From Janibacter sp. HTCC2649 (GTDB lineage Bacteria > Actinomycetota > Actinomycetes > Actinomycetales > Dermatophilaceae): a stretch of DNA of 64,000 nucleotides. The stretch's first letter is position 1. The number at the start of each line of letters is the position of its first letter. Made by a program: the position numbers and the translations under genes. The DNA is taken from positions 1 through 64,000 of the forward strand of contig NZ_CH672413.1 of assembly GCF_000152705.1 (NCBI RefSeq), in the 5' to 3' direction. The notes beneath the pieces are model-generated. The model did no database searches, was not told where the DNA came from, and worked only from the letters and a program-made list of their open reading frames with translations. Shown one piece after another: positions 1-64,000 of this stretch.

Positions 1-598
<598 letters not shown>

Positions 599-727
599 TA
601 CACACTAAAAAAGTTGCGTTCGCGTCCACTGTGCAGTTCCCGAGATACGGTCGGGAAACCCCCAACACACCACAACCCGACGGGTTGATGCGTGTGAACG
701 AGGGAAGTACAACCACATCTCCATAGA

Positions 728-846
728 GTTTCGGCTGTCATAGCGAAGGGGAAACGCCCAGCTCCATTCCGAACCTGGAAGCTAAGCCCTTCAGCGCCGA
801 TGGTACTGCACTGGTGACGGTGTGGGAGAGTAGGACGCAGCCGGAC
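728..846 (+). rRNA. rrf: 5S ribosomal RNA
   Basis: About 119 bases with the hallmark 5S segments: TCATAGCG near the 5' end, GGGGAAACGCCC, CCATTCCGAACCTGGAAGCT and a GGGAGAGTAGGACGC 3' part. The ends (GTTTCGGCTG and CAGCCGGAC) can pair to form helix I, which sets the boundaries to within a few bases. It is the last gene of the rrn operon and is followed by a strong hairpin terminator. Confidence 0.95.
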
Positions 847-856
847 AATCATTCAG

Positions 857-886
857 AAATGGCCCTCACTTTGGTGGGGGCCATTT
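857..886 (+). terminator. rrn operon terminator
   Basis: Inverted repeat with 13-base arms (AAATGGCCCTCAC / GTGGGGGCCATTT, one G-T type mismatch) around a TTTG loop, 11 bases after the end of 5S rRNA. It is a probable intrinsic terminator of the ribosomal RNA operon. There is no long T tract, which is common in high-GC actinobacteria. Confidence 0.8.
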
Positions 887-927
887 CGCATTTGGGGCCA
901 TCTGGACGGCTGCGATACCCTGTGCTC

Positions 928-966
928 ATGGCCAGGCTGCAGCAGCTTCTTCCGCAGCCGCGCTGA
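928..966 (+). CDS. putative leucine-rich leader peptide of leuS
   Basis: A 12-codon ORF reading MARLQQLLPQPR, with one CTG and two consecutive CTT leucine codons; CTT is rare in this GC-rich genome. It lies between the rrn terminator and a T-tailed hairpin (995-1019) that directly precedes leuS. This layout is that of ribosome-mediated transcription attenuation. Under leucyl-tRNA shortage a ribosome would stall on the Leu codons, disfavour the terminator and let leuS be transcribed. The upstream bases do not show a strong Shine-Dalgarno, so initiation is unproven. Function is inferred from arrangement only. Confidence 0.55.
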   Translation: MARLQQLLPQPR

Positions 967-994
967 CGCTCCACTTGGACGTCACCGCGGCGAA

Positions 995-1019
995 CCCCTC
1001 CTGTGTGAGGGGCTTTTTT
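995..1019 (+). terminator. attenuator-type terminator upstream of leuS
   Basis: Perfect six-base arms CCCCTC / GAGGGG with a CTGTGT loop, followed by C and six T residues. It is a textbook intrinsic terminator, and one of the few with a T tract in this window. It lies 32 bases before the leuS start codon, too close to terminate anything but the leuS leader transcript. With the Leu-codon leader ORF at 928-966 it suggests attenuation control. Confidence 0.7.
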
Positions 1020-1050
1020 GTGGGCAGCCACCCGAGCAGGCAGGAATGAC

Positions 1051-3960
1051 ATGAGCGAGACGGCGCACCGTTACACGGCCGAACTGGCCGACCAGATCGA
1101 GTTGGCCTGGCAGGACCGCTGGGAGGCCAGCGGCACCTTCAATGCGCCCAACCCGGACGGTCCCTTCGCGGACCCCACCGAGGTCTCAAAGCGCGAAGGT
1201 GGACACCTGCTCGTCCTCGACATGTTCCCGTACCCCAGTGGAGCCGGCCTGCACGTCGGTCACCCCTTGGGCTACATCGCGACGGACGTGTTCTCTCGCT
1301 ATCACCGCATGCTCGGCAAGAATGTCCTGCACTGCCTGGGTTATGACGCCTTCGGGCTCCCCGCAGAGCAGTACGCGGTGCAGACCGGTCAGCACCCGCG
1401 GGTCACCACTGAGGCGAACATCGTCATCATGGCCCGCCAGCTGCGCCGGCTCGGACTCGGACTGGACCAGCGCCGGTCGATCCAGACGATGGACCCGGAC
1501 TACTACCGCTGGACACAGTGGATCTTCCTGCAGATCTTCAACTCCTGGTACGACCGTGATGCTGAGCGGCCTGAGGGCAGCCTCGGCCGTGCCCGCCCCA
1601 TTGCCGAACTCGTCGCCGAGTTCGAGGCGGGCACCCGTGGGCTGCCCGAGGGACAAGTGTGGGCCGACCTCGAGCCAGCCCAGCGTGAAGCAGTGCTCAG
1701 CGAGTACCGCCTGGCCTACGCCTCCGAAGCCCCCGTCAACTGGTGCCCGGGCCTGGGCACGGTGCTCTCCAACGAGGAAGTCACCAACGACGGCCGCTCC
1801 GAGCGTGGAAACTTCCCCGTCTTCAAGCGCAACCTGCGCCAGTGGATGATGCGCATCACCGACTACTCCGACCGCCTGGCCGATGACCTCGACCGTGTGC
1901 AGTGGCCCGACAAGGTCAAGGCCATGCAGCGGAACTGGATCGGCCGGAGTCACGGCGCCCGCGTCGCCTTCTCTGTCGTGGGCGCTCCTGCCGACAGCCA
2001 GCCGATCGAGGTCTTCACGACCCGACCCGACACCCTGTTCGGCGCGACCTTCATGGTCCTGGCGCCCGAGCACCCGCTCGTCGACACCTTGGTCGCACAG
2101 GGGGAGTGGGCAGCGGGCACCAACCCGGCGTGGACCGGTGGTGAGTCGACTCCGGAAGCTGCGGTCACGGCATACCGGCGTGCGGCTTCTCGCAAGAGCG
2201 AGGTCGAGCGTCAGATCGAAGGCAAGGACAAGACCGGTGTCTTCACCGGTGCCTACGCGGTCAATCCAGCGACCGGCACGGAGCTGCCGATCTTCATTGC
2301 CGACTACGTCCTCATGGGCTACGGCACCGGCGCGATCATGGCCGTGCCCGGTCAGGACGAGCGTGACTGGCACTTCGCCGACGTCTTCGACCTGCCCAGG
2401 ATCCGCACGGTGCAGCCGACCGAGGGCCACCCTGAGGACGAGGCGTTCACTGGTGAGGGGCCGGCGATCAACTCGGCCAACGACACCATCGACCTCAACG
2501 GCCAACCGATCACCGAGGCGAAGGCCGCGATGATCGAGTGGCTCGTTGAGCAGGGTCATGGTGAGTCGACGGTCAGCTACAAGTTGCGTGACTGGCTGTT
2601 CAGCCGTCAGCGCTACTGGGGCGAGCCGTTCCCCATCGTCTTCGACGCCGACGGCACGGCTCATGGTGTGCCCGAGTCGATGCTGCCCGTCGAGCTGCCG
2701 GACGTCCCCGACTACAGCCCGCGCACGTTCGACGCCGAGGACGCGCAGAGCTCCCCGGAGCCGCCGTTGGGACGCGTGGCCGAGTGGGTCAATATCGAGC
2801 TGGACCTCGGCGACGGACGTGGCGTCCAGCCCTACCGTCGCGAGACCAACACGATGCCCAACTGGGCGGGTTCGTGCTGGTACTACCTGCGCTACCTCGA
2901 CCCCGAGAACCGCGAGGAGCTCGTCTCCGCCGCGACCGAGGAGTACTGGATCGGCCCTCGCGACACCGCCGTTGACGGCGCGCCGGCGGGCACCCGCGAC
3001 CCCGGTGGCGTGGACCTCTACATCGGTGGCGTCGAGCACGCCGTCCTGCACCTGCTCTATGCACGCTTCTGGCACAAGGTGCTCTTCGACCTCGGGCACG
3101 TCTCGAGTGAGGAGCCGTTCCGGACCTACTTCGCTCAGGGCTACATCCAGGCTGCGGCGTTCCGTGACGACCGCGGCCAGCCGGTCGAGGCGACCGAGGT
3201 CAAGGAAGTCCAGGGACCTGACGGCGACGTCACCTGGGTCTGGCAGGGCCAGCCGGTGACGCGTGAGTTCGGCAAGATCGGCAAGTCGCTCAAGAACATG
3301 GTGTCCCCGGACGACATGTATGCCGCGTACGGCGCCGACACCCTGCGGCTCTACGAGATGGGTCTGGGCCCGCTCGACCAGAGCAAGCCCTGGGACACGC
3401 GGGCCATCGTCGGATCCCAGCGCTTCCTGCAGCGTCTGTGGCGCAACGTTGTCGACGAGGAGACCGGTGAGGTGCGGGTCAGCGACGCACCGATGGACGA
3501 CGCGACGGCGCGGGTGCTGCACCGGACGATCGACGCGGTGAAGCGTGACTACGACGAGCTCGGCTTCAACACGGCGATCGCGCGGCTCATCGAGCTCAAC
3601 AACGCGTTGACCAAGCTCGACGCCGTCCCGCGCGACGCTGCCGAGCAGATCGTGCTCATGGTCGCGCCACTCGCTCCGCACATCGCGGAGGAGCTGTGGT
3701 CGCGCCTGGGTCACCCGGAGTCGCTGACGCACGAGGACTTCCCCGTGGCGGACCCCGCCAAGCTCGTCGAGGACTCGGTCACCTGCGTCATCCAGATCAA
3801 GGGCAAGGTGCGCGACCGCATCGAGGTCGCGGCCGACATCAGTGAGGACGAGCTGCGCGAGAAGGCGCTCGCCCTGCCCAAGGTCCTCGAGGCGACGGCC
3901 GGGGGAGTTCGCACGGTCATCGTGCGGGCCCCCAAGCTCGTCAACGTCGTCCCCCTCTGA
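1051..3960 (+). CDS. leuS: leucyl-tRNA synthetase
   Basis: Charges tRNA-Leu with leucine in the cytoplasm. The 969-residue class I synthetase shows the HIGH-type signature ([14 protein letters not shown], about residue 63) and the KMSKS equivalent GKIGKSLKN (about residue 745). The long CP1 editing insertion lies between them ([17 protein letters not shown], editing-site region). The C-terminal anticodon-binding and LeuRS-specific domains end in [11 protein letters not shown]. Length is normal for actinobacterial LeuRS. The ATG at 1051 is preferred over an upstream GTG because it follows AGGCAGGAATG-type purine-rich sequence and matches the conserved [11 protein letters not shown]-terminus. 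An attenuator-like leader precedes it and a hairpin at 3980-4023 follows. Confidence 0.97.
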
Positions 3961-3979
3961 CAGCCACCCTCTTTCGCTT

Positions 3980-4023
3980 GCGTCCGCGCGGATGGTCAGG
4001 GTCTCGACCATCCGCGCGGACGC
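3980..4023. terminator. leuS terminator hairpin
   Basis: Perfect 17-base inverted repeat (arm begins GCGTCCGCGCGGATGG) with a 10-base loop, 19 bases after the leuS stop. It has no T tract. It probably ends the leuS transcript; the following gene begins only 16 bases further on, so the hairpin may also insulate that gene. Confidence 0.7.
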
Positions 4024-4039
4024 AGGGCATCGTTGGGGT

Positions 4040-4510
4040 ATGAGCCCTCAGGTGTGGATCCTCGCGGCGACAGCGCTGGCCGCTGCGGTGTTCGGCGGGG
4101 CGATGTTCTCGTTCTCGACGTTCGTCATGCCAGCCCTGCGGGAGCTCGCGCCGCGCGACGGCATCCTTGCGATGCAGTCGATCAACCGGTGGGCGCCCAA
4201 GAGCCTGCTCCTGCTCCCGATGGGTGTCCTTGCCCTCGGCGGTGTCGTCGTGATCGGCATGGGGCTACTCGAAGGGGGCGACGACCGAGCCCTGAAGATC
4301 GTGGGCGCGCTCCTCGCAATCGCGTCCCTCGTCATCACCGGAGCCGCCAACGTCCCGATCAACAACAAGGTCGACGCGCTCACCGCAGGGTCGGAAGCGG
4401 AAGGCGAGTGGGCGGCATACGCCGCGGTGTGGTGCCGATGGAACCACCTCCGCACCGTGACGAGTCTCGCCTCAGCCGTGCTCCTCGCGGTGGCCGCCGC
4501 GCGGACCTGA
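4040..4510 (+). CDS. DUF1772-like integral membrane protein
   Basis: A 156-residue protein with about four hydrophobic segments (near residues 5-28, 55-78, 85-105 and 135-153). It also has the pattern FSTFVMPAL early, NRWAPKS in the middle and ANVPINNKVD later. This topology and the N-P-x-N-N segment resemble the DUF1772 / anthrone-oxygenase-like family, whose bacterial members have no established role. The start at ATG 4040 gives an N-terminus that runs straight into the first membrane helix. Longer upstream reading would enter the leuS terminator hairpin. Confidence 0.65.
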   Translation: MSPQVWILAATALAAAVFGGAMFSFSTFVMPALRELAPRDGILAMQSINRWAPKSLLLLPMGVLALGGVVVIGMGLLEGGDDRALKIVGALLAIASLVITGAANVPINNKVDALTAGSEAEGEWAAYAAVWCRWNHLRTVTSLASAVLLAVAAART

Positions 4511-4572
4511 CCGTCTCGGGTGGTGGACGGGGGGTCCCCTGCACGTGCGACCGAGCCATAGACTCCACAACC

Positions 4573-4698
4573 AAGGTCACGAGTACCAGTGTTCAGCCCC
4601 GGCTTGCTGGTCGGCAACCCTCCTCCGCGGTGGGGTGCTCCGGGTGACGACCTGGTCGGCTGCAGCAACGCAGTTGGCAAGCGCGGACTCCCGAGCAC
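4573..4698 (+). promoter_or_regulatory. SAM-IV type S-adenosylmethionine riboswitch
   Basis: The segment holds the consensus blocks of the actinobacterial SAM-IV aptamer in order: GGTCACGAG, a CAG, CCCCGGCTTGCTG, CGGCAACCCTCCTCCGCGG, GGGGTGCTCCGGGTGACGACC, then a downstream GC-rich hairpin region that forms the family's pseudoknot. SAM-IV riboswitches shut off sulphur and methionine genes when SAM is high. It lies 36 bases upstream of a class-V aminotransferase gene, which it presumably controls. The 3' boundary is approximate. Confidence 0.85.
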
Positions 4699-4733
4699 CT
4701 TCGAGGGTCCAACGACTCTCCAGGGAGCACCGG

Positions 4734-6185
4734 ATGTCCATCGCCAGCTCGATTCCTCACACCTTCACCCGTGAACGTCGCCAGCCGTGGCTGCGCTCCG
4801 TCCCCGCACCGGCCGGGCCCGCCACCCCGAGCGCGCCCAGCGACGACAACGTCTCGCATGCGGACGGCATACCCACCGACGTTGTGGACACCAAGGTGCC
4901 GGCGGTCGTTGCCGCACCCAAGGTCCCGACGTGTCACGGCACCTTCGTCGAGTACGCGAACCTCGACCACGGCGCCTCGACCCCGGCACTGGCCAGCGTG
5001 GTCGCGGCCGTTGACAAGGCGACCCAGACCTACTCGAGCGTCCACCGCGGCCAGGGGTGGACGAGTCAGGTGTCGAGTCACTACTACGAGGCCGCGCGTG
5101 ACGAGGTCGCCCGCTTCGTCGGGGCGCGTGAGGGCGACGAGGTCGTCTTCACCCGCAACACGACCGACTCGTTCAACCTTCTCGCCCGCTCACTGCCGCG
5201 TCGCACCCAGGTCATCGTCTTCGCCACCGAGCACCACGCGACGCTGCTGCCGTGGGAGGCCCGCAAGACTACTCGCCTCCCCGTGCCGCTGACGCACAAG
5301 GATGCCGAGGCCCTGCTCACCGACGCCCTCAAGCGCGCCACCTCCTCGAGCGTCCTCGTCGTCCTCAGCGGCGCCTCGAACGTGACGGGCGAGTACTGGC
5401 CGATCGAGCGCCTCGCCGCCATCGCCCGCAAGCGCGGCGCCCGCGTCGCCCTCGATGCCGCCCAGCTCGCCGGTCACCGTCGGATCGACCTCGACACGCT
5501 CGGCGTCGACTACGTCGCGTTCAGCGGTCACAAGATCTACGCGCCCTACGGCGCCGGCGTGCTCGTCGGTCGCGCCGACTGGCTCGACGCGGCCCCGCCC
5601 TACCTCGCCGGTGGCGGCGCCACCGCCGTCGTCGGCCCGCTCAGCACGACCTGGCAGACCGGTCCGGCTCGTCACGAGGGCGGCAGCCCCAACGTCCTTG
5701 GTGCCGTCGCGGTTGCCGCCGCCTGTGCCGCCATCCGCGAGAACCGTGGCGCCGTCGAGGCCCACGAGTCCCGCTTGGTGGCGCGCCTCGTCGAGGGGCT
5801 GCGCGCCATCGACGGGGTCGAGACCTTCAGCATCTTCGGAGACGACGCGGACCGCGCTCCGGTCGTGGCGTTCACCGTCGAGGACGTCGAGTCCTCGCTG
5901 GTCTCAGCCGCGCTGTCGGCCGAGTACGGCATCGGCGTGCGCGACGGGAAGTTCTGCGCGCACCTTCTCGTCGACGCCCTGCTCGCCGACGAGAACGCCG
6001 ACGTCACCACCGCGGTGCGTGTGAGCGCCGGGTTGGCCACGACCACCGAGCACGTCGACCGGCTCCTCGCAGCTGTGGCATCGCTCGCCTCGCAGGGGCC
6101 CGGCGTCGAGTACCAGCAGGTCGAGGGCCGCGGTTGGGTTCCCGTCGACGACCAGCGCGAAACTCTCGTCGACCTGCCCTGGTGA
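4734..6185 (+). CDS. class V aminotransferase, cysteine desulfurase-like, under SAM riboswitch control
   Basis: A 483-residue fold-type I PLP enzyme. It shows the class-V features: YANLDHGASTP near residue 80, FTRNTTDSFN, the cofactor-binding ALDAAQLAGH, and the PLP lysine in FSGHKIYAPYG (about residue 268). Family members include cysteine desulfurases and selenocysteine lyases. The SAM-IV riboswitch just upstream points to sulphur amino-acid metabolism, but the exact substrate cannot be read from sequence. The start at ATG 4734 has AGGGAG upstream and lies after the riboswitch; a longer reading frame through the aptamer is not credible. The first 70 residues are Pro/Ala-rich and absent from typical desulfurases. 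The active-site cysteine loop was not clearly identified. Confidence 0.8.
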   Translation: MSIASSIPHTFTRERRQPWLRSVPAPAGPATPSAPSDDNVSHADGIPTDVVDTKVPAVVAAPKVPTCHGTFVEYANLDHGASTPALASVVAAVDKATQTYSSVHRGQGWTSQVSSHYYEAARDEVARFVGAREGDEVVFTRNTTDSFNLLARSLPRRTQVIVFATEHHATLLPWEARKTTRLPVPLTHKDAEALLTDALKRATSSSVLVVLSGASNVTGEYWPIERLAAIARKRGARVALDAAQLAGHRRIDLDTLGVDYVAFSGHKIYAPYGAGVLVGRADWLDAAPPYLAGGGATAVVGPLSTTWQTGPARHEGGSPNVLGAVAVAAACAAIRENRGAVEAHESRLVARLVEGLRAIDGVETFSIFGDDADRAPVVAFTVEDVESSLVSAALSAEYGIGVRDGKFCAHLLVDALLADENADVTTAVRVSAGLATTTEHVDRLLAAVASLASQGPGVEYQQVEGRGWVPVDDQRETLVDLPW

Positions 6186-6277
6186 CCACGCGGCATACCC
6201 TGCGCTTCACCACATCCGTCGGGATCAGTGCGCGGGTGCTGACCACGGCGACGCGGTCTGAGCACTAGCCTCAGACC

Positions 6278-7120
6278 GTGGCCACCGCTCTCGTCACCGA
6301 CTCCACGGCATACCTGTCTGCAGACCTCATCGAGGCGCACGGCATCGGCGTCGTGCCCCTCCACGTCGTCGTCGGCGGGCAGGAACGGCGTGAAGGCGTC
6401 GATGTCGCGGCCGGTGAGGTGGCCGACGCACTGCGCCACTTCCGGCCCGTGTCGACCTCACGCCCGGCGCCGCAGGCCTTCCTGGACCTCTATCGCGAGC
6501 TCGCGGACAAGGGCGCCGACTCGATCGTCTCGGTTCACATCTCCTCCGACCTGTCGAGCACGCTCGGCTCGGCGCAACTCGCTGCGCAGCAGTCGCCGGT
6601 CCCCGTGACCGTCATCGACAGTCGCTCGATGGGCATGGCGATGGGGTATGCCGTCCTTGCCGGTGCCGCTCTCGCCGAACATGGCGTGACGGCCGAGGAA
6701 GTCGCGGACCACGTGCGTGCCCGCTGCAGCAACGCGACCGTCGTGTTCTACGTCGACACTCTCGAGCACCTGCGCCGCGGTGGCCGGATCGGCAAGGCGA
6801 ACGCCCTTGTGGGTTCGGCGCTGGCGATCAAGCCCATCCTTGGCCTGCAGGACGGGGCGATCGTGCCGCTCGAACGGGTGCGCACGTCCTCGCGCGCCAT
6901 CGCCCGACTTGAGGAGCTCGCGGTCGAGGCGGCTGGGTCGCAGCGCGTCGACGTCGCCGTCCACCACCTCGACTCGGCCGAGCGGGCCGAGAAGCTCGCC
7001 GAGCGGCTGCAGTCCCGGATCGAAGGGATCGAGGACTTCCAGCTTCTCGAACTCGGCGCGGTCGTGGGTGCGCACGTGGGGCCGGGCACCCTGGCCATCG
7101 CGATCAGCCCGCGGATCTGA
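6278..7120 (+). CDS. DegV family fatty-acid-binding protein
   Basis: A 280-residue cytoplasmic protein of the DegV/FakB family, which binds fatty acids and, in characterised members, presents them to a fatty-acid kinase. Evidence: the N-terminal ATALVTDSTAYL motif, S-T-S-x-P region (VSTSRPAPQAF), VSVHISSDLSSTLGSA, and IDSRSMGMAMGY, all in the family order. The GTG start is supported by TAGCCT six bases upstream, consistent with a leaderless transcript. The plsY acyltransferase starts 14 bases downstream, so a shared lipid-related transcript is plausible. Confidence 0.88.
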   Translation: MATALVTDSTAYLSADLIEAHGIGVVPLHVVVGGQERREGVDVAAGEVADALRHFRPVSTSRPAPQAFLDLYRELADKGADSIVSVHISSDLSSTLGSAQLAAQQSPVPVTVIDSRSMGMAMGYAVLAGAALAEHGVTAEEVADHVRARCSNATVVFYVDTLEHLRRGGRIGKANALVGSALAIKPILGLQDGAIVPLERVRTSSRAIARLEELAVEAAGSQRVDVAVHHLDSAERAEKLAERLQSRIEGIEDFQLLELGAVVGAHVGPGTLAIAISPRI

Positions 7121-7134
7121 CTCAAGGTCTCGCC

Positions 7135-7746
7135 GTGAACTTCTCGACCACTGGCACGGTTCTCGTGGCATTGGTGGTCGCGACCGTCTGCTACGCGATC
7201 GGTGGCATCAACCCGGCCACGATCATCGGTCGGGCCCGCGGGGTCGACGTGTCACAGGTGGGCTCCGGGAACCCCGGCGCGACGAACATCGGTCGCGCGG
7301 TCGGCAGGAAATGGGGGATTGTCGTCGGGCTCCTCGACGTGCTCAAGGGGTTCGTGCCGACGTTCGTCGTGCTGCGGACGATGGGTACGTGGGTCGCGCT
7401 GGCCGCCGGGGTGGCGTGCGTGCTCGGCCACATCTACAGCCCCTACCTCGGCGGGCGTGGAGGCAAGGGAGTGGCGACGTCACTGGGGGCGATGTTGGCG
7501 CTCGTGCCGTGGGTGGCGCTTGCTGCGTTGGTCGTGTTCGCGGTCTGCCTCCCGTTCGTCAGACGACTCGGCAATGCGTCGGTGATCGCGTGCACGTTCC
7601 TTCTGGGGGCAGGGGTCTGGCTCGTGGTGCGTGCCGACACGACGGTGGACCGGGGCATCGCGGTCTGGCTCGTGGTCGTCTCGCTCATCGTGCTCGCCCG
7701 ACACCACCGCAACATCGCGACCTGGATGGGGCGCCTGAGCGGCTGA
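7135..7746 (+). CDS. plsY: glycerol-3-phosphate acyltransferase PlsY
   Basis: Membrane enzyme that transfers an acyl group from acyl-phosphate to glycerol-3-phosphate, the first step of phospholipid synthesis. The 203-residue protein has five or so hydrophobic helices and the three PlsY motifs: GSGNPGATNIGR (about residue 43), GHIYSPYLGGRGGKGVAT (about residue 97) and the C-terminal RHHRNI segment. GTG 7135 is used as start, giving an N-terminus that enters helix 1. It is 14 bases behind the DegV-like gene and probably co-transcribed. Confidence 0.95.
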   Translation: MNFSTTGTVLVALVVATVCYAIGGINPATIIGRARGVDVSQVGSGNPGATNIGRAVGRKWGIVVGLLDVLKGFVPTFVVLRTMGTWVALAAGVACVLGHIYSPYLGGRGGKGVATSLGAMLALVPWVALAALVVFAVCLPFVRRLGNASVIACTFLLGAGVWLVVRADTTVDRGIAVWLVVVSLIVLARHHRNIATWMGRLSG

Positions 7747-7748
7747 GC

Positions 7749-7786
7749 TTGTCCACAGGGCGCCGTGGGTCGGCTGCTCGTCCACA
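7749..7786 (+). promoter_or_regulatory. two DnaA-box-like sites upstream of comEA
   Basis: TTGTCCACA at 7749-7757 matches the actinobacterial DnaA-box consensus exactly. TCGTCCACA at 7778-7786 differs by one base. Both lie in the 91-base gap between plsY and comEA, 51-80 bases ahead of the comEA start. They could be DnaA-binding sites or chance; function is inferred only. Confidence 0.4.
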
Positions 7787-7837
7787 GATGGGCGTTCTGG
7801 GGTTGGGTGTCGCGTCCGTCGTTCCTAACGTCGGCGT

Positions 7838-8779
7838 ATGCCGTTCCGCCGCGAACCCGACACCGTGTCACCTCGCGCCCTGGCCAGGGTGCGAGAGGGC
7901 GGTGGTCCGGGTGATCGTGGCGGACTGGGTGATCGTGGTGGTCCGGGTGATCGGGTCGATCGCGGGGACGTCGAGGAGCGTGGGCGGCACCGACCCCTCG
8001 AGGTGCCGCGCGGTCCGGTCTTCGAGCTGCCGCTGAGCCTGCGCGGTGCACGGTGGGTGCCGAGTCGGTCCGCCGTGGTCGGGGTGCTGGCCGTCGTGGC
8101 GGTGGTTGCCGTCGTCTTCGGTGTGCGCATCTGGTTGGCGGGCCGCGGGGAGGGCGGAGCCCTCGGACCGCGAGCGGCGGCGGGCGCCGAACCGAGTGGG
8201 GTGAGCCGAGGGACCTCCACACTGTCTCGGGCGTCGCCCAGCGGGTCGCCCACGACTGAGAAGTCCACTGCGGGTCCAAGCCCCGGAGCAGCCACAGGTG
8301 GTCCGGTGGTCGTGCACGTCGTGGGTCAGGTCGTGAAGCCCGGTGTCTACCGGATGGCTGCGGGCGCGCGCGTCGGCGATGCCGTCACCGCTGCGGGTGG
8401 GGCGACTCGCACTGCTGACCTCGGTGCGGTCAACCTCGCCCGGGTCCTCGTCGACGGTGAGCAGATCATCGTTCCGAAGCCGGGCGAGGTCGTGACGCCA
8501 CCCGGAGCGGCGGGGCCGGGCGCGGGTGCTGGGTCTGCCACCGGAAGTGGACGTGCCGGAGGCAGTTCGGGGGCCGGATCGGCCGGCGGCACGGTCTCAC
8601 TGAATTCGGCTGACCTGTCTGCCCTGGACACCCTTCCAGGAGTGGGACCCGTTCTCGCACAGCGGATTCTCGACTGGCGTACCGAGCACGGACGCTTCAC
8701 GAGCGTCGAGGAACTCGGTGAGGTGAGCGGCATCGGCGAGAAGCTCCTGGCTCAATTGACTCCCAAGGTGACGCTGTGA
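7838..8779 (+). CDS. comEA: ComEA-type competence DNA-binding protein
   Basis: DNA-receptor protein of the natural-transformation machinery; it binds incoming DNA at the membrane. The 313-residue product has a cytoplasmic N-terminus with a short Gly-Asp-Arg repeat (GDRGG-type, residues 24-45) and a single membrane helix (about residues 80-103). A Ser/Gly/Pro linker and an SLBB domain (VVVHVVGQVVKPGVYR) follow. After a Gly-rich spacer comes a C-terminal helix-hairpin-helix domain (LNSADLSALDTLPGVGPVLA) that binds DNA. TAACGT lies six bases before the ATG, consistent with a leaderless message. The end overlaps comEC by four bases (GTGA). Confidence 0.93.
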   Translation: MPFRREPDTVSPRALARVREGGGPGDRGGLGDRGGPGDRVDRGDVEERGRHRPLEVPRGPVFELPLSLRGARWVPSRSAVVGVLAVVAVVAVVFGVRIWLAGRGEGGALGPRAAAGAEPSGVSRGTSTLSRASPSGSPTTEKSTAGPSPGAATGGPVVVHVVGQVVKPGVYRMAAGARVGDAVTAAGGATRTADLGAVNLARVLVDGEQIIVPKPGEVVTPPGAAGPGAGAGSATGSGRAGGSSGAGSAGGTVSLNSADLSALDTLPGVGPVLAQRILDWRTEHGRFTSVEELGEVSGIGEKLLAQLTPKVTL

Positions 8780-11157
8780 CGGTTGCCGAGTCGGCCGAAC
8801 TGCGTGCTCGCCGGGACGAGTGGACGCGTGAGGTGGTGCGCTTCACCGACATCCGGCTGCTCGTGCCCTCGCTCGTGGCGTGGGCCCTGCTCGCCCTGAC
8901 CCTGACCTGGTCGGCGGGGCCGCGATGGGTCGTCACGGGGGTGCTGGTCGCCGTGCTCCTGGGCGCGCGGCTCCTGCGACGGAGCGCCCGTCGCCTGACG
9001 CTCGTCGTCGGGGTCGCGCTGCTCGTCCAGGTGGCTGGCAACGGCCAGCACGCCCTGCGCGGTGTCGGCGATCTCGACGACCTCACCTCGGCCCGGGCCG
9101 TGGTCACGCTCGAGGCGACGGTGACCTCCGATCCGGTGACCCTCGCGGCGCGGGGCAGCGGGGAGCCGGTCGTCATGGCCAAGGCCACGGCGCACCGGGT
9201 CGACGGGCGCGGACGGAGCACACCGGCATACGCGCCGATTTCGCTGCGCGGAGACGAGTCGCTGCTCAAGGTGAAGTGGCACGACGAGGTGAGGCTGCGA
9301 GGACGGTTGGCTCCGCCGTTGCCGGGCTATCCGGAGCTGGCCGTGCTGCGGGTCTCGAGTCACGAGGTCACGAAGCCGGCGGGTGCGATCGCGCGGGTTG
9401 CCGAGCACCTGCGGTCCGGGTTGCGAAGGGCGGTGGACCCCACCCCGGCCGACGCGCGCGGACTGCTGCCCGGGCTCGTCATCGGTGACACGAGTCGGAC
9501 TCCGCCCGATCTCACAGAGGCGATGCAGGCGACGGGGATGACGCACCTGACGGCCGTCAGCGGTTCGAACATCGCGGTAGTCGGTGGGATGGTGCTCGGG
9601 CTGTGCGTTCTCGTCGGGGTTCCTCGACGCTGGCGACCGTACGTCGTGGCGCTCGCCATCCTCGGGTTCGTCGTGCTTGCCCGACCCGAGCCGAGTGTCG
9701 TGCGGGCGGCGGCCATGGGACTGATCGGCCTCATCGGGATGAGTCGCTCGCGCCGCGCGGCCGGCTTGCCCGTCCTCGCTGGAGCGATTGTCGTCGTGCT
9801 CGTGGTCGACCCGTGGATGTCGCGATCGTTCGGCTTCGCCCTGTCGGCTCTGGCCACGCTCGGCCTGCTGCTCTTCACCCGACCGTGGGGTGATGCGATT
9901 GCGCAGCGCTTGCCACCGAGGTTGGCATTCATGGGGCCGGCGATCGCCATTCCCGTTGCGGCACAGGCGATGTGTGCCCCGCTCATCGTCGTGCTCCAGG
10001 GCTCGGTGAGCATTGTCGGCATCGCCGCCAACCTCGTTGCGGCCCCGCTGGTGGCGCCCGCCACGATCGCGGGGGTGGTGGCCGCACTGGTGTCGGTGGT
10101 GGCCGATGCGCCGGCCCGACTCGTGGGTTGGCTGGGCGCAGTTCCCACGTTGGGCATCGCGCGGACCGCACGCGTGATGGCGGATGTCCCGGGTGGGACG
10201 CTGCCGTGGCCCGATGGGGCGCCGGGTGCCGTGTTGCTTGCGGGGCTCACCGTCCTGCTGCTGCTCATGGGGCGATGGCTCGGACGGTTCGCCCTGGTCA
10301 AGCCGCTCGTCGCCGTGCTCATCGTGGCGCTGACCGCAGCGATGACGATCCCGACGAGGGTGGTGACCTGGCCACCGGAGGGCTGGCGGATCGCCTTCTG
10401 CGACGTCGGCCAGGGTGATGCCGCAGTCGTGCGCACGGGACCGGGGCGGGCGCTCGTCGTCGATGCCGGGCCCGAGCCGTCGGCCGTGGACGGGTGCCTT
10501 GATTCCCTCGGTGTCGAGGTGGTCGACGCGGTGGTGTTGACGCACTTCCACGCCGACCACGTCGAGGGTCTGCCCGGAGTCATCGGCGGGCGCGAGGTCG
10601 CTCAGGTGCTCGTGTCACCGATCGCCGAGCCGGGCTACCAGGTCGGTGAGGTGACCCGATGGGCGAGAGCACACGGCATACCCGTCTCTGCGGTCGCGGC
10701 GGGTGACCGGCTCGCGTTCGGGGACGTCACCGCAGAGGTGTGGGCGCCGGTGCGGCGCATCGCGGCCGGGTCGGTGCCCAACAACGCAAGCATCGTGCTG
10801 GCCGTCCATGTGGGCGAGGTCGACGCCCTGCTGCTGGGAGACGTCGAGCGGGAGGCGGCCCACGACCTCGTCCTGAGGATGCGACGAGATCCCCAGATGT
10901 CCTCTGCTGCAGCGGAATTCGATGTGGTCAAGACGCCTCACCACGGCAGTGCGAACCTTGACCCGGCCCTGATGGCCGCCGTGCGTGCACCCGTCGCGGT
11001 GATCAGCGTGGGGAAGGACAACGACTACGGGCACCCGACGGCCGCGCACCTGGCCATGCTCCGGAGCAACGGGTATGCCGCCTATCGCACTGACCAGCGT
11101 GGGCACATCGCCGTCGTCGAGCGCGACGGTCGGCTTGAGGTCGTCACGGCGAAGTGA
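8776..11157 (+). CDS. comEC: ComEC/Rec2 DNA-translocation channel protein
   Basis: The 793-residue polytopic protein predicted to carry single-stranded DNA across the membrane. Order: an OB-like N-terminal part, then a Competence domain with many helices (GMTHLTAVSGSNIAVVGGM near residue 255). The C-terminal metallo-beta-lactamase domain has the metal motif THFHADHVEGL (about residue 590) and later KTPHHGS, expected to degrade the non-transported strand. GTG 8776 overlaps the comEA stop, indicating translational coupling. The full set of domains is intact. No other competence genes are in the window. Confidence 0.94.
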   Translation: MTVAESAELRARRDEWTREVVRFTDIRLLVPSLVAWALLALTLTWSAGPRWVVTGVLVAVLLGARLLRRSARRLTLVVGVALLVQVAGNGQHALRGVGDLDDLTSARAVVTLEATVTSDPVTLAARGSGEPVVMAKATAHRVDGRGRSTPAYAPISLRGDESLLKVKWHDEVRLRGRLAPPLPGYPELAVLRVSSHEVTKPAGAIARVAEHLRSGLRRAVDPTPADARGLLPGLVIGDTSRTPPDLTEAMQATGMTHLTAVSGSNIAVVGGMVLGLCVLVGVPRRWRPYVVALAILGFVVLARPEPSVVRAAAMGLIGLIGMSRSRRAAGLPVLAGAIVVVLVVDPWMSRSFGFALSALATLGLLLFTRPWGDAIAQRLPPRLAFMGPAIAIPVAAQAMCAPLIVVLQGSVSIVGIAANLVAAPLVAPATIAGVVAALVSVVADAPARLVGWLGAVPTLGIARTARVMADVPGGTLPWPDGAPGAVLLAGLTVLLLLMGRWLGRFALVKPLVAVLIVALTAAMTIPTRVVTWPPEGWRIAFCDVGQGDAAVVRTGPGRALVVDAGPEPSAVDGCLDSLGVEVVDAVVLTHFHADHVEGLPGVIGGREVAQVLVSPIAEPGYQVGEVTRWARAHGIPVSAVAAGDRLAFGDVTAEVWAPVRRIAAGSVPNNASIVLAVHVGEVDALLLGDVEREAAHDLVLRMRRDPQMSSAAAEFDVVKTPHHGSANLDPALMAAVRAPVAVISVGKDNDYGHPTAAHLAMLRSNGYAAYRTDQRGHIAVVERDGRLEVVTAK

Positions 11158-11172
11158 CGCCACGTGGGTCGA

Positions 11173-12114
11173 TCAGTGGGCAAGGGCCTTCTTGCGGGTC
11201 TTGGCCTGCGACGCCTTGGCGCTCTCGACGAGGGCGTCGAGGGTGGCCTTGACGGCGGGAACGCGCTGGAGGTCGGGCGTCGTGACGGCGACGATGTGGC
11301 GGCGAGAGGCCGGGGTCATCGGGAGGGCGGCGACGTCCTCGTGGTGGACCGTCTTGAGGATGAGGTCGGGGATGACCGCGACACCGAGGCCCTCGGCGAT
11401 GAGGCCCATGACCGCGACGTAGTCCTCGGTCTCGTAGGCGATGTTGGGGACGTAGCCAGCGGTGCTCGCGAGCTGGAGGAGGTGGCCGCGACAGCGCGGG
11501 CAACCGGCGATCCAGGTCTCGTCCTTGAGCGCGGCCATGTCGACGTTCTTGGCGTGGGCCAGCTCGTGAGTGAGGGGAACGGCGAGCAGGACCTCGTCGT
11601 CGAGGAGGGGAGTGGTGACGAAGGCTTCGAGGTCCTCTTCGCCGCGGCCGAGGTCGGTGCCCTCGTAGACAAACGCGACCGCGAGATCGCACTCCCCGGC
11701 GCGCAGGGCGGCGAGCGACTCGCGCGGCTCGGCCTCGCTGAAGGTGATCGTGACGCCGGGGTGGTCGGCCTTGACCTTGGCCAGGGCCTTGGGGACGAGG
11801 GTCGCCGAGGCGCTGGGGAAGGCCATGAGGCGGACGCGGCCAGAGCGCAGACCGGCGATGGCGGCGACTTCTTCCTCGGCGGCGTCGAGCGCGGACAGGA
11901 CCGGGCCCGCGTGGCGGGCGAGCACTGCTCCGGCCTCGGTGAGGCGGACGCTGCGGCCGATGCGCTCGACGAGCGTCGTGCCCGTGCGCGTCTCGAGGCG
12001 GCGCACCATCTGCGAGATGGCGGGCTGGGAGTAGCCCAGTGAGAGCGCCGCCGCGGTGAAGCTGCCCTCATCGGCAATGGCGCGCATGACCCGGAGGCCG
12101 GCTGCATCAATCAT
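11173..12114 (-). CDS. LysR family transcriptional regulator
   Basis: A 313-residue regulator with an N-terminal winged helix-turn-helix (EGSFTAAALSLGYSQPAISQMVRRLE, about residues 16-41) and a C-terminal substrate-binding domain (GRVRLMAFPSASATLVP onward). The C-terminal tail is Lys-rich. It is convergent with comEC, with a 15-base gap. The target genes are not evident, because the neighbouring + strand gene is a small protein. Residues CPRC in the effector domain are unusual but not diagnostic. Confidence 0.9.
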   Translation of the reverse strand: MIDAAGLRVMRAIADEGSFTAAALSLGYSQPAISQMVRRLETRTGTTLVERIGRSVRLTEAGAVLARHAGPVLSALDAAEEEVAAIAGLRSGRVRLMAFPSASATLVPKALAKVKADHPGVTITFSEAEPRESLAALRAGECDLAVAFVYEGTDLGRGEEDLEAFVTTPLLDDEVLLAVPLTHELAHAKNVDMAALKDETWIAGCPRCRGHLLQLASTAGYVPNIAYETEDYVAVMGLIAEGLGVAVIPDLILKTVHHEDVAALPMTPASRRHIVAVTTPDLQRVPAVKATLDALVESAKASQAKTRKKALAH

Positions 12115-12125
12115 GGATGCATTCT

Positions 12126-12140
12126 ATAACGCTCAGTTAT
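12126..12140. promoter_or_regulatory. candidate LysR autoregulatory site
   Basis: ATAAC-GCTCA-GTTAT, a perfect five-base inverted repeat with the T-N11-A spacing of LysR-type binding sites. It starts 12 bases upstream of the lysR start codon in an unusually AT-rich stretch. It is likely bound by the adjacent regulator; this is an inference from position and form. Confidence 0.45.
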
Positions 12141-12239
12141 CAAACTTCCAGTCCTTCGCACAGGGTGTGATGCAGCGTCCCGTGGTGGCGCGGTATGGGT
12201 GCGGTGTATCTGCAGGGAGAGCGTCGCCTCCTTCCCTAC

Positions 12240-12428
12240 ATGAAGACCACGTTCCGCCGGCGGACAGCCCGCCGCAGCCACCACCCGGACGTCAGCTGTG
12301 ACGCCCTCGGGCGCTGGCACTGGAAGTGCCAGTGCGGCGCCGGAGCCCACGCGGGTGGGTCGGCCACGGACTGGCGCTGGATGGTGACGGGGGCACTGGT
12401 CCACCAGAACGCCTGCCCCGGCGAGTGA
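12240..12428 (+). CDS. small Cys/Trp-rich hypothetical protein
   Basis: A 62-residue protein starting at ATG 12240, with a basic N-terminus (KTTFRRRTARRSHH), then CDALGRWHWKCQCGAG and a Trp-rich C-terminal half ending QNACPGE. Four cysteines suggest a small metal-binding or disulphide-bonded fold, but no family was recognised. A longer in-frame ATG exists at 12195; the chosen start gives a compact protein. It is a single gene between the lysR promoter and the isochorismatase-like gene. It may be expressed, but no strong ribosome-binding site is seen. Confidence 0.45.
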   Translation: MKTTFRRRTARRSHHPDVSCDALGRWHWKCQCGAGAHAGGSATDWRWMVTGALVHQNACPGE

Positions 12429-12577
12429 CAGCCCCGGCTTCACCCCTGGCGTCTGCGTCAAGGGTCGCTGGAGCCGCCACATCCGCAGACGCAGAGGGGG
12501 CGGTGTGGCGGAAAGGTTGCGGAGGATGTCTTTGATGCCACTAGGCCGACGGGGGTTCCGCGGGGTGAGGTGGTGAG

Positions 12578-13171
12578 ATGACCTCCGCGCCCGCACCTGT
12601 TCTCGCCCTTGCTGACAACGCAGCCCTGGTGTTGATCGACATCCAGAGCGGGTTCGACGATGCAGTCTGGGGACGTCCCAGTCCTGACGCGGAAGCGGCT
12701 CAGGGGCGTATGTCCGCGCTCGCGGTGAGGTGGTCCGAGACCGGCCGACCCATCGTCGTCGTGCGGCACGACAGCGTGGGAGCGGAGTCGCCGTTGCGTC
12801 CGGGCCAGCCGGGCAACAACCTCGTGGGCTGGGTCGCCGAGCTGGAGGCAGCGGTCCTCGTCACCAAGACCGTCAATTCGGCCTTCATTGGTGAGCCGGA
12901 CCTGAACATGTGGCTGCGCGAGCGTGGCATCGGACAGATCGTCGTGACGGGCATCCAGGCCAACATGTGTGTGGAGACCACGGCACGGATGGGAGGCAAC
13001 CTCGGCTACGACGTCATCGTGCCGATCGACGCCACGAGCACCTTCGACCTGGCCGGACCCGAGGGCGCAGTGATGTCGGCCGAGGACCTCACCCGGGCCA
13101 CGGCGACCAACCTTCACGGAGGTGGATTCGCGACCGTCACTTCTGCCGCGGCCCTCCTGGCCTGCGCGTGA
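12578..13171 (+). CDS. isochorismatase-like cysteine hydrolase
   Basis: A 197-residue member of the cysteine hydrolase superfamily (isochorismatase, nicotinamidase and relatives). The catalytic triad can be seen: Asp in LVLIDIQSGFDD (about residue 21), Lys in VTKTVNSAF (about residue 97) and Cys in TGIQANMCVETT (about residue 129), with the cis-peptide region preceding it. The substrate cannot be assigned. GTGAGG-type purines precede ATG 12578. A SRPBCC gene starts 14 bases downstream and a sirtuin gene follows, so an NAD-related role (nicotinamide hydrolysis) is possible but unproven. Confidence 0.82.
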   Translation: MTSAPAPVLALADNAALVLIDIQSGFDDAVWGRPSPDAEAAQGRMSALAVRWSETGRPIVVVRHDSVGAESPLRPGQPGNNLVGWVAELEAAVLVTKTVNSAFIGEPDLNMWLRERGIGQIVVTGIQANMCVETTARMGGNLGYDVIVPIDATSTFDLAGPEGAVMSAEDLTRATATNLHGGGFATVTSAAALLACA

Positions 13172-13184
13172 TGCACTGGGGCGC

Positions 13185-13718
13185 ATGACTGCATCTCAGG
13201 ATCCGACTGTCGCCGAGAGCCAGACTGTCCCCGCTGATGGGGCCGTCCCCGTCGATTCGCTCTCTGCTCGTCGCTTCATCCCCGCTCTGCCGGCCGAGAT
13301 CTTCGCTGTCCTGGCCGATCCGCTCGGCCACGTCGACATTGATGCCAGCGGCATGCTGCAGGACGCTGAGGGCGACACGGTCACGAGCATCGGGGATCGC
13401 TTCGTCGTGCACATGGATCGCGAGGCGCTGGGCGATGTCCCCATGGGCCGCTACGACGTCACGGTGGTCATCGATCGCTTCGAGAGGGATCGCGAGATCG
13501 CGTGGTGGATCGACGGCACCATTCAGCCTCCGATCGGGCACCGCTACGGGTATGCCCTCGACGCCGGCGAACACGACGGTGTCCAGGGAACGTGGGTGAC
13601 CTCGAGCTACGACTGGTCGCAGGTGTCCGACAAGTGGCGCAGGATCTTCCCCGTCCTCACCGAGGCGAACCTGCGGGCGACGCTGGGCATCCTCGAGCGG
13701 GTCACGCGGCGGCGCTGA
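13185..13718 (+). CDS. SRPBCC (START/AHSA1-like) domain protein
   Basis: A 177-residue soluble protein. After a polar 30-residue N-terminus it shows the SRPBCC pattern: RFIPALPAEIFAVLADPLGHVDI, a central beta region with DVTVVIDRFERDREIAWW, then GTWVTSSYDWSQVSDKW and a C-terminal helix LRATLGILERVTR. Such proteins bind hydrophobic ligands; no substrate can be inferred. ATG 13185 follows the isochorismatase-like gene by 13 bases, so the two are probably co-transcribed. Confidence 0.75.
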   Translation: MTASQDPTVAESQTVPADGAVPVDSLSARRFIPALPAEIFAVLADPLGHVDIDASGMLQDAEGDTVTSIGDRFVVHMDREALGDVPMGRYDVTVVIDRFERDREIAWWIDGTIQPPIGHRYGYALDAGEHDGVQGTWVTSSYDWSQVSDKWRRIFPVLTEANLRATLGILERVTRRR

Positions 13719-13771
13719 CGCCCTCATCAGGGGGACCTGCCAGTGTTCTCCAGCCGACCTACGATGGCGGG

Positions 13772-14647
13772 GTGAGTCGTGAGGTGTCGGTCGCGGAGGT
13801 GTCGGAGTTGCTGGGCCAGCGCGGCCCCGCTCTCGTGCTGACTGGCGCCGGGATCTCCACGGAGAGCGGGATCCCGGACTACCGCGGCCCCGACGGCAAC
13901 CGACGGGTCACGCCGATGTCGCAGCAGGAGTTCGTTGCGACGAGTGGTGCGCGACAGCGCTATTGGGCACGCAGCTTCATCGGCTGGCAGCGCTTCACGG
14001 TCGCCGAACCCAACGCGGGGCATCGCGCCGTCACCGGGCTCCAGCGTGCCGGGGCGTTCGGCACGGTCATCACCCAGAACGTCGACGGCCTCCACCAGGA
14101 CGCCGGCACCCGCGATGTCATCGAGCTCCACGGGAGCCTTGCCGAGGTCGAATGCCTCACCTGCGGGGAGCGCGTCGACCGCGACCTCGTGCAGGCCTTC
14201 ATGGACGACGCCAACCCCGGATTCGCCTCTCTCGCACTGGGACTCGTCGGTGACGGCTCACAGATCAGCAGCCAGATCCGACCCGACGGCGACATCGTCC
14301 TTGCCGATTCGGCCGTCGAGACCTTCATCGCTCCGCGCTGTCTCGTATGCCGTGCCGACACCCTCAAACCCGACGTCGTCTTCTTCGGTGGTTCCGTCCC
14401 GAAGCAGCGAGTCGAGCAGTGCTTCGCGCTCACCGAGGCGGCGCCGGCCCTCGTGGTGCTCGGGTCGTCGCTCAAGGTGATGAGCGGATACCGGTTCGTC
14501 CGACGGGCGGCCGCACACGGCATACCCGTGGTCGTCGTCACGAAAGGCCCCACGCGCGCAGACGCCGAGACAACGCATCGTATTGATGCGCCGCTCGGCG
14601 TCACGTTGTCCGCGTTGGCGGACGAGTTCGCGGTGCGGGTGAACTGA
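13772..14647 (+). CDS. NAD-dependent protein deacetylase, sirtuin
   Basis: A class-II/III-like bacterial sirtuin of 291 residues that removes acyl groups from lysines using NAD. Visible motifs: GAGISTESGIPDYRGP (NAD binding), TQNVDGLHQDAG with the catalytic His in ELHGS, and the structural zinc cysteines CLTC and CLVC. The NAD-pocket segments FFGGSVP and GSSLKVMSGYR follow. The GTG start at 13772 is preceded at six bases by TACGAT, the leaderless-promoter pattern. It converges with lexA, whose end lies 13 bases away. Confidence 0.92.
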   Translation: MSREVSVAEVSELLGQRGPALVLTGAGISTESGIPDYRGPDGNRRVTPMSQQEFVATSGARQRYWARSFIGWQRFTVAEPNAGHRAVTGLQRAGAFGTVITQNVDGLHQDAGTRDVIELHGSLAEVECLTCGERVDRDLVQAFMDDANPGFASLALGLVGDGSQISSQIRPDGDIVLADSAVETFIAPRCLVCRADTLKPDVVFFGGSVPKQRVEQCFALTEAAPALVVLGSSLKVMSGYRFVRRAAAHGIPVVVVTKGPTRADAETTHRIDAPLGVTLSALADEFAVRVN

Positions 14648-14659
14648 GTTCGGGAAGGC

Positions 14660-15412
14660 TCAGATCCGGCGGAGGACGGCGGTGACCTTGCCCAGGATCG
14701 TGGCGTGGTCGCCGTCGATCGGGTCGAAGGCCGGGTTGTGCGGCATGAGCCAGACCTTGCCGTCCTTGCGCTTGAACGTCTTGACCGTCGCCTCGTTGTC
14801 GAGCATCGCGGCCACGATGTCGCCGTTGTCAGCGGTGGGCTGCTGGCGCACGACCACCCAGTCACCGTCGCAGATCGCGGCATCGATCATCGAGTCACCC
14901 ACGACCTTGAGCAGGAAGAGCGTGCCCTCACCGACGATCTGCTTGGGCAGCGGGAAGACCTCGTCGACGGACTCCTCGGCCATGATCGGCACACCGGCGG
15001 CGATCCGACCCAGCACGGGGACGTAGGTCGCCTCGGGCCGCGCGTCACCCGAACCGGTCGGATCCAGGTCGGCGTCGATGTCGTCGGGCGCTGCGCCACC
15101 GCGATATCCGCGGATGTCGCTCGGCGTGTCGGGGGAGATGACCTCGAGGGCGCGGGGGCGGTTGGGGTCGCGCCGCAGGTAGCCCTTCTTCTCCAGCGCG
15201 TGCAGCTGGTGCGACACGGAGCTGGGGGAGGTGAGGCCGACGGCCTGGCCGATCTCACGCATGCTCGGCGGGTAGCCGCGCCGGTCCACGGAGTTGCGGA
15301 TGACGTCGAGGACCTTGCGCTGACGCACCGTGAGCGTGCCGTCGCCGGGATCGCGGTCGGGCAGCTGCTGCACAACACTGTCATCGGCGTCGTGGCGAGG
15401 CTTGTCGCTCAT
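14660..15412 (-). CDS. lexA: SOS repressor LexA
   Basis: Represses DNA-damage genes and self-cleaves when activated by RecA filaments. The 250-residue protein has an N-terminal winged HTH ([21 protein letters not shown], about residues 50-72) and an acidic Asp/Pro-rich linker typical of actinobacteria. The cleavage site AAG lies in GRIAAGVPI, and the S24 Ser-Lys dyad in GDSMIDAA and [14 protein letters not shown] lies nine bases before the ATG. Its promoter region contains several SOS-box palindromes shared with the divergent LysM gene, so it is almost certainly autoregulated. Confidence 0.97.
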
Positions 15413-15486
15413 GGGTGTCGTCTCCTCAGAGGGGCGTTGTCAGTGGTGCCTGATTGGCTTCCTGACATGAGCACAGACTACGGAGT

Positions 15487-15584
15487 TCGAGCACATGTTT
15501 CAAACATCTGTTCGACGCGTGTCTTGAACTCCTCGAACATCCGTGCTACAAATCGTACAAGCGTTCGTTCGAACACCGTTTCGA
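15487..15584. promoter_or_regulatory. LexA operators (SOS boxes) in the lexA/LysM divergent promoter
   Basis: Four matches to the actinobacterial SOS box TCGAAC-N4-GTTCGA lie between the divergent genes. TCGAGCACATGTTTCA (15487-15502) and TCAAACATCTGTTCGA (15500-15515) overlap. TCGAACATCCGTGCTA (15533-15548) is a weak half-site. TCGAACACCGTTTCGA (15569-15584) is near-perfect. The arrangement allows LexA to repress both its own gene and the LysM gene. Confidence 0.88.
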
Positions 15585-15610
15585 TCGTGACATCGACCCA
15601 GGAGGACACC

Positions 15611-16021
15611 ATGAGTGCAGTTGCTGTTCTGGACGGCACCACCAATGGGTATGCCGTGCCCCTTCCCGTTCCGCGTCGCTCGCCGCAGCCGCGGCTCGTG
15701 TCCGTTCCCACGGGCGAGTCGGTGCGCGAGGTCGCGCAGCCCGCGCTGCGGCTGACCCGGGCCGGTCGTCTCGTGCTCACGAGCGCCGTCGTGCTCGTTG
15801 CCCTGCTCGTAGCGTTCGTCGCCCTCACCGGTGGGGCTGCCGCGTCGGCGCCCGCCGAGACGGTGACCGTCCAGCAGGGTCAGACGCTTTCCGAGATCGC
15901 CGCCGAGCACCTGACCGGAGTGTCCATCGCCACTGGTGTCTCGATGCTGCAGGACGCCAACGACCTGGCGAGCGCGCAGGTCCAGGCCGGCCAGACAATC
16001 GTCATCCCACTGGCTGACTGA
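15611..16021 (+). CDS. LysM-domain membrane protein, SOS-induced division-inhibitor-like
   Basis: A 136-residue protein with a cytoplasmic N-terminus, one membrane helix (about residues 55-76) and an extracellular LysM domain (ETVTVQQGQTLSEIAAEHL to IVIPLAD) that should bind peptidoglycan. GGAGGA precedes ATG 15611. Position divergent from lexA and behind strong SOS boxes matches the known actinobacterial SOS cell-division suppressors (C. glutamicum DivS, M. tuberculosis Rv2719c) in context and architecture. Its function as a division inhibitor is inferred from that context. Confidence 0.85.
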   Translation: MSAVAVLDGTTNGYAVPLPVPRRSPQPRLVSVPTGESVREVAQPALRLTRAGRLVLTSAVVLVALLVAFVALTGGAAASAPAETVTVQQGQTLSEIAAEHLTGVSIATGVSMLQDANDLASAQVQAGQTIVIPLAD

Positions 16022-16132
16022 TGGAGCGCTGGTTGCACCGCTGACGCACCACCACGAACTCCGAGCCGCTTCGACCCCGGTTCGGTCCTGAGTCCTTGGT
16101 TGAGCTTCGACCCCTCACCGACTCAGCACGGA

Positions 16133-16164
16133 GGGCGCCCCGCCACTGTTGGCGCGGGGCGCCC
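16133..16164 (+). terminator. terminator after the LysM gene
   Basis: Perfect 11-base inverted repeat GGGCGCCCCGC / GCGGGGCGCCC with a 10-base loop, followed by TTTG. It lies about 110 bases after the LysM gene stop and 54 bases before the next gene. Confidence 0.8.
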
Positions 16165-16217
16165 TTTGCTGTGTCCGCTCGTGCAATAAGACGAGGTGGC
16201 TTGGGCTTGGACCTCTC

Positions 16218-16676
16218 ATGGCGAACGAGAAGATCACGAAGGTCAGGCAGCTGAGGGTCGTTGTCGAGGCCCAGGACTACGACGAGGCCGTTCGGTTCTA
16301 TCGTGACGTGTTGGGCATGGACGAGATCGCAGCGTTCTCCGAGGGCGGCGACGACCGCGTCGCCATCCTCGAGGCCGGGCGGGCAACGTTCGAGATTGCG
16401 AGCCCGGCCCACAAGGTCGAGATCGATCGCGTCGAGGCGGGCGGGGCTCCGAGCCCGAAGATCCGGATCGCCTTCGAGGTGGACGACGCCGAGGCGGCAA
16501 CGCGCGACGCGGAGGAGGTCGGGGCGACGGTCGTGGCCGAGCCGGTCCTCACCCCGTGGATGTCGCTCAACTCGAGGCTCGAGGCACCCGCCGGCCTGAC
16601 GATCACGTTCTTCCAGGAGACCGAGGACTCGCACGAACGCGCCGAACGTGAAGGCTTCGGCACCAACGAGACCTGA
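16218..16676 (+). CDS. VOC (glyoxalase/bleomycin-resistance-like) protein
   Basis: A 152-residue vicinal-oxygen-chelate fold protein. It contains paired beta-alpha-beta units: VRQLRVVVEAQDYDEAVRFYRDVLGM at the start and RIAFEVDDAEAATRDAEEVGA in the middle, with LEAPAGLTITFFQE near the end holding the conserved metal-position Glu. Many such proteins bind small molecules or drugs; the substrate is unknown. ATG 16218 is chosen since it begins the conserved region. It stands alone. Confidence 0.82.
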   Translation: MANEKITKVRQLRVVVEAQDYDEAVRFYRDVLGMDEIAAFSEGGDDRVAILEAGRATFEIASPAHKVEIDRVEAGGAPSPKIRIAFEVDDAEAATRDAEEVGATVVAEPVLTPWMSLNSRLEAPAGLTITFFQETEDSHERAEREGFGTNET

Positions 16677-17044
16677 CCTCTGGCTCAGTGGATCCGGACG
16701 GTGAGTGGGCAAGGCCCCACTGGACGTGGTCGCTGAACTCCTCGTGGTCGGGACTGGGGACCTCGACGAGGTCCGTCGTTGGCTCATCCGCGACAGTGCA
16801 TCCTGTTGGTCTTCCGGCGGAAGTGGCTTGCTTCGGTGGCTACGCGACCGAGTTGGCGCGGAGCAGTTTTGGGTTCGCGACTCGTGCCACGCCGAGCTGG
16901 GATGGATCGACGGCTGCACCTCCGAACCTTCTCTGGGAAGAGTGGGACGGCACACGCGCCCCCTGACCGGCACTGTGATGTCCGTGCGGGGCACGAAGTC
17001 GTGTCCGTGCGGGGCACGAAGTCGGATGCGGCTGGGAAGTGGGG
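16677..17044. other. intergenic stretch with a 23-bp tandem repeat, no confident gene
   Basis: No gene is convincingly supported here. A + strand open frame of 119 codons (from 16705) has no recognisable domain, poor codon context and runs into the tail of the opposite gene. Two perfect copies of a 23-base unit (beginning TGTCCGTGCGGGGCACGAAG) lie head-to-tail at 16979-17001 and 17002-17024. This region is the 3' flank shared by the VOC gene and the converging winged-helix gene. Confidence 0.5.
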
Positions 17045-18166
17045 TTAGGCGAACACGAGGTTGAGGGGCGGACCGTGGAAGGCGGCAAGGAACTCGGCGG
17101 CCTCCACGACACCGCCGCGCTCGGCTGAGGTGAGGTCGTCGTCGGGCCGGATCGTCACCGTGGTCTGCTTCGCTTCGGCCTTGCGCTTGAACGTCCCGAT
17201 GTCGTGGCCGTCGACCACGACGATCCCACCGCCCGCCTCGGAGACGAGTCGGGTCCGGTTGGCGTCGTGGTTGCGTCGGGAGAAGCCGGTGCTCGGATAG
17301 GTCAGCGCGGCTTCGTCGAACGTCGACAGCAGGTATGCCGTGTGCGCGCGTGAAGTGCGTGCCGTCACCGACGGGTCGAACCAGAGCGTCTCGCCCTGGC
17401 ACTCGACGGACTCCAGTGGGTGAGTCGACTGGAGTGTGGTGGACGTCGTGAGTTCGGCTGTGGCAGAACGGATCTCGGTGAGCGTGAGTCCACTCCAACG
17501 CTGGAGGTCGCGCTCGGAAGCTGGCCCGTGCCCGGCGTAGAACCGATGGGTGAGTTCGACGAGTGATCGCTCACGCGACCAGGTGTCCGACTCAGCAGCC
17601 GGGATCACGTCGTCGACCAGGACGTAGGTGTGCTCGGTTCCGCGCGGTGGCCCCGAGCAGATGACGGCGCGCACCTCCGCGACGATCAGCTGGTGGGCCA
17701 TCGGCTCTCCCGGCCCGGGCAGACCCGCGGCGGCGAACTCCGGGCCGATCTCCTTGCGCGTCATGGCCTTGCCGCCAGCCAGCAGCTCACGCAACAGCTC
17801 GGGCCCTCGCTCCTTGAACTCGGGCGTGATGCCGAGCATCTGGTGTCGTGCGGGCATGGCGCCCTCGACCTTGGGGCCCGTGAGGCCCTGGATCCAGCGC
17901 AGATCCTCGGGTGCGACGTGGTGCCAGGTGGGTCGCAGGATGTGGGTGCGCACCCAACCGCCGGCCGACTGCTCGGCCAGCACACCGGCATACCCAATGT
18001 TTCGTGTCCGCATCGCGAGGGAGTGCGCCGCAAGCGGTGCGTCCTGGGACTGGACGCAGGTGAGCAGGCGCACCGCATCGGCGGCGTGGGGGAGTGGCGC
18101 GGAGGACAGGCGTTGGGTGGCAAGGCGTCGGCGGATGACCCAGTCGCGGGTGACGGTTCGCGTCAT
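17045..18166 (-). CDS. winged-helix DNA-binding protein, AlkZ-like
   Basis: A 373-residue protein of the HTH_42/AlkZ family (DNA glycosylases such as AlkZ/YcaQ that unhook interstrand crosslinks, plus uncharacterised homologues). Seen: the N-terminal RRLATQRLSS.. segment, LLTCVQSQDAPLAAHSLAMR with the QxQ-like loop, THILRPTWHHVAPEDLRW, and the C-terminal FSRRNHDANRTRLV and IVVVDGHDIGTFKR blocks. The catalytic QxQ motif is represented here as QSQD. The start ATG 18166 is inside a short divergent region shared with the next gene. DNA repair is likely but unproven. Confidence 0.75.
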   Translation of the reverse strand: MTRTVTRDWVIRRRLATQRLSSAPLPHAADAVRLLTCVQSQDAPLAAHSLAMRTRNIGYAGVLAEQSAGGWVRTHILRPTWHHVAPEDLRWIQGLTGPKVEGAMPARHQMLGITPEFKERGPELLRELLAGGKAMTRKEIGPEFAAAGLPGPGEPMAHQLIVAEVRAVICSGPPRGTEHTYVLVDDVIPAAESDTWSRERSLVELTHRFYAGHGPASERDLQRWSGLTLTEIRSATAELTTSTTLQSTHPLESVECQGETLWFDPSVTARTSRAHTAYLLSTFDEAALTYPSTGFSRRNHDANRTRLVSEAGGGIVVVDGHDIGTFKRKAEAKQTTVTIRPDDDLTSAERGGVVEAAEFLAAFHGPPLNLVFA

Positions 18167-18196
18167 GCCGGCATCATCTCGCGCGATGATGGAGAC

Positions 18197-18625
18197 ATGG
18201 AGCAGCACGTCACCGTGGACATCGCCGCGACGCCTGAGCGGGTCTGGGAAGTCATGACCGACGTCGAGCGCTGGCCCGAGTGGACCGACACGGTGACGTC
18301 GGTGACGCGCCTCGATGAGGGGCCGCTCGCGGTCGGGTCGAAGGCGCGCGTGGAGCAGCCGAAGCTGCCGCCGACGGAGTACACCGTGACGGAGGTCGAA
18401 CCGGGGCGCTCATTCACCTGGGTGGCCAAGGGTCCGGGAGTGTTGACGATGGCGCGGCACAGTGTCGAGGCCCAGTCAGGTGGTGGGACCCGGGCGCTGC
18501 TCTCCGTCGAGCAAACCGGACTGCTCGGCGTCGTCATGGGGCGGCTGTTCTTCAAGGGCCTCACCGACCGCTACCTCGCCCTTGAGGCCGCGGGCCTGAA
18601 GGCTCGGAGTGAGGGTTCCCGCTAG
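18197..18625 (+). CDS. SRPBCC (polyketide-cyclase/START-like) protein
   Basis: A 142-residue protein with the SRPBCC order: EQHVTVDIAATPERVWEVMTDVERWPEWTDTV, a ligand-cavity beta sheet with EYTVTEVEPGRSFTWVAKGP, and a C-terminal helix FFKGLTDRYLALEAAGLK. It starts 30 bases from the divergent AlkZ-like gene, sharing a symmetric promoter region (GATGAT lies six bases before both ATGs). Its last 150 bases overlap the 3' end of the opposite peptidase gene. Confidence 0.8.
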   Translation: MEQHVTVDIAATPERVWEVMTDVERWPEWTDTVTSVTRLDEGPLAVGSKARVEQPKLPPTEYTVTEVEPGRSFTWVAKGPGVLTMARHSVEAQSGGGTRALLSVEQTGLLGVVMGRLFFKGLTDRYLALEAAGLKARSEGSR

Positions 18626-20596
18626 GGCCAGCTCCCCGGCCTGCGCCTTGGCGTGGGCCCCGGCCTTCGCCCGAGAGCGCGCCCGACGCCGTCCCAGTCC
18701 ACGCAGAGCGAAGAAGAGACCGGCCAGCAGCGCCGGGAAGCCGAAGAGCATCCCGGCCCCCACGGGGGTGGCCAGACTGGCTGCCGAGTCGGCTCCCTCG
18801 AGCGCCTTGCCGGCTGCCGTGGTGTCGCCCGTGGCCAGTGCCGTCTGCGCCTGATCGAGGTCGGCAGTGGGCCGCAGGACGAGGGCACCGAGGGCGGCCA
18901 GTGGGTTGGCATCCTCCACGTCGGTGCGCAGCTCGCCATAGGTCTTGGCCTGCGCCGTGAAGGCGCGCAGCTGGGCCGCCACCGTGTCGTAGCCAGACGT
19001 GTCCTTTGCCTGCTCGTATGCCGCCCGCACACCCTTGGTGTCCACGCTGGCCTTCGTGCCGGCTGACTGGGCCGCGGCCGCCTGCGTTGACAGGGCGGCA
19101 GTCTGGGTGAGCCCGGCCCTGGCCACGGGAAAGTTCCAGCTGGCCATGGCCTGGCGCACGCCGCGAGGCAGGGCCCAGTCGCCGTCGAGCCTGTCGTTTG
19201 CGGCATACGCCTTGCGGGTGGCGTCGCGCGCGGTGAACTGGGCGGTGGCCCCGGAGCCGGTGACCCACGCGGTCATGATCGCGCGGGTCTGCGCATTGCC
19301 GCCGGTGACCTCGAACAGGTCGTAGGCCTGCTGCCACCCCGTGCCCTGGGCGGCGAGGGTGCCATCGCCGGGGGCGTCATAGATGGTGCGCTTGGTCGTG
19401 AGCGCGCGGAAGAGTTGGGGTTTGGCGGCCGGGGTGCTGCCGGCGACGAGGGCGTGGACGGCGTTCCAGGATGCGGGGTAGGCGTAGTCCTCGGCCGCGC
19501 CGGCGGTGTCGGACTCGTCGGTCCACTCGGCGAGCGGGAAGGCGCCCTTCTGGGTGGGCCTGACCTTGTCGTGCTCATCGTCCTTGCCCTGGGTCGCGGC
19601 CATGACCTGGGTGGCCAGTTCCTGCGCTAGGCCTTCGGTGAGCCAACGCTGGTCGAGGTTGTCGTAGTTCGACCAGGCGTGCGCCAGTTCGTGGGCGAGG
19701 AGGGCGGGGTCCAGGGCTTCGGAGATGTTGATGCTGCCGAGCTTGTAGGTGCCGTCCCAGCCGTAGACCTGGCGGCTGAAGTCCTCCGAGATGCTCGTGG
19801 TGGGTGTCGGCCACTTCTGCCCGGTGAGCTTCTCGAGCTCCTGCAGCGTGGGCGGGAGGTTCTTGGTGATGTGAGCGACCCAGGCGGTGTCACCGGGGAA
19901 GGCCGCAAGGTTGAAGGTCCGGTTGCCGACCTTGAGCTCCTTCTTCAGGGTCTGGGAGGAGTCGCGCAGTGACAGGAGGGACCAGAGTCCGTCGGCGCCA
20001 CCGCCGCTCAGGGTGGAGACCCGGTTGTCGCCGCTGTTGGTCTCGGAGTACTTCTCCGAGAGGTCGATGGTCATCGCGCGCGGCGCCACGATCTCGATGG
20101 TGGCCTCGCCTGCATCTCCTGGGGAGAAGACGTCGATCGCAGCGAATCCCTTGCCCACGCGTCCCGGACTGGCTGATCGCGGTGGAGCGCCGGGAAGGCT
20201 GTAGGTCACCGTGAACGTTCGGGTTTGGCCGTATTGCAACCGCTTCGGGAACGTGACGTCGGCGTACTTCTGGCCATCGATGGTCGTCAGCTTCACCGGG
20301 ATGGCTGAGCCGCCGGAGGTCGCCTTGAGGTTGGTGCCGCCGTTGGGCAGCCACAGCGGGTAGCCGGCCCAGAAGAAGTACTTCGTGGCCGTCGACGGGC
20401 TCTGGTTGGTGATCGTCATGGTCTGGGTGACCGTGATGGGTTTGCCGTCACCGGGAACGACGAAGGTCGCCTTGCCCTTCTCGGCGAGCCCGCCCTCAGC
20501 GTTCGCGACATCGGCCGTGGCCACCAGCCCCACGGCGGCGACGGCGACGGCGGCGAGTGCGGCCCCGGCCGCACGAATCGATAGCCCCCAGGTCAT
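18476..20596 (-). CDS. secreted or membrane-anchored gluzincin-type metallopeptidase
   Basis: A 706-residue protein with a signal peptide (residues about 1-32, cleaved near ADVANA) and an extracellular beta-rich N-terminal half. A zinc motif HELAH with the third ligand in WLTEGLAQE follows at about residues 300-325, as in gluzincins (M1/thermolysin-like clans). A C-terminal membrane helix (about 640-660) precedes a basic cytoplasmic tail. No named family is certain. The final 50 codons overlap the opposite SRPBCC gene, and no earlier stop is available, so the overlap looks real. CATACT six bases before the ATG may be the promoter of a leaderless message. Confidence 0.72.
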   Translation of the reverse strand: MTWGLSIRAAGAALAAVAVAAVGLVATADVANAEGGLAEKGKATFVVPGDGKPITVTQTMTITNQSPSTATKYFFWAGYPLWLPNGGTNLKATSGGSAIPVKLTTIDGQKYADVTFPKRLQYGQTRTFTVTYSLPGAPPRSASPGRVGKGFAAIDVFSPGDAGEATIEIVAPRAMTIDLSEKYSETNSGDNRVSTLSGGGADGLWSLLSLRDSSQTLKKELKVGNRTFNLAAFPGDTAWVAHITKNLPPTLQELEKLTGQKWPTPTTSISEDFSRQVYGWDGTYKLGSINISEALDPALLAHELAHAWSNYDNLDQRWLTEGLAQELATQVMAATQGKDDEHDKVRPTQKGAFPLAEWTDESDTAGAAEDYAYPASWNAVHALVAGSTPAAKPQLFRALTTKRTIYDAPGDGTLAAQGTGWQQAYDLFEVTGGNAQTRAIMTAWVTGSGATAQFTARDATRKAYAANDRLDGDWALPRGVRQAMASWNFPVARAGLTQTAALSTQAAAAQSAGTKASVDTKGVRAAYEQAKDTSGYDTVAAQLRAFTAQAKTYGELRTDVEDANPLAALGALVLRPTADLDQAQTALATGDTTAAGKALEGADSAASLATPVGAGMLFGFPALLAGLFFALRGLGRRRARSRAKAGAHAKAQAGELALAGTLTPSLQARGLKGEVAVGEALEEQPPHDDAEQSGLLDGEQRPGPTT

Positions 20597-20613
20597 GGAG
20601 AAAGTATGACTTC

Positions 20614-21222
20614 TCAGGCCGACAGCGTCCGACGCATCGTCAAGCGCGGCAGTTGGCTCGCCGTGGCCGAGGTGGTGCCGACGACCTCGAAGCCGGACCG
20701 CTCGAACATCGCCTTTGTGCCGACGAAAGCCATGGTGAGATCCATGCGTCCGGGCGGGTCGACGGGGTGCGCCTCGACGGCAGGTGCTCCGTTGGCTGCC
20801 GCGTAGTCCACGGCCCCATCGATGAGGTGCTGGGTCACGCCGCGTTTGCGAAAGCCGCTGCGCACGACGACACAGACGATGCTCCACACCGGCACGTCAT
20901 CGGTGGGCAGCATCAGCTTGGAACGGTTGAGACGGGTGATCTCCGAGCGGGGCCCGATGTTGCACCAGCCGACCGGTTCGCCGTCGAGATACGTGACGAC
21001 ACCTGGCGGGCGCTCGCGCTCGCAGAGGGTGCGCATGGCCTGCTCGCGCTGATCCTTCCCCGAGCCGCCAAGTTCGGTGACCTCTGCAGCGGTGAGTCGG
21101 TGGGACACGCACCAGCAGTGGGTCTGTCGCCGGTTCTTGTTGACGACGTCGGCGAAGTCCTCGAACCGGTCTGGCGTGACTGGATGTGTCTGCCAACTGT
21201 GCTCGCTGGTCGTGGCGGTCAT
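20614..21222 (-). CDS. GNAT family N-acetyltransferase
   Basis: A 202-residue acetyltransferase-fold protein. The acetyl-CoA region is SIVCVVVRSGFRKRGVTQHLIDGA (R-x-x-G-x-x type), followed by the C-terminal FVGTKAMFERSGFEVVG. The early CWCVSHRLTAAEV segment is shared with actinobacterial GNATs of unknown substrate. ATG 21222 has CAGGAT six bases upstream, consistent with leaderless transcription. It ends 17 bases before the peptidase start, so these genes may form one unit. Confidence 0.82.
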   Translation of the reverse strand: MTATTSEHSWQTHPVTPDRFEDFADVVNKNRRQTHCWCVSHRLTAAEVTELGGSGKDQREQAMRTLCERERPPGVVTYLDGEPVGWCNIGPRSEITRLNRSKLMLPTDDVPVWSIVCVVVRSGFRKRGVTQHLIDGAVDYAAANGAPAVEAHPVDPPGRMDLTMAFVGTKAMFERSGFEVVGTTSATASQLPRLTMRRTLSA

Positions 21223-21377
21223 GGGTCCATCCTGTCGCGCGCGGCCGACACTGCCGCGGACCTCGCCGGAGTGGGCACTGGCGATCCGCCGATCGGACCG
21301 GGCAGGATGGCACTTGCCCCCTCGCTTGAGGGGGTCCGTCCGTGTCACGGACGGCTGACCCTCACAACGGAGTGAGC

Positions 21378-22886
21378 ATGACTCGTTTCAGTCCGCGCCG
21401 GCGGATGACCTTCGCCGTCGCAGCGACGGCGGCAGCAGCCGTCGCCCTGCTCGGCGGTGCCCCCACAGTGGCGTCCGCTTCCACCACCGAAACCTCGACC
21501 CCCGTGCCGATTGCAGCCCCTGACGGCACGACCATGAGCTACATCCTCAACGCGAAGGTCGCGAACCCGGGCCAGACCCGCCTCGTTGAGAAGGCCGTCG
21601 CCGCGGCGGGCGGCGTCGTCGTCCAGAGCTGGCCCCAGATTGGTGTTGTCGTGGCCCACTCCCAGAGGTCGGCCTTCCGCGCTGACGTCCGGGCAGCCGG
21701 TGGCAACGCACTCGACTCGGTCGGTGCGAGCCGCACCGCCGAGGTCCTCGAGGGCACCCCGGCGGACGCACAGGCGCCGTGGGGTCCCGGTGCGAGTGGC
21801 TACAAGCAGGGCGCCAAGAAGTCCGCGAACGGCGATGTCGAGGCGCCCACCACGCCGGCCGAGACCATCGACGCCCGCGAGGGTGAGCAGTGGGACATGC
21901 AGATGATCAAGGCTGACAAGGCCCACGAGATCACTGACGGTTCCCGCAACGTGCTCGTCGGCGTCCTCGACAGTGGGATCGACCCCGACCACCCGGACCT
22001 CCAGGCCAACATCGACGTGGCCGACTCAGTGAACTGCACTGACGCGGGTCGCCCGGACACGTCCGCCACGGGTTGGTACCCCACCACGAGTGACCACGGC
22101 ACCCACGTCGCGGGCACCATCGCTGCTGCTCGCAACGGAGTCGGCATCGTCGGTGTGGCGCCGAACGTGCGGATGGCTGCGGTCAAGGTCGTCAGCGACG
22201 AGGGGTTCATCTACCCGGAGTACGCCGTGTGTGGCTTCATCTGGGCCGGTGAGAAGCACATGGACGTCACCAACAACAGCTACTACATCGACCCGTTCGA
22301 GTTCTGGTGCAGCGACCAGCCCGACCAGGCTGCAGCCAAGGAGGCCGTGAGCCGTGCGGTTGCATGGTCGACCAAGCAGGGTGTCGTGCACGCCGCCGCT
22401 GCCGGCAACTCGGCCTACGACCTGTCCGACAAGTCGAAGTTCAAGGACCCGACCAGCCCGAACGACACCACGCCGGTCCTGCGCACCATCAACGACCAGT
22501 GCCAGGACATCCCGGCCGAGCTGCCCGGCGTTGCCACCGTGTCCTCGGCGACCCGCACGGGTGGACTGTCGTCGTTCTCGAACCGCGGTCTCGGCGTCAT
22601 TGACGTCGCTGCCCCCGGAAGCTCGATCCTGTCGACGATCGTGCGCAACAACGGCTACGGCACCAAGAGCGGCACCTCGATGGCGTCCCCGCACGTCGCG
22701 GGTGTCCTCGCCCTCATGAAGTCCGCCCACCCGGAGCTCACGCCAGCCCAGATGGTGGCCAAGCTGCGCGCGGACGCCACCGACACGGCTTGCACGACCA
22801 CGAGTGGTGCTGCCTGTGTGGGCACGGCCGCGGACAACAGCTACTACGGCGATGGCATGGTTGACGCCCTCAAGGCTGTCAGCTGA
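21378..22886 (+). CDS. secreted subtilisin-like (S8) serine protease
   Basis: Exported protease of 502 residues. It has a signal peptide (residues 1-33, cleaved after VASAS) and an inhibitor-like propeptide (about 50-125). The S8 catalytic domain has Asp in VGVLDSGIDPDHPDL, His in DHGTHVAGTIAA, the oxyanion Asn region AAAGNSAYD and Ser in SGTSMASPHVAG. Cys pairs late in the domain may form disulphides. ATG 21378 has a GGAG upstream; the frame upstream is not conserved. A strong terminator follows. Confidence 0.95.
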   Translation: MTRFSPRRRMTFAVAATAAAAVALLGGAPTVASASTTETSTPVPIAAPDGTTMSYILNAKVANPGQTRLVEKAVAAAGGVVVQSWPQIGVVVAHSQRSAFRADVRAAGGNALDSVGASRTAEVLEGTPADAQAPWGPGASGYKQGAKKSANGDVEAPTTPAETIDAREGEQWDMQMIKADKAHEITDGSRNVLVGVLDSGIDPDHPDLQANIDVADSVNCTDAGRPDTSATGWYPTTSDHGTHVAGTIAAARNGVGIVGVAPNVRMAAVKVVSDEGFIYPEYAVCGFIWAGEKHMDVTNNSYYIDPFEFWCSDQPDQAAAKEAVSRAVAWSTKQGVVHAAAAGNSAYDLSDKSKFKDPTSPNDTTPVLRTINDQCQDIPAELPGVATVSSATRTGGLSSFSNRGLGVIDVAAPGSSILSTIVRNNGYGTKSGTSMASPHVAGVLALMKSAHPELTPAQMVAKLRADATDTACTTTSGAACVGTAADNSYYGDGMVDALKAVS

Positions 22887-22921
22887 CGCACCAGCCGTTC
22901 CAGAAGTACTGAGGTATCCCC

Positions 22922-22960
22922 GACTGCCGGGGGTGGGCACCGCGCCCACCCCCGGCAGTC
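22922..22960 (+). terminator. terminator of the subtilase gene
   Basis: Perfect 17-base arms (left arm begins GACTGCCGGGGGTGGG) around an ACCGC loop, ending in GTGTCTGTG without a T tract. It is very stable and lies 35 bases past the stop codon. Confidence 0.82.
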
Positions 22961-23072
22961 GTGTCTGTGGGGGAGCCGCCCGGCGCTCGCGGAACAATTC
23001 TCTTGCGTCTGCAGTTGTGTAATCATGTAAGCACTGCAAGAAGATGCAGGCACCACAGGAAGGGAGACCCCC

Positions 23073-23735
23073 ATGAGGTCCCACCACACACACTTCAGTC
23101 CCGAAGACTCCGAGCCCACGTCCCGCGGCGAACGCGGCGAGCGTGGACCCCGCGGCGAACGTCGCGGACCCCGAGGCGGAGGCCGCGGCCGAGGTCCCGG
23201 AATGGGCCGCCCCGGCGGCTGGCAGCAGGCCGACGTCCCCAACGCCGACGACGCGCAGGACTGGTTCAACGGGCGCCTGCCCGATGACTGGTTCACCGCA
23301 GTCGACGTCAACGTCGACCGTGACGAGATCACCGTCATCGGCACCCTCGCCGAAGGCAACACAGACGGCGGCGCCGAAAACAGTGCCGTTCTTGAAGGCC
23401 GCGTGAGCCGTTGGCGCAGCGACACCAAGGAACGACGCATCGAGATCGCCCGCGAGGCCGAGGCCCGCTACCAGCGCAAGGTGTCCTGGGGGGTACGCCT
23501 CGCAGACGGGACCGCGCTCTTCACCCACCTCGCCGCACCGGTCATGACGCGCCTGCGTCAGCCCGAGCGCCAGGTCCTCGACACCCTCGTCGACGCCGGC
23601 GTCGCCCGCTCCCGCAGCGACGCGCTCGCGTGGTCGGTCCGCCTCGTCGGACAGCACGCGGACGAGTGGCTCGGCCAGCTCCGCGAAGCCATGAGTGAGG
23701 TCGACAAGCTCCGCTCCCAGGGGCCCACGATCTGA
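23073..23735 (+). CDS. Arg/Gly-rich N-terminal, uncharacterised actinobacterial protein
   Basis: A 220-residue protein not assigned to a named family. Residues 15-55 are low-complexity and dominated by Arg, Gly, Glu and Pro (RGERGERGPRGERRG type), predicted disordered and strongly basic, so nucleic-acid contact is possible. The remainder is a soluble alpha/beta region (DWFTAVDVNVDRDEITVIGTL), then a helical part with IEIAREAEARYQRKVSWGV and a C-terminal helix rich in Val, Arg and Asp. AGGAAGGGAGA precedes the ATG. The upstream 110 bases are relatively AT-rich and hold several CTGCA/TGCAG elements, suggesting regulated transcription. Confidence 0.75.
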   Translation: MRSHHTHFSPEDSEPTSRGERGERGPRGERRGPRGGGRGRGPGMGRPGGWQQADVPNADDAQDWFNGRLPDDWFTAVDVNVDRDEITVIGTLAEGNTDGGAENSAVLEGRVSRWRSDTKERRIEIAREAEARYQRKVSWGVRLADGTALFTHLAAPVMTRLRQPERQVLDTLVDAGVARSRSDALAWSVRLVGQHADEWLGQLREAMSEVDKLRSQGPTI

Positions 23736-23750
23736 CCCGGCAACAACCCT

Positions 23751-23791
23751 TGCGTATGCCGTCCGCTCGTCTCGAGCGGGCGGCATACGCA
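23751..23791. terminator. bidirectional terminator built from two GGCATAC motifs
   Basis: Inverted repeat with 19-base arms (outer part TGCGTATGCCG / CGGCATACGCA, inner CCGCTCG / CGAGCGG, one mismatch) and a TCT loop. It lies between the converging Arg/Gly-rich gene and the CHAT gene. Both arms carry the window-wide over-represented heptamer in opposite orientation. Confidence 0.8.
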
Positions 23792-23804
23792 GGTCTTCGG
23801 GGTG

Positions 23805-26270
23805 TTACCAAGCAGTCTCGCCGAAGACGACGAAGCCCGCCCAGTCGCGGATCTCGGCTCCGGCCCTCAGGCGTTGGACGGCTGCGTCCTGCAGGGCCAG
23901 GGCCGGGCCGTGACTCAGCAGGGTGCCGTAGAACGCGGTGACGAGGAGCCGAGCCTCGGTATCGTCGATCGCCCACAGCGGAGCGAGGACCGTGCTGGCA
24001 CCAGCCGCGAGCAGGGCCGAGAGCAGGCCATAGGGCTCATCGCCCGGCCCGAAGCGGTACACGCCACCGTCGCAGATGCTGAGCACGACCAGCTGTGCCG
24101 CACTCAGGTCCATGGCCCGCAGCTCTTCGGCGTTGACATGGCCGTCGTGGTCACTGGTCGGGGTCAGCAGGATCCGATGCATGTTGACAACGTCTTCCTC
24201 AGGGAACTCCCCGTGCGTCGCGAAGTGGACGATGCTGGTACCGGCGACGTCCCGACGCAGTGCTGACTCAGTGGCGTCCTTCCCGACGAGCACCCTCGTG
24301 TCCATCCCGGCCAATGTCGCCGTGGCGTCTTCGAGTTCCAGCTCCGTGTCCGGCAAGGGCTCGAAATCTGCCAGCACCGGGTTGGCAAATCCCCGAAAGC
24401 TCGAGGGCCTGCTGCGGGGTCGGCGGCGCAGCTCCTCCCAGACCGACACGCTGGGGACGACAACGGTCGCTACCTCCTCGGCCAGGAACCTCCCGTCAGG
24501 GGTCCGCAGTGCAGCGAACGGCACCCCGTGCAGGATCCCGTGGGGGACGACGTAGAGCGTCCTGTAGTTCCTGACTGGGACCCCGCGGTCCTCGAGGGGG
24601 GTCAGCAGGATCCGGTAGAGCTCTGCCAGCCGGGCCTTGGCGTCGTCCTCCTCCGCATTGAGGATCGACAGGCGCGTGTTGACGATGAGCTCACCGAGCG
24701 GACTGGCGTCGACGGGCTGCCTTCCGTCGGCCTGGATGCGCATCGTGAGACTGCTGGCGCCTTCGGCCTGGAGCAGGGGCAGGTGGATGGGCATGGCTCC
24801 CTCCGCAGTGATGCCCAGGATGAGGAGCTCGCCGGCTGGGTCGAGCGGGTCGTAGGGAAGGTAGTAGCTCACGATGGCTTCGTCCGGGCCCAAGGCCTCG
24901 ATGACGGTGTCGATGGTGCCGAGCGGGGTCGTCCCGACGAAGCCTGCGTCGTGTGCGGCATACAGCTCCTCGAGCTCGCTCAAGGACCGCAGAATGGCCG
25001 GCGACGTCGACAGCCCGCCGATCGGCAGGCGGCTGGCAAGTCTGATCTGGTCGCCGACCAGGTCGCTCAGAGTGGGTTGTGACTCCAGATGCATGACCGT
25101 GGCTTCGAGCGCCGCAGCCTGGGCCAGCTGCGGTGCCTCGAGGTGCCGGGTGCGGCCGTTCATCTCGTCCAGCAGGGTGCGGGCACGGCACCGCTCGACC
25201 GCACGGTACGCCCGGGCGACATCACAACCGTTCAGCCGTGAGAACTCATCGGACACCGTCGCGCCGATCATCTCGTCAAGCTGCTGGGCCATCCACAGCC
25301 GCCCCGCACGGGACCGGGCACGGGCCCGGAAGGAGTCGACGGCGCCCGCGAATCGATCCTGAACCGCTGTGAGCTCGTCAGGTGTCCGGTAAGACGTGCG
25401 TTCACCGGCATACAGCGTGGCCGCTGCGGTCATGAAGGTGTCGAGGTCACCCTGCTCCTGCGTCAGCTCAAGGACGCGCAGCAACCTTTCGCGTGCGGAG
25501 TTGGGGCTGCCCGAGTGGTAGGAGAGGCTGGCCAGCTCCATCTCGAGCCCGATCAGATCAGCGTCCTCTCCGGTGAGGCTCCGTGCCCCTGGCGCGACCA
25601 ACGACTCCGTCGCGAGGGCGATGGACCTCAACAACCGGTCCACCTCGGAACCTTGCTCGTTGAACCAGTGTTGCCGTCGCACTTCGTGGACCGTCGTGCC
25701 CACGAGCGAAGCCAAGGTCCGGACACAGTTGCTGCCAGGGTTTGCCTCGACCAGGGCGAGTGACTCGACGCAGTCGGTGAGCGCCACGAGCAACCACCGG
25801 CGGTGGCCGTCCTGGTCGCGCAGCCCTCGGCAGGCGAGGCCCGCGCGATAGGCGCTGGCGACCGCGACAACACTGGCCTCGAGCATCATGGCTGGCAGCC
25901 CCACAAGTCTGGCCAGGGCCACCATGCCCCGTGCGCGCTCGCGGGCGAGCTCGTGGTCCTCCTCCGTCACGGCGAGGGCCTTGGACAGGTCCGCGTGGAG
26001 GATTCCGCAGTCCACGGCACGCGGCCAGTCCTCGAGCCGGCTGAACGTCACCATGGCCGCGCCGAAGGCTGCCTTGGAGCGGGGCAGGTCCTGCGAATCG
26101 AGCGCCGCGAACCCCGACCGGGCAAGTTCGAGACCGAGTTCGAGACCGAGTTCGGGAACGAGTGGCTCCAGCGCTCCAAGCCGGTCAGGGATGGTTTCGG
26201 GTGCGCTCATGGCGACCTCCAGCAACTCGTGCGCGAGGTTCGTCGTGGCTTCGGCAGCTTCGTCCGCCAT
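23805..26270 (-). CDS. CHAT-domain (caspase-like HetF-associated) protein
   Basis: An 821-residue protein. The first ~500 residues are alpha-helical and repeat-like, resembling TPR-type scaffolds. The C-terminal ~300 residues form a CHAT protease domain with the dyad His686 (VHFATHGEF) and Cys733 (VVLSICDGG), and the usual GVPFAAL and LLAAGASTVLAPLWAIDD blocks. CHAT proteases are cell-fate or defence effectors in several systems; the substrate here is unknown. TAGGTT six bases before ATG 26270 supports this start as leaderless. A second in-frame ATG (26210) with GGAGG upstream could give a form 20 residues shorter. Divergent from a caspase-like gene. Confidence 0.85.
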   Translation of the reverse strand: MADEAAEATTNLAHELLEVAMSAPETIPDRLGALEPLVPELGLELGLELARSGFAALDSQDLPRSKAAFGAAMVTFSRLEDWPRAVDCGILHADLSKALAVTEEDHELARERARGMVALARLVGLPAMMLEASVVAVASAYRAGLACRGLRDQDGHRRWLLVALTDCVESLALVEANPGSNCVRTLASLVGTTVHEVRRQHWFNEQGSEVDRLLRSIALATESLVAPGARSLTGEDADLIGLEMELASLSYHSGSPNSARERLLRVLELTQEQGDLDTFMTAAATLYAGERTSYRTPDELTAVQDRFAGAVDSFRARARSRAGRLWMAQQLDEMIGATVSDEFSRLNGCDVARAYRAVERCRARTLLDEMNGRTRHLEAPQLAQAAALEATVMHLESQPTLSDLVGDQIRLASRLPIGGLSTSPAILRSLSELEELYAAHDAGFVGTTPLGTIDTVIEALGPDEAIVSYYLPYDPLDPAGELLILGITAEGAMPIHLPLLQAEGASSLTMRIQADGRQPVDASPLGELIVNTRLSILNAEEDDAKARLAELYRILLTPLEDRGVPVRNYRTLYVVPHGILHGVPFAALRTPDGRFLAEEVATVVVPSVSVWEELRRRPRSRPSSFRGFANPVLADFEPLPDTELELEDATATLAGMDTRVLVGKDATESALRRDVAGTSIVHFATHGEFPEEDVVNMHRILLTPTSDHDGHVNAEELRAMDLSAAQLVVLSICDGGVYRFGPGDEPYGLLSALLAAGASTVLAPLWAIDDTEARLLVTAFYGTLLSHGPALALQDAAVQRLRAGAEIRDWAGFVVFGETAW

Positions 26271-26358
26271 GCGCGCAACCTATCGATCTGGATGTGCCCT
26301 GCCGATAGCCCAGACGAACCCCCGGACACGCGGGATGGATCTGAGTAGCGTGCGATGG

Positions 26359-28971
26359 GTGAAGCGCGCCTACGTGCTTGTCGGAGTGAGCCGCACCGGT
26401 CGACTGCGGCCGCTTCCGGCGGTCATGGGGGGCTTGAGCGCGATGCGCGGCTGGATCCGTGCCCAGGGTGTGCCCGACGAGCTCATCACCTGTCTCGACG
26501 ACTCCGACGGCGGGATCGTCGACGCCGCCAGTGTCTTCGGGGCCGTCAGGGCGTTTGCGGACAGCCGAACCATCGAGCAGCTCACCGTCTACTTCTGTGG
26601 GCATGGTGTGGTCAACGACGGCAGTGAGTTGTGGTTGCTCTCTGGCGCGCCCGACGATCCGAGCGAGGCCGTCAATGTGGCCAAGTCGGTGCGTCTGGCG
26701 GAGCGCGGAGTCATTCCCCACGTCGTGTTGCTCTCCGATGCGTGCCGCAGCCCCGCAGCCTCGCTGCAGTTCGGCGAGGTGACTGGATCCTCCGTCTTCC
26801 CCAACCCGGTCACGGCTGGTTCGCGCAAAGTGGATGTGTTCTATGCGACGCGCGTGGGTGAGAACGCGCATCAGGTGAGTGAGAAGGAAGCCACCGCCGC
26901 GGTGGGGCAGGCCGCCAGGACGTTCCGCGCGGTGTGGTCCGAAGTCGTTGCCGAGGCACTCAGCGGCGCTCACCCCGGGCTGCTCGAACCACTGAGTGCC
27001 AGCGAGAGCGAGATCGACGTCGTGCGTCCCTGGGCGTTGCACCGTGCGCTGCCAGACCTCCTCTCACTCAGACTCAGAGAGCTGGGGGCCGCCGGTCAAG
27101 TGACGCAGTCGCCCGAGAGTCGCATCACGTCGGACCCCCAGGGCGTCTGGTTGTCACAGGTGCCGCACGCTCGCGCTGGGCAGCCCCCGTGGCGTGGCGA
27201 AGGCCCCTCTGGCGGGGACGACCTCGGGCCAGGTGGAGGTGGGCAGCCAGCGGGCGACGGAGACATCACGCCCACGCGACCACGACGCAATCGCGGACGC
27301 AATCGCAGATGGCAACCCGGACAGAAGGGCGAGCTCGACGGACTGGCCACGTTGGATCCCGCCGAGGGCCTCGCCCGGAGTGCCGCGGCTCAGCTGGTGA
27401 CGGCGGCGGCCCACAGCGGCGATGCGGACGTCACGTGCGTGCGATTGCGGGAGGACACCGAACCGGAACTGGTCCCACTGACAGTGGTTCTGCGCACCGA
27501 GAGCGCAATGGTTGTGACGACGGGTGGGCTCTCGCTGCTCCTGCCGATGACGAGCGACCATCGCTGCACCGTGACCATGGACGGTGACGCGGTGGTCGAC
27601 GTCCGGTGGCACTCACCGCGGCCGTCGGACCCGGCGACGCGACAGGACGACCTCAGGTGGCGATCCATGGTCGCGAGCCGCACTCGGTTCGGCCTGCACT
27701 GGCTGACCGACCCCGAGGACGCGATAGCTGCGGCGGTGTCGTGCTGGGACGGCGACCTGTCCATCCCGATCTACGTCGCCTACGGACTCGTCCAGGAGGG
27801 CCACCGGTCGTGGGTTCCCACCCTGCTCGAGAGGTTGCGGGAGCAGGGCTTGCCGGTTCCCTACGACGTGGCGCTGCTGGCCGAAGACTTCTCACACCAC
27901 GACGGCCCAGCGGTTCCTGCGCTCGCCCAGGGGTGGTCGCTCCTGGGCGCTGACGGCATCGCGCCGGCGCCCGCAGTCCCGAGTCGGCGCCCGTCGCTCT
28001 GGACGGCTTTCCGCACACCTTCGGGCGATCCACTCGGGCAACTGCTCGCCCACCTGAAACCCGATCCACAGGAGAAGACCATGCGCACGCTAGTCCTCAT
28101 CCACGGTCGTTCACAGCAGGGCAAGGACAGCAAGGCACTGAAGGGGGAGTGGCTCGATGCCCTGCACGAGGGTCTGCGCGCTGCCGGCTCGGACGCCACT
28201 GTGCCGGCCGACAAGGTGCGCTTCCCCTACTACGGCGACACCCTGGATGACCTGGTCAGGGACGGCGGTGACGAGGCCGCAGAGGTGATCATCCAGTCGG
28301 CGGGTGAACCGAACGCCGTGGAGCAGGAGTTCATCGCGGCCGTCATCAGTGAGGTCGTCGAAACGATCGGGCTGGGCGAGGACGACATTCGCGCTCACGC
28401 CGTTCACGGTGATGTCGTCGAGCAGGGCGTGCAGAACTGGCCCTGGGTGCTGGCCGCGTTGAGGGCACTGGAGAGCGTGCCCGGCCTGGGCGGCGCGAGC
28501 CTCGCGCTGGCCACGCGTGACGTCTACGCCTACCTGCGCAATCCGGGAATCCAGACCGTGATCGAGAGCGGCGTGCGGCAGGCCTTCGACCAGGAGACGG
28601 AGTGTGTCGTCGTCGGGCACTCGCTCGGTTCGGTCGTGGCCTATGACGTGCTCAAGCGGCGGGCCCAGTCGGAGGGGTGGATCGTCCCCACGTTCATCAC
28701 CCTGGGAAGCCCGCTGGCGGTGCGGACCATCGTCGATGCACTGGCGCCGATATCAACGCCGCCGGGTGTCAAGCAGTGGTTCAACGCCCATGACTCACGA
28801 GATGTGGTGGCCCTTCATCCCCTGGACGCCCGACACTTCCCGGTGACTCCGGACATCGAGAACGTCGAGGTCACCAACCCCACCCCGAACCGCCACGGAA
28901 TCTCGGGCTACCTCAGCGACCCGACGGTCGCGCTGCGGATCCTTCGAGCGCTGACCGAGCCCACGACCTGA
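26359..28971 (+). CDS. caspase-like protease fused to an alpha/beta hydrolase
   Basis: An 870-residue fusion. Residues 1-230 resemble a peptidase C14 (caspase/metacaspase) domain with the dyad His82 (VYFCGHGVV) and Cys129 (LLSDACRSP). The middle (about 250-570) is a Pro/Arg-rich linker followed by an unassigned region. From residue 575 an alpha/beta hydrolase begins (MRTLVLIHGRSQQGK) with the nucleophile Ser755 in VVGHSLGSVV. GTG 26359 is chosen for TAGCGT seven bases upstream; ATG 26335 is an in-frame alternative adding eight residues. The hydrolase Met at 28081 has its own AGGAGAAG ribosome-binding site, so a 296-residue hydrolase could also be made alone. Divergent from the CHAT gene, 88 bases apart. 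Confidence 0.8.
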   Translation: MKRAYVLVGVSRTGRLRPLPAVMGGLSAMRGWIRAQGVPDELITCLDDSDGGIVDAASVFGAVRAFADSRTIEQLTVYFCGHGVVNDGSELWLLSGAPDDPSEAVNVAKSVRLAERGVIPHVVLLSDACRSPAASLQFGEVTGSSVFPNPVTAGSRKVDVFYATRVGENAHQVSEKEATAAVGQAARTFRAVWSEVVAEALSGAHPGLLEPLSASESEIDVVRPWALHRALPDLLSLRLRELGAAGQVTQSPESRITSDPQGVWLSQVPHARAGQPPWRGEGPSGGDDLGPGGGGQPAGDGDITPTRPRRNRGRNRRWQPGQKGELDGLATLDPAEGLARSAAAQLVTAAAHSGDADVTCVRLREDTEPELVPLTVVLRTESAMVVTTGGLSLLLPMTSDHRCTVTMDGDAVVDVRWHSPRPSDPATRQDDLRWRSMVASRTRFGLHWLTDPEDAIAAAVSCWDGDLSIPIYVAYGLVQEGHRSWVPTLLERLREQGLPVPYDVALLAEDFSHHDGPAVPALAQGWSLLGADGIAPAPAVPSRRPSLWTAFRTPSGDPLGQLLAHLKPDPQEKTMRTLVLIHGRSQQGKDSKALKGEWLDALHEGLRAAGSDATVPADKVRFPYYGDTLDDLVRDGGDEAAEVIIQSAGEPNAVEQEFIAAVISEVVETIGLGEDDIRAHAVHGDVVEQGVQNWPWVLAALRALESVPGLGGASLALATRDVYAYLRNPGIQTVIESGVRQAFDQETECVVVGHSLGSVVAYDVLKRRAQSEGWIVPTFITLGSPLAVRTIVDALAPISTPPGVKQWFNAHDSRDVVALHPLDARHFPVTPDIENVEVTNPTPNRHGISGYLSDPTVALRILRALTEPTT

Positions 28972-29131
28972 GCCGTTCAAGGCCATCCGGTATGCCGTTC
29001 GCTCACCGTGCGCGGGCGGGTACGCGCGCGTTGTGGGGCCTGAAACAGGGGCGACACGCCGACGGCACGCACGGACACGCGGAAGTTGCCGGATGGGCTT
29101 GCGGCGTGTGTCACAGCGGCGCATACTGGCT

Positions 29132-29235
29132 ACTACATCTAGTGGTTACACGGATGTAGTTCATCCACATGTGGTTCACAGGGGCGGGGCACTTCTCCAC
29201 ACGTTGTCCCCAGTTCGTCCCCAGAGTTGTCCCCA
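29132..29235 (+). promoter_or_regulatory. nrdR promoter region: NrdR-box candidate and phased TTGTCCCCA repeats
   Basis: ACTACATCTAGTGG (29132-29145) resembles NrdR-boxes, and CTACATC/GATGTAG (29133-29159) forms an inverted repeat. Downstream are DnaA-box-like nonamers: TCATCCACA (29161), TTCTCCACA (29193), TTGTCCCCA (29204), TCGTCCCCA (29215) and TTGTCCCCA (29227). The last three are spaced 11-12 bases, about one helical turn. They precede nrdR by 35-110 bases. Binding proteins are inferred. Confidence 0.5.
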
Positions 29236-29270
29236 TTTCACGTCAATCCAGGCGCAAAGGAGTCGGTTTC

Positions 29271-29792
29271 ATGCACTGCCCGTTCTGCCGCCACACCGAC
29301 TCCCGCGTCATGGACTCGCGCGCCACCGACGACGGCTCCAGCATTCGCCGCCGCCGCCAGTGCCCCGAGTGCGGCAAGCGCTTCACCACTGTCGAGACCG
29401 CGGCGCTGTCCGTCGTCAAGCGGTCCGGAGCGGCCGAGCCGTTCAGTCGCGCCAAGGTCCTCGTCGGCGTCCGCAAGGCCTGTCAGGGCCGCCCGGTCAC
29501 CGAGGACCAGCTCGCCCTCCTCGCCCACCAGGTCGAGGAGAGCATCCGGGGGGCCGGACAGGCCGAGATCGACGCCCACGAGGTCGGCCTCGCCGTCCTC
29601 GAACCGCTGCGCCACCTCGACGAGGTCGCCTACCTGCGGTTCGCCAGCGTCTACCAGGCCTTCGACAACCTCGAGGACTTCGAGCAGGCGATCACCCTGC
29701 TGCGGGTCGAGCGCGATGAAGGCATGGGCGAGGAACCACGAAGGGGTATGCCGGCCGGCGGCCAGGGCGCTTCTGTCGCCCCGCCGGACTGA
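29271..29792 (+). CDS. nrdR: ribonucleotide-reductase transcriptional repressor NrdR
   Basis: Zinc-ribbon and ATP-cone repressor of ribonucleotide-reductase genes. The 173-residue protein begins with the zinc ribbon CPFC / CPEC ([17 protein letters not shown] onward) and continues with the ATP-cone ([29 protein letters not shown]). The C-terminal 25 residues ([14 protein letters not shown]) extend past the usual domain and are low-complexity. ATG 29271 follows AAAGGAG. It is 168 bases upstream of nrdJ, its expected target. Confidence 0.97.
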
Positions 29793-29877
29793 CAGGGCCT
29801 ACCGCGTCACCGCAGCACACGGCATACCCAGAAAACACAGCACTTCTGTCGCTCACAGCGACCACCTCGCACCACCC

Positions 29878-29894
29878 GACCACTGTCAGTGGTC
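29878..29894. promoter_or_regulatory. perfect palindrome upstream of nrdJ
   Basis: GACCACTG-T-CAGTGGTC: eight-base arms around one base, 66 bases before the nrdJ start. Its form is compatible with a dimeric repressor site. No cobalamin-riboswitch consensus is visible in the same leader. The regulator is unknown. Confidence 0.4.
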
Positions 29895-29960
29895 ACCGCA
29901 AGAATTGATGCAGTTCATACGAACGCCCGGGATGAGCCGGGCAGAAGAGGGAGTCAGGCA

Positions 29961-32924
29961 ATGACGGAGACCGCCGGCCGTACAGGGGCACGTAAGGCCA
30001 CGAAGGGCAAGGGTGTCGTTGTCGAGCGCATCTTCACCACGCCCGGTGTGCACCCCTATGACGCGGTGACCTGGGAGAAGCGCGACGTCGTCCAGCAGAA
30101 CTGGAAGACCGGCGAGACGATCTTCGAGCAGCGCGGGGTCGAGTTCCCCGACTTCTGGAGTGTCAACGCCTCCACGATCGTCACGACGAAGTACTTCCGT
30201 GGCGCCGTCGGTACCGAGGCGCGCGAGACCGGGCTCAAGCAACTCATCGACCGCGTCGTCCTCACCTACGTCAAGGCGGGCAAGGAGCACGACTACTTCT
30301 CCTCCGACGAGGACGCCGAGCTGTTCGAGCACGAGCTGACCTACGCCCTGCTCCACCAGGTCTTCAGCTTCAACTCCCCGGTCTGGTTCAACGTCGGCAC
30401 GGCCTCGCCGCAGCAGGTTTCGGCCTGCTTCATCCTCGCCGTCGACGACTCGATGGACTCCATCCTCAACTGGTACAAGGAGGAGGGCTTCATCTTCAAG
30501 GGCGGCTCGGGCGCAGGTCTCAACCTGTCGCGCATCCGCTCCTCCAAGGAGCTCCTCTCCTCCGGTGGCACGGCCTCGGGCCCGGTGTCGTTCATGCGTG
30601 GCGCCGACGCGTCCGCGGGAACGATCAAGTCCGGTGGCGCGACCCGTCGTGCGGCCAAGATGGTCGTCCTCGACGTGGACCACCCCGACATCGTCGAGTT
30701 CGTCGAGACCAAGGCGCGTGAGGAAGACAAGATTCGCGCGCTGCGTGACGCCGGCTTCGACATGGACCTGGGCGGCAAGGACATCGTGTCCGTGCAGTAC
30801 CAGAACGCCAACAACTCGGTGCGCGTCAACGACGAGTTCATGCGCGCCGTCGAGGAGGGCACCGAGTTCGGTCTGAAGTCGCGTGGCGATGGTTCGGTCA
30901 TCGAGACCATCGACGCCCGCGAGCTCATGGGCAAGATCGCCAAGGCCGCGTGGGAGTGCGCCGACCCGGGCATCCAGTACGACGACACCATCAACGACTG
31001 GCACACCAACCCGGAGACCGGCCGCATCACCGCGTCCAACCCCTGCTCCGAGTACATGTCGCTCGACAACTCCTCGTGCAACCTGGCCTCGCTCAACCTG
31101 CTCAAGTTCCTCAAGGACGACGACACGTTCGACGTCGTGAAGTTCCAGCAGGTCGCCGAGCTCGTCATCACAGCCATGGACATCTCGATCTGCTTCGCGG
31201 ACTTCCCGACCGAGCCAATCGCCAAGACCACGCGTGACTACCGCCAGCTCGGCATCGGCTACGCCAACCTCGGTGCGCTGCTCATGGCGACCGGCCACGG
31301 CTACGACTCCGACGGTGGCCGCGCGCTGGCCGCGTCGATCACCTCGCTGCTCACGGGTGCTGCCTACAAGCGTTCCGCCGAGATCGCCGGTGTCGTCGGC
31401 CCGTATGCCGGGTATGCCCGCAACGCGGACGCGCACAAGCGGGTCATGCGCAAGCACGCCTCGGCCAACGACTCGATCCGCACCATGCAGACGATGGACA
31501 AGGACATCCACCGCGCGGCGACGAAGGCGTGGGACGCCGTCGTCAAGGTGGGGGAGAAGAACGGCTACCGCAACGCCCAGGCGTCGGTGCTCGCCCCGAC
31601 CGGCACCATCGGCTTCATGATGGACTGCGACACGACCGGCATCGAGCCGGACTTCTCGCTCGTCAAGTTCAAGAAGCTCGTCGGTGGCGGCTCGATGCAG
31701 ATCGTCAACCTCACCATCCCGCGTGCCCTGCGCAAGCTCGGCTACACGGAGGAGACGGTCGAGGCAATCGTCGAGTTCATCGCCGACAAGGGGCACGTCA
31801 TTGACGCGCCCGGACTCAAGACCGAGCACTACGAGATCTTCGACACCGCCATGGGCGCGCGCTCCATCTCGGCCATGGGTCACGTCCGGATGATGGCGGC
31901 CACGCAGCCGTTCCTCTCCGGCGCGATCTCCAAGACGGTCAACCTGCCCGAGGACGCCTCGGTCGAGGAGATCCAGGACGTCTACATGCAGGGCTGGAAG
32001 ATGGGCCTCAAGGCGCTCGCGGTCTACCGCGACTCCTGCAAGGTCGGTCAGCCGCTCTCCGACGGTGGCTCCACCGCGAAGGACGCTGCCACCGACAAGG
32101 CTGCTGGCGTTGCCGCTGCGGCTGCCGGTCCGGCGCAGGTCGTCGAGAAGGTCGTCTACCGCCCGACGCGTGAGCGTCTGCCGAAGCGTCGCTGCTCGCA
32201 GACGACGTCGTTCGCCATCGGTGGCGCCGAGGGTTACCTGACCGCTGGCACGTACGCCGATGGTCGCCTCGGTGAGGTCTTCCTCAAGTTCGGCAAGCAG
32301 GGTTCGACGCTCGCCGGTGTCATGGACGCGTTCTCCATCGCGGTGTCCGTCGGTCTGCAGTACGGCGTGCCGCTCGAGACCTTCGTCGAGAAGTACTCGA
32401 ACATGCGCTTCGAACCGGCCGGCATGACCGACGACCAGGACATCCGGATGGGCCAGTCGCTCGTCGACTACGTCTTCCGCCGCCTGGCGCTGGACCACCT
32501 CGACTTCGAGACCCGTTCGTTCATGGGCATCCACACCGCCGAAGAGCGTCAGCGTCAGCTCGAGACGGGCTCCTACGCCCCGTCGACGGTCGAGGGTGAC
32601 GACACCGAGGCACTCGAGGACGAGATCGAGTCGTACTCGCAAGGTGTCGGTGCGACCTCGCCGAAGAAGACGGCAGAGGTGGCACCCAAGGGTGACTCGC
32701 CGGCTGTCGACACGGAGGACCACTCGATCGAGGACAAGTCCGGTGCCGGTGCGGCTTCGGCTCGCGAGGTCTCGGGTGACATCCACTCGTCGGCCGAGCT
32801 CATGGAGAAGTTCCAGGGTGTGTCTGCGGACGCGCCGATGTGCATGACCTGCGGCACGAAGATGCGCCCGGCTGGTTCGTGCTACGTCTGCGAAGGCTGC
32901 GGAAGCACCAGCGGCTGCAGCTGA
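29961..32924 (+). CDS. nrdJ: vitamin B12-dependent ribonucleoside-diphosphate reductase (class II)
   Basis: Reduces ribonucleotides to deoxyribonucleotides using adenosylcobalamin. The 987-residue length and motifs fit the NrdJ subclass. These are SPVWFNVGTASPQQVSACF (active-site region), FKGGSGAGLNLSRIRSS, the NPCSEYMSLDNSSCNLASLNL active-site cysteine block, and APTGTIGFMMDCDTTGIEPDF. A C-terminal zinc-like Cys cluster CMTCGTKM...CYVCEGCG follows. ATG 29961 is selected because GAGGGAG precedes it; the 24 codons upstream in frame are not conserved-looking. A class II enzyme suggests B12 synthesis or uptake in the organism. A strong terminator follows. Confidence 0.96.
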   Translation: MTETAGRTGARKATKGKGVVVERIFTTPGVHPYDAVTWEKRDVVQQNWKTGETIFEQRGVEFPDFWSVNASTIVTTKYFRGAVGTEARETGLKQLIDRVVLTYVKAGKEHDYFSSDEDAELFEHELTYALLHQVFSFNSPVWFNVGTASPQQVSACFILAVDDSMDSILNWYKEEGFIFKGGSGAGLNLSRIRSSKELLSSGGTASGPVSFMRGADASAGTIKSGGATRRAAKMVVLDVDHPDIVEFVETKAREEDKIRALRDAGFDMDLGGKDIVSVQYQNANNSVRVNDEFMRAVEEGTEFGLKSRGDGSVIETIDARELMGKIAKAAWECADPGIQYDDTINDWHTNPETGRITASNPCSEYMSLDNSSCNLASLNLLKFLKDDDTFDVVKFQQVAELVITAMDISICFADFPTEPIAKTTRDYRQLGIGYANLGALLMATGHGYDSDGGRALAASITSLLTGAAYKRSAEIAGVVGPYAGYARNADAHKRVMRKHASANDSIRTMQTMDKDIHRAATKAWDAVVKVGEKNGYRNAQASVLAPTGTIGFMMDCDTTGIEPDFSLVKFKKLVGGGSMQIVNLTIPRALRKLGYTEETVEAIVEFIADKGHVIDAPGLKTEHYEIFDTAMGARSISAMGHVRMMAATQPFLSGAISKTVNLPEDASVEEIQDVYMQGWKMGLKALAVYRDSCKVGQPLSDGGSTAKDAATDKAAGVAAAAAGPAQVVEKVVYRPTRERLPKRRCSQTTSFAIGGAEGYLTAGTYADGRLGEVFLKFGKQGSTLAGVMDAFSIAVSVGLQYGVPLETFVEKYSNMRFEPAGMTDDQDIRMGQSLVDYVFRRLALDHLDFETRSFMGIHTAEERQRQLETGSYAPSTVEGDDTEALEDEIESYSQGVGATSPKKTAEVAPKGDSPAVDTEDHSIEDKSGAGAASAREVSGDIHSSAELMEKFQGVSADAPMCMTCGTKMRPAGSCYVCEGCGSTSGCS

Positions 32925-32941
32925 TCTGAGCAGTAGCTCGT

Positions 32942-32977
32942 AAGAACGGCCCCGAGGATTTCCTCGGGGCCGTTCTT
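32942..32977 (+). terminator. nrdJ terminator
   Basis: Perfect 16-base arms (AAGAACGGCCCCGAGG / CCTCGGGGCCGTTCTT) with an ATTT loop, 17 bases after the nrdJ stop. About 10 bases further is a short degenerate CGACGCT repeat (32988-33012). Confidence 0.9.
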
Positions 32978-33091
32978 CTTGCGCGCGTCGACGCTCGACG
33001 CTCGACGCTCGGCGCAAGGAGCCAGCGGCGGGGCGGGGGAGAAGAGGAGTGCGGGACAAGCCTGAGGGACGCGGAGAACTAAGGTGGCGGG

Positions 33092-33577
33092 GTGCATCCA
33101 TCAGCCGAAAGCGCGCTAGACCTCATCTCCACGCCGCGACCCCCGGCCAAGTTGCTCGACGCCAGTCGCGAGGCGTGGGATGAGCATGGCTACCCCCTGA
33201 CGTACGCGTGCTTCATGGCGCTCGTGGCTTTCGCCGACAAGTACGGCGACCAGGGGGCCGATGACGAGGCCGGCGTGGCCGTGATCCCGAGGCCACCGTC
33301 CGAGGTGATTATCTTGGCTGGTCGACGCCGCGGCGAAGAGGCGCTCGACATGCTCAACAGCCTGTTCACACGCGTCCGCGAGGCCGACCGCGCGCGCACC
33401 CAGGAACTGGCTCCAGGCCCCTCGTTGGAGGACTTGGACAAGAACTACAAGGGGAACGCCTCGTACCTGATGGCCTACATCGTGGGATCGGGAGTGGAGG
33501 CCCTGGTGGAAGAAGGCCAGGATGCCGAGCGAGTTCTCGAGTCGGTGGCGCAATTCCTCGAGGAGCTTTCGGGCTAA
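33092..33577 (+). CDS. hypothetical soluble protein
   Basis: A 161-residue acidic, helix-rich protein that I do not recognise. Features: an N-terminal SAESALDLISTPRPPAKLLDA, a conserved-looking YACFMALVAFADKYGD helix, a proline turn VIPRPPSEVIIL, and a C-terminal SGVEALVEEGQDAERVLESVAQFLEELSG helix. No signal peptide or membrane segment. TAAGGT six bases before the GTG start is consistent with a leaderless mRNA. It is the last gene with typical host composition before the island. Confidence 0.6.
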   Translation: MHPSAESALDLISTPRPPAKLLDASREAWDEHGYPLTYACFMALVAFADKYGDQGADDEAGVAVIPRPPSEVIILAGRRRGEEALDMLNSLFTRVREADRARTQELAPGPSLEDLDKNYKGNASYLMAYIVGSGVEALVEEGQDAERVLESVAQFLEELSG

Positions 33578-34000
33578 CCAGCCGTCGATCTACCGTTCGG
33601 CGCGAATCCGTGCAAGCGCCCCAAGCACATTGTGCGATCGAAAGCCAAGACGGGTCTGCCGGCCGCAGCCGAGGTGCTGATCTCCCGGAAGCATCCCCCG
33701 GCTGCAGTTGATCAAGCGCAAACGCGAAGCGGTAGCCCGGAAGTGCGGGCCACCGCTTCACGTTTTGAGGCGTTCCCCTTTTCCGGGGATGAGTCAGTCT
33801 CTCGTTTCAGCTTCCAGACGATCGAGCCCGACGTGCTTACATAGGGTCCGCATGTGAGGGCCTCGTTGCAGAATCAACCACACGCGCACGTCAGCTTGGG
33901 TATGTTGAGGTATCAAGAGCCATCCTGAGCCATCACATGACGCAATCTCTGATTTCGACTCAGCGTCGCTGAGGAGCTCTTCTCGACTCAAGGGGCAGCG
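33578..34000. other. left edge of the genomic island, with a terminator
   Basis: No credible gene. A hairpin at 33726-33759 (GAAGCGGT-A-GCCCG / CGGGC-C-ACCGCTTC, followed by CACGTTTTG) looks like an intrinsic terminator. GC drops noticeably from about 33.8 kb onward. I looked for a tRNA or an integrase attachment repeat and saw none. AAGGGG lies five bases before the TTG start of the next gene at 34001. Confidence 0.55.
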
Positions 34001-36673
34001 TTGAACGCGGAGTACATCAAGACCACGATCATCAACGACCAGAGGCAACGAAATGTCTCGCTAGATGTAGCTGCCGCGGAATTGATACGAGGCCTCGGGC
34101 TGGCGGATCGGTCGCCGGTAGACGCCGTGGTGCAAGCAATGCGCGAGGAGAGTCAGCGGCTTCAGTCGCTCGACATTCCGCAGGGGGTACATGCGGACGC
34201 CTACCGCGAGGTAATGACCGATGATGCCAAGGAAACTCAGTGGTACGTAGGTTCGCGAGATTCGGATCGCTACTGGGGGTATCTCCGGAGCCAAATCGAG
34301 GGCACTGGTCTTGCTACTGTCTTGCCAGACATCGACGTAGCGTCAAACAAGGTCGTGGCACATTTCGCTGACCCTGGAATCCGAAGGCTGAAGAAGAAGG
34401 GGCTCGTCCTCGGCTACGTGCAGTCCGGGAAGACAGCGAACTACGCGGCGGTGATGGCGAAGGCCGCAGATGCCGGCTATCGGCTGTGCATCGTCATGAG
34501 CGGAATGCACAACAATCTGAGGCGACAAACACAGGTCCGACTTAACCGGGACCTCGGTGTGGGCAACTGGAATGCTTTGACAACGGAGGACCGCGATTTC
34601 GGGGAAGTTCTGCACGGACAGGCTCTCCTCCAGAACCCACAGGCGCGGACGATCGCCGTAGTCAAGAAGAATCCGATGCGACTGCGCCGACTCCGTGACT
34701 GGCTTCAAGAAATCGACCCTGCAGTTCGGGCGCAAGCACCCATTCTGCTTCTCGACGATGAGGCGGACCAAGCCACGCCCAACTCGCTGGCGGCAAAGCA
34801 GGAGATGTCGAAGATCAACAAGTTGATTCGAGAAATATGGGCCGAGATACCCACGGGTTCGTACGTGGGGTACACGGCGACTCCATTCGCGAATATCTTC
34901 ATGGATCCCAATGATGAGACGGAGATGTACCCGTCTGACTTTATCTTGGACCTGCCGCGCTCCGACGAATACTTTGGCGCTGAGCGGATCTTTGGCCGGC
35001 AGAGCGTAGAGGACGCCGACGATCCTGAGCCCGGCCTAGACATGGTCAGGATGATTTCGGTCGCCGAGGCAACAAGTCTCCGCCCCCCAAGCTCCAGTCA
35101 GGACAGGGCCTCATTCGACCCAGACATGCCATCTTCTTTGGGTGACGCAGTCGTTTGGTTCGTGGTCGCAACCTGCATCCGCAGGTTGCGAGGACAGATG
35201 GACCACAGTTCCATGTTGGTCCACACGACGTCCTACGTCGCGCCACACTTCGCGATGCAAGGACGGATCGAGAGCATGATCTTTAAGCTTCGCCGCCAAC
35301 TGGAGGACGGGGACCTCTCAACGTTTCGTAAGTCCTTCGACGATGAGTCCGAGCGCGTGCCCGGCGTCACTCAACTCGGAATGCCTGCTTGGGACGACGT
35401 GACTTCCGTGCTAGTCGACGTCTTGGACGAAATCCGAGTTGTTGTCGACAACGGCCGATCCACAGATCGTCTTGACTACGGACGGCTTAGTGACAGTGGT
35501 CGACCGATTACGGAGACCGTGATAGCCGTTGGAGGTGGGACCTTGTCGCGTGGCTTGACGCTCGAAGGGCTCACGGTCTCGTACTTCACAAGGACGTCCA
35601 ACACCTATGACACTCTCCTCCAGATGGGCCGGTGGTTTGGATACCGTCCCGGCTACGAGGATCTCCCGCGGATTTGGATGACGAATGACCTGTCAGAGGA
35701 CTTCCAGTTCCTCGCGACGGTCGAGGAGGAGATCAGGATTGAGATCCGTCGGCTCACGGCGATGGGCGGAATCACCCCCAGCCAGATGGGCGTTCGTGTC
35801 CGGGCACACCCGGGTCGACTATCCATCACAGACCCGAAGAAGATGCACCACGCACGATTGGTTCAAGTGTCCTTCTCAGGTCAGCGGCATCAGACTTTCC
35901 TGCTCCACGAGAACGACTCCAGCGCTCTCTCCGCCAACATCGCTGCTGCTCGGGGCCTAGCAGCCTCGTGCCTATCCGCCTCGTTGCCAAGTGTGCAGGA
36001 TCGGGCACGTCGGCAGTTCAACGACGTCCCGGTTGGCGCCATTCTGGACTTCGTCCGGACGTACAAATTCCACCCGGACCAAGGTTTGCGGGCGGGCCAC
36101 ATCACGGATTGGATCGATCGTCACGCGCGAGCATCGAAGTGGAACGTCGTCTTCCTTGGCACGGAGAAGGAACATAGGGTCGATGGTCAAGTGGTGGATC
36201 TGGGCGACGTCGATCTTGGGTTCGAGGCGAACCTGCCCTTGGTAAATCGTGCCCCACTGCGCGACCCATCTGCTTCACGAGCCAATATCAAGGCGCTCCT
36301 GTCGATCCAGGACTGGGTAGCGGACCAAGATCGTGCCGAGGTCAGTCGAAGGAGAGCGACCGGCGAAAACTTCCCTGAGATCCGGCGGGCGATGGCCAAG
36401 GACGTCGGCCTATTGATCATTTACGGTGTCTCGCACCGCTCCACCCCCTTGCGGGGGGTCTCGCGGCGTCCGATGAATGCCGAGGTCCCACTCATCGGTG
36501 TCGGCATTGTGTTCCCCGAACTCGGAGAGGACGACCACGGGTCAGAAGGTGACTTCATCTCCGTTCAGCCCAGTTGGACTGCGCGAGTCGACGAGGAGGT
36601 CGAGGAGCTGCTCGATGACGACGAGAAATCAAACACCGTGGACGCCGTCGACCTCATGAGGGGTGGGTCATGA
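34001..36673 (+). CDS. Z1-domain superfamily II helicase-like ATPase
   Basis: First gene of the island operon; 890 residues. Helicase-type motifs are clear: Walker A in LVLGYVQSGKTANYAAV (Lys144), Walker B in ILLLDDEADQATPN (near 251), and GYTATPFANIFMD (near 291). The Z1-specific GGGTLSRGLTLEGL (near 516) and QMGRWFGYRPGYEDL (near 541) follow. Z1 proteins occur with MutL-like GHKL ATPases and nucleases in predicted restriction systems (Iyer, Abhiman and Aravind) and in the mza defence systems (Gao and colleagues). The TTG start is supported by AAGGGG; the stop overlaps the next gene by four bases. Confidence 0.9.
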   Translation: MNAEYIKTTIINDQRQRNVSLDVAAAELIRGLGLADRSPVDAVVQAMREESQRLQSLDIPQGVHADAYREVMTDDAKETQWYVGSRDSDRYWGYLRSQIEGTGLATVLPDIDVASNKVVAHFADPGIRRLKKKGLVLGYVQSGKTANYAAVMAKAADAGYRLCIVMSGMHNNLRRQTQVRLNRDLGVGNWNALTTEDRDFGEVLHGQALLQNPQARTIAVVKKNPMRLRRLRDWLQEIDPAVRAQAPILLLDDEADQATPNSLAAKQEMSKINKLIREIWAEIPTGSYVGYTATPFANIFMDPNDETEMYPSDFILDLPRSDEYFGAERIFGRQSVEDADDPEPGLDMVRMISVAEATSLRPPSSSQDRASFDPDMPSSLGDAVVWFVVATCIRRLRGQMDHSSMLVHTTSYVAPHFAMQGRIESMIFKLRRQLEDGDLSTFRKSFDDESERVPGVTQLGMPAWDDVTSVLVDVLDEIRVVVDNGRSTDRLDYGRLSDSGRPITETVIAVGGGTLSRGLTLEGLTVSYFTRTSNTYDTLLQMGRWFGYRPGYEDLPRIWMTNDLSEDFQFLATVEEEIRIEIRRLTAMGGITPSQMGVRVRAHPGRLSITDPKKMHHARLVQVSFSGQRHQTFLLHENDSSALSANIAAARGLAASCLSASLPSVQDRARRQFNDVPVGAILDFVRTYKFHPDQGLRAGHITDWIDRHARASKWNVVFLGTEKEHRVDGQVVDLGDVDLGFEANLPLVNRAPLRDPSASRANIKALLSIQDWVADQDRAEVSRRRATGENFPEIRRAMAKDVGLLIIYGVSHRSTPLRGVSRRPMNAEVPLIGVGIVFPELGEDDHGSEGDFISVQPSWTARVDEEVEELLDDDEKSNTVDAVDLMRGGS

Positions 36674-37656
36674 TCGACCTCGCGCAGGAGTTTGTCTATG
36701 TACAGAACGACTTGGTCGAGCTGGACGAGACCAAGCTGATCTCGCGCCTCACGGACTTCCACCTGCCCGCCGGCGCGTTTCGTGTGGCCGTGGACTCGGA
36801 ACACCACAAGCATGCACTTTTTCCCGTCGGCCTCGCGGTCCCCGAGATCGAAGAGAAGACTGCGGCGGTGTCGTGCAGGACGAGGGAGCTTGTTCTCGAT
36901 GGTCGGACCATGCGCTTCGTCGACCTTGAGTGCACTGACAGCTCGCTGGAGCTGGTTTTCGAGCACTTGGTCGCCGACGTCATCGAGCGGGTGGATGTTG
37001 ATCCCTCGAACCCCGGACGCTCTTGTCTTGAGGCCCTAACTGAATGGCGCGAATTGATGCGCGTGGCCAAAGGGTCTCTGCCAAGGGAGACCACTTTGGG
37101 CCTGATCGGCGAGCTGCAGGCGCTAGGTATTTTAGGAACCAAAGACCCCGAAAACGCTCTCATGTCATGGTCTGGTCCTTCACGCTCGACTCATGATTTC
37201 GTCCACGTGGGCCGCCACCTGGAGGTCAAGGCGACAGCCACGGTCGACGGGCAAACGATCCGGGTGAGCAATGTCGATCAATTAGACCCTGAGACGTCAC
37301 CAGAGGCCCTCCATCTCCTGGTAGTTCACTGCGCCCTCGACCCGGTCGCTCCCGACCTAGACCAACGAATCCGCGAACTCATTGCTCAGGGCTTCCCGAA
37401 AACCCGCTTGATCAAGGCTGTCGCCGATTACGGTTATGTCTTCGAGTCTGGCCAGGACGCTCCTCGGTTCGCAGTTCGTTCACTGCGCCTTTGGGAGGTG
37501 GATCATGACTTCCCGGGCCTGAGAGCGACCGACATTCCATTGAGTCGTCGCCCTGCCGTCACGAGACTGAGCTACGACCTCTCCTTGGCTGCTGCGCCTG
37601 AGCCCATTGTCGACGAAGTGATGTTGGGGGTGCTGGGCGGATGGCTAGACACCTGA
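36670..37656 (+). CDS. PD-(D/E)XK nuclease-fold protein (DUF4420-like)
   Basis: A 328-residue protein whose C-terminal half carries a nuclease-type core: Glu148 in LIGELQAL, Asp176 in STHDFVHVGRHLE, and Glu185-x-Lys187 in LEVKAT. This is the arrangement of PD-(D/E)XK enzymes. The overall pattern fits the DUF4420 family that accompanies Z1 and GHKL proteins. Its ATG overlaps the Z1 stop (ATGA) and its last 16 bases overlap the next gene, so translation is coupled. It would be the DNA-cleaving component; cleavage has not been shown. Confidence 0.82.
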   Translation: MIDLAQEFVYVQNDLVELDETKLISRLTDFHLPAGAFRVAVDSEHHKHALFPVGLAVPEIEEKTAAVSCRTRELVLDGRTMRFVDLECTDSSLELVFEHLVADVIERVDVDPSNPGRSCLEALTEWRELMRVAKGSLPRETTLGLIGELQALGILGTKDPENALMSWSGPSRSTHDFVHVGRHLEVKATATVDGQTIRVSNVDQLDPETSPEALHLLVVHCALDPVAPDLDQRIRELIAQGFPKTRLIKAVADYGYVFESGQDAPRFAVRSLRLWEVDHDFPGLRATDIPLSRRPAVTRLSYDLSLAAAPEPIVDEVMLGVLGGWLDT

Positions 37657-39848
37657 CTGAGGCGGAGCTGGAGCGGGCGCTCTCTCCCGTGCGCGAGCAC
37701 TTCTTCGGCGCGAGTGTCACCGTGAACACTGTGCTGTCCGCGCACCTCCGTGCCGCTGGATTGCACCCAAGCGGTCAGACGTGGCAGATGGCGAAGTATG
37801 CGATCGACCAAGACGGCTCGTTCGAAAATGCCGTCGCGATGGCAGGCGGAACCTCACCGACCACGACTCATGCCGATCCCCTGACGGAGCCCGTCGACGA
37901 AGTTGATCTGACGGATCCGGCAGACGTCCAGATCGAGCATGTCGACGTGTATCAGGAGATCCCGAGAGCTGCCCTGCAGACGTCTGCTCGCGAGCGGATG
38001 CCCACACCGCCTTTGGGTTCGGACGCCAGGCTCCAGTGGTTCCCAAAGCAATTCTCTGTAGGAGATATCGACGGTGACGGCGCGTCCCGCCTCCTCGGGA
38101 CACCCGATCTCGCCCCGGTGTCGGTTCTTGTTCGGGAGACTGCCCAGAACAGTTGGGATGCACGCGAACGCGGCCAGCGACTCGAGTTCACGATGAACCT
38201 TCGTCAGCTGACTGACTCCGAGCTAGATGTCCTGCGCGAACGTGTGTTCCTCGAGGACGCGGGACCCCTGCCGGTAGCGAGCTCACTCGATGGGTCGCCC
38301 GTGTGGGCCCTGGAAGTCTCTGACCGTGGTGCCAAGGGTCTGGGTGGGCCGGTCCGAAATGACCTGACGCCTCCGCCTGGCGAACCCACCAACTTCAGGG
38401 ATCTCATCCTCACGATCGGAACCCCCCGTGACGTTCACCTCGGTGGTGGCACTTACGGGTTCGGCAAGACGATCTCCTATACAACGAGTGAGCTTGGCAC
38501 CGTCTTGTTCTGGTCTCGAACAAGAACAGAGGGTGGCCTGCAACACCGCATCATCGGCTCAGCGTTCGGATCGAGCTACGACATGGATGGGCTTCGTTAC
38601 ACAGGCCGGCACTGGTGGGGGGTGATCCCAGACGACGGCATTCGCGTGGAGCCGCTCGTGGGTGAGTCCGCCCGCGTCCTTGGTGAGAACCTGTTCGAGC
38701 GGCACTTCGAGGCCGAGGAGACCGGCACGAGCCTGCTCATCCTCGCCCCTGTCCTTGGTGGAGACGACCGTGAGGAAGACGCCCATGCTCTCGTTGAATC
38801 CTGTCTCTGGCACTTGTGGCCCAAGCTGGTCAAGCCAACCAGTACTCGCGAGCACATGGAGATATCGGTGCAACTGAACGGTGTCCCGATTCCGCTACCC
38901 GACATTGGGACGCACCCGATTCTCTCCGCCTTCGCTGACGCACTGTCAGCGGTCAGGCGCAGTCAGGGAGAAGATGCCCCTGAGCCTGATCTGCACACTG
39001 AAGTCGTGCCGGTCGAGATGCAACGGCCGAGGTTGACACTGGGTCATCTCGCCATCACGCGTTTCCCCAAGGTCGAATGGGACGCCGGCGCGCGAGAGGT
39101 GGTTCCTCTCAATGAGCCCGTTTCGAACGTTGCTCTAATGCGGCACGACGCGGAGCTCTTGGTGAAGTTCCTCTCGCTGCCGAAGCTCGACTCACCCACG
39201 CTTCAGTGGTGCGCTGTGTTCAAGCCGCTCGAGGGTACTGACGACGCCTTCGCCATGTCGGAACCGCCGTCCCACGATGACTGGGTCGCAGAGGCTGTAA
39301 AGGACAAGGCGCAACGCCAAATCGTGAACGTGGCCATGCGTCGTATCCGTGAGTTAGTGGAGCAGGCGCTGGCTCCCGCGGTGACGGAGGGACCGGAGCC
39401 CACCTCTGGTAGCTCTGTCGTCGCGTTGGCGGACTCGCTTGGGCCATTGATGGGACCCGTCGGCGGGAGCGCGCCCGGCCGTCGTGGAACTACACCTCGA
39501 GGTCCGGGCGCACCTCGGCAAGCAAAGGTTCGCGTGTCCGAGTATTTGCTAGGTGCGCTGAAGGACGGGCGACGGCGCGTCGCGGTCCGCTGCCACTTGG
39601 AGGCTCCAGGGGCGACCACGCTGGAGGCAGAGGTCAGGGTGGGCGTTGAAGGCGGGGCAGCCGAAATCGATGATGCTGCCCGTCCGATCGGCTGGGTGCG
39701 CGGTCGCCCCGATCTCGACTCGGACACCCTTGCAATCTCCAAGGAAGGGCCGCGGTTGGAGCCTGGTGACGAGATCTGGTTCCTAGCTGAAGTCGAAAGC
39801 GAACTTCTCGCGGTCGTTGATGTGCGTCCTGCCCGGGAGGAGAAATGA
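37641..39848 (+). CDS. GHKL ATPase, MutL/MORC-type, of the island operon
   Basis: A 735-residue protein. The ATP-binding Bergerat fold is visible: N-box VRETAQNSWDARERG (Glu166, Asn170, Asp173), Asp-Gly box LEVSDRGAKGLGG (Asp228), and the lid/G-box HLGGGTYGFGKTISY (near 267-280). The first ~130 residues and the C-terminal ~330 are family-specific. Such ATPases are known from MutL, Hsp90 and MORC and form part of predicted Z1-containing restriction systems. Here they may act as an ATP-gated clamp on DNA (inference). The C-terminus is beta-rich. It overlaps the following ORF by four bases. Confidence 0.88.
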   Translation: MARHLTEAELERALSPVREHFFGASVTVNTVLSAHLRAAGLHPSGQTWQMAKYAIDQDGSFENAVAMAGGTSPTTTHADPLTEPVDEVDLTDPADVQIEHVDVYQEIPRAALQTSARERMPTPPLGSDARLQWFPKQFSVGDIDGDGASRLLGTPDLAPVSVLVRETAQNSWDARERGQRLEFTMNLRQLTDSELDVLRERVFLEDAGPLPVASSLDGSPVWALEVSDRGAKGLGGPVRNDLTPPPGEPTNFRDLILTIGTPRDVHLGGGTYGFGKTISYTTSELGTVLFWSRTRTEGGLQHRIIGSAFGSSYDMDGLRYTGRHWWGVIPDDGIRVEPLVGESARVLGENLFERHFEAEETGTSLLILAPVLGGDDREEDAHALVESCLWHLWPKLVKPTSTREHMEISVQLNGVPIPLPDIGTHPILSAFADALSAVRRSQGEDAPEPDLHTEVVPVEMQRPRLTLGHLAITRFPKVEWDAGAREVVPLNEPVSNVALMRHDAELLVKFLSLPKLDSPTLQWCAVFKPLEGTDDAFAMSEPPSHDDWVAEAVKDKAQRQIVNVAMRRIRELVEQALAPAVTEGPEPTSGSSVVALADSLGPLMGPVGGSAPGRRGTTPRGPGAPRQAKVRVSEYLLGALKDGRRRVAVRCHLEAPGATTLEAEVRVGVEGGAAEIDDAARPIGWVRGRPDLDSDTLAISKEGPRLEPGDEIWFLAEVESELLAVVDVRPAREEK

Positions 39849-40750
39849 CTAAGGCTCGGGTCTTTCCGCATCTGCGCGCCTCGGATACCGCCATTGAGTG
39901 GGGGGACTGGGTTGTGGTTAGAGAAGATGGTTCATCTGGGCCGGTGGAAGAGCGGCTCACGTCTTGGGACTACCACTCATCGGTCGCATTCGGCATAGTT
40001 CTTCGCGTTTCGGAGGACGAGCTTCTTAGCTCCGCCGGTTTCTCATCCCTTGCTGAATGTGACCTCACGGTGCTTGTCGACTGCCCCTCGACGGGCCAAC
40101 GAATTCACCGGCGAATATCTTTGCACGAGCTGGGAGAGGGTGAATCGACAGTCACGGTTGCAACGCCCCCTGGGGTCCTTGCGGACCGGGTGCGCCTGTC
40201 TGCCCACGTGGTGCTTAACCGCGCTCTATTGGCCTCGGGGAATAGGGCATTTCGTCCATCCTCGCGGCTCGCTGAATCTCCCAGCAAGACGGTTGTTCTT
40301 GAGGGGGAGCTCCATCGATTCCCCACGGAGACCATTAGCTTCTCGGCGATTCATATGGAGCCGGCGGCTTGGGCCGTCAGGCTGGACTACGGCAGTCTGT
40401 CTGACAGTTTCGTCGGGAGCGTACGGCTGCTGCTGAACGCTGACCATCCCGCGGCAGAGGCCCTCCTCGAAACGAGTGGTGACCGCGCCGCAATTTTGCA
40501 TTCGGTGTTGAGGATTGATGTTGCCCGGCAACTGATTGGAACCGTCGCCGCCGATGAGTTTCTCGATCTCGACGACGCCGACCCAATCGCTCTGGACGAC
40601 GGAAGTTTGCGTGCCGGTCTAGAGTCAATAGCGGCGACATTCCTTTCCATGGACTTGGCGTCGGCAATAGAAATGGCAAGACAGGATCCCTCGCGATTTG
40701 AACGCAACCTTCAAGTCGGATTTGAATTCTTGATGGAGGCAACCCAATGA
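39845..40750 (+). CDS. unknown component of the Z1/GHKL operon
   Basis: A 301-residue protein I do not recognise. It has no membrane segment and no obvious catalytic motif. It starts TKARVFPHLRASDTAIEWGDW, has a beta-rich middle, and ends in an acidic-helical part with ADEFLDLDDADPIALDDGSLRAG style text and a helix before the stop. It is coupled at both ends by ATGA overlaps, so it is very probably a stoichiometric partner of the GHKL ATPase, perhaps a scaffold or sensor. Codon use is less GC-rich than the host genes. Confidence 0.7.
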   Translation: MTKARVFPHLRASDTAIEWGDWVVVREDGSSGPVEERLTSWDYHSSVAFGIVLRVSEDELLSSAGFSSLAECDLTVLVDCPSTGQRIHRRISLHELGEGESTVTVATPPGVLADRVRLSAHVVLNRALLASGNRAFRPSSRLAESPSKTVVLEGELHRFPTETISFSAIHMEPAAWAVRLDYGSLSDSFVGSVRLLLNADHPAAEALLETSGDRAAILHSVLRIDVARQLIGTVAADEFLDLDDADPIALDDGSLRAGLESIAATFLSMDLASAIEMARQDPSRFERNLQVGFEFLMEATQ

Positions 40751-41511
40751 CAGGTTACCTGTATCCCCGACTGGCTGATGGGCACGCACTCGCTAGGTTC
40801 GTGGAGCTCCAGGAGATAGCTTATCAATCGATAGCCGGGCTCAGGGAACAAGCCAGGTTTGAGCACAACCAGGCCGCGCCAGTCCCCACCGGGGGAACGG
40901 TGGCCTCCGGGACGAAAATTTCCCAAGTTCGCACCGAGGTCATGACTCAAATGGCCCCGCTGATTAGTGAGAATGGGCACGTGGCTGGTCCTCATCGAAT
41001 ATTCGACTGGATGCTGGGGAGGGCCTTGTTCCACGGATTGCAGATCGTGGTGAGTGATGCCGCACACAAGTCGACGTGGAACTTTCTATCCACGTCAGTC
41101 TTCCCCGATCTGGTGTGGGCTCGGTTCCCGGACCCAAGTGAAGACCGTGTGCTCGGCGGGTCGAGGAACGTGCTGCGCCGAGCGTGGATGCGTTACGACT
41201 TGCTGAATGAACTGGAGGGCCATGGGGCCGAAGATCTGAACGAGGACGAGCTCGTCCAAATTACCGAGCGCACCGCTCTTGCTCGCAACCGGGGCCTAGC
41301 AGTGGCAGTCGCCCGTTCGGTCATCCGGCACGAGGGTCCCCGGCGGATGGAATACACGCGCGTCTTATGCAAGCGGGTCGTGTTCCTGACCGGCCCCCTC
41401 CTGCTTGACACTTTGTTGCCAGCGCAGCTCGACGAATTGGTGTCTGCTGTTGCGAAGGGGGAGCGATGGGAGCCCGGGGCCGATGGCCGACGTCAAGCGG
41501 GTGGGGGGTAA
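40747..41511 (+). CDS. last gene of the Z1/GHKL operon, possibly DUF6339-like
   Basis: A 254-residue protein, mostly helical, coupled to the previous gene by ATGA overlap. Segments such as HRIFDWMLGRALFHGLQIV, TSVFPDLVWARFPD and GSRNVLRRAWMRYDLL resemble the small uncharacterised proteins (DUF6339-type) seen next to Z1 operons; the family match is tentative. No nuclease motif is evident. The final 15 residues are Gly/Arg-rich. It faces the vsr-like gene on the opposite strand, 55 bases away. Confidence 0.65.
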   Translation: MTGYLYPRLADGHALARFVELQEIAYQSIAGLREQARFEHNQAAPVPTGGTVASGTKISQVRTEVMTQMAPLISENGHVAGPHRIFDWMLGRALFHGLQIVVSDAAHKSTWNFLSTSVFPDLVWARFPDPSEDRVLGGSRNVLRRAWMRYDLLNELEGHGAEDLNEDELVQITERTALARNRGLAVAVARSVIRHEGPRRMEYTRVLCKRVVFLTGPLLLDTLLPAQLDELVSAVAKGERWEPGADGRRQAGGG

Positions 41512-41566
41512 GCAACACCCATGGTGCTAGGCATGGCGGGCATCCCGGGATTCAGGCGCCACCCAA

Positions 41567-42061
41567 TCATGAGCCGTAGTCGCGCAAGGCCTCGGTCACC
41601 TTGCAAACAGCGTGTTCGAGAGGTTCGTGCTCCCAGATGCGGACAACCGTCCAACCCAGTTCTGCCAGTTTGATGTTCGTGTCGGCGTCCCTCGAACTAT
41701 TTGTCGAAAACTTCCAGAGCCACCACTCACGGTTCGCCTTGGGAACGACGCAGTGGAGTGGGCATGCGTGCCAAAAGCATCCGTCGACGAAGACCGCCAC
41801 CTTTTGACGGGTGAAGGCAAGGTCGGCTCGCCGCCGAGGCAGGCCCGGTATCAAGTACTGAACCCTGAACCTGAGGCCGTGACGGTGCAGTTCGCGGCGC
41901 AGGCTCAGCTCGGGCTTCGTGGCGTCGCGGGCTTGGCTAGAGAACCGTGCGCTTAGGCGCGCTGAAGGAGGGACCCGACTCGGCTCCATGCTGCCATTGA
42001 GAGGTTCCTTGGCCCCACCGTCAGTGCCGCCATTCACACTGTTAGCCTGGCACCCGTCCAT
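41567..42061 (-). CDS. vsr: Vsr-type very-short-patch-repair endonuclease
   Basis: A 164-residue protein with the Vsr core. RDATKPELSLRRELHRHGLRF is followed by RRADLAFTRQKVAVFVDGCFWHACPLHC, in which the Asp, Phe-Val-Asp-Gly-Cys-Phe-Trp-His block and downstream Cys/His match the zinc-bearing catalytic region. WTVVRIWEHE closes the domain. Vsr enzymes nick T:G mismatches that arise by deamination of methylated cytosine. The true start may be ATG 41989, since the first 24 residues are low-complexity. It is divergent from the cytosine methyltransferase gene, as expected for a functional pair. Confidence 0.88.
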   Translation of the reverse strand: MDGCQANSVNGGTDGGAKEPLNGSMEPSRVPPSARLSARFSSQARDATKPELSLRRELHRHGLRFRVQYLIPGLPRRRADLAFTRQKVAVFVDGCFWHACPLHCVVPKANREWWLWKFSTNSSRDADTNIKLAELGWTVVRIWEHEPLEHAVCKVTEALRDYGS

Positions 42062-42077
42062 CTAGTTGAGGAGCGCC

Positions 42078-43589
42078 GTGAGCCCGGTTCCAGTGGTTGA
42101 CCTGTTTGCCGGTCCGGGCGGGTTGAACGAGGGGTTCTCCAGCCTTCTGCGCCCCGACGGCGATCAAGTTTTCCGTGCGGTGTCGTCGTTCGAGATGGAT
42201 GCGCGCGCGTGCGACACGCTCAGGCTCCGGTCCGCGGTCCGGTCGCTTCGTGGTTCGACTGAGGGCCTGTCCTTCTACTCTGGATTCCTCAATGGCGAGA
42301 TTTCGTGGAGTCAGCTGATCGAACAGCGTGAGGTCGCAGCTGGACTGCGTGACGCCGAACGACACGTCCAGCAGGTGGAGCTTGGACCCGCGAGCCGCGA
42401 CGCGAGTAGTGATGTCATCCGAGACGCTCTGTCCAGTGCTGGCGGGGGGCCGTGGGTGCTGATAGGTGGGCCACCGTGCCAGGCCTATTCACTGGTGGGG
42501 AGGGCGCGGCGCACGAATGACGCCACGTTCGGGGACGACGTCAAGCATTTTCTCTATCGCGAGTATTTGGACATCATCGAGCGGCATCGCCCCCCCGTTT
42601 TTGTGATGGAGAACGTCAAAGGTTTGTTGTCACACACCCACGGTGGAGCGCACCTCTTCAGTCGCATCATAGAGGACCTGTCCACCGCGGGTGATGGCTA
42701 CGAGATCCGTTCGTTTGTCGTGGACCCCCACGCCAGTCTGCAACCGACCAAGGCGCTTGCACCGAAGGACTATGTGATTCGCTCTGAGGAGTACGGGGTC
42801 CCGCAGAAGCGGCATCGGGTGATCTTGTTGGGCGTGCAATCGGGACTAACCGGGCGGTCATCCCGAATCCTCACGTCGGCGGCTGGGCTGAGCGTTGAGG
42901 CTGTGCTGGCGGACTTGCCGTCTGTGCGCTCCCAGATCAGCCCAAAGCGGGAGGACACCGTCGGCCTCTGGCGTTCCATCCGTTCGGAGGCCCTGCAACT
43001 CGCGGGGGAAAGAAGACACAACCTTCCAGTACCTGCTTCGACGGGCTTTGCCCGAGGCGGGAAGTCTGCAGGTATGGCCGACGGCATTTTGCAGGCCTGG
43101 CTCACGAACCGAAGTGGTGGGGCAGTGACCCAGCATGAGGCGCGATCTCACATGCCCACCGACCTCATGCGGTACGCGTATCTCGCAGCCAGGGCGAAGC
43201 AGGGGCACATCGTGAAGGTCGATCAGTTGCCCGAGGCGTTGCGCCCCAACCACGCCAACATCGGTGGCCCAAATACTCCATTTTCAGATCGATTCCGTGT
43301 GCAGCGACTGAATGATCCCAGCACCACGATCACTTCGCACATCTCGAAAGACGGTCACTATTACATTCACCCTGACCCGAGTCAGATGCGAAGCCTAACC
43401 GTACGAGAAGCAGCCCGGCTACAGACATTCCCGGACGACTACTTCTTCTGTGGTAACCGGACTCAGCAGTACCATCAGGTCGGAAACGCCGTGCCACCAT
43501 TTCTTGCCCGGCAATTGGCCGAAGTCGTAGCCGACTTCTTGGGAGTGGGTGCTGACGGCGGACGGGGGCTGGCCAAGGGTGATCAGTAG
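42078..43589 (+). CDS. DNA (cytosine-5) methyltransferase
   Basis: A 503-residue C5 methyltransferase. Motif I is VVDLFAGPGGLNEGF, motif IV with the catalytic Cys is GGPPCQAYSLVG (about residue 134), motif VI is VMENVKGLL, motif VIII is YGVPQKRHRVILLG, and motifs IX/X appear as RLNDPSTTIT and QVGNAVPPFLA. A variable target-recognition region lies between VIII and IX. GTG 42078 is preferred because GAGGAG lies just upstream; TTG 42066 is an alternative. Together with vsr and the Z1/GHKL operon it suggests a restriction-modification or related defence locus. Confidence 0.94.
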   Translation: MSPVPVVDLFAGPGGLNEGFSSLLRPDGDQVFRAVSSFEMDARACDTLRLRSAVRSLRGSTEGLSFYSGFLNGEISWSQLIEQREVAAGLRDAERHVQQVELGPASRDASSDVIRDALSSAGGGPWVLIGGPPCQAYSLVGRARRTNDATFGDDVKHFLYREYLDIIERHRPPVFVMENVKGLLSHTHGGAHLFSRIIEDLSTAGDGYEIRSFVVDPHASLQPTKALAPKDYVIRSEEYGVPQKRHRVILLGVQSGLTGRSSRILTSAAGLSVEAVLADLPSVRSQISPKREDTVGLWRSIRSEALQLAGERRHNLPVPASTGFARGGKSAGMADGILQAWLTNRSGGAVTQHEARSHMPTDLMRYAYLAARAKQGHIVKVDQLPEALRPNHANIGGPNTPFSDRFRVQRLNDPSTTITSHISKDGHYYIHPDPSQMRSLTVREAARLQTFPDDYFFCGNRTQQYHQVGNAVPPFLARQLAEVVADFLGVGADGGRGLAKGDQ

Positions 43590-44080
43590 GCAAACACGGC
43601 GATTCCATCGAGCTCGAGGTGAACGCCCGACCATTGGCTCAGATTTTCGAGGAACTCACTGATTTTCGGGGCGGCTGCGGAGCCCTTGTAGTGAGCTGGC
43701 ACGACCACGGCGGCGGTGCGGACACTGCTGGCCGCAGCCATCTTAAGGACGCCAACGAGGGCCTCGTTGTTGTTCCATGCACGTCCAGCGTGAACCGAAA
43801 CACCCAAGCCTGAGATCGAGTGCAGGGCGTCAATCGACACTGATCCGGGTCCCAGACGCATTGCGGCGGTGACGAGCAGGTCGCCGTTGACTGGGATGCG
43901 GAACCCCTTGTCGGCGAGCCGGTCCGCGACTGCGGCAGCGACGACCGGCTTCCTCAACCCTCCATCCGCGGCCTCCACCCTCCCGCGTATCCCGTCGACC
44001 ACCGCGTCCAGAGCCGACAAGGCGCTAAGGACGGGGGGTGCGGCGCTGATCCCCCCTCCGAGGTGGATGTACGTGTACAC
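43583..44080 (-). CDS. unknown 165-residue protein beside the methyltransferase
   Basis: Not recognised with confidence. It overlaps the methyltransferase 3' end by seven bases, tail to tail. The C-terminal half runs as alternating beta/alpha: a GLGVSVHAGRAWNNNEALVG segment, then TAAVVVPAHYKG and VHLELDGIAVFAY. I see some resemblance to the C-terminal parts of restriction-type nucleases, but a canonical (D/E)-x-K is not evident. The position argues for a cognate restriction component or an accessory factor; this is inference. Confidence 0.5.
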   Translation of the reverse strand: MYTYIHLGGGISAAPPVLSALSALDAVVDGIRGRVEAADGGLRKPVVAAAVADRLADKGFRIPVNGDLLVTAAMRLGPGSVSIDALHSISGLGVSVHAGRAWNNNEALVGVLKMAAASSVRTAAVVVPAHYKGSAAAPKISEFLENLSQWSGVHLELDGIAVFAY

Positions 44081-44260
44081 AGTTGCTAGCTTGCCAGCTA
44101 GGCATTAGACGTAGGCGATGAAATCGCCTATTTGCTTGTGAGCGCCAGCGCGAACAACGTCGTCGCGAGGGCAATGTGGGACTCTTCACGCGTCATCCAC
44201 CCAAGTCGTAAAAACCTCGTTCGGCAGCCTGTGAACCCCCACTGATGTCATTATGACGCG
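44081..44260. other. intergenic, right part of the island core
   Basis: No gene seen. It holds the divergent upstream region of the 165-residue gene, with AT-rich runs near 44085-44120 (TAGCTTGCCAGCTA, an imperfect inverted repeat) and no ribosome-binding site of note. The next small ORF begins at 44261. Confidence 0.4.
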
Positions 44261-44407
44261 ATGAACCCCCTGTTTGCTTGGATAGTGTCTCTGATTTTGA
44301 CCATCTTCCTTCTGGCTGCCGTGGGCGTTGGCCTTATCGGCTGGCTACTAGGCCTTATTTTCCTGCCGATTATCGGGGCCGTCGTAATCATGACGGTCAC
44401 CAGCTGA
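44261..44407 (+). CDS. small hydrophobic membrane peptide
   Basis: A 48-residue ORF, nearly all hydrophobic: MNPLFAWIVSLILTIFLLAA then GVGLIGWLLGLIFLPIIG and VVIMTVTS. Two membrane helices are likely (residues 5-25 and 27-46) with almost no charge. No clear ribosome-binding site precedes it. It sits between the methyltransferase-side unknown and the SIR2-like gene. Small membrane peptides in such positions can be toxin-like or simply chance ORFs; I cannot distinguish. Confidence 0.4.
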   Translation: MNPLFAWIVSLILTIFLLAAVGVGLIGWLLGLIFLPIIGAVVIMTVTS

Positions 44408-44556
44408 AGATTTCGGCCCTCCGACCGTGCGGAGAGCCGTCGCGAAATTGCGCGGTTTAGGTCGGCTCAGGTGTGCTCACGACGCAAGTCTCGGCTTCTG
44501 TGACCAGTTCTCGTGACCTTCTGGCGTAGCTACCAGCCGGGAGAAGCTGGTCGGTC

Positions 44557-44820
44557 GCTGAACGATTGGGGGACATACCGAAGAGGCAGGAGGGCGGCCA
44601 GCGGGCGCCCAGCGCGGACGACTGTGATCTCATCGTCGAGATCCTCCAGGGGCGCCGGCTTCCGCAACGCAGCCTGCTCGCGGAAGCCGACGAGCGAGAG
44701 GCGCGCGCCGATCGACTGATGGTCGAGCAGTCGACGATCCTCAAGGTGACCCGACTCATCCACCGGGTGGAAGTGCGTGGGGGAGCGGGCAGTGGGAAGA
44801 CGGTTCTGACTGTGACTCAG
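44557..44820 (+). pseudogene. decayed internal fragment of the NERD/helicase gene
   Basis: About 264 bases closely resemble the middle of the intact gene at 49407-51083 (its 49880-50143 part), roughly 88 percent identical by eye. The stretch includes DDCDLIVEILQGRRLPQRS and RGGAGSGKTVL, the Walker A motif, after which similarity stops abruptly at a TTCTATGAG junction. It has no start region of its own and no continuation, so it is a truncated remnant. Confidence 0.85.
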
Positions 44821-44888
44821 TTCTATGAGATCGGGTGGATAAGGGCATTGAGGTCCGGTTGGGGCTTCGTCGCTGCCACGATGCGAGG

Positions 44889-46436
44889 GTGAGCGTGCGC
44901 GACATACCAAGTCCATCAGCCCCCAAGCCCGTCGCTAGTTTGAACGACCCACTCGTTGGGCCCGATTCCCCCCTCGAGGGTGGGCATCTCTTCATGGTCC
45001 ACGGCAGGATCGAAGACTTGACGCACGACGCGGCCATCGTTCCGGTGGATGAGTTCCTGTCGTTCAACCGGATCTGGGGCCCCCTCCTCGGAGAGACCTG
45101 GCCCTCGGCACCCGCGACGTGGGCACAGGGATGGGGACGAGTCGAGGACGGCTCCTACTGGCTTGTCCAGGTCGGAGACGGTAACTACGCAAAGGTGCTG
45201 CAGCGCGTCACGTGTGCTGTCGACGACGTCTGCGAGCAGATTCGGAAACCGATCGGCGGACGGCAACGCCCTTTGCTCGCACTTCCCGTCCTCGGAGTCG
45301 GCAGGGGAGGGCATCATCACGAGCCGGGGCGTGTGCTGAAGCTTTTGGTGGAGCACTTGGAGAGCCTCGCCCTGTCGCATGAAATCGACATTGTTCTGGT
45401 CACGCCCGAACCCTCGGTCTACGCTGCCGCCCAGTTTGTGCGTCGCGGAACATCGGCCCTGCCTCCACGGATGGAGCAGCTGGCAAGAGCGATCGGAGAC
45501 CGTGCGACGAGGGACGAGCTCGCGTTGTTCATCGGAGCTGGCGCGAGCATGGCAGCAGGGTTGCCGTCCTGGACGGAGCTCATCCGCCGATTGGCCGTGG
45601 GCGTGGAAGGGGCCGACACGGAGGCGTTTGCGGCGCTGGGTGCCACGGATCAGGCCGAACTCATCCAGTCATATGACGTTGAGGGCTTCCAATCCCGAGT
45701 TGCCGATATCGTTGGGACGGCCGAAAGGCCTGCGCTGGTCCATGGCCTTCTCGCCGGTTTGGGCGTTCGGAACGCAGTGACCACGAACTACGACACCTTC
45801 TATGAGCAAGCCGTTGAAGCATCAGGCCGCGAGATGAAGAGCGTGCTGCCCTGGCAGTCGGCTGTCGGAGCCCAGCGCTGGGTGCTCAAACTCCACGGTG
45901 ACGTCAGCAAGCCGGAGAGCATCGTCCTGACTCGGCGTCACATGGTTCGCTTCGATGCCGCGAATCGACCGTCCGCGTCGTTGCTCCAATCGGTGCTCCT
46001 GACCAAGCATCTGCTCGTCGTGGGGACCTCGCTGACAGACGACAACGTGTTGCGGCTGGCCCACGAGGTGCAGGAGTACAGAGAGAAGTACCGGCCCGGT
46101 GTTGAGGAGCCGTTTGGGACACAACTCGATGCGACCGACGGTGTGGGGAGACTGCGTGCGCGGCTCTGGGCTGGTCAGCTGGACTGGGTTCACTTGCAGG
46201 ACTTTGGTACTGAGACTCCGCCTCGTGCGCTCGAACTTCTCCTTGACCGCGCCGGAGCACATGCGAGTGGCGACGCACCTTGGCTTCTGGACGATCGGTT
46301 CTCTGGCCTGTTCAACGACCAGGCCGACAAGGATCTGGCGGACCGGGCCCGGGGCCTCCTCAGTGAAGCGAAGGCGCGTGATTCCGCGATGTGGGAACCG
46401 TTGGTTGCCGCTCTCAACAGGCTCGGCGGTGTGTGA
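44889..46436 (+). CDS. SIR2-family protein with macro-like N-terminal domain
   Basis: A 515-residue protein. Residues about 30-190 resemble a macro-like (ADP-ribose-binding) domain: VHGRIEDLTHDAAIVPVDE and LALPVLGVGRGGHHHEPG, then a DIVLVTPEPSVYAAAQ strand. From about 210 a SIR2 domain follows: FIGAGASMAAGLPSWTEL, NAVTTNYDTFYEQA, LKLHGDVSKPESIV and LVVGTSLTDDN. SIR2 proteins with this architecture act as NAD-depleting effectors in several defence systems (Thoeris ThsA, DSR). The GTG start at 44889 has CACGAT six bases upstream, the same leader as the intact helicase gene at 49407. Downstream are remnants of that helicase and a DraG fusion. Confidence 0.85.
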   Translation: MSVRDIPSPSAPKPVASLNDPLVGPDSPLEGGHLFMVHGRIEDLTHDAAIVPVDEFLSFNRIWGPLLGETWPSAPATWAQGWGRVEDGSYWLVQVGDGNYAKVLQRVTCAVDDVCEQIRKPIGGRQRPLLALPVLGVGRGGHHHEPGRVLKLLVEHLESLALSHEIDIVLVTPEPSVYAAAQFVRRGTSALPPRMEQLARAIGDRATRDELALFIGAGASMAAGLPSWTELIRRLAVGVEGADTEAFAALGATDQAELIQSYDVEGFQSRVADIVGTAERPALVHGLLAGLGVRNAVTTNYDTFYEQAVEASGREMKSVLPWQSAVGAQRWVLKLHGDVSKPESIVLTRRHMVRFDAANRPSASLLQSVLLTKHLLVVGTSLTDDNVLRLAHEVQEYREKYRPGVEEPFGTQLDATDGVGRLRARLWAGQLDWVHLQDFGTETPPRALELLLDRAGAHASGDAPWLLDDRFSGLFNDQADKDLADRARGLLSEAKARDSAMWEPLVAALNRLGGV

Positions 46437-46664
46437 GGCGGGAACGCCACTCCTACCAACCGGGGTACCGCGACCACCAATGACGGTCGCGGCGCGGTGA
46501 ATACTCACTGCCACCTGGGGAGTCCGTGAGTTCGCGAACCGAGTCACGCGCAAGTGTGTCGAGCACCCACGCGAGTTCGTGCCGACTGATGAGGTCGAGC
46601 GGGAGTTGTGACGCGCCGTGGTTGGCGCCCAGAAGTGCCCTGCGACGGCACCGACGGAGTCTCC

Positions 46665-47047
46665 ATGTGGGAGACCGTTCTCAAGCAGGGTGAGCCTGAC
46701 TGGACGGCGCTCGCCAACGTTCGGCTCACGGACGAGGCGAAGGACCATGAGACGGACCTCATCGTGCTGATGCCCGATGCCGGCATCGTGGTGGTCGAGG
46801 TCAAGGGTGGAAGCGTGGCGGTCGATCCGGTGACGGGGGAGTGGCGGATTGCGAGCGGTGGCCGGCCGCGCGTCGTGCATCCGGTCGATCAGGTGCGGGG
46901 GACGAAGTACGCACTGAGGAAGTATGTCGAGCTCGACCCGCGGTGGCGAAACTCGATTCGCACGCGCGTGCGGTTCAGTCATGCGGTTGTCGTGCCGTTC
47001 ATGAGCTCGGGGAGAACTTCGCGACGCTGGACTGTTCGCGCTGGATG
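46665..47047 (+). pseudogene. decayed N-terminal fragment of the NERD/helicase gene
   Basis: About 380 bases match the 5' part of the intact copy (49465-49846), about 90 percent identical by eye. They include the NERD catalytic segment DAGIVVVEVKGGSVAV and the VRGTKYALRKYVELDPRW block. A one-base deletion near 46998 shifts the frame (compare GTGCACTTCACCGCG with GTGCCGTTCATGAG), and the copy stops at about 47047. No intact start or ATP-binding part remains. Confidence 0.85.
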
Positions 47048-47129
47048 GCTTCGCCGACACGCAGAGGCCCGGTCGGCGAGAAAGAGCCGTGACCGGCGAG
47101 TCAGCAGCGCGGCGGTGGATTGTCGCCCT

Positions 47130-48578
47130 TCAGGCACTCGACGCCACCTCCCAGAGGAGTCCGCTGCCACGTGTGGAGGGCATCGTTGCTATTGCCTGCA
47201 CTGCATCCTCGCGGTTGACTCCCCGGCGCGCGGAATACCGAACGGCAACTGACGGCGTGCGCTGCTCCGCGGCGGCGCAGTGGACCAGGACTCGCTCGCC
47301 CTCGGCTCGCAGTGCCTCGATGGCGTCAGCCGTGTCGTCGAGGACGAAGTCGAGGTAGGCGTTGGCTGTTGGGTCGTCGCTGTCGACGAGCCACACAGTG
47401 ATGTGATCCTCGGGCGCGATGCCCGGAGCAGGGACGTCCCGAATGCCAACGCGACAGAGGCTCACGACGGCGTCGACACCCAGTTCCTCGGCACGTCGGA
47501 AGTCGCGCCAAGTACCAAGAAGGACACCGTCGTCGTAGGGGTGGGGGACCGCCATGGGGGTCCAGGCCCCGGCATCTCGGTACTCCATGTGCGGGATCGC
47601 GGGCCACGCATCGTTGTCCACGCAGCCTCTGGCTGTCGTCACGGCAACTCCCACGAGGTCGGAACTCCGGAGTCCGGGCCAGCCGTGCACACGCCGGCGC
47701 CATCGCGCGGGGAGACCGGAGGCCCCATAGCGAGCACCGAGGAGGGCACCGGCAATCGCTGCAACGGTGTCTGTGTCGTTGCCGGCCTGGATGGCTGCGC
47801 TCAGCGCCCGCTGCACGTGGAGCGGCGAACCGGAACCGTCGTCCGTCGAGGTGGTCGCAGCCCAGGCGCACTGGAGTGCGGCCACGGTGAATCCGTTGGG
47901 GGAGAACCGACTTGGGTTTGCGCCCGCGGCCGCCTCGATCCATCCGGCCCATTGTTCCTGTCGGTCAGCTTCCAAGAGGTGCAGCCCCTGGCCGAGGTCG
48001 AAGCGACCCTCGAGGACGGCAATGCGCACGGCCTCCGACCAGAGGACGCACGAGTCGACCGCGAGCGGGTCGGGGTGCGTGAGCTCAGCGACGGATCGGG
48101 CAGCCGCTGATGTAGCCCCCGGGTCGTCGATCCGGGTCAGGCCGACGATGCCGGTGCGCATGAGGGCGCCGTTCCCCGCGGAGTGGCTCGTCGACGACGC
48201 GTGGGCCCGGCTGGCTGCATGGAGCCGCTCGGACGGTGAGCCGGTCAGCCCTCTTGCAGCGGTCAGCACCGCGCGAGTCTGGTTGCCCACGTCACCCGGC
48301 CCAGCGGCATACCACTCCTCGAAGCCAGCTGCGATCTCGTCGAGCGCGGTGGTGCTGGTGAGGTCGGCGCCCCACCCAGAGACGCGTGCGATGCACGCCG
48401 CCATTTGCGTGTCGTCGCTCCACTCGCCGGGCGCGTAGTTGCCCAGCCCACCGCCAAGCATCTCGGGCTCCCCGATCGGAGGAGTGCTGAACTCGTACGG
48501 CACGCCGAGTGCGTCCCCAATCGCCTGACCGAGCAGCACCCCGGCCCCACGGTCCTCCTGCTGTGGTGTCAGTTTCAT
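47130..48578 (-). CDS. ADP-ribosylglycohydrolase fused to a dual-specificity phosphatase-like domain
   Basis: A 482-residue protein. Residues 1-330 are a DraG-type (ARH) fold with GQAIGDALGVPYE, GEWSDDTQMAACIA and the distal GNDTDTVAAIAGALLGARYG metal motifs, expected to remove ADP-ribose. From about 345 a phosphatase-like domain follows, with the signature HCAAAEQR (Cys434, Arg440, the C-x5-R loop) of tyrosine/dual-specificity phosphatases. A strong AAGGGAGGG precedes ATG 48578. Both activities are inferred from motifs. Neighbours include a macro-like/SIR2 protein, so an ADP-ribose theme is plausible. Confidence 0.88.
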   Translation of the reverse strand: MKLTPQQEDRGAGVLLGQAIGDALGVPYEFSTPPIGEPEMLGGGLGNYAPGEWSDDTQMAACIARVSGWGADLTSTTALDEIAAGFEEWYAAGPGDVGNQTRAVLTAARGLTGSPSERLHAASRAHASSTSHSAGNGALMRTGIVGLTRIDDPGATSAAARSVAELTHPDPLAVDSCVLWSEAVRIAVLEGRFDLGQGLHLLEADRQEQWAGWIEAAAGANPSRFSPNGFTVAALQCAWAATTSTDDGSGSPLHVQRALSAAIQAGNDTDTVAAIAGALLGARYGASGLPARWRRRVHGWPGLRSSDLVGVAVTTARGCVDNDAWPAIPHMEYRDAGAWTPMAVPHPYDDGVLLGTWRDFRRAEELGVDAVVSLCRVGIRDVPAPGIAPEDHITVWLVDSDDPTANAYLDFVLDDTADAIEALRAEGERVLVHCAAAEQRTPSVAVRYSARRGVNREDAVQAIATMPSTRGSGLLWEVASSA

Positions 48579-48633
48579 GACCCTCCCTTATCGTCCCGCT
48601 GAGACTAGGACTCGGGAGTGACAGGTCCACTGG

Positions 48634-49308
48634 TCACACCTCGGTGTCGGAGACGGCTTGACCGTCCATGCCCCCAGGTCGACCGAGGCGCCATCCGATC
48701 ATGTCCAGAGCGCGAAGAGGAGTGATGGTGGGGTGCTCGGCCAGCCCAGCCAGCTCACGCCACTCATCGTGGTGGACGCGGAGGTCCGCCTGAACCGCGC
48801 GGAGCCAGAGAATCGTGAACTCCGTCCAGTTGCGTGTGCCCTTCTTGGCCGTTGGGATCACGGGTTGCCCCAGCTCCATGTAGCACCGGCGAATGTGGTC
48901 GTCGTAGAGCGGGATCAGCTCCGGTGCCATGCGGTGCAGCACTTTGGAGAAGGTCGTGAGGAGTACGCCCGGAATCTGGCGGGTCTCATGCAACGCGAGC
49001 AGATCCGCCAGCTTGCTCAAGGTTTCGTCATCGGCCTCCAGCAACGTCATGCCTGCGAGCTCGGACAACTGGCTGTTGATCTCGGGTAGGAGCGCCTGCA
49101 TGGCGTAGTACGCATCCAGGCTCAGGTTCCGGACGTTCAGGAGCAGCGGAGCCAGCAGGTCGGCGTCACCCACGGTCGTCCCGCCCGAACCCTCGTACGC
49201 GTCGTATGCCGGGTACGCCCACCCGCCGCTCTTGCTGACGTACTCAGCCACGAGCGCCTTGGCCTCATCGACCTCGATCTCGGCCCCACCAACCTTGAGG
49301 ATCGTCAT
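48634..49308 (-). CDS. uncharacterised protein, possibly DUF6308-like
   Basis: A 224-residue cytoplasmic protein. It is acidic at the N-terminus (VGGAEIEVDEAKALVAEYV) and mostly helical. LLLNVRNLSLDAYYAMQALLP and IPGVLLTTFSKVLHRMAPELIPLYDDHIRRCY resemble actinobacterial DUF6308-type proteins, whose function is not known. The ATG at 49308 lacks a strong ribosome-binding site. It precedes the DraG fusion on the same strand by 55 bases, so the two may be co-transcribed. Confidence 0.6.
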   Translation of the reverse strand: MTILKVGGAEIEVDEAKALVAEYVSKSGGWAYPAYDAYEGSGGTTVGDADLLAPLLLNVRNLSLDAYYAMQALLPEINSQLSELAGMTLLEADDETLSKLADLLALHETRQIPGVLLTTFSKVLHRMAPELIPLYDDHIRRCYMELGQPVIPTAKKGTRNWTEFTILWLRAVQADLRVHHDEWRELAGLAEHPTITPLRALDMIGWRLGRPGGMDGQAVSDTEV

Positions 49309-49406
49309 GGCCCGAGCGTCGCATGGGCTCTGGCCCGGCGACGGTCATTCAGCCACTTTTGCCCGGTCTGCCTGTGCCTGTCGGTAACGCCTGCCACGAT
49401 GCGAAG

Positions 49407-51083
49407 GTGACTGCGCGCGGCATACCGGAATTTCCCTCTTTCGCGACTGAGTCGGAACGGCAGGTGTGGGAGACCGTCCTCAAGCAGGGGGACCCTGACT
49501 GGACGGTGCTCGCCAACGTTCGGCTCACGGACGAGGCGAAGGACCATGAGGCGGACCTCATCGTGTTGATGCCCAATGTCGGCATCGTGGTGGTCGAGGT
49601 CAAGGGTGGAAGCGTCGCGGTCGATCCGGTGACGGGGGAGTGGCGGATCGCCAGCGGTGGCCGGCCGCGCGTCGTGCATCCGGTCGATCAGGTGCGGGGG
49701 ACGAAGTACGCGCTGAGGAAGTACGTCGAGCTGGATCCGCGGTGGCGGAACTCGAGCCGCACGCGGGTGCGGTTCGGTCACGCGGTCGTCGTGCACTTCA
49801 CCGCGCTCGGGGAGGACTTCGCGACGCCGGACTGTCCGCGCTGGATGATCCACGATCGCGGGGACCAGGCCGTTCTCGCTGAGCGGTTGGGGGACATCCC
49901 GAAGAGGCAGGAGAGCGGCCAGCGTGCACCCAGCGAGGACGACTGTGACCTCATCGTCGAGATCCTCCAGGGGCGCGGTCTGCCGCAACGCAGCCTCCTC
50001 GCGGAGGCCGACGAGCGAGAGGCGCGCGCCGACCGACTGACCGTCGAGCAGTCGACGGTCCTCAAGGTGACCCGACTCATCCACCGAGTGGACGTGCGTG
50101 GGGGAGCGGGCAGTGGGAAGACGGTCCTCGCGGTGACCCAGGCGAAGGACCTCGCTCACGGACGGCAGGGTGAACGGCCACAGCGCGTTGCGCTGCTCTG
50201 CTATTCGATCGGGTTGGCGGCCTGGTTCAAGCGGCTGCTGGCGTCTGCGGATCGCAAGCACACGCCGGCGTTCGTGGGCACCTTCCAGGAGTTCGCGGCA
50301 TACCTGGGGGTGTCGGACTTTGGCGGGCGGGATGACCGGGAGTTCTGGGAGACCGGGCTGCCGCAGCGCATGTCGGAACTGGTCGACGAACTTCCACCGG
50401 AGAAGCGGTTCGACGCGTTCGTCGTCGACGAGGCGCAGGACTTCGCCGACCTGTGGTGGACGCCGATCGTGCGCGCCATGAGGGATGAGGAGCAGAGCGG
50501 CCTGTATGTGTATTCGGATGAGAACCAGCGGGTGTTCGCCCGGTTCGGTCGGCCACCGCTGCCGCTCGTGCCGCTGATCCTCGACCACAACCTGCGCAAT
50601 ACGAAGCAGATCGCCGAGACCTTCAGTTCGCTGACGCCGATGCGGATGTATGCGCGCGGTGGCGACGGTCCCGAAGCCGAGTTCATCGCGAGCTCGCGCG
50701 AGGACGCGCTGGACGTGGCGAGCGATCAGATCGATCGGTTGCTCGATGAAGGCTGGCGGCCAGAGGACATCTGCCTGCTGACGACCGGTACGCGGCACGA
50801 GGAGCAGACGAACCTGCAGGACCTGCTGGGGCAGGACGGCTACTGGGACACGTTCTGGGACAAGGACTCTGTGTTCTATGGGCACGTGCTCGGATGCAAG
50901 GGACTCGAGCGGCGGGTGGTCGTGTTGTGCGTCAACGACAAGTCCGTGATCGAGCGTGGGCGGGAGCGGCTGTACGTCGGGCTGTCGCGGGCGACGGACA
51001 AGTTGGTCGTTGTCGGTGACCCAGACCTGATCCGCGAGATGGGTGGCGCCGAGGTCGCGAAGCGCCTTGGCATTGCGCCGTGA
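49407..51083 (+). CDS. NERD nuclease-helicase fusion protein
   Basis: A 558-residue protein. It opens with a NERD nuclease-related domain, with the Asp and Glu-Val-Lys of HEADLIVLMPNVGIVVVEVKGG. It continues with a superfamily I helicase: Walker A RGGAGSGKTVLAV, motif II FDAFVVDEAQDF, the region YVYSDENQRVF, and C-terminal VGLSRATDKLVVVG. GTG 49407 has CACGATGCGAAG upstream, the same leader as the SIR2 gene, consistent with leaderless transcription. Two decayed copies lie upstream. NERD-helicases are common in defence islands; the DNA substrate is unknown. Confidence 0.9.
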   Translation: MTARGIPEFPSFATESERQVWETVLKQGDPDWTVLANVRLTDEAKDHEADLIVLMPNVGIVVVEVKGGSVAVDPVTGEWRIASGGRPRVVHPVDQVRGTKYALRKYVELDPRWRNSSRTRVRFGHAVVVHFTALGEDFATPDCPRWMIHDRGDQAVLAERLGDIPKRQESGQRAPSEDDCDLIVEILQGRGLPQRSLLAEADEREARADRLTVEQSTVLKVTRLIHRVDVRGGAGSGKTVLAVTQAKDLAHGRQGERPQRVALLCYSIGLAAWFKRLLASADRKHTPAFVGTFQEFAAYLGVSDFGGRDDREFWETGLPQRMSELVDELPPEKRFDAFVVDEAQDFADLWWTPIVRAMRDEEQSGLYVYSDENQRVFARFGRPPLPLVPLILDHNLRNTKQIAETFSSLTPMRMYARGGDGPEAEFIASSREDALDVASDQIDRLLDEGWRPEDICLLTTGTRHEEQTNLQDLLGQDGYWDTFWDKDSVFYGHVLGCKGLERRVVVLCVNDKSVIERGRERLYVGLSRATDKLVVVGDPDLIREMGGAEVAKRLGIAP

Positions 51084-51236
51084 CGGATCAACTGGTCGAC
51101 CTGCCACACGAATTTGAGCCACCGCCAGACTGGGGTCGTCCTGCCGCCCCTATTGAGCTTGTTTCGCGATTTTCCATATTGGGATGAGCCAACTGAGGAG
51201 GATACGGATGATGTCAACTGCGTTGGAAGGGCAGGC

Positions 51237-52037
51237 ATGCCAGGGGCGGCTCAGGGAGTTTTTCCATTCGGAGCTCCGGTGCGCCCGCGTGGTCTCGCGA
51301 TCCCCGCGACGCCCAAGCCTGTGTTTGTCCTTGGCGCATACCCGAGTGCATTCCACGTGCGCTGGGTTCCGCCGGAGCCATGGAGGCCGGTGCCCGCGAT
51401 CCCTGTCGACAACGAGCCAGCAGTCTTTTGGGATGGAGAGGCTCCGGACCCAGCGGAACTCTTCGAGAGATGGGCCACGACGTACTTCAATGACTCGTGG
51501 GGCCAAGTCACTCCGTCGCGTCTCAACGGGTCGTCGGGTGCCAAGCTCGCAGAGCGTTGGCTGGCGCCAGTGAGCTTCAGTCGAGCGGACGCCTTCATCA
51601 CCGACTGTCTCCCGCTGTCACGAGCAAGCGTGGGCGTCGCGAAGCGGCTCGCAGACGCATACGCGCCGTTCGCGGTGGCCACCAGTGCACCAAAAGCAAG
51701 TCTGCTGGCTCACCCGAGCGAGAACGAGATTGTCCATGAAGCGCTCGACCAGCATGCCGAACGGATTAGAGCCCAAATCGACGCCGCACAGCCGCAAGCC
51801 ATCATCACGCTGGGCAACGCAGCAGCGCGCGTGCTTGCGGCCCTCAACGGTGCGTCGGGCCGCTCCGGCGTCCTCAACGCTGAAACGTATGGGCAACCAC
51901 GCCCACTCGCGGGAGTTGCGCCTGGCGCAAGGTGGCATGCCCTGATCCATCCCGCAGCCCCCGCGTTCTGGCAGTCACGACATGACGAGTTCTTGAGTGC
52001 CCGGGGACCTCGATCATCCTCGAGGTCGTCTCAGTGA
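51237..52037 (+). CDS. uracil-DNA-glycosylase-fold protein
   Basis: A 266-residue protein with features of the UDG-like superfamily: VFVLGAYPSAFHVRWVPP near residue 30, DAFITDCLPLSRAS in the middle, AIITLGNAAARVLAAL, and ALIHPAAPAFWQSRHDE, corresponding to the late His motif. The canonical catalytic Asp/His pair is not certain, so activity is unproven. ATG 51237 (GGAAGGG upstream) is chosen over a TTG at 51114, because the extra N-terminal segment is not conserved-looking. Confidence 0.65.
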   Translation: MPGAAQGVFPFGAPVRPRGLAIPATPKPVFVLGAYPSAFHVRWVPPEPWRPVPAIPVDNEPAVFWDGEAPDPAELFERWATTYFNDSWGQVTPSRLNGSSGAKLAERWLAPVSFSRADAFITDCLPLSRASVGVAKRLADAYAPFAVATSAPKASLLAHPSENEIVHEALDQHAERIRAQIDAAQPQAIITLGNAAARVLAALNGASGRSGVLNAETYGQPRPLAGVAPGARWHALIHPAAPAFWQSRHDEFLSARGPRSSSRSSQ

Positions 52038-52094
52038 CAAGGAGCACGTCATGCGAAGAGGTCGTGCGCAGCCCAGTAGTGCTGGAGCCTGACC

Positions 52095-52571
52095 ATGCAT
52101 TCTGAGCATCGACCGGTGCTTAGGGTGCAAGAGTTCTGGGTTTACGCGATCGAGTTCGATGCTGACTGGATTGCCGCCAAGGGCAGGGGAACCGTGTACG
52201 TCGGCTACACGGCACGGACGCCAGAACAGCGGCTGGAGACCCATCGAGCTGGTGGTCGCACCGCTGCTGCGATCTTCAAGGTGGGGAGGAGGCGGAGAGC
52301 AACCAATCTGCAGCTACGGATGGACTTGGCCGTGTCCGAACCCAACCATGCCGGCCCTTGGGTGATTGAGAAAGAGGCCATGAAACACGAGCGTAAGCTC
52401 GCGAACCGACTGAAGGCTCGCGGTTACTTCGTCGAAGTCGGGCTGGGCAAGCCGTTCGGAGCGACAGCTCCCAAGCCGAAGAGACAACGGGCTGATCCTG
52501 CGTCCAGCGAGGCGCCCAAGCGAACGCCGCGCAGTCGGGGCACGGAGAAGGGAATGCAGGCCGAATCTTGA
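52095..52571 (+). CDS. GIY-YIG-like nuclease domain protein
   Basis: A 158-residue protein resembling the GIY-YIG fold: FWVYAIEFDADW, then GTVYVGYTARTPEQRLETHRAG (the VYVGYT strand and the Arg-x-x-x-His helix), and a C-terminal helix with IEKEAMKHERKLANRLKARGY containing the expected Glu. The last 40 residues are Lys/Arg/Ser-rich and possibly DNA-contacting. The first Tyr of the motif is displaced. It follows the UDG-like gene by 57 bases and may be transcribed with it. Confidence 0.7.
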   Translation: MHSEHRPVLRVQEFWVYAIEFDADWIAAKGRGTVYVGYTARTPEQRLETHRAGGRTAAAIFKVGRRRRATNLQLRMDLAVSEPNHAGPWVIEKEAMKHERKLANRLKARGYFVEVGLGKPFGATAPKPKRQRADPASSEAPKRTPRSRGTEKGMQAES

Positions 52572-52603
52572 ACGGCGTCACGAGGCACGCGAGCGCGGTT
52601 CAA

Positions 52604-53212
52604 TCAGTTGGTGCCGACCTCTTCGGGCATCGTGAAGTCGGCGTCCGGCGCTCCGACTCGATAGGTCATGAGCGACGTTGACATTGCCTGGTACACCGCG
52701 GTCTTGCCGGCCGCGTTGTTGGAGAACCGCGTCGTCTTCACACCGAGTTCCGAGCCTTGCCACACGGCGTCGTCCGCACCGAGGAACTGAACCTCCCAGC
52801 CGAACTGGCTCTTCTGCACTGCAAGGAGGTCGCGCACCTGGGCGAGCGTGTACTCGTGTGACGAGTTCTCGTGCCCGTCGGTTACGACAACGAGCAAGAC
52901 GCGGCCCGGCCGTTCGGCCTCCGGCAGTTCCGCGAGGTCGTCGCCCGTGCGGACGATCTCCATTCCCACCGCGTCGAGGAGTGCGGTCATGCCACGGGGC
53001 TCGAGCTCGTAGGTGAAAGCGCTGTCCCGCATCCGCTCGACCGTCTCGAAGGCGTTGTCGAACTGCGACAGAGTCACCGTGAACTTGCCATCGAGTGCGA
53101 ACTGCTCGCCGATGAATGTGTTGATGCCTGCCTGCGATTCCTCACGGTCCTCCGCCATGCTTCCGGACCTGTCGACCACAAGGGTCAGGTGCGTGTAGTC
53201 GGGGTTGGTCAT
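52604..53212 (-). CDS. von Willebrand factor type A domain protein
   Basis: A 202-residue protein that is essentially one VWA domain: HLTLVVDRSGSMAEDREE holds the MIDAS DxSGS motif, RGMTALLDAVG the conserved Thr, and LLVVVTDGHENSS the following Asp. Such domains bind partner proteins through a metal ion. AGGAGG lies six bases before the ATG at 53212, so that start is preferred to an upstream ATG at 53308. No chaperone partner gene is nearby, so the partner is unknown. Confidence 0.85.
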   Translation of the reverse strand: MTNPDYTHLTLVVDRSGSMAEDREESQAGINTFIGEQFALDGKFTVTLSQFDNAFETVERMRDSAFTYELEPRGMTALLDAVGMEIVRTGDDLAELPEAERPGRVLLVVVTDGHENSSHEYTLAQVRDLLAVQKSQFGWEVQFLGADDAVWQGSELGVKTTRFSNNAAGKTAVYQAMSTSLMTYRVGAPDADFTMPEEVGTN

Positions 53213-53341
53213 GTCGGCCTCCTGTGTGAAAAGCATTGGGAGAGATGGCAACCGGAGGCGACGCCGAGCCGGTCGAGATTCATTGTGTCGGTGACCACTG
53301 ACAGTCACCGTTCCTCACTGGCCTGACAGACGTGCCGCATG

Positions 53342-53715
53342 GGCGGCTGCGCTCCTGCACGCAGCCAGCCAAGCCAGCCACACGGCATACCCGCCGATTG
53401 AACGGGTGAAGCCCGGATCAGAATGTGTCGTTGATGGCGATCCGGTCGTAGCCCTTGGGCTTCGGCTCGGTCCCGAAGCAGTTCAGGGGGTTGCCATCTG
53501 GCCGGGAAGGACTGGTCCGACGAGCAGTCGATCGTCGCGAGGACTTCGTTGCCGTTCATGAACTTGACCTGGCCGAAGGGGTCGTCGCGGTCGTCGCGGT
53601 CGTCGCGGTAGTTCGTCACCTTGAGGTTCTTCAGCTCCATGCCGAAGTCGCTGCTCGTGATCCTCCAGCCGGAGGGCGTAAACCAGCTTGCGCACGTCAA
53701 ACGCCTTGCCCTCGA
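53342..53715 (-). pseudogene. repeat copy A: decayed 3' part of the secreted-protein gene
   Basis: This region resembles the intact gene 59492-60091 from its C-terminal half through its 3' flank. SSDFGMELKNLKVTN and SEVLATIDCSSDQ-like text is readable, but the frame breaks after the Gln-Ser-Phe-Pro-Ala-Arg region. A triplet (GTCGTCGCG) tract is expanded. It shares the flank CACACGGCATACCCGCCG. It is one of four dispersed partial copies of the same unit. Confidence 0.85.
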
Positions 53716-53907
53716 GGTGAGGCGGTGCCGCTGTTCAACCGATCGTGATGGGCAAGAAGGTGGTTCTTGCGAGGCTGGACACGTACATCGTCGTGTCCAC
53801 CGAATCACTGAGGTCCACAGACGAGGAGGCCCGAAGGATGGCCCCGGCTGTGCGGCCGCTTCTCCCGAACACGGCCACGCGGCCCTGCGCGCTCCTATGC
53901 TCAACAG

Positions 53908-56442
53908 GTGGTGGTGCTGGGCACGAAGATCCATCGGCCGGTCCCACGTCGAGACCTGGTCCATCGGCCGCGCCTCACCGACCTCCTCGGCCGGCCGCAA
54001 CACCCGCGCCTCGTGCTCGTCGCCGCCCCTGCCGGCTTCGGCAAGACCACGCTGCTCACCCAGTGGCTCGGTTCGACAACCACAGGAACAGCTGTCGCCT
54101 GGCTGTCCCTCGACGAGGGCGACAACGACCCGCGCCGGTTTCTCGAACACCTCCTCGCCGCCATCAGCGTGATCGGAGGCTTCACCGAGGCGACTGACCT
54201 CCTCGCCAGTGCGAACCACGGCCCACCGGGACATGCCCTCACCGACCTTGTGCTCACGAGCATCGTCAACGACCTCGACACCCACCCCGCCGACACGGTC
54301 ATCGCACTGGATGACTACCACGTCATCACCGACCCGGACGTCCAGCGATCGGTGGCCTTCCTCCTCGAGCACGTCCCGCGGCACGCCACCCTCGCCATCG
54401 CCACGCGCGCTGACCCGAACCTCCCACTGCCCAGGCTCCGTGCCCGCCGGGAGCTCGTCGAGATCCGCGCGGCCGAACTGCGGTTCACGCCTGACGAAGC
54501 CACCGCGTTCCTCGCCGATGCCATGCAGCTCGACCTCACCGACGACCAGGCCACCGCGCTCGCCACCCGGACCGAGGGCTGGCCCGCAGGCCTCCAACTC
54601 GCCGGCCTCTCGCTGCGCGGGACGAGCGACACCGTCCGGTTCGTCGCGGACTTCGCCGGCACCCACCGGTTCGTCCTTGACTACCTCGTCGAGGAGGTCC
54701 TCGGCCACCAACCCGAAGCCGTCCGCCGCTTCCTCCTCGACACCTCCGTCCTGGACGAGCTCACCGGAGACCTCTGCGACGCCGTCACCGGCCGCGACGA
54801 CTCGGCCGCGGTGCTGGAGTCACTCGAGCGCGACAACCTCTTCGTCGTCCCCCTCGACGACCAACGACAGTGGTATCGCTACCACCACCTCTTCGCCGAC
54901 GCCCTTCGCGCTCGCCTCGCCGCACAGGACCCGGCTCGCGTCCCAGCCCTCCACCGTTCTGCAAGCGACTGGTATGCCGCCCGCTCCCGTTCCGAGGACG
55001 CCGTGCGTCACGCTCTGGCCGGCAACGATCCCGGCCACGCGGCCTACCTCGTCGAGCAAGCGTTGCCCGACGTGAGGCGAGAGCGACGCGATGTACTCCT
55101 GCGGCAGTGGTCAGCAGCCTTGCCGGACAACGTGATTCGTGACAGTGCGTTGCTCTCCATCTGCCGGGCCTGGACCCGCCTCATCGCGGGTGACCCCGAT
55201 GGAGTCGAGGCGTGGCTCGAGGACGCCGAGCGCGCGATGGTGACCCATCCGCCTACCCCGGAACCGGGTGCCTCGGTCGCCACGCTCGAGGAACTCCGCA
55301 CCCTTCCCGCGACCATCGCGATCTATCGGGCGTCGGCCGCCCAGGCTCGAGGGGACGCCGCCGCGACGACCCGTCACGCCCGCACCGCACTGGACCTCAC
55401 CGGGCCCGAGGACCACATGGCCAGGGGTGGGGCCCTCGGCTTCCTCGGCCTTGGAGCGTGGGCTCGCGGCGACCTCGCCGAAGCCGTCACGACGTTCTCC
55501 CAGGCTCTGCAGAGCCTGGCAGCGGCCGGCGACGTGTCCGACGCCCTGGGTGGCACCGTCGGCCTCGGCTCGATGTGGCAGGCACGGGGGAGGCCGGACG
55601 AGGCGCGACGGCTCTTCGAGCGGGCACTCGACACCGCTGGTCAGGGCCGGGGCGCGGCCCTTGCGACCCTCGGCGACCTCCACGTCGGGCTCGCCTCCGT
55701 GCTGGTCGAGCAGGGTGAGCTCGATGCCGCAGCCGAACACCTCACAACGGCAACGTCCCTTGGGGAGTCAGCATCCCTGCCCGAGAACCGCTTCCGCTGG
55801 TGCGCCGTCTCCTCCGATGTGCACCGGGCGCACGGCGAGCTCGATGCAGCCGTCGACCTCCTGGACCGGGCCGAGGAGCTGCGCCTGCCCGGCTACTACC
55901 CCGATGTGCGGCCCATCCCCGCCGCCCGGGCCCGGCTGCACCTCGAGCAGGGTCGCCTCGACGACGCCCGGGCCTGGGCGCGAGACGTCGCAGTGGCCGA
56001 GGTGGAGCATCCCGGCCATCTCGACGAGTACGCCCAGCTCACCCTTGTCCGACTGCTTCTGGCCGAGCACGAGTCCGACGGCAACCCGACCCACATGGCC
56101 GAGGCCCTGCGCCGACTCGACGCCCTCGAACCCGACGCCACCCGCGGAGGTCGCGACGCCACCCTGACCGACATCGCACGTCTGCGGGAAGCGGCACGGG
56201 GGCGGACGGCATACGCGACCGCAGGAACTGCCGGGGCGCCCACGGCGAGCGACGCTCTGAGCGGGCGAGAGCTCGACGTGCTCCGGCTCCTCGCCACGGC
56301 ACTCAGCGGACCGGAGATCGCCCGCGAATTGTTCGTCTCCGTGAACACGCTGCGCACCCACACCAAGCACATCTTCACCAAGCTCGACGTCACGACTCGA
56401 CGGACCGCGGTCGAGCGCGGGCAGGAGCTCGGGCTGCTCTGA
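53908..56442 (+). CDS. LuxR-family (MalT-like, LAL-type) ATP-dependent regulator
   Basis: An 844-residue regulator. It starts KIHRPVPRRDLVHRPRL and continues with Walker A VAAPAGFGKTTLLTQW (about residue 40) and Walker B in TVIALDDYHVI. A long helical/TPR-like central region follows, and the C-terminal LuxR HTH is LSGRELDVLRLLATALSGPE and NTLRTHTKHIFTKL. MalT-type proteins activate transcription when they bind ligand and ATP. TATGCT six bases before the GTG start suggests a leaderless transcript. Two membrane-protein genes lie directly downstream, separated by a 122-base gap that contains an inverted repeat; they are likely targets. Confidence 0.92.
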   Translation: MVVLGTKIHRPVPRRDLVHRPRLTDLLGRPQHPRLVLVAAPAGFGKTTLLTQWLGSTTTGTAVAWLSLDEGDNDPRRFLEHLLAAISVIGGFTEATDLLASANHGPPGHALTDLVLTSIVNDLDTHPADTVIALDDYHVITDPDVQRSVAFLLEHVPRHATLAIATRADPNLPLPRLRARRELVEIRAAELRFTPDEATAFLADAMQLDLTDDQATALATRTEGWPAGLQLAGLSLRGTSDTVRFVADFAGTHRFVLDYLVEEVLGHQPEAVRRFLLDTSVLDELTGDLCDAVTGRDDSAAVLESLERDNLFVVPLDDQRQWYRYHHLFADALRARLAAQDPARVPALHRSASDWYAARSRSEDAVRHALAGNDPGHAAYLVEQALPDVRRERRDVLLRQWSAALPDNVIRDSALLSICRAWTRLIAGDPDGVEAWLEDAERAMVTHPPTPEPGASVATLEELRTLPATIAIYRASAAQARGDAAATTRHARTALDLTGPEDHMARGGALGFLGLGAWARGDLAEAVTTFSQALQSLAAAGDVSDALGGTVGLGSMWQARGRPDEARRLFERALDTAGQGRGAALATLGDLHVGLASVLVEQGELDAAAEHLTTATSLGESASLPENRFRWCAVSSDVHRAHGELDAAVDLLDRAEELRLPGYYPDVRPIPAARARLHLEQGRLDDARAWARDVAVAEVEHPGHLDEYAQLTLVRLLLAEHESDGNPTHMAEALRRLDALEPDATRGGRDATLTDIARLREAARGRTAYATAGTAGAPTASDALSGRELDVLRLLATALSGPEIARELFVSVNTLRTHTKHIFTKLDVTTRRTAVERGQELGLL

Positions 56443-56448
56443 CCGGCA

Positions 56449-56478
56449 ATCACCACCTCAATCACATCATGTGGTGAT
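56449..56478. promoter_or_regulatory. inverted repeat between the LuxR gene and its neighbours
   Basis: ATCACCAC / GTGGTGAT, perfect eight-base arms separated by 14 bases, immediately after the regulator gene and 87 bases before the next start. The form fits a dimeric activator site for the LuxR protein; no T tract supports a terminator. Confidence 0.4.
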
Positions 56479-56564
56479 GCGGGCACACCCCTGCAGTTCC
56501 TACGTTCGACCTGACCCCGAAAACCGTTGGGGCACAGGCGCACTCGAACGCAAAGGAACCCACC

Positions 56565-57251
56565 ATGATCATCCCCACCACTCGCCTCGGCCAAGCCGCG
56601 GGCATCGCTCTCGCTGTCGCCGGCGCGATCTTCGTCGCCGTGCAGATCAAACACCCGCCGATGGACCTTGCCAGCCTGAACACGACCGACTGGTTCGTCC
56701 GGAACACCGCCAAGACCGTCATGTCGGCTCTCGCGCTGGCTGGCATCACCGGTGTCTATCTGCGCCAGCGCAGCCGCGTCGGTGTGTGGGGGCTGGTCGG
56801 CTACCTCACCCTCACGATCGGCTACTTCATGTTGTTCGCGACCACGGCCATTGCGGCATTCGTGCTGCCCTCCATCGCGACGACCTCACCGGACTACGCC
56901 ATCGACGTCGTCAACGTCGCCTTCGGTGGGAAGGCTGTGGGCGACATTGGAGCGATGGGCCCGTGGCTCAACGCGATCGGGGTGTTCTACATCCTCGGCG
57001 GACTCGTCTTCGGACTCACCACCTACCGGGCCGGGGTGCTGGCGAAGTGGGCGGCTGCGCTGCTGGCGATCGGCAACACCGCCACCATCGCGCTGGCCGT
57101 GCTGCCCGACTCCTACAACCGTCCGTTCGCCGTGCCGACCGGGATTGCACTCATCGGACTTGGCGTCTCCCTGTTCCGCGACCAGAGCGCACGCGGCGGT
57201 GAGCGGGCCGACGAAGCCGCAGACCCGGCACACCTGGTTGCGGCGAGATGA
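56565..57251 (+). CDS. polytopic membrane protein of unknown function
   Basis: A 228-residue protein with six or so hydrophobic helices (near residues 10-27, 49-66, 75-100, 125-148, 160-180 and 185-202). Polar ends carry Arg-Gln-Arg turns, and the C-terminus is acidic and Arg-rich. No family is recognised. AAAGGAA precedes ATG 56565. The stop overlaps the next start by four bases (ATGA), so the two are translationally coupled and probably function together under the upstream LuxR-type regulator. Confidence 0.75.
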   Translation: MIIPTTRLGQAAGIALAVAGAIFVAVQIKHPPMDLASLNTTDWFVRNTAKTVMSALALAGITGVYLRQRSRVGVWGLVGYLTLTIGYFMLFATTAIAAFVLPSIATTSPDYAIDVVNVAFGGKAVGDIGAMGPWLNAIGVFYILGGLVFGLTTYRAGVLAKWAAALLAIGNTATIALAVLPDSYNRPFAVPTGIALIGLGVSLFRDQSARGGERADEAADPAHLVAAR

Positions 57252-58225
57252 GCACTGCCTCAGTGAGGCGGCCAGAGGGGCGTGCCCGCAGCGGATGGCG
57301 CGCCCCTCTGGCCCTCGTCGCGCTCGCCCTCATCCCTCTGCTCGCGGGCACCGCCAGGCTTGTGGAGCTCGCCGGAGGGCCAGGCCTCATCCCGAGCGAC
57401 ACCCGGTTCACCGCGTCGCCGTGGGCGGTCGCGATGCACATCGTCTCTGCCGCCGTGTATGCCGTCCTCGGCTCGATGCAGTTCGCCGTCGGTTTCCGTC
57501 TTCGGCACCCCGGATGGCACCGACGCTCGGGTCGGGTGCTCGTCGTCGCGGGGCTCGGGGTGGCGCTGTCGGCGCTGTGGCTGACGCTGTTCTTCCCGCC
57601 ACAGCCGGACTCCGGGCTGCTGCTCTTCGTCCTGCGGATCGGGTTCGGCTCGGCGATGATCGCCTGCCTGGGGTTGGGCGTGGCCGCGATCCGACATGGG
57701 GACGTCGCAAGGCACCGGGCGTGGATGACGCGCGCCTATGCCATTGCGCTCGCGGCCGGGACGCAGGCGTTTACCGAAGGCATCGGGAGTGCCCTGTTGG
57801 GGGACAGTCCACTGGCCCTCGATGCGTCTCGCGGTGCGGCGTGGGTCATCAACCTGGCCGTGGCCGAATGGGTCATCCGGCGTGCGTCGGTGCCTGAGCT
57901 CAGGTCCGAGGGGCGAGGGGCGACGGGGTCAGGGGAGCGAGCTGGGCGCGGTGGTGTGGGCGCGGCCACGACCTACGAGTTCCGCGTCGAGGGGCACCTC
58001 GACGCGCATTGGTCTGCCGTCCTCGGTGGGCTCGCCCTGCGGCACGACGGTGACGGCACTTCGACGTTGACGGGCGAGCTCGCGGACCAGTCACAACTGC
58101 ACGGGGTGCTGGCGGGGTTACGCGATGTGGGGGCGCCACTGATCTCGGTGCGCGAACTTGCCGGGTCGAGCCGCCGGGTCGAGCATCGCCAGCATCCGGC
58201 GCCCCAGCGGGGAGTTCGCGAGTGA
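57248..58225 (+). CDS. DUF2306-like membrane protein with a C-terminal fused soluble domain
   Basis: A 325-residue protein. Residues 1-215 form a DUF2306-like membrane region: AVAMHIVSAAVYAVLGSMQF, then LRHPGWHRRSGRVLVV and HRAWMTRAYAIAL. A Gly/Arg-rich linker (about 220-240) leads to a soluble domain YEFRVEGHLDAHWSAVLGGL ending near VGAPLISVREL. This resembles small stand-alone actinobacterial proteins of about 80 residues. The fusion suggests the two partners work together. Function unknown. Confidence 0.75.
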   Translation: MSTASVRRPEGRARSGWRAPLALVALALIPLLAGTARLVELAGGPGLIPSDTRFTASPWAVAMHIVSAAVYAVLGSMQFAVGFRLRHPGWHRRSGRVLVVAGLGVALSALWLTLFFPPQPDSGLLLFVLRIGFGSAMIACLGLGVAAIRHGDVARHRAWMTRAYAIALAAGTQAFTEGIGSALLGDSPLALDASRGAAWVINLAVAEWVIRRASVPELRSEGRGATGSGERAGRGGVGAATTYEFRVEGHLDAHWSAVLGGLALRHDGDGTSTLTGELADQSQLHGVLAGLRDVGAPLISVRELAGSSRRVEHRQHPAPQRGVRE

Positions 58226-58249
58226 CACTGACACCGAGGCGCAGAGCGG

Positions 58250-58490
58250 GCTGAGTGGCTACGCCCTGCACGCAACCACCCAAGCCAGCCACACGGCATA
58301 CCCGTCGCTTGATCGGGCGAAGCCCGGATCCGAACGTGTCGTTGATGGTGATCCGGTCGTAGCCCTTGGGCTTCGGCTCGGTCCCCAAGCCGTTCAGGGT
58401 CGCGGTCTGGCCGGGGAGTATCTGGTCCGACGAGCAGTCGATCGTCGCGAGGACTTCGCTGCCCTTCATGAACTTGACCTTGGACGAAGG
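58250..58490 (-). pseudogene. repeat copy B: 3' fragment of the secreted-protein gene
   Basis: The terminal ~50 codons of the intact gene at 59492-60091 are readable in frame (KFMKGSEVLATIDCSSDQIL and then KPKGYDRITINDTF), together with its 3' flank CACACGGCATACCCGTCG. The 5' part and start are missing, so no protein is expected. Identity to the intact copy is roughly 90 percent by eye. Confidence 0.85.
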
Positions 58491-58660
58491 GGCCATCGTG
58501 GTCGACGCGGTCAGGCGTAACGGCAGCCTGGTGGTAGTAACCACGGACTACGAGGCCGGATGTGGGGCCTGGGGAAGTCGTGAGGAAGGCCCTGGCACCG
58601 GGTCACGCTGTCGGCGCGCTCAGGCAGGATGCGGTGGAACGACTTTCGGGAAGGGGCGTC

Positions 58661-59401
58661 ATGGAGGAGCAAGAGCTCGTCAAGGTCCGGTTGAAGTTCA
58701 AGGAAGGGGCCGACCTACCGGCGGCGGAGACGATGTGGGCCGAACCGGTCGAGGCACATGACGGTGGAGGCACGTATCGGCTCATGAACACGTCGTTCAT
58801 GGTGCCCCTCGCATCAGGCGACGTCGTCAGGGCTGAGATCGATGGGTGGGGAGGACTTCAGGTGGTGAACGTGGTGTCGCCCTGCGATCGCGTCATGACG
58901 GTGGTCGAATACCCGGAATCCGACGACGCCAAGGTCCAAGCCATCGCCGACTCGTGGACGAAGGGGACGGACGGATGGACCGAAGGCGGCAATCGGATGC
59001 TCTTCACCATCTGGGCCGAAGGTTTGCCGCTGGACACGATCAGCTCGATCCTCACCACCACACTCGGATCCCTCGAGGGCTGGGAATGGCACACCGCAGC
59101 AGGCCCCGAACATCGCACCCAAGCTGAACTCGGCGAGGTCGATTTCGAGTTGGATCGCGAGGGTCCGACGCCCTTCGAGACTGACTACTGGGCGCCCGAC
59201 GATCCGGAATGGGCCGCGCGAGGAGTGACAGATCCCGACATGCTGGCCTTCATTCAGCGGTTGGCTTCGGAAGATGAGCGGGTCGCTCGGACCCTCAAGA
59301 ATGGCAAGCACGACAACGTCATGATCTACATCGAGCGCATCACCTCGGACGACCCGCGCAGCTTGCCCCCGCTCGACGGTCCACTCCTCGACGAGCCCTG
59401 A
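58661..59401 (+). CDS. DUF4265-like protein
   Basis: A 246-residue protein, cytoplasmic. The N-terminal half matches the DUF4265 pattern: VKVRLKFKEG, ETMWAEPVEAHDGGGTYRL, NTSFMVPLASGDVVRAEIDG and VVNVVSP. The C-terminal half has DWP-like acidic segments (EVDFELDREGPTPFETDY) and a helix with RVARTLKNGKHDN. No enzymatic motif. ATG 58661 is selected because GGGAAGG precedes it. It sits between repeat copies B and C as a cassette. Confidence 0.7.
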   Translation: MEEQELVKVRLKFKEGADLPAAETMWAEPVEAHDGGGTYRLMNTSFMVPLASGDVVRAEIDGWGGLQVVNVVSPCDRVMTVVEYPESDDAKVQAIADSWTKGTDGWTEGGNRMLFTIWAEGLPLDTISSILTTTLGSLEGWEWHTAAGPEHRTQAELGEVDFELDREGPTPFETDYWAPDDPEWAARGVTDPDMLAFIQRLASEDERVARTLKNGKHDNVMIYIERITSDDPRSLPPLDGPLLDEP

Positions 59402-59404
59402 CCC

Positions 59405-59490
59405 GCGTGCCGCTTGGGTGGCTGCGCCCCTGCACGCAGCACCCAAGCCAGCCACACGGCATACCCGCCGCTTGATCGGGCGAAGCCCGG
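59405..59490 (-). repeat. 3' flank of repeat unit C: hairpin and terminator
   Basis: On the - strand the gene stop is followed by GCCGGGCTTCGCCCGATC (a compact terminator hairpin). The motif GGCATAC and an inverted repeat GGGTGGCTGCG / CGCAGCACCC (near 59414-59440) come next. The same succession follows copies A (53342) and B (58250). It is therefore part of the duplicated unit. Confidence 0.75.
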
Positions 59491-59491
59491 C

Positions 59492-60091
59492 TCAGAACGT
59501 GTCGTTGATGGTGATCCGGTCGTAGCCCTTGGGCTTGGGCTCGGTCCCGAAGCAGTTCAGGGTCGCGGTCTGGCCGGGGAGGATCTGGTCCGACGTGCAG
59601 TCGATGGACGCCAGCACTTCGCTGCCCTTCATGAACTTGATCTCGACGAAGGGGCCATCGCGGTCGTCGCGGTTGTTCGTCACCTTGAGGTTCTTCAGCT
59701 CCATGCCAAAGTCGCTGCTGGTGACCTTCCAGCCGGCGGCGTACGCCAGCTTGCGGATGTCGAACGCCTTGCCCTCGACGATCGTCACCGGGTTCGCCTC
59801 GTTGCCGACGTCGTCCGGGTCCACCTTCGGCTCTGGAGCGACGGCCGGCTTGGCAGGCGTCGTCGCACCGGCAGCGGCGGCGGGTGAGGAGGTCGTCGTC
59901 GGTGCCGCCGTGGTCGCGTCGTCACCACCGCCGTTGAGTGCGGCCTGGAAGCCGAACATGCTGATGAGCCCGATGCCGACGGCCAGGATCGGGTGCCGTA
60001 GGACCCATCCCTTCTTCTTCACCGGCGGGGCCGGCGGGTTCGTGGGCTGCCACTGGCCCGGCTGCGGGGTGTGGGTGGGCTGTTCGCTCAT
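59492..60091 (-). CDS. membrane-anchored/exported protein, intact founder of the repeat family (DUF4352-like)
   Basis: A 199-residue protein. A Pro/Gln-rich cytoplasmic start (MSEQPTHTPQPGQWQPTNPP) and one membrane helix (about residues 32-52) are followed by a Thr/Ala linker. The extracytoplasmic beta domain has VEGKAFDIRKLAYAAGWKV and FGMELKNLKVTNNRDDRDGP, then a Cys pair and a GYDRITINDTF end. The pattern resembles DUF4352-type immunoglobulin-like domains. AAGGAGAAC lies just before ATG. Its terminator (CGGGCTTCGCCCG) begins right after the stop. Partial copies lie at 53.3, 58.3 and 61.5 kb. Confidence 0.8.
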   Translation of the reverse strand: MSEQPTHTPQPGQWQPTNPPAPPVKKKGWVLRHPILAVGIGLISMFGFQAALNGGGDDATTAAPTTTSSPAAAAGATTPAKPAVAPEPKVDPDDVGNEANPVTIVEGKAFDIRKLAYAAGWKVTSSDFGMELKNLKVTNNRDDRDGPFVEIKFMKGSEVLASIDCTSDQILPGQTATLNCFGTEPKPKGYDRITINDTF

Positions 60092-60287
60092 GTCGTTCTC
60101 CTTGGCTGGCGGCCGCTGTTCGGCCGGGTTGGCGTGATGAGCCGAGTTCATCGCGTATGCCGGGTTGCGGTCTGCCACAGGGCGGCTCACCTTCATCGGC
60201 CGTTTGGGGGAGGTCCGGTATGCCGTGTCCAGCCCTTCGGTGGACCCTCGCGTCAGGTGGCGGGTCGGGGAGAAGGACAACTCATCT

Positions 60288-60347
60288 GCAACCAAGGGTT
60301 GCGCTGCGGGCCGGAGGCGTCTAGATTAATGCGCAACATCAGGTTGC
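60288..60347 (+). promoter_or_regulatory. promoter and two inverted-repeat operators of the SRPBCC operon
   Basis: GCAACC-AAG-GGTTGC (60288-60302) and GCAAC-ATCAG-GTTGC (60333-60347) are inverted repeats with the same GCAAC/GTTGC halves. They bracket a -10-like TAGATT (60322-60327). This layout is typical of repression by a dimeric regulator such as ArsR. An arsR gene usually accompanies such SRPBCC genes but is absent here. AGGAGG follows at 60354. Confidence 0.55.
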
Positions 60348-60364
60348 ACATCAGGAGGTAGGTC

Positions 60365-60817
60365 ATGGAGTTTGGAACGCTGGAGCGATCGGTCCACGTC
60401 GAGGCATCGCCAGAGGTGGTCTTCGAGGTGGTGAGCCAGCCGGAGCACATCCGCGAGTGGTGGTCCGACGACGCCAGCCTCGACGACCTGGCGCCGGGCG
60501 CGGTCGGTGAGCTGGTCTGGGGCGACCGTGCCCAGGTCGAGTCCTTCACGGTCGTGGAGGTGGACCCGCCGCGCCGGTTCTCGTTCCGCTGGGTCACTTC
60601 CGCAGGAGAAGCGGCCACGGAGGGCAACTCGCTCCTCGTGACCTTTGACCTCGAACCCTCCGCCACCGGCACGACCCTGCGGCTGACCGAGACCGGATTC
60701 CGCGAGAGGGGTTGGGAGGTCGCCGTCCTCGAACAGGCCTACCGCGACCACGAGAACGGCTGGGACGCCTTCCTTCCGCGACTGGTTGCCCACGCCGGCA
60801 CGGTGGCGGCGGCGTGA
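60365..60817 (+). CDS. SRPBCC (AHSA1-like) protein
   Basis: A 150-residue protein with the AHSA1-type pattern: LERSVHVEASPEVVFEVVSQ, HIREWWSDD, then PPRRFSFRWV and the C-terminal helix ENGWDAFLPRLVAHAGTV. AGGAGG is placed correctly before ATG 60365. It is the first gene of a coupled unit: its stop shares GTGA with a small ORF (60814), which in turn overlaps another SRPBCC gene (60983). Hydrophobic ligand binding is likely; the ligand is unknown. Confidence 0.85.
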   Translation: MEFGTLERSVHVEASPEVVFEVVSQPEHIREWWSDDASLDDLAPGAVGELVWGDRAQVESFTVVEVDPPRRFSFRWVTSAGEAATEGNSLLVTFDLEPSATGTTLRLTETGFRERGWEVAVLEQAYRDHENGWDAFLPRLVAHAGTVAAA

Positions 60818-60990
60818 GCCCCGGGCCAGAGGCTCAGCGAGGGCCTCCCGGTCGCACGCCGGGCCGTGGCCGCCCCATCAGCACTGACTGGGACGCCCGA
60901 CTCCAGCGCATCACCCGGCTCGCCGAAACCATCGAGCGCGCCAACACCACACAAGGCACGACAACACAGAAGGGACAGAACAATGGTTGA
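60814..60990 (+). CDS. 58-residue coupled small ORF
   Basis: Starts with GTG within the stop of the upstream SRPBCC gene (GTGA overlap) and ends after the start of the next one. The product is Gly/Pro/Arg-rich first (PEAQRGPPGRTPGRGRPIS), then a helix WDARLQRITRLAETIERANT. The overlaps at both ends argue that it is translated, perhaps as a partner or just to relay ribosomes. No family recognised. Confidence 0.5.
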   Translation: MSPGPEAQRGPPGRTPGRGRPISTDWDARLQRITRLAETIERANTTQGTTTQKGQNNG

Positions 60991-61441
60991 CATCCTGCAC
61001 CAGGTGGGAGTCCAAGCGACTCCCGACAAGGTCTACGAAGCCCTCGCCACGATCGACGGACTCAGAGGGTGGTGGACCGAGGAGACGGCCGGTTCGACGG
61101 ACGTCGGCGGAGTGATCCAATTCCGTTTCCCCGCAGCCGGATTCGACATGTTGGTGCGCGAGAGCGTCCCCGGCGAACGCGTCCTCTGGGAGGTCGTCGA
61201 CGGCCCCGAAGAATGGATCGGGACGACCACCGACTGGGCGCTGGTCAACGAGGGCGACTGGACGACGGTGAACTTCGCCCATCGCGACTGGCGCGAGCCG
61301 GTCCTGTTCATGCACCACTGCAGCACCAAGTGGGCGACCTACCTCGTGAGCCTCAAGCACCTCATCGAGCAGGGCACTGGAGCCCCGAGCCCGCGCGACC
61401 TCAAGATCATCAACTGGGAAGTCGAGGCCGCGGCGAGCTGA
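60983..61441 (+). CDS. SRPBCC (START-like) protein
   Basis: A 152-residue protein: VGVQATPDKVYEALATIDGL, GWWTEETAGSTDVGG, FDMLVRESVPGERVLWEV, then FAHRDWREPVLFMHHCSTKW and a C-terminal helix with LKHLIEQGTG. ATG 60983 lies inside the small upstream ORF, with AGAAGGGACAG as ribosome-binding site. It is a second ligand-binding protein of the same operon, not closely similar to the first. Confidence 0.85.
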   Translation: MVDILHQVGVQATPDKVYEALATIDGLRGWWTEETAGSTDVGGVIQFRFPAAGFDMLVRESVPGERVLWEVVDGPEEWIGTTTDWALVNEGDWTTVNFAHRDWREPVLFMHHCSTKWATYLVSLKHLIEQGTGAPSPRDLKIINWEVEAAAS

Positions 61442-61486
61442 CGCGGAGCCGGGCCCGGCCTGCACGGCCGGCCGCCCGGCATACGC

Positions 61487-61715
61487 GCCGTTCTTCAGTG
61501 GCCCACGGGGCAAAGCCAGTGCCAGGTGCCGATCGGGCCGGGATGCGTGCTCTCGTTCATGTGGATCTCCTTCATGGGCGGCCGCTGTCCGGCCAGTGGT
61601 TGGATGGGCCGAGTTCATCGCGTATGCCGGGTTGCGCTCTGCCACAGGGCGGCTCGCGTTCCGTGACCGTTTGGGGGAGATCCGGTATGCCGTGTCCAGC
61701 CATTTGGTGGACGTG
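61487..61715 (-). repeat. repeat copy D: upstream region and start of the secreted-protein gene
   Basis: About 155 bases (61560-61715) resemble the upstream region of the intact gene (60092-60245), including two GTATGCC motifs. The copy retains the ribosome-binding site AAGGAGAT and ATG at 61560, but then continues into a different 21-codon frame (MNESTHPGPIGTWHWLCPVGH, 61495-61560). It is either a degenerated start or a new micropeptide. Confidence 0.75.
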
Positions 61716-61745
61716 CCTGTCCGTGCCGGGCTTTACTTTGAGCAC

Positions 61746-63056
61746 ATGACAGCCACCCCCCTCCCGCCCCGCCCTTCAGGGGTGGCGTTGTGGCGATCCC
61801 GGCTGGCTCGGCCGAAGTGGCGCATGTGGTTCGTCTACTTCCCCCTCTGCTTCGTCAGCTCGGTCCTCGCGATTTCCACCTGGGACGTGCGCAAGCACGG
61901 GCAGGCGATGCCGACCGCCTCGGATCTGGCCATGGGCGTGTGGCTCATCGGGATACTCGCCGCAGTGAGCCTGAACTGGCGGCGCCGGTTCCCGCTGCAG
62001 ATCGCCCTCGCAACCGCGGTCGTCCCATTCGTCGTGCCGCTCGATCCGGTGCCCGCTCTCATCGCCTTCGGGTCACTGCTTGTGCGCCGCGTCGACAGAG
62101 TGTCGGTGGCGCTCGGGGCGCTGGTCACCGCCAGCACCTTCGTCTCCACATGGCGCGACTCGAGAGGTACGAGTTCGGCGAGCTCGTTCTGGCAGATGTT
62201 CAGGAGCGGGGAGATCGGGAGCGTGCACGACCCGCTGTCTCTGCCCGCTGTCATCGTGCTCACGATCCTGTTGGTTGCGATGACCGTGGGGGTGGCGATG
62301 CTCCTGCGCTATCGCGATCGCTTCGCGAAGGCGCAGATCGTGGTGGAGAAGCAGCAGGCCCAGGTCGACCACCTCAGCGACGAGGTCTCACGACAGGCCG
62401 ACCGCGAGCGGATTGCCCAAGAAGTGCATGACGCTCTGGGACACCGGCTGTCGCTCCTTTCGCTGCACGCAGGGGCGCTCGAAGTCACTGCCGGTGAGAA
62501 CCAGAAGGTGGCCGAGTCGGCGGCACTTGTGCGGGCGAACGCGCAGCAGTCGATGGCGGATTTGCGGTCGTTGCTCGCGATGCTGCGGCAGCCGGATTCC
62601 CCCGACGTGGCTGCTGCCGTGCCGACATTGCGTGACGTGCCAGCGCTCATCGATGAGACCGTGGCAACAGGGGTGAACCTCGTGTCCACGGCGCAGCTCG
62701 AAGGAATTGGGCGTCTCGATGAAACCACGAGCAGGAGCGCCTTCCGCATCACCCAGGAGCTTCTCACCAACGCTCGCCGGCACGCGCCCGGGATCGGGGT
62801 GCGGGTGTTGGTCAGGGCCGCGCCGGAGTCCGGCGTAGAGATCGAGGTGGCCAACCACCTCCCGGTTGAAGCGGCACTGGAGTTCCGCCCGGGAAGCGGA
62901 CTGGACGGCATACGCCATCGGGTTTTGACACTCGGCGGAGACTTCCGATGCTTCGTCGACGACCGACGGGTATTCCGTGTTGCTGCGCGACTGCCGTGGG
63001 TGTGGGCCGCCGAGATTGGCTCGACCTGGACACCCGGCGAAGGAGAACCCCGATGA
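61746..63056 (+). CDS. NarL-type sensor histidine kinase
   Basis: A 436-residue kinase. The N-terminus has about five membrane helices (residues 28-175). A coiled coil (AQIVVEKQQAQVDHLSDEVS) leads to the HisKA_3 box with His in RIAQEVHDALGHRLS (about residue 227). The HATPase region contains RITQELLTNARRHAPG and SGLDGIRHRVLTLGG. TACTTT six bases before ATG 61746 suggests a leaderless mRNA. Its stop overlaps the response-regulator start (ATGA). The sensed signal is unknown. Confidence 0.92.
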   Translation: MTATPLPPRPSGVALWRSRLARPKWRMWFVYFPLCFVSSVLAISTWDVRKHGQAMPTASDLAMGVWLIGILAAVSLNWRRRFPLQIALATAVVPFVVPLDPVPALIAFGSLLVRRVDRVSVALGALVTASTFVSTWRDSRGTSSASSFWQMFRSGEIGSVHDPLSLPAVIVLTILLVAMTVGVAMLLRYRDRFAKAQIVVEKQQAQVDHLSDEVSRQADRERIAQEVHDALGHRLSLLSLHAGALEVTAGENQKVAESAALVRANAQQSMADLRSLLAMLRQPDSPDVAAAVPTLRDVPALIDETVATGVNLVSTAQLEGIGRLDETTSRSAFRITQELLTNARRHAPGIGVRVLVRAAPESGVEIEVANHLPVEAALEFRPGSGLDGIRHRVLTLGGDFRCFVDDRRVFRVAARLPWVWAAEIGSTWTPGEGEPR

Positions 63057-63709
63057 CGCGCGTGCTGCTCGTGGACGACGACCCGCTGGTCTGCGGTGCC
63101 CTCGCGACGATGCTCGGGTCGGCCGACGACCTCAACGTGGTTGGCAGCGTCAACGACGGGGACCAGGTGGTCGAGGCGATCCACCGTCACCGACCCGACA
63201 TCATCCTCATGGACGTGCGTATGGCTCGGCAGGACGGCATCACGACGACCGCTTCACTGTCGGGCCTTGGGCTGGAGACTCCGCCGAAGGTCATCATGCT
63301 GACGACGTTCGACCACGACGACGTGATGCTGCGAGCCGTGCACGCCGGCGCGGCCGGCTTCTTGCTCAAGACGGCGAGCCCGCTCGACATCATCGCGGCG
63401 GTGCAGTCGGTGGCTGCGGGCGAAGGCGCTCTGTCGGCGCGCAGTGCGCGGCAGGTCGTCGAACACCTGCAATCAGATCCGGCACGCGACCTGCGGCGCG
63501 CCGCTGAGGCGTTGGTCGCGACGTTGACCGAGCGCGAGCGAGACGTTGTGCGCTGCGTCGCCGAGGAGATGACGACCGCCCAGATCGCGCAGGAGCTGTT
63601 CCTCGGGGAAGCCACCGTGAAGTCGCATCTTGCGCGGGCGCAGGACAAGCTCGGGGCGCAGAACAGGGTGGGAGTCGGCATCATCGCCGACCGCGCTGGT
63701 CTCACGTGA
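63053..63709 (+). CDS. NarL/LuxR-type response regulator
   Basis: A 218-residue regulator: receiver domain VLLVDDDPLVCGALATMLG, the phosphoacceptor Asp in DIILMDVRMARQDG, Lys in GFLLKTASP, and a C-terminal LuxR HTH LTERERDVVRCVAEEMTTAQ with VKSHLARAQDKLG. It is translated together with the kinase through the ATGA overlap. Target genes are probably local or efflux-related; no binding site was identified. Confidence 0.94.
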   Translation: MTRVLLVDDDPLVCGALATMLGSADDLNVVGSVNDGDQVVEAIHRHRPDIILMDVRMARQDGITTTASLSGLGLETPPKVIMLTTFDHDDVMLRAVHAGAAGFLLKTASPLDIIAAVQSVAAGEGALSARSARQVVEHLQSDPARDLRRAAEALVATLTERERDVVRCVAEEMTTAQIAQELFLGEATVKSHLARAQDKLGAQNRVGVGIIADRAGLT

Positions 63710-63785
63710 CCGGGATGTCCCCACCACGGCAAACCGCCCTCTGACTTGGCCGACGCAACGAGGCCGAAGGCGAGAGACTGAGTAC

Positions 63786-64000
63786 ATGACGAGCAGCGTT
63801 GCCGTTCCGGTCACGTCGGGCCTCCCCTCGCGACATCGAGAAGCGGAGGCTCGAGGCGCCCGGCTGGCCAGGCCCTTGCGACTCATGACTCGCCAGTTCG
63901 GCGCGGTCGACGAGGCGCTCATGAACAGGCTCGGTGCGGCACTCCTGGAGCGCGACGAGGTCGCTGCTCGACTCGTCGCTGCGATGCGCCTTCCCGCGGC
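63786..64000 (+). CDS. partial gene, unknown (cut by the window end)
   Basis: An ORF open from ATG 63786 to the end, 71 codons visible. The translated start runs MTSSVAVPVTSGLPSRHREA and continues with helices rich in Arg, Ala and Leu (ARPLRLMTRQFGAVDEALMN). No family can be named from this fragment. The 76-base gap after the response regulator shows no terminator. Confidence 0.45.
   Translation, partial: MTSSVAVPVTSGLPSRHREAEARGARLARPLRLMTRQFGAVDEALMNRLGAALLERDEVAARLVAAMRLPA

Follow-up and report, generated by a model that had tools for sequence, protein, structure and literature searches.

Prokaryotic MORC-type ATPases have been predicted to be parts of restriction systems since 2008, when Iyer et al. 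described operons of a distinct SFII helicase, an RE-fold nuclease, Dcm, Vsr and MORC/paraMORC proteins, and tied the eukaryotic MORC proteins to DNA methylation (PMC2292703, cited here, like the papers below, for the available parts of its text). More recently (2022), a putative Type I system was described that contains Z1, a PD-(D/E)XK nuclease (printed there as DUF4220), a C5-methyltransferase and three further genes, with associated repair endonucleases, next to a Type II that has AIPR and resembles mza (PMC9523054). In a Corynebacterium island, Z1, DUF4420 and Dcm occur together with an EcoRII-like enzyme and three proteins left unclassified (PMC5379612). Finally, in the CglI/NgoAVII systems the ATPase fires on unmethylated sites (PMC4267653).

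The locus of Janibacter sp. HTCC2649 lies in a 64-kb window, i.e. the whole stretch of DNA that was analysed, and begins with five plus-strand ORFs with successive overlaps of 4, 16, 4 and 4 bases (Table 1). An original prediction, made from the sequence, had noted five plus-strand genes linked by 4-16 base overlaps, a minus-strand vsr beside a plus-strand cytosine methyltransferase, and a Z1 ATPase, a PD-(D/E)XK nuclease and a GHKL ATPase among the products; the ORF calls, the coordinates and the families agree with all of this, the Z1 and DUF4420 proteins by Pfam and the GHKL protein by its ExxxH motif. Family scans of the locus proteins name Z1, DUF4420, Vsr and the C5-methyltransferase, while GHKL, X, Y and the 165-residue ORF are left without a confident family. 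The latter ORF, listed by the original prediction, is indeed present, but its membership in the system is doubtful and it is the weakest item of the gene set, as a single homologue (30%, in L034) was found among 94 stretches searched.

Table 1. Features of the Janibacter sp. HTCC2649 locus (gene calls by a simple ORF score; start positions are approximate).
Feature	Protein	Position	Strand	Basis
Z1-domain SF2-like ATPase (putative motor)	P0001	34001..36673	+	Pfam Z1 2.5e-65
DUF4420 PD-(D/E)XK nuclease (predicted)	P0002	36670..37656	+	Pfam 1.7e-39
GHKL ATPase, probably of paraMORC2 kind	P0003	37641..39848	+	ExxxH motif; no Pfam hit
X, predicted Ig-like beta-sandwich plus helical part	P0004	39845..40750	+	AlphaFold2
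Y, divergent DUF6339, predicted all-helical	P0005	40747..41511	+	Pfam scans of homologues, AlphaFold2
Vsr mismatch endonuclease	P0006	41567..42061	-	Pfam 3.2e-13; TIGR00632 99.9 bits (cut-off 97.85)
C5-cytosine methyltransferase, cluster D0	P0007	42066..43589	+	Pfam 1.6e-46; best PADLOC model DrmMII 7.3e-96
165-residue ORF, membership doubtful	P0008	43583..44080	-	no family above chance in family scans; one homologue
Stretch variable in the genus (nrdJ-side site), holding the system and other genes		33577..60286		alignment with G417

It is useful to compare the locus with the described systems in turn. Its Z1, DUF4420 and C5-methyltransferase are those of Type I, and GHKL, X and Y together with Vsr would stand for the three additional genes and the repair endonuclease, the set being likened by description; no difference from the available Type I text was found, which leaves the three further genes unnamed and gives no mechanism (PMC9523054). 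The ExxxH motif, the distinct SFII helicase, the RE-fold nuclease, Dcm and Vsr are likewise common to the paraMORC operons of Iyer et al., in whose available text no description of X and Y was found (PMC2292703). The original prediction's link to that work and to a restriction or defence role thus holds (PMC2292703, PMC9523054). What it regarded as odd, on the other hand, namely the methyltransferase, the extra genes and the repair endonuclease, is described Type I content, and the AIPR partner that it missed belongs to Type II (PMC9523054). With Mza (mzaABCDE) the locus shares Z1, DUF4420 and a GHKL protein (a comparison made in part after PMC9523054). Nevertheless we rejected it as an Mza member, since AIPR (MzaE) was absent among the nine proteins scanned and the MzaC and MzaD models scored 379 and 75.2 bits, far below their curated cut-offs of 1500 and 420, respectively. 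The same nine proteins contain no DISARM drmA or drmB, and only the methyltransferase resembles a DISARM model (DrmMII). As in CglI/NgoAVII, a Z1 motor occurs with a C5-methyltransferase, but those systems consist of three genes only and use a PLD nuclease with a B3 reader (PMC4267653). The PADLOC candidate PDC-M33 is matched weakly: GHKL reaches 27.4 bits with PDC-M33A, at most 20 of 46 Y proteins (P0005 not among them) match PDC-M33C at E up to 1, and PDC-M33B matches none of 67 X proteins and nothing in the own genome, so the A, B and C models were not found together. Searches of the own and chosen genomes with the B and C models also gave nothing, but the models found nothing in the control genomes either, so this is no proof of absence. 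The locus belongs to a predicted kind for which no functional test was found in the open-licence literature searched, where DUF6339 was not found mentioned either; what we add here is the status of X and Y as core parts, the exchange of the methyltransferase, the Y fusions and the GHKL-X-Y module.

Within the host class, X was matched in 14 of 394 genomes, own genome included, and GHKL, X, Y and Z1 are present in 12 of the 13 others. DUF4420, Dcm and Vsr were found in the fetched stretch for ten of these twelve, L017 and L020 being without all three. The X match of L012/L025 (101 residues, E 1.2e-4), with none of the system genes within 17 kb, is probably spurious. A scan of a genome collection with the GHKL alignment gave 315 relatives. 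We analysed the 80 best, a sample leaning to kin of the Janibacter sp. HTCC2649 locus. Repeats of class-sample genomes (L063, L067, L083, L094, L102) were kept in the 80-locus counts and left out of the distances and the tree. The best 80 of 315 come from Actinomycetota, Proteobacteria, Chloroflexi, Cyanobacteria and others, and contain GHKL in 80 loci, X in 78, Y in 77, Z1 in 77, DUF4420 in 76, Dcm in 65 and Vsr in 61; all seven genes occur together in 59. Since the five core genes are all found in 73 of the 80, with identical order and strand in 73 of 73 (median gap -4 bases), the gene set is not due to chance, and the core is one conserved operon of which X and Y are parts. Missing genes at L038, L081, L092 and L093 coincide with contig ends. 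The lack of DUF4420 in L075 is a real absence, and so is that of Z1 and DUF4420 in L040 and L043, which carry GHKL-X-Y, preceded in L040 by a NOV_C protein, with no Dcm in the stretch either. The search for a C5-methyltransferase gave no match in the genome of L040 and a sub-cut-off match alone in that of L043.

The methyltransferase is a close companion of the core. Among the 50 core loci flanked on both sides by 4 kb or more, a C5-methyltransferase was found in the stretch in 45 and Vsr in 43, and in L037, L072, L082 and L099 the methyltransferase is at the stretch edge or about 1.3 kb beyond it (contigs matched by number); adding these four edge loci, it is beside or near 49 of the 50 well-flanked cores. 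The idea that Dcm-less loci lack methylation was rejected, their condition being mostly an effect of stretch length. L046 has the full core, and no C5-methyltransferase was found in its draft genome, while L030, L053 and L097 have Dcm without Vsr in the stretch.

As regards the motor and the nuclease, the SGKT and DDE-D residues of Z1 are kept in 82 of 82 aligned relatives and QMGRWFG in 82-83 of 83. The putative catalytic residues of P0002 are similarly conserved (E148 82/82, D176 81/82, E185 82/82, K187 81/82, Q204 82/82), and because the catalytic residues of both proteins are near-invariant, these parts look active. Sequence searches of solved structures with P0001 and the alignments A1 (GHKL), A4 and A5 gave no match better than E 0.15. 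Nineteen neighbour families are present in at least three loci, and one of them, a three-locus ORF family overlapping Y, is concentrated in methyltransferase cluster D0; as no other family is, DUF4420 is the likely nuclease there.

Residues E541 and H545 of the GHKL protein (EPPSHDDW) are invariant in alignment A1 (n=11) and fit the ExxxH motif given for paraMORC2 (PMC2292703), which suggests that P0003 is an ATPase of this kind. X and Y of Janibacter sp. HTCC2649 match Pfam at E about 0.06 and nothing better, and to this extent the two genes are as unrecognised as the original prediction had them. However, the cut-off of DUF6339, the family matched by P0005 at E 0.06, is passed by 9 of 15 Y homologues (3/5 and 6/10), so Y is a divergent DUF6339 protein. 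The AlphaFold2 model of X (pLDDT 93.0, pTM 0.71) predicts an Ig-like beta-sandwich followed by helices; Foldseek relates it to Wzt and immunoglobulin-like domains, with TMq below 0.3 among the 50 matches listed (best 1.7e-05, a Wzt carbohydrate-binding domain, TMq 0.28). The Y model (pLDDT 94.2, pTM 0.89) is all-helical, with no PDB match for its fold (best E 1.2 in PDB, 0.22 in BFVD), and several arginines are conserved among the aligned relatives of Y. A PHROGs scan of X, Y and GHKL found nothing.

Another example of variation concerns the C-terminal side of Y, which continues into a C5-methyltransferase in six loci, all within one ten-locus clade (Pfam-tested in L019 and L024, by own profiles in L078, L088, L091 and L104). 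In the remaining four loci of the clade Y has a 247-residue tail whose kind was not recognised, and Pfam recognised no further tail domain in the ten long Y proteins scanned. The Y tail of L097 shows homology, at the sequence level, to EcoRII-like enzymes in their N-terminal part (34.6% over 133 residues, 1.5e-15); solved-structure searches with the tail gave no match. By analogy with the EcoRII structure, we would guess that this tail is a B3-like DNA reader.

GHKL, X and Y also occur apart from the motor. The genus relative G419 has a trio, G'-X'-Y', that adjoins Dcm and Vsr, lacks Z1 and DUF4420 as far as the stretch was fetched, and is homologous to GHKL-X-Y by profile comparison (probability 99.6, 89.7 and 96.4%; E 9e-24, 1.8e-6 and 1.3e-9 in single comparisons), whereas four of four unrelated control comparisons gave at most 0.25%. 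L071 contains a second GHKL and Y of this type. GHKL-X-Y thus is a module of its own. The original prediction proposed to look for homologues of the two unrecognised genes outside Z1/GHKL loci. The association is borne out by the 12 class genomes described above, but L040, L043 and G419 are without Z1, so that X and Y are tied to GHKL more than to Z1.

Effector and methyltransferase of a classical restriction-modification system would evolve together and have one specificity in common. Core and methyltransferase do not co-diverge here, though they may still share a specificity. Among the five core proteins, pairwise distances show correlations of 0.81-0.94, as against 0.32-0.38 with the distances of the methyltransferase (2080 pairs, not independent). 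In a phylogeny built from 70 concatenated cores (FastTree alone) the methyltransferase cluster, defined at one threshold of 0.40 identity times coverage, changes 20 times; as 200 shuffles gave 35-46 changes (mean 41.7), some inheritance of the methyltransferase remains. Well supported neighbours with swapped methyltransferases are L041/L044, L031/L032, L035/L049, L068/L095 and L065/L106, as well as L059 versus L015 and L062, and L033 versus L034, L036 and L052. The enzyme of L068 is close to PDB 3me5 (4.5e-184), an E. coli-type Dcm, and has an EcoRII-like enzyme alongside, so its specificity may be inferable by analogy. That of L095 (cluster D0) is of another type, not Dcm-like, and the L068 genome holds no second copy of such a gene, the one match (38% over 64 residues) lying inside L068's own methyltransferase. 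As the L095 gene is split over two ORFs, the argument is carried by the other swaps and by L103, whose core is related to that of L068 (identity Z1 0.78, X 0.64, Y 0.56) and whose methyltransferase is of another type. The tree and the distances show that methyltransferase and Vsr make up an exchangeable module, and the cutting machinery seems to combine with marking enzymes of very different kinds. Where the methyltransferase changes, Vsr tends to change with it, its identity being 0.48 in swapped pairs (n=27) versus 0.70 in kept pairs (n=25).

We also considered whether X or Y could be a subunit that confers specificity and varies along with the methyltransferase. This was rejected, since the 29 swapped pairs show no excess divergence (residuals of X and Y +0.015 and +0.011, against +0.003 and +0.004 in kept pairs) and the residual signal of Y is weak (r 0.09-0.15, p 0.001-0.013 across tests). 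Partial Mantel tests took in 48-70 loci, with pairs that are not independent; with Z1 and GHKL controlled, those on 65 loci gave correlations with the methyltransferase of 0.142 for Y (p 0.001), 0.120 for Vsr (p 0.0015), 0.066 for X (p 0.04) and 0.035 for DUF4420 (p 0.25). Without cluster D2 the values are 0.136 for X and 0.119 for Y, and without D2 and D4 they are 0.033 and 0.147. For DUF4420 there is a correlation with Vsr (r 0.179, p 0.003, 65 loci).

We lean, at slightly better than even, towards the view that the locus is a laterally moving, ATP-dependent defence system of restriction type with an exchangeable methyltransferase-Vsr module that may supply the specificity; the mobile gene set probably cuts foreign DNA while the methyl mark protects the cell's own. 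Z1, DUF4420, the paraMORC2 GHKL, X and Y would form a five-subunit effector complex that tracks along DNA and cuts it: the Z1 protein would move on DNA, by analogy to CglI (PMC4267653), GHKL may close as a clamp, and DUF4420 would cut. Judging from their families, the C5-methyltransferase would mark self DNA, and Vsr would repair T:G mismatches that arise from the mark by deamination. The least certain step is the source of specificity, which would not be fixed in the core. We speculate that an effector without specificity of its own borrows that of the C5-methyltransferase docked through Y (DUF6339), a possibility that we hold to be doubtful, and the docking of the whole methyltransferase-Vsr module through Y is an equally tentative proposal. 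In this sense the methylation-guided variant of the original prediction is plausible. The favoured view draws on the constant set, order and strand of the core, the intact motifs, the nearness of C5-methyltransferase and Vsr, the swaps, the Y fusions, the weak Y-methyltransferase signal, the lack of extra divergence of X and Y in swaps, and the presence of Y in only one of nine genus genomes. Against it we count the small size of the Y-methyltransferase correlation, the equally high value of X without D2, the tracking of Vsr by DUF4420, for which it does not account, the L046 locus, and the fact that unrelated methyltransferases could share one recognition sequence.

The last point leads to classical restriction-modification, in which the core reads a fixed sequence and all swapped methyltransferases are isospecific. 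We think this unlikely: the recurrence of swaps among few clusters (D0, D1 and D3 make up 45 of 70 loci) and the almost constant nearness of a C5-methyltransferase would agree with it, but the Dcm-like L068 enzyme (cluster D3) with its EcoRII-like partner is hard to equate with the D0 enzyme of L095, and Vsr, which should fit the methyltransferase site, differs more in swapped pairs. Quite unlikely, in our opinion, is that two independent systems share an island, the core being blind to methylation and the Dcm-Vsr(-EcoRII) module no more than a mobile co-resident. An EcoRII-like family does occur in 6 of 8 D3 loci (four proteins from four loci Pfam-tested), the relatives G419 and G421 have Dcm-Vsr at the same site together with different effectors, and L040 and L043 do without Z1, DUF4420 and, in the stretch, Dcm; yet independence explains neither the methyltransferase at 49 of 50 well-flanked cores nor the Y-methyltransferase fusions. 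A self-contained repair kit, in which a MutL-like ATPase and a MutH-like nuclease work with Vsr and a helicase to correct deaminated methylcytosine for a methyltransferase of any specificity, would explain the indifference to methyltransferase type and suits the eight actinobacterial genomes tested, none of which has MutL above cut-off. We nevertheless judge it very improbable, as all seven proteobacterial genomes tested have MutL above the cut-off, three loci have Dcm without Vsr in the stretch, and the distribution is patchy and the genomic site variable.

If the effector does borrow its specificity in this way, an exchange of the methyltransferase-Vsr module would redirect restriction as well as modification. 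PglX probably acts likewise in BREX, although the machinery here is unrelated and MORC-type. No published mechanism was found for this branch in the open-licence literature searched, and the locus brings to it two defined subunits, X and Y, with confident predicted models, and the natural swaps beside related cores make it directly testable which part reads DNA. The system may also bear on the eukaryotic MORC proteins.

The genomic setting suggests mobility. Of 98 relatives searched, four have Y, and within the genus it was found in the own genome alone; the adjoining nrdJ is present in nine of nine genus genomes. The GC content of the locus is 58.6-62.7% in 2-kb steps, versus 65-71% in most of the window. 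Some methyltransferase clusters have companions of their own: of the 16 D1 loci, 13 contain a family of HATPase_c_3 type (two members Pfam-tested). The nrdJ-side site was compared in three relatives (G417, G419 and G421). The G417 alignment ends at window position 33576 and resumes in order at 60287; a single further match (53888-55875, 75%) is out of order. At this site G419 has Dcm, Vsr and the G'-X'-Y' trio, and G421 an EcoRII-like enzyme, Dcm, Vsr and large helicase-type genes, so that it looks like a defence hotspot.

Four loci of relatives (L037, L072, L082 and L099) have, close to the core, an additional Z1 gene together with a protein of the AIPR family, the AIPR assignment being Pfam-tested in L037 and L072. 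The arrangement looks as if Type I, the putative Z1/DUF4420/C5-methyltransferase defence system, and mza-like systems share one site, and perhaps also one methyltransferase. A family of about 1053 residues adjoins the long form of Y, the last core gene, at L018, L021 and L023, and on the other strand at L089; at L018 this protein combines a UvrD helicase and a PD-(D/E)XK part.

Downstream of the core, the SIR2_2 gene is perhaps a separate defence gene. Its product is resembled by ThsA models in a model scan of the window proteins, and homologues at about 30% occur near the same core in L030 and L057. The ADP-ribosylglycohydrolase also has a phosphatase match, which is below the cut-off. In another part of the Janibacter genome, about 3 kb separate the second C5-methyltransferase from a weak GHKL match of the MutL-like type.

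Of the best 80 of 315 relatives, just 8 give a match to the N-terminal stretch of about 130 residues of P0003, the GHKL protein, that starts ahead of residue 10. In the Vsr alignment, the column 11 positions ahead of an invariant E holds M in 66 of 67 proteins and F in the window Vsr. The 165-aa ORF and its L034 counterpart have in common the pattern GRAxNNN...VxPxxYK. A 177-aa family (L015, L052, L062) vaguely resembles this ORF, as judged by eye.

Coordinates of the features discussed
Feature	Position	Strand	Remark
P0003 N-terminus	37641-38030	+	~130 residues
Vsr	41567-42061	-	
165-aa ORF	43583-44080	-	
165-aa ORF counterpart	L034:12752-13222		
SIR2_2-domain protein	44835-46436	+	533 aa; SIR2_2 2.1e-21
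ADP-ribosylglycohydrolase	47130-48578	-	3.5e-48; in variable stretch holding core
Second C5-methyltransferase	G000 C1:2634846-2639423		527-aa frame, with GHKL match
~1053-aa family member	L018:8453-11614
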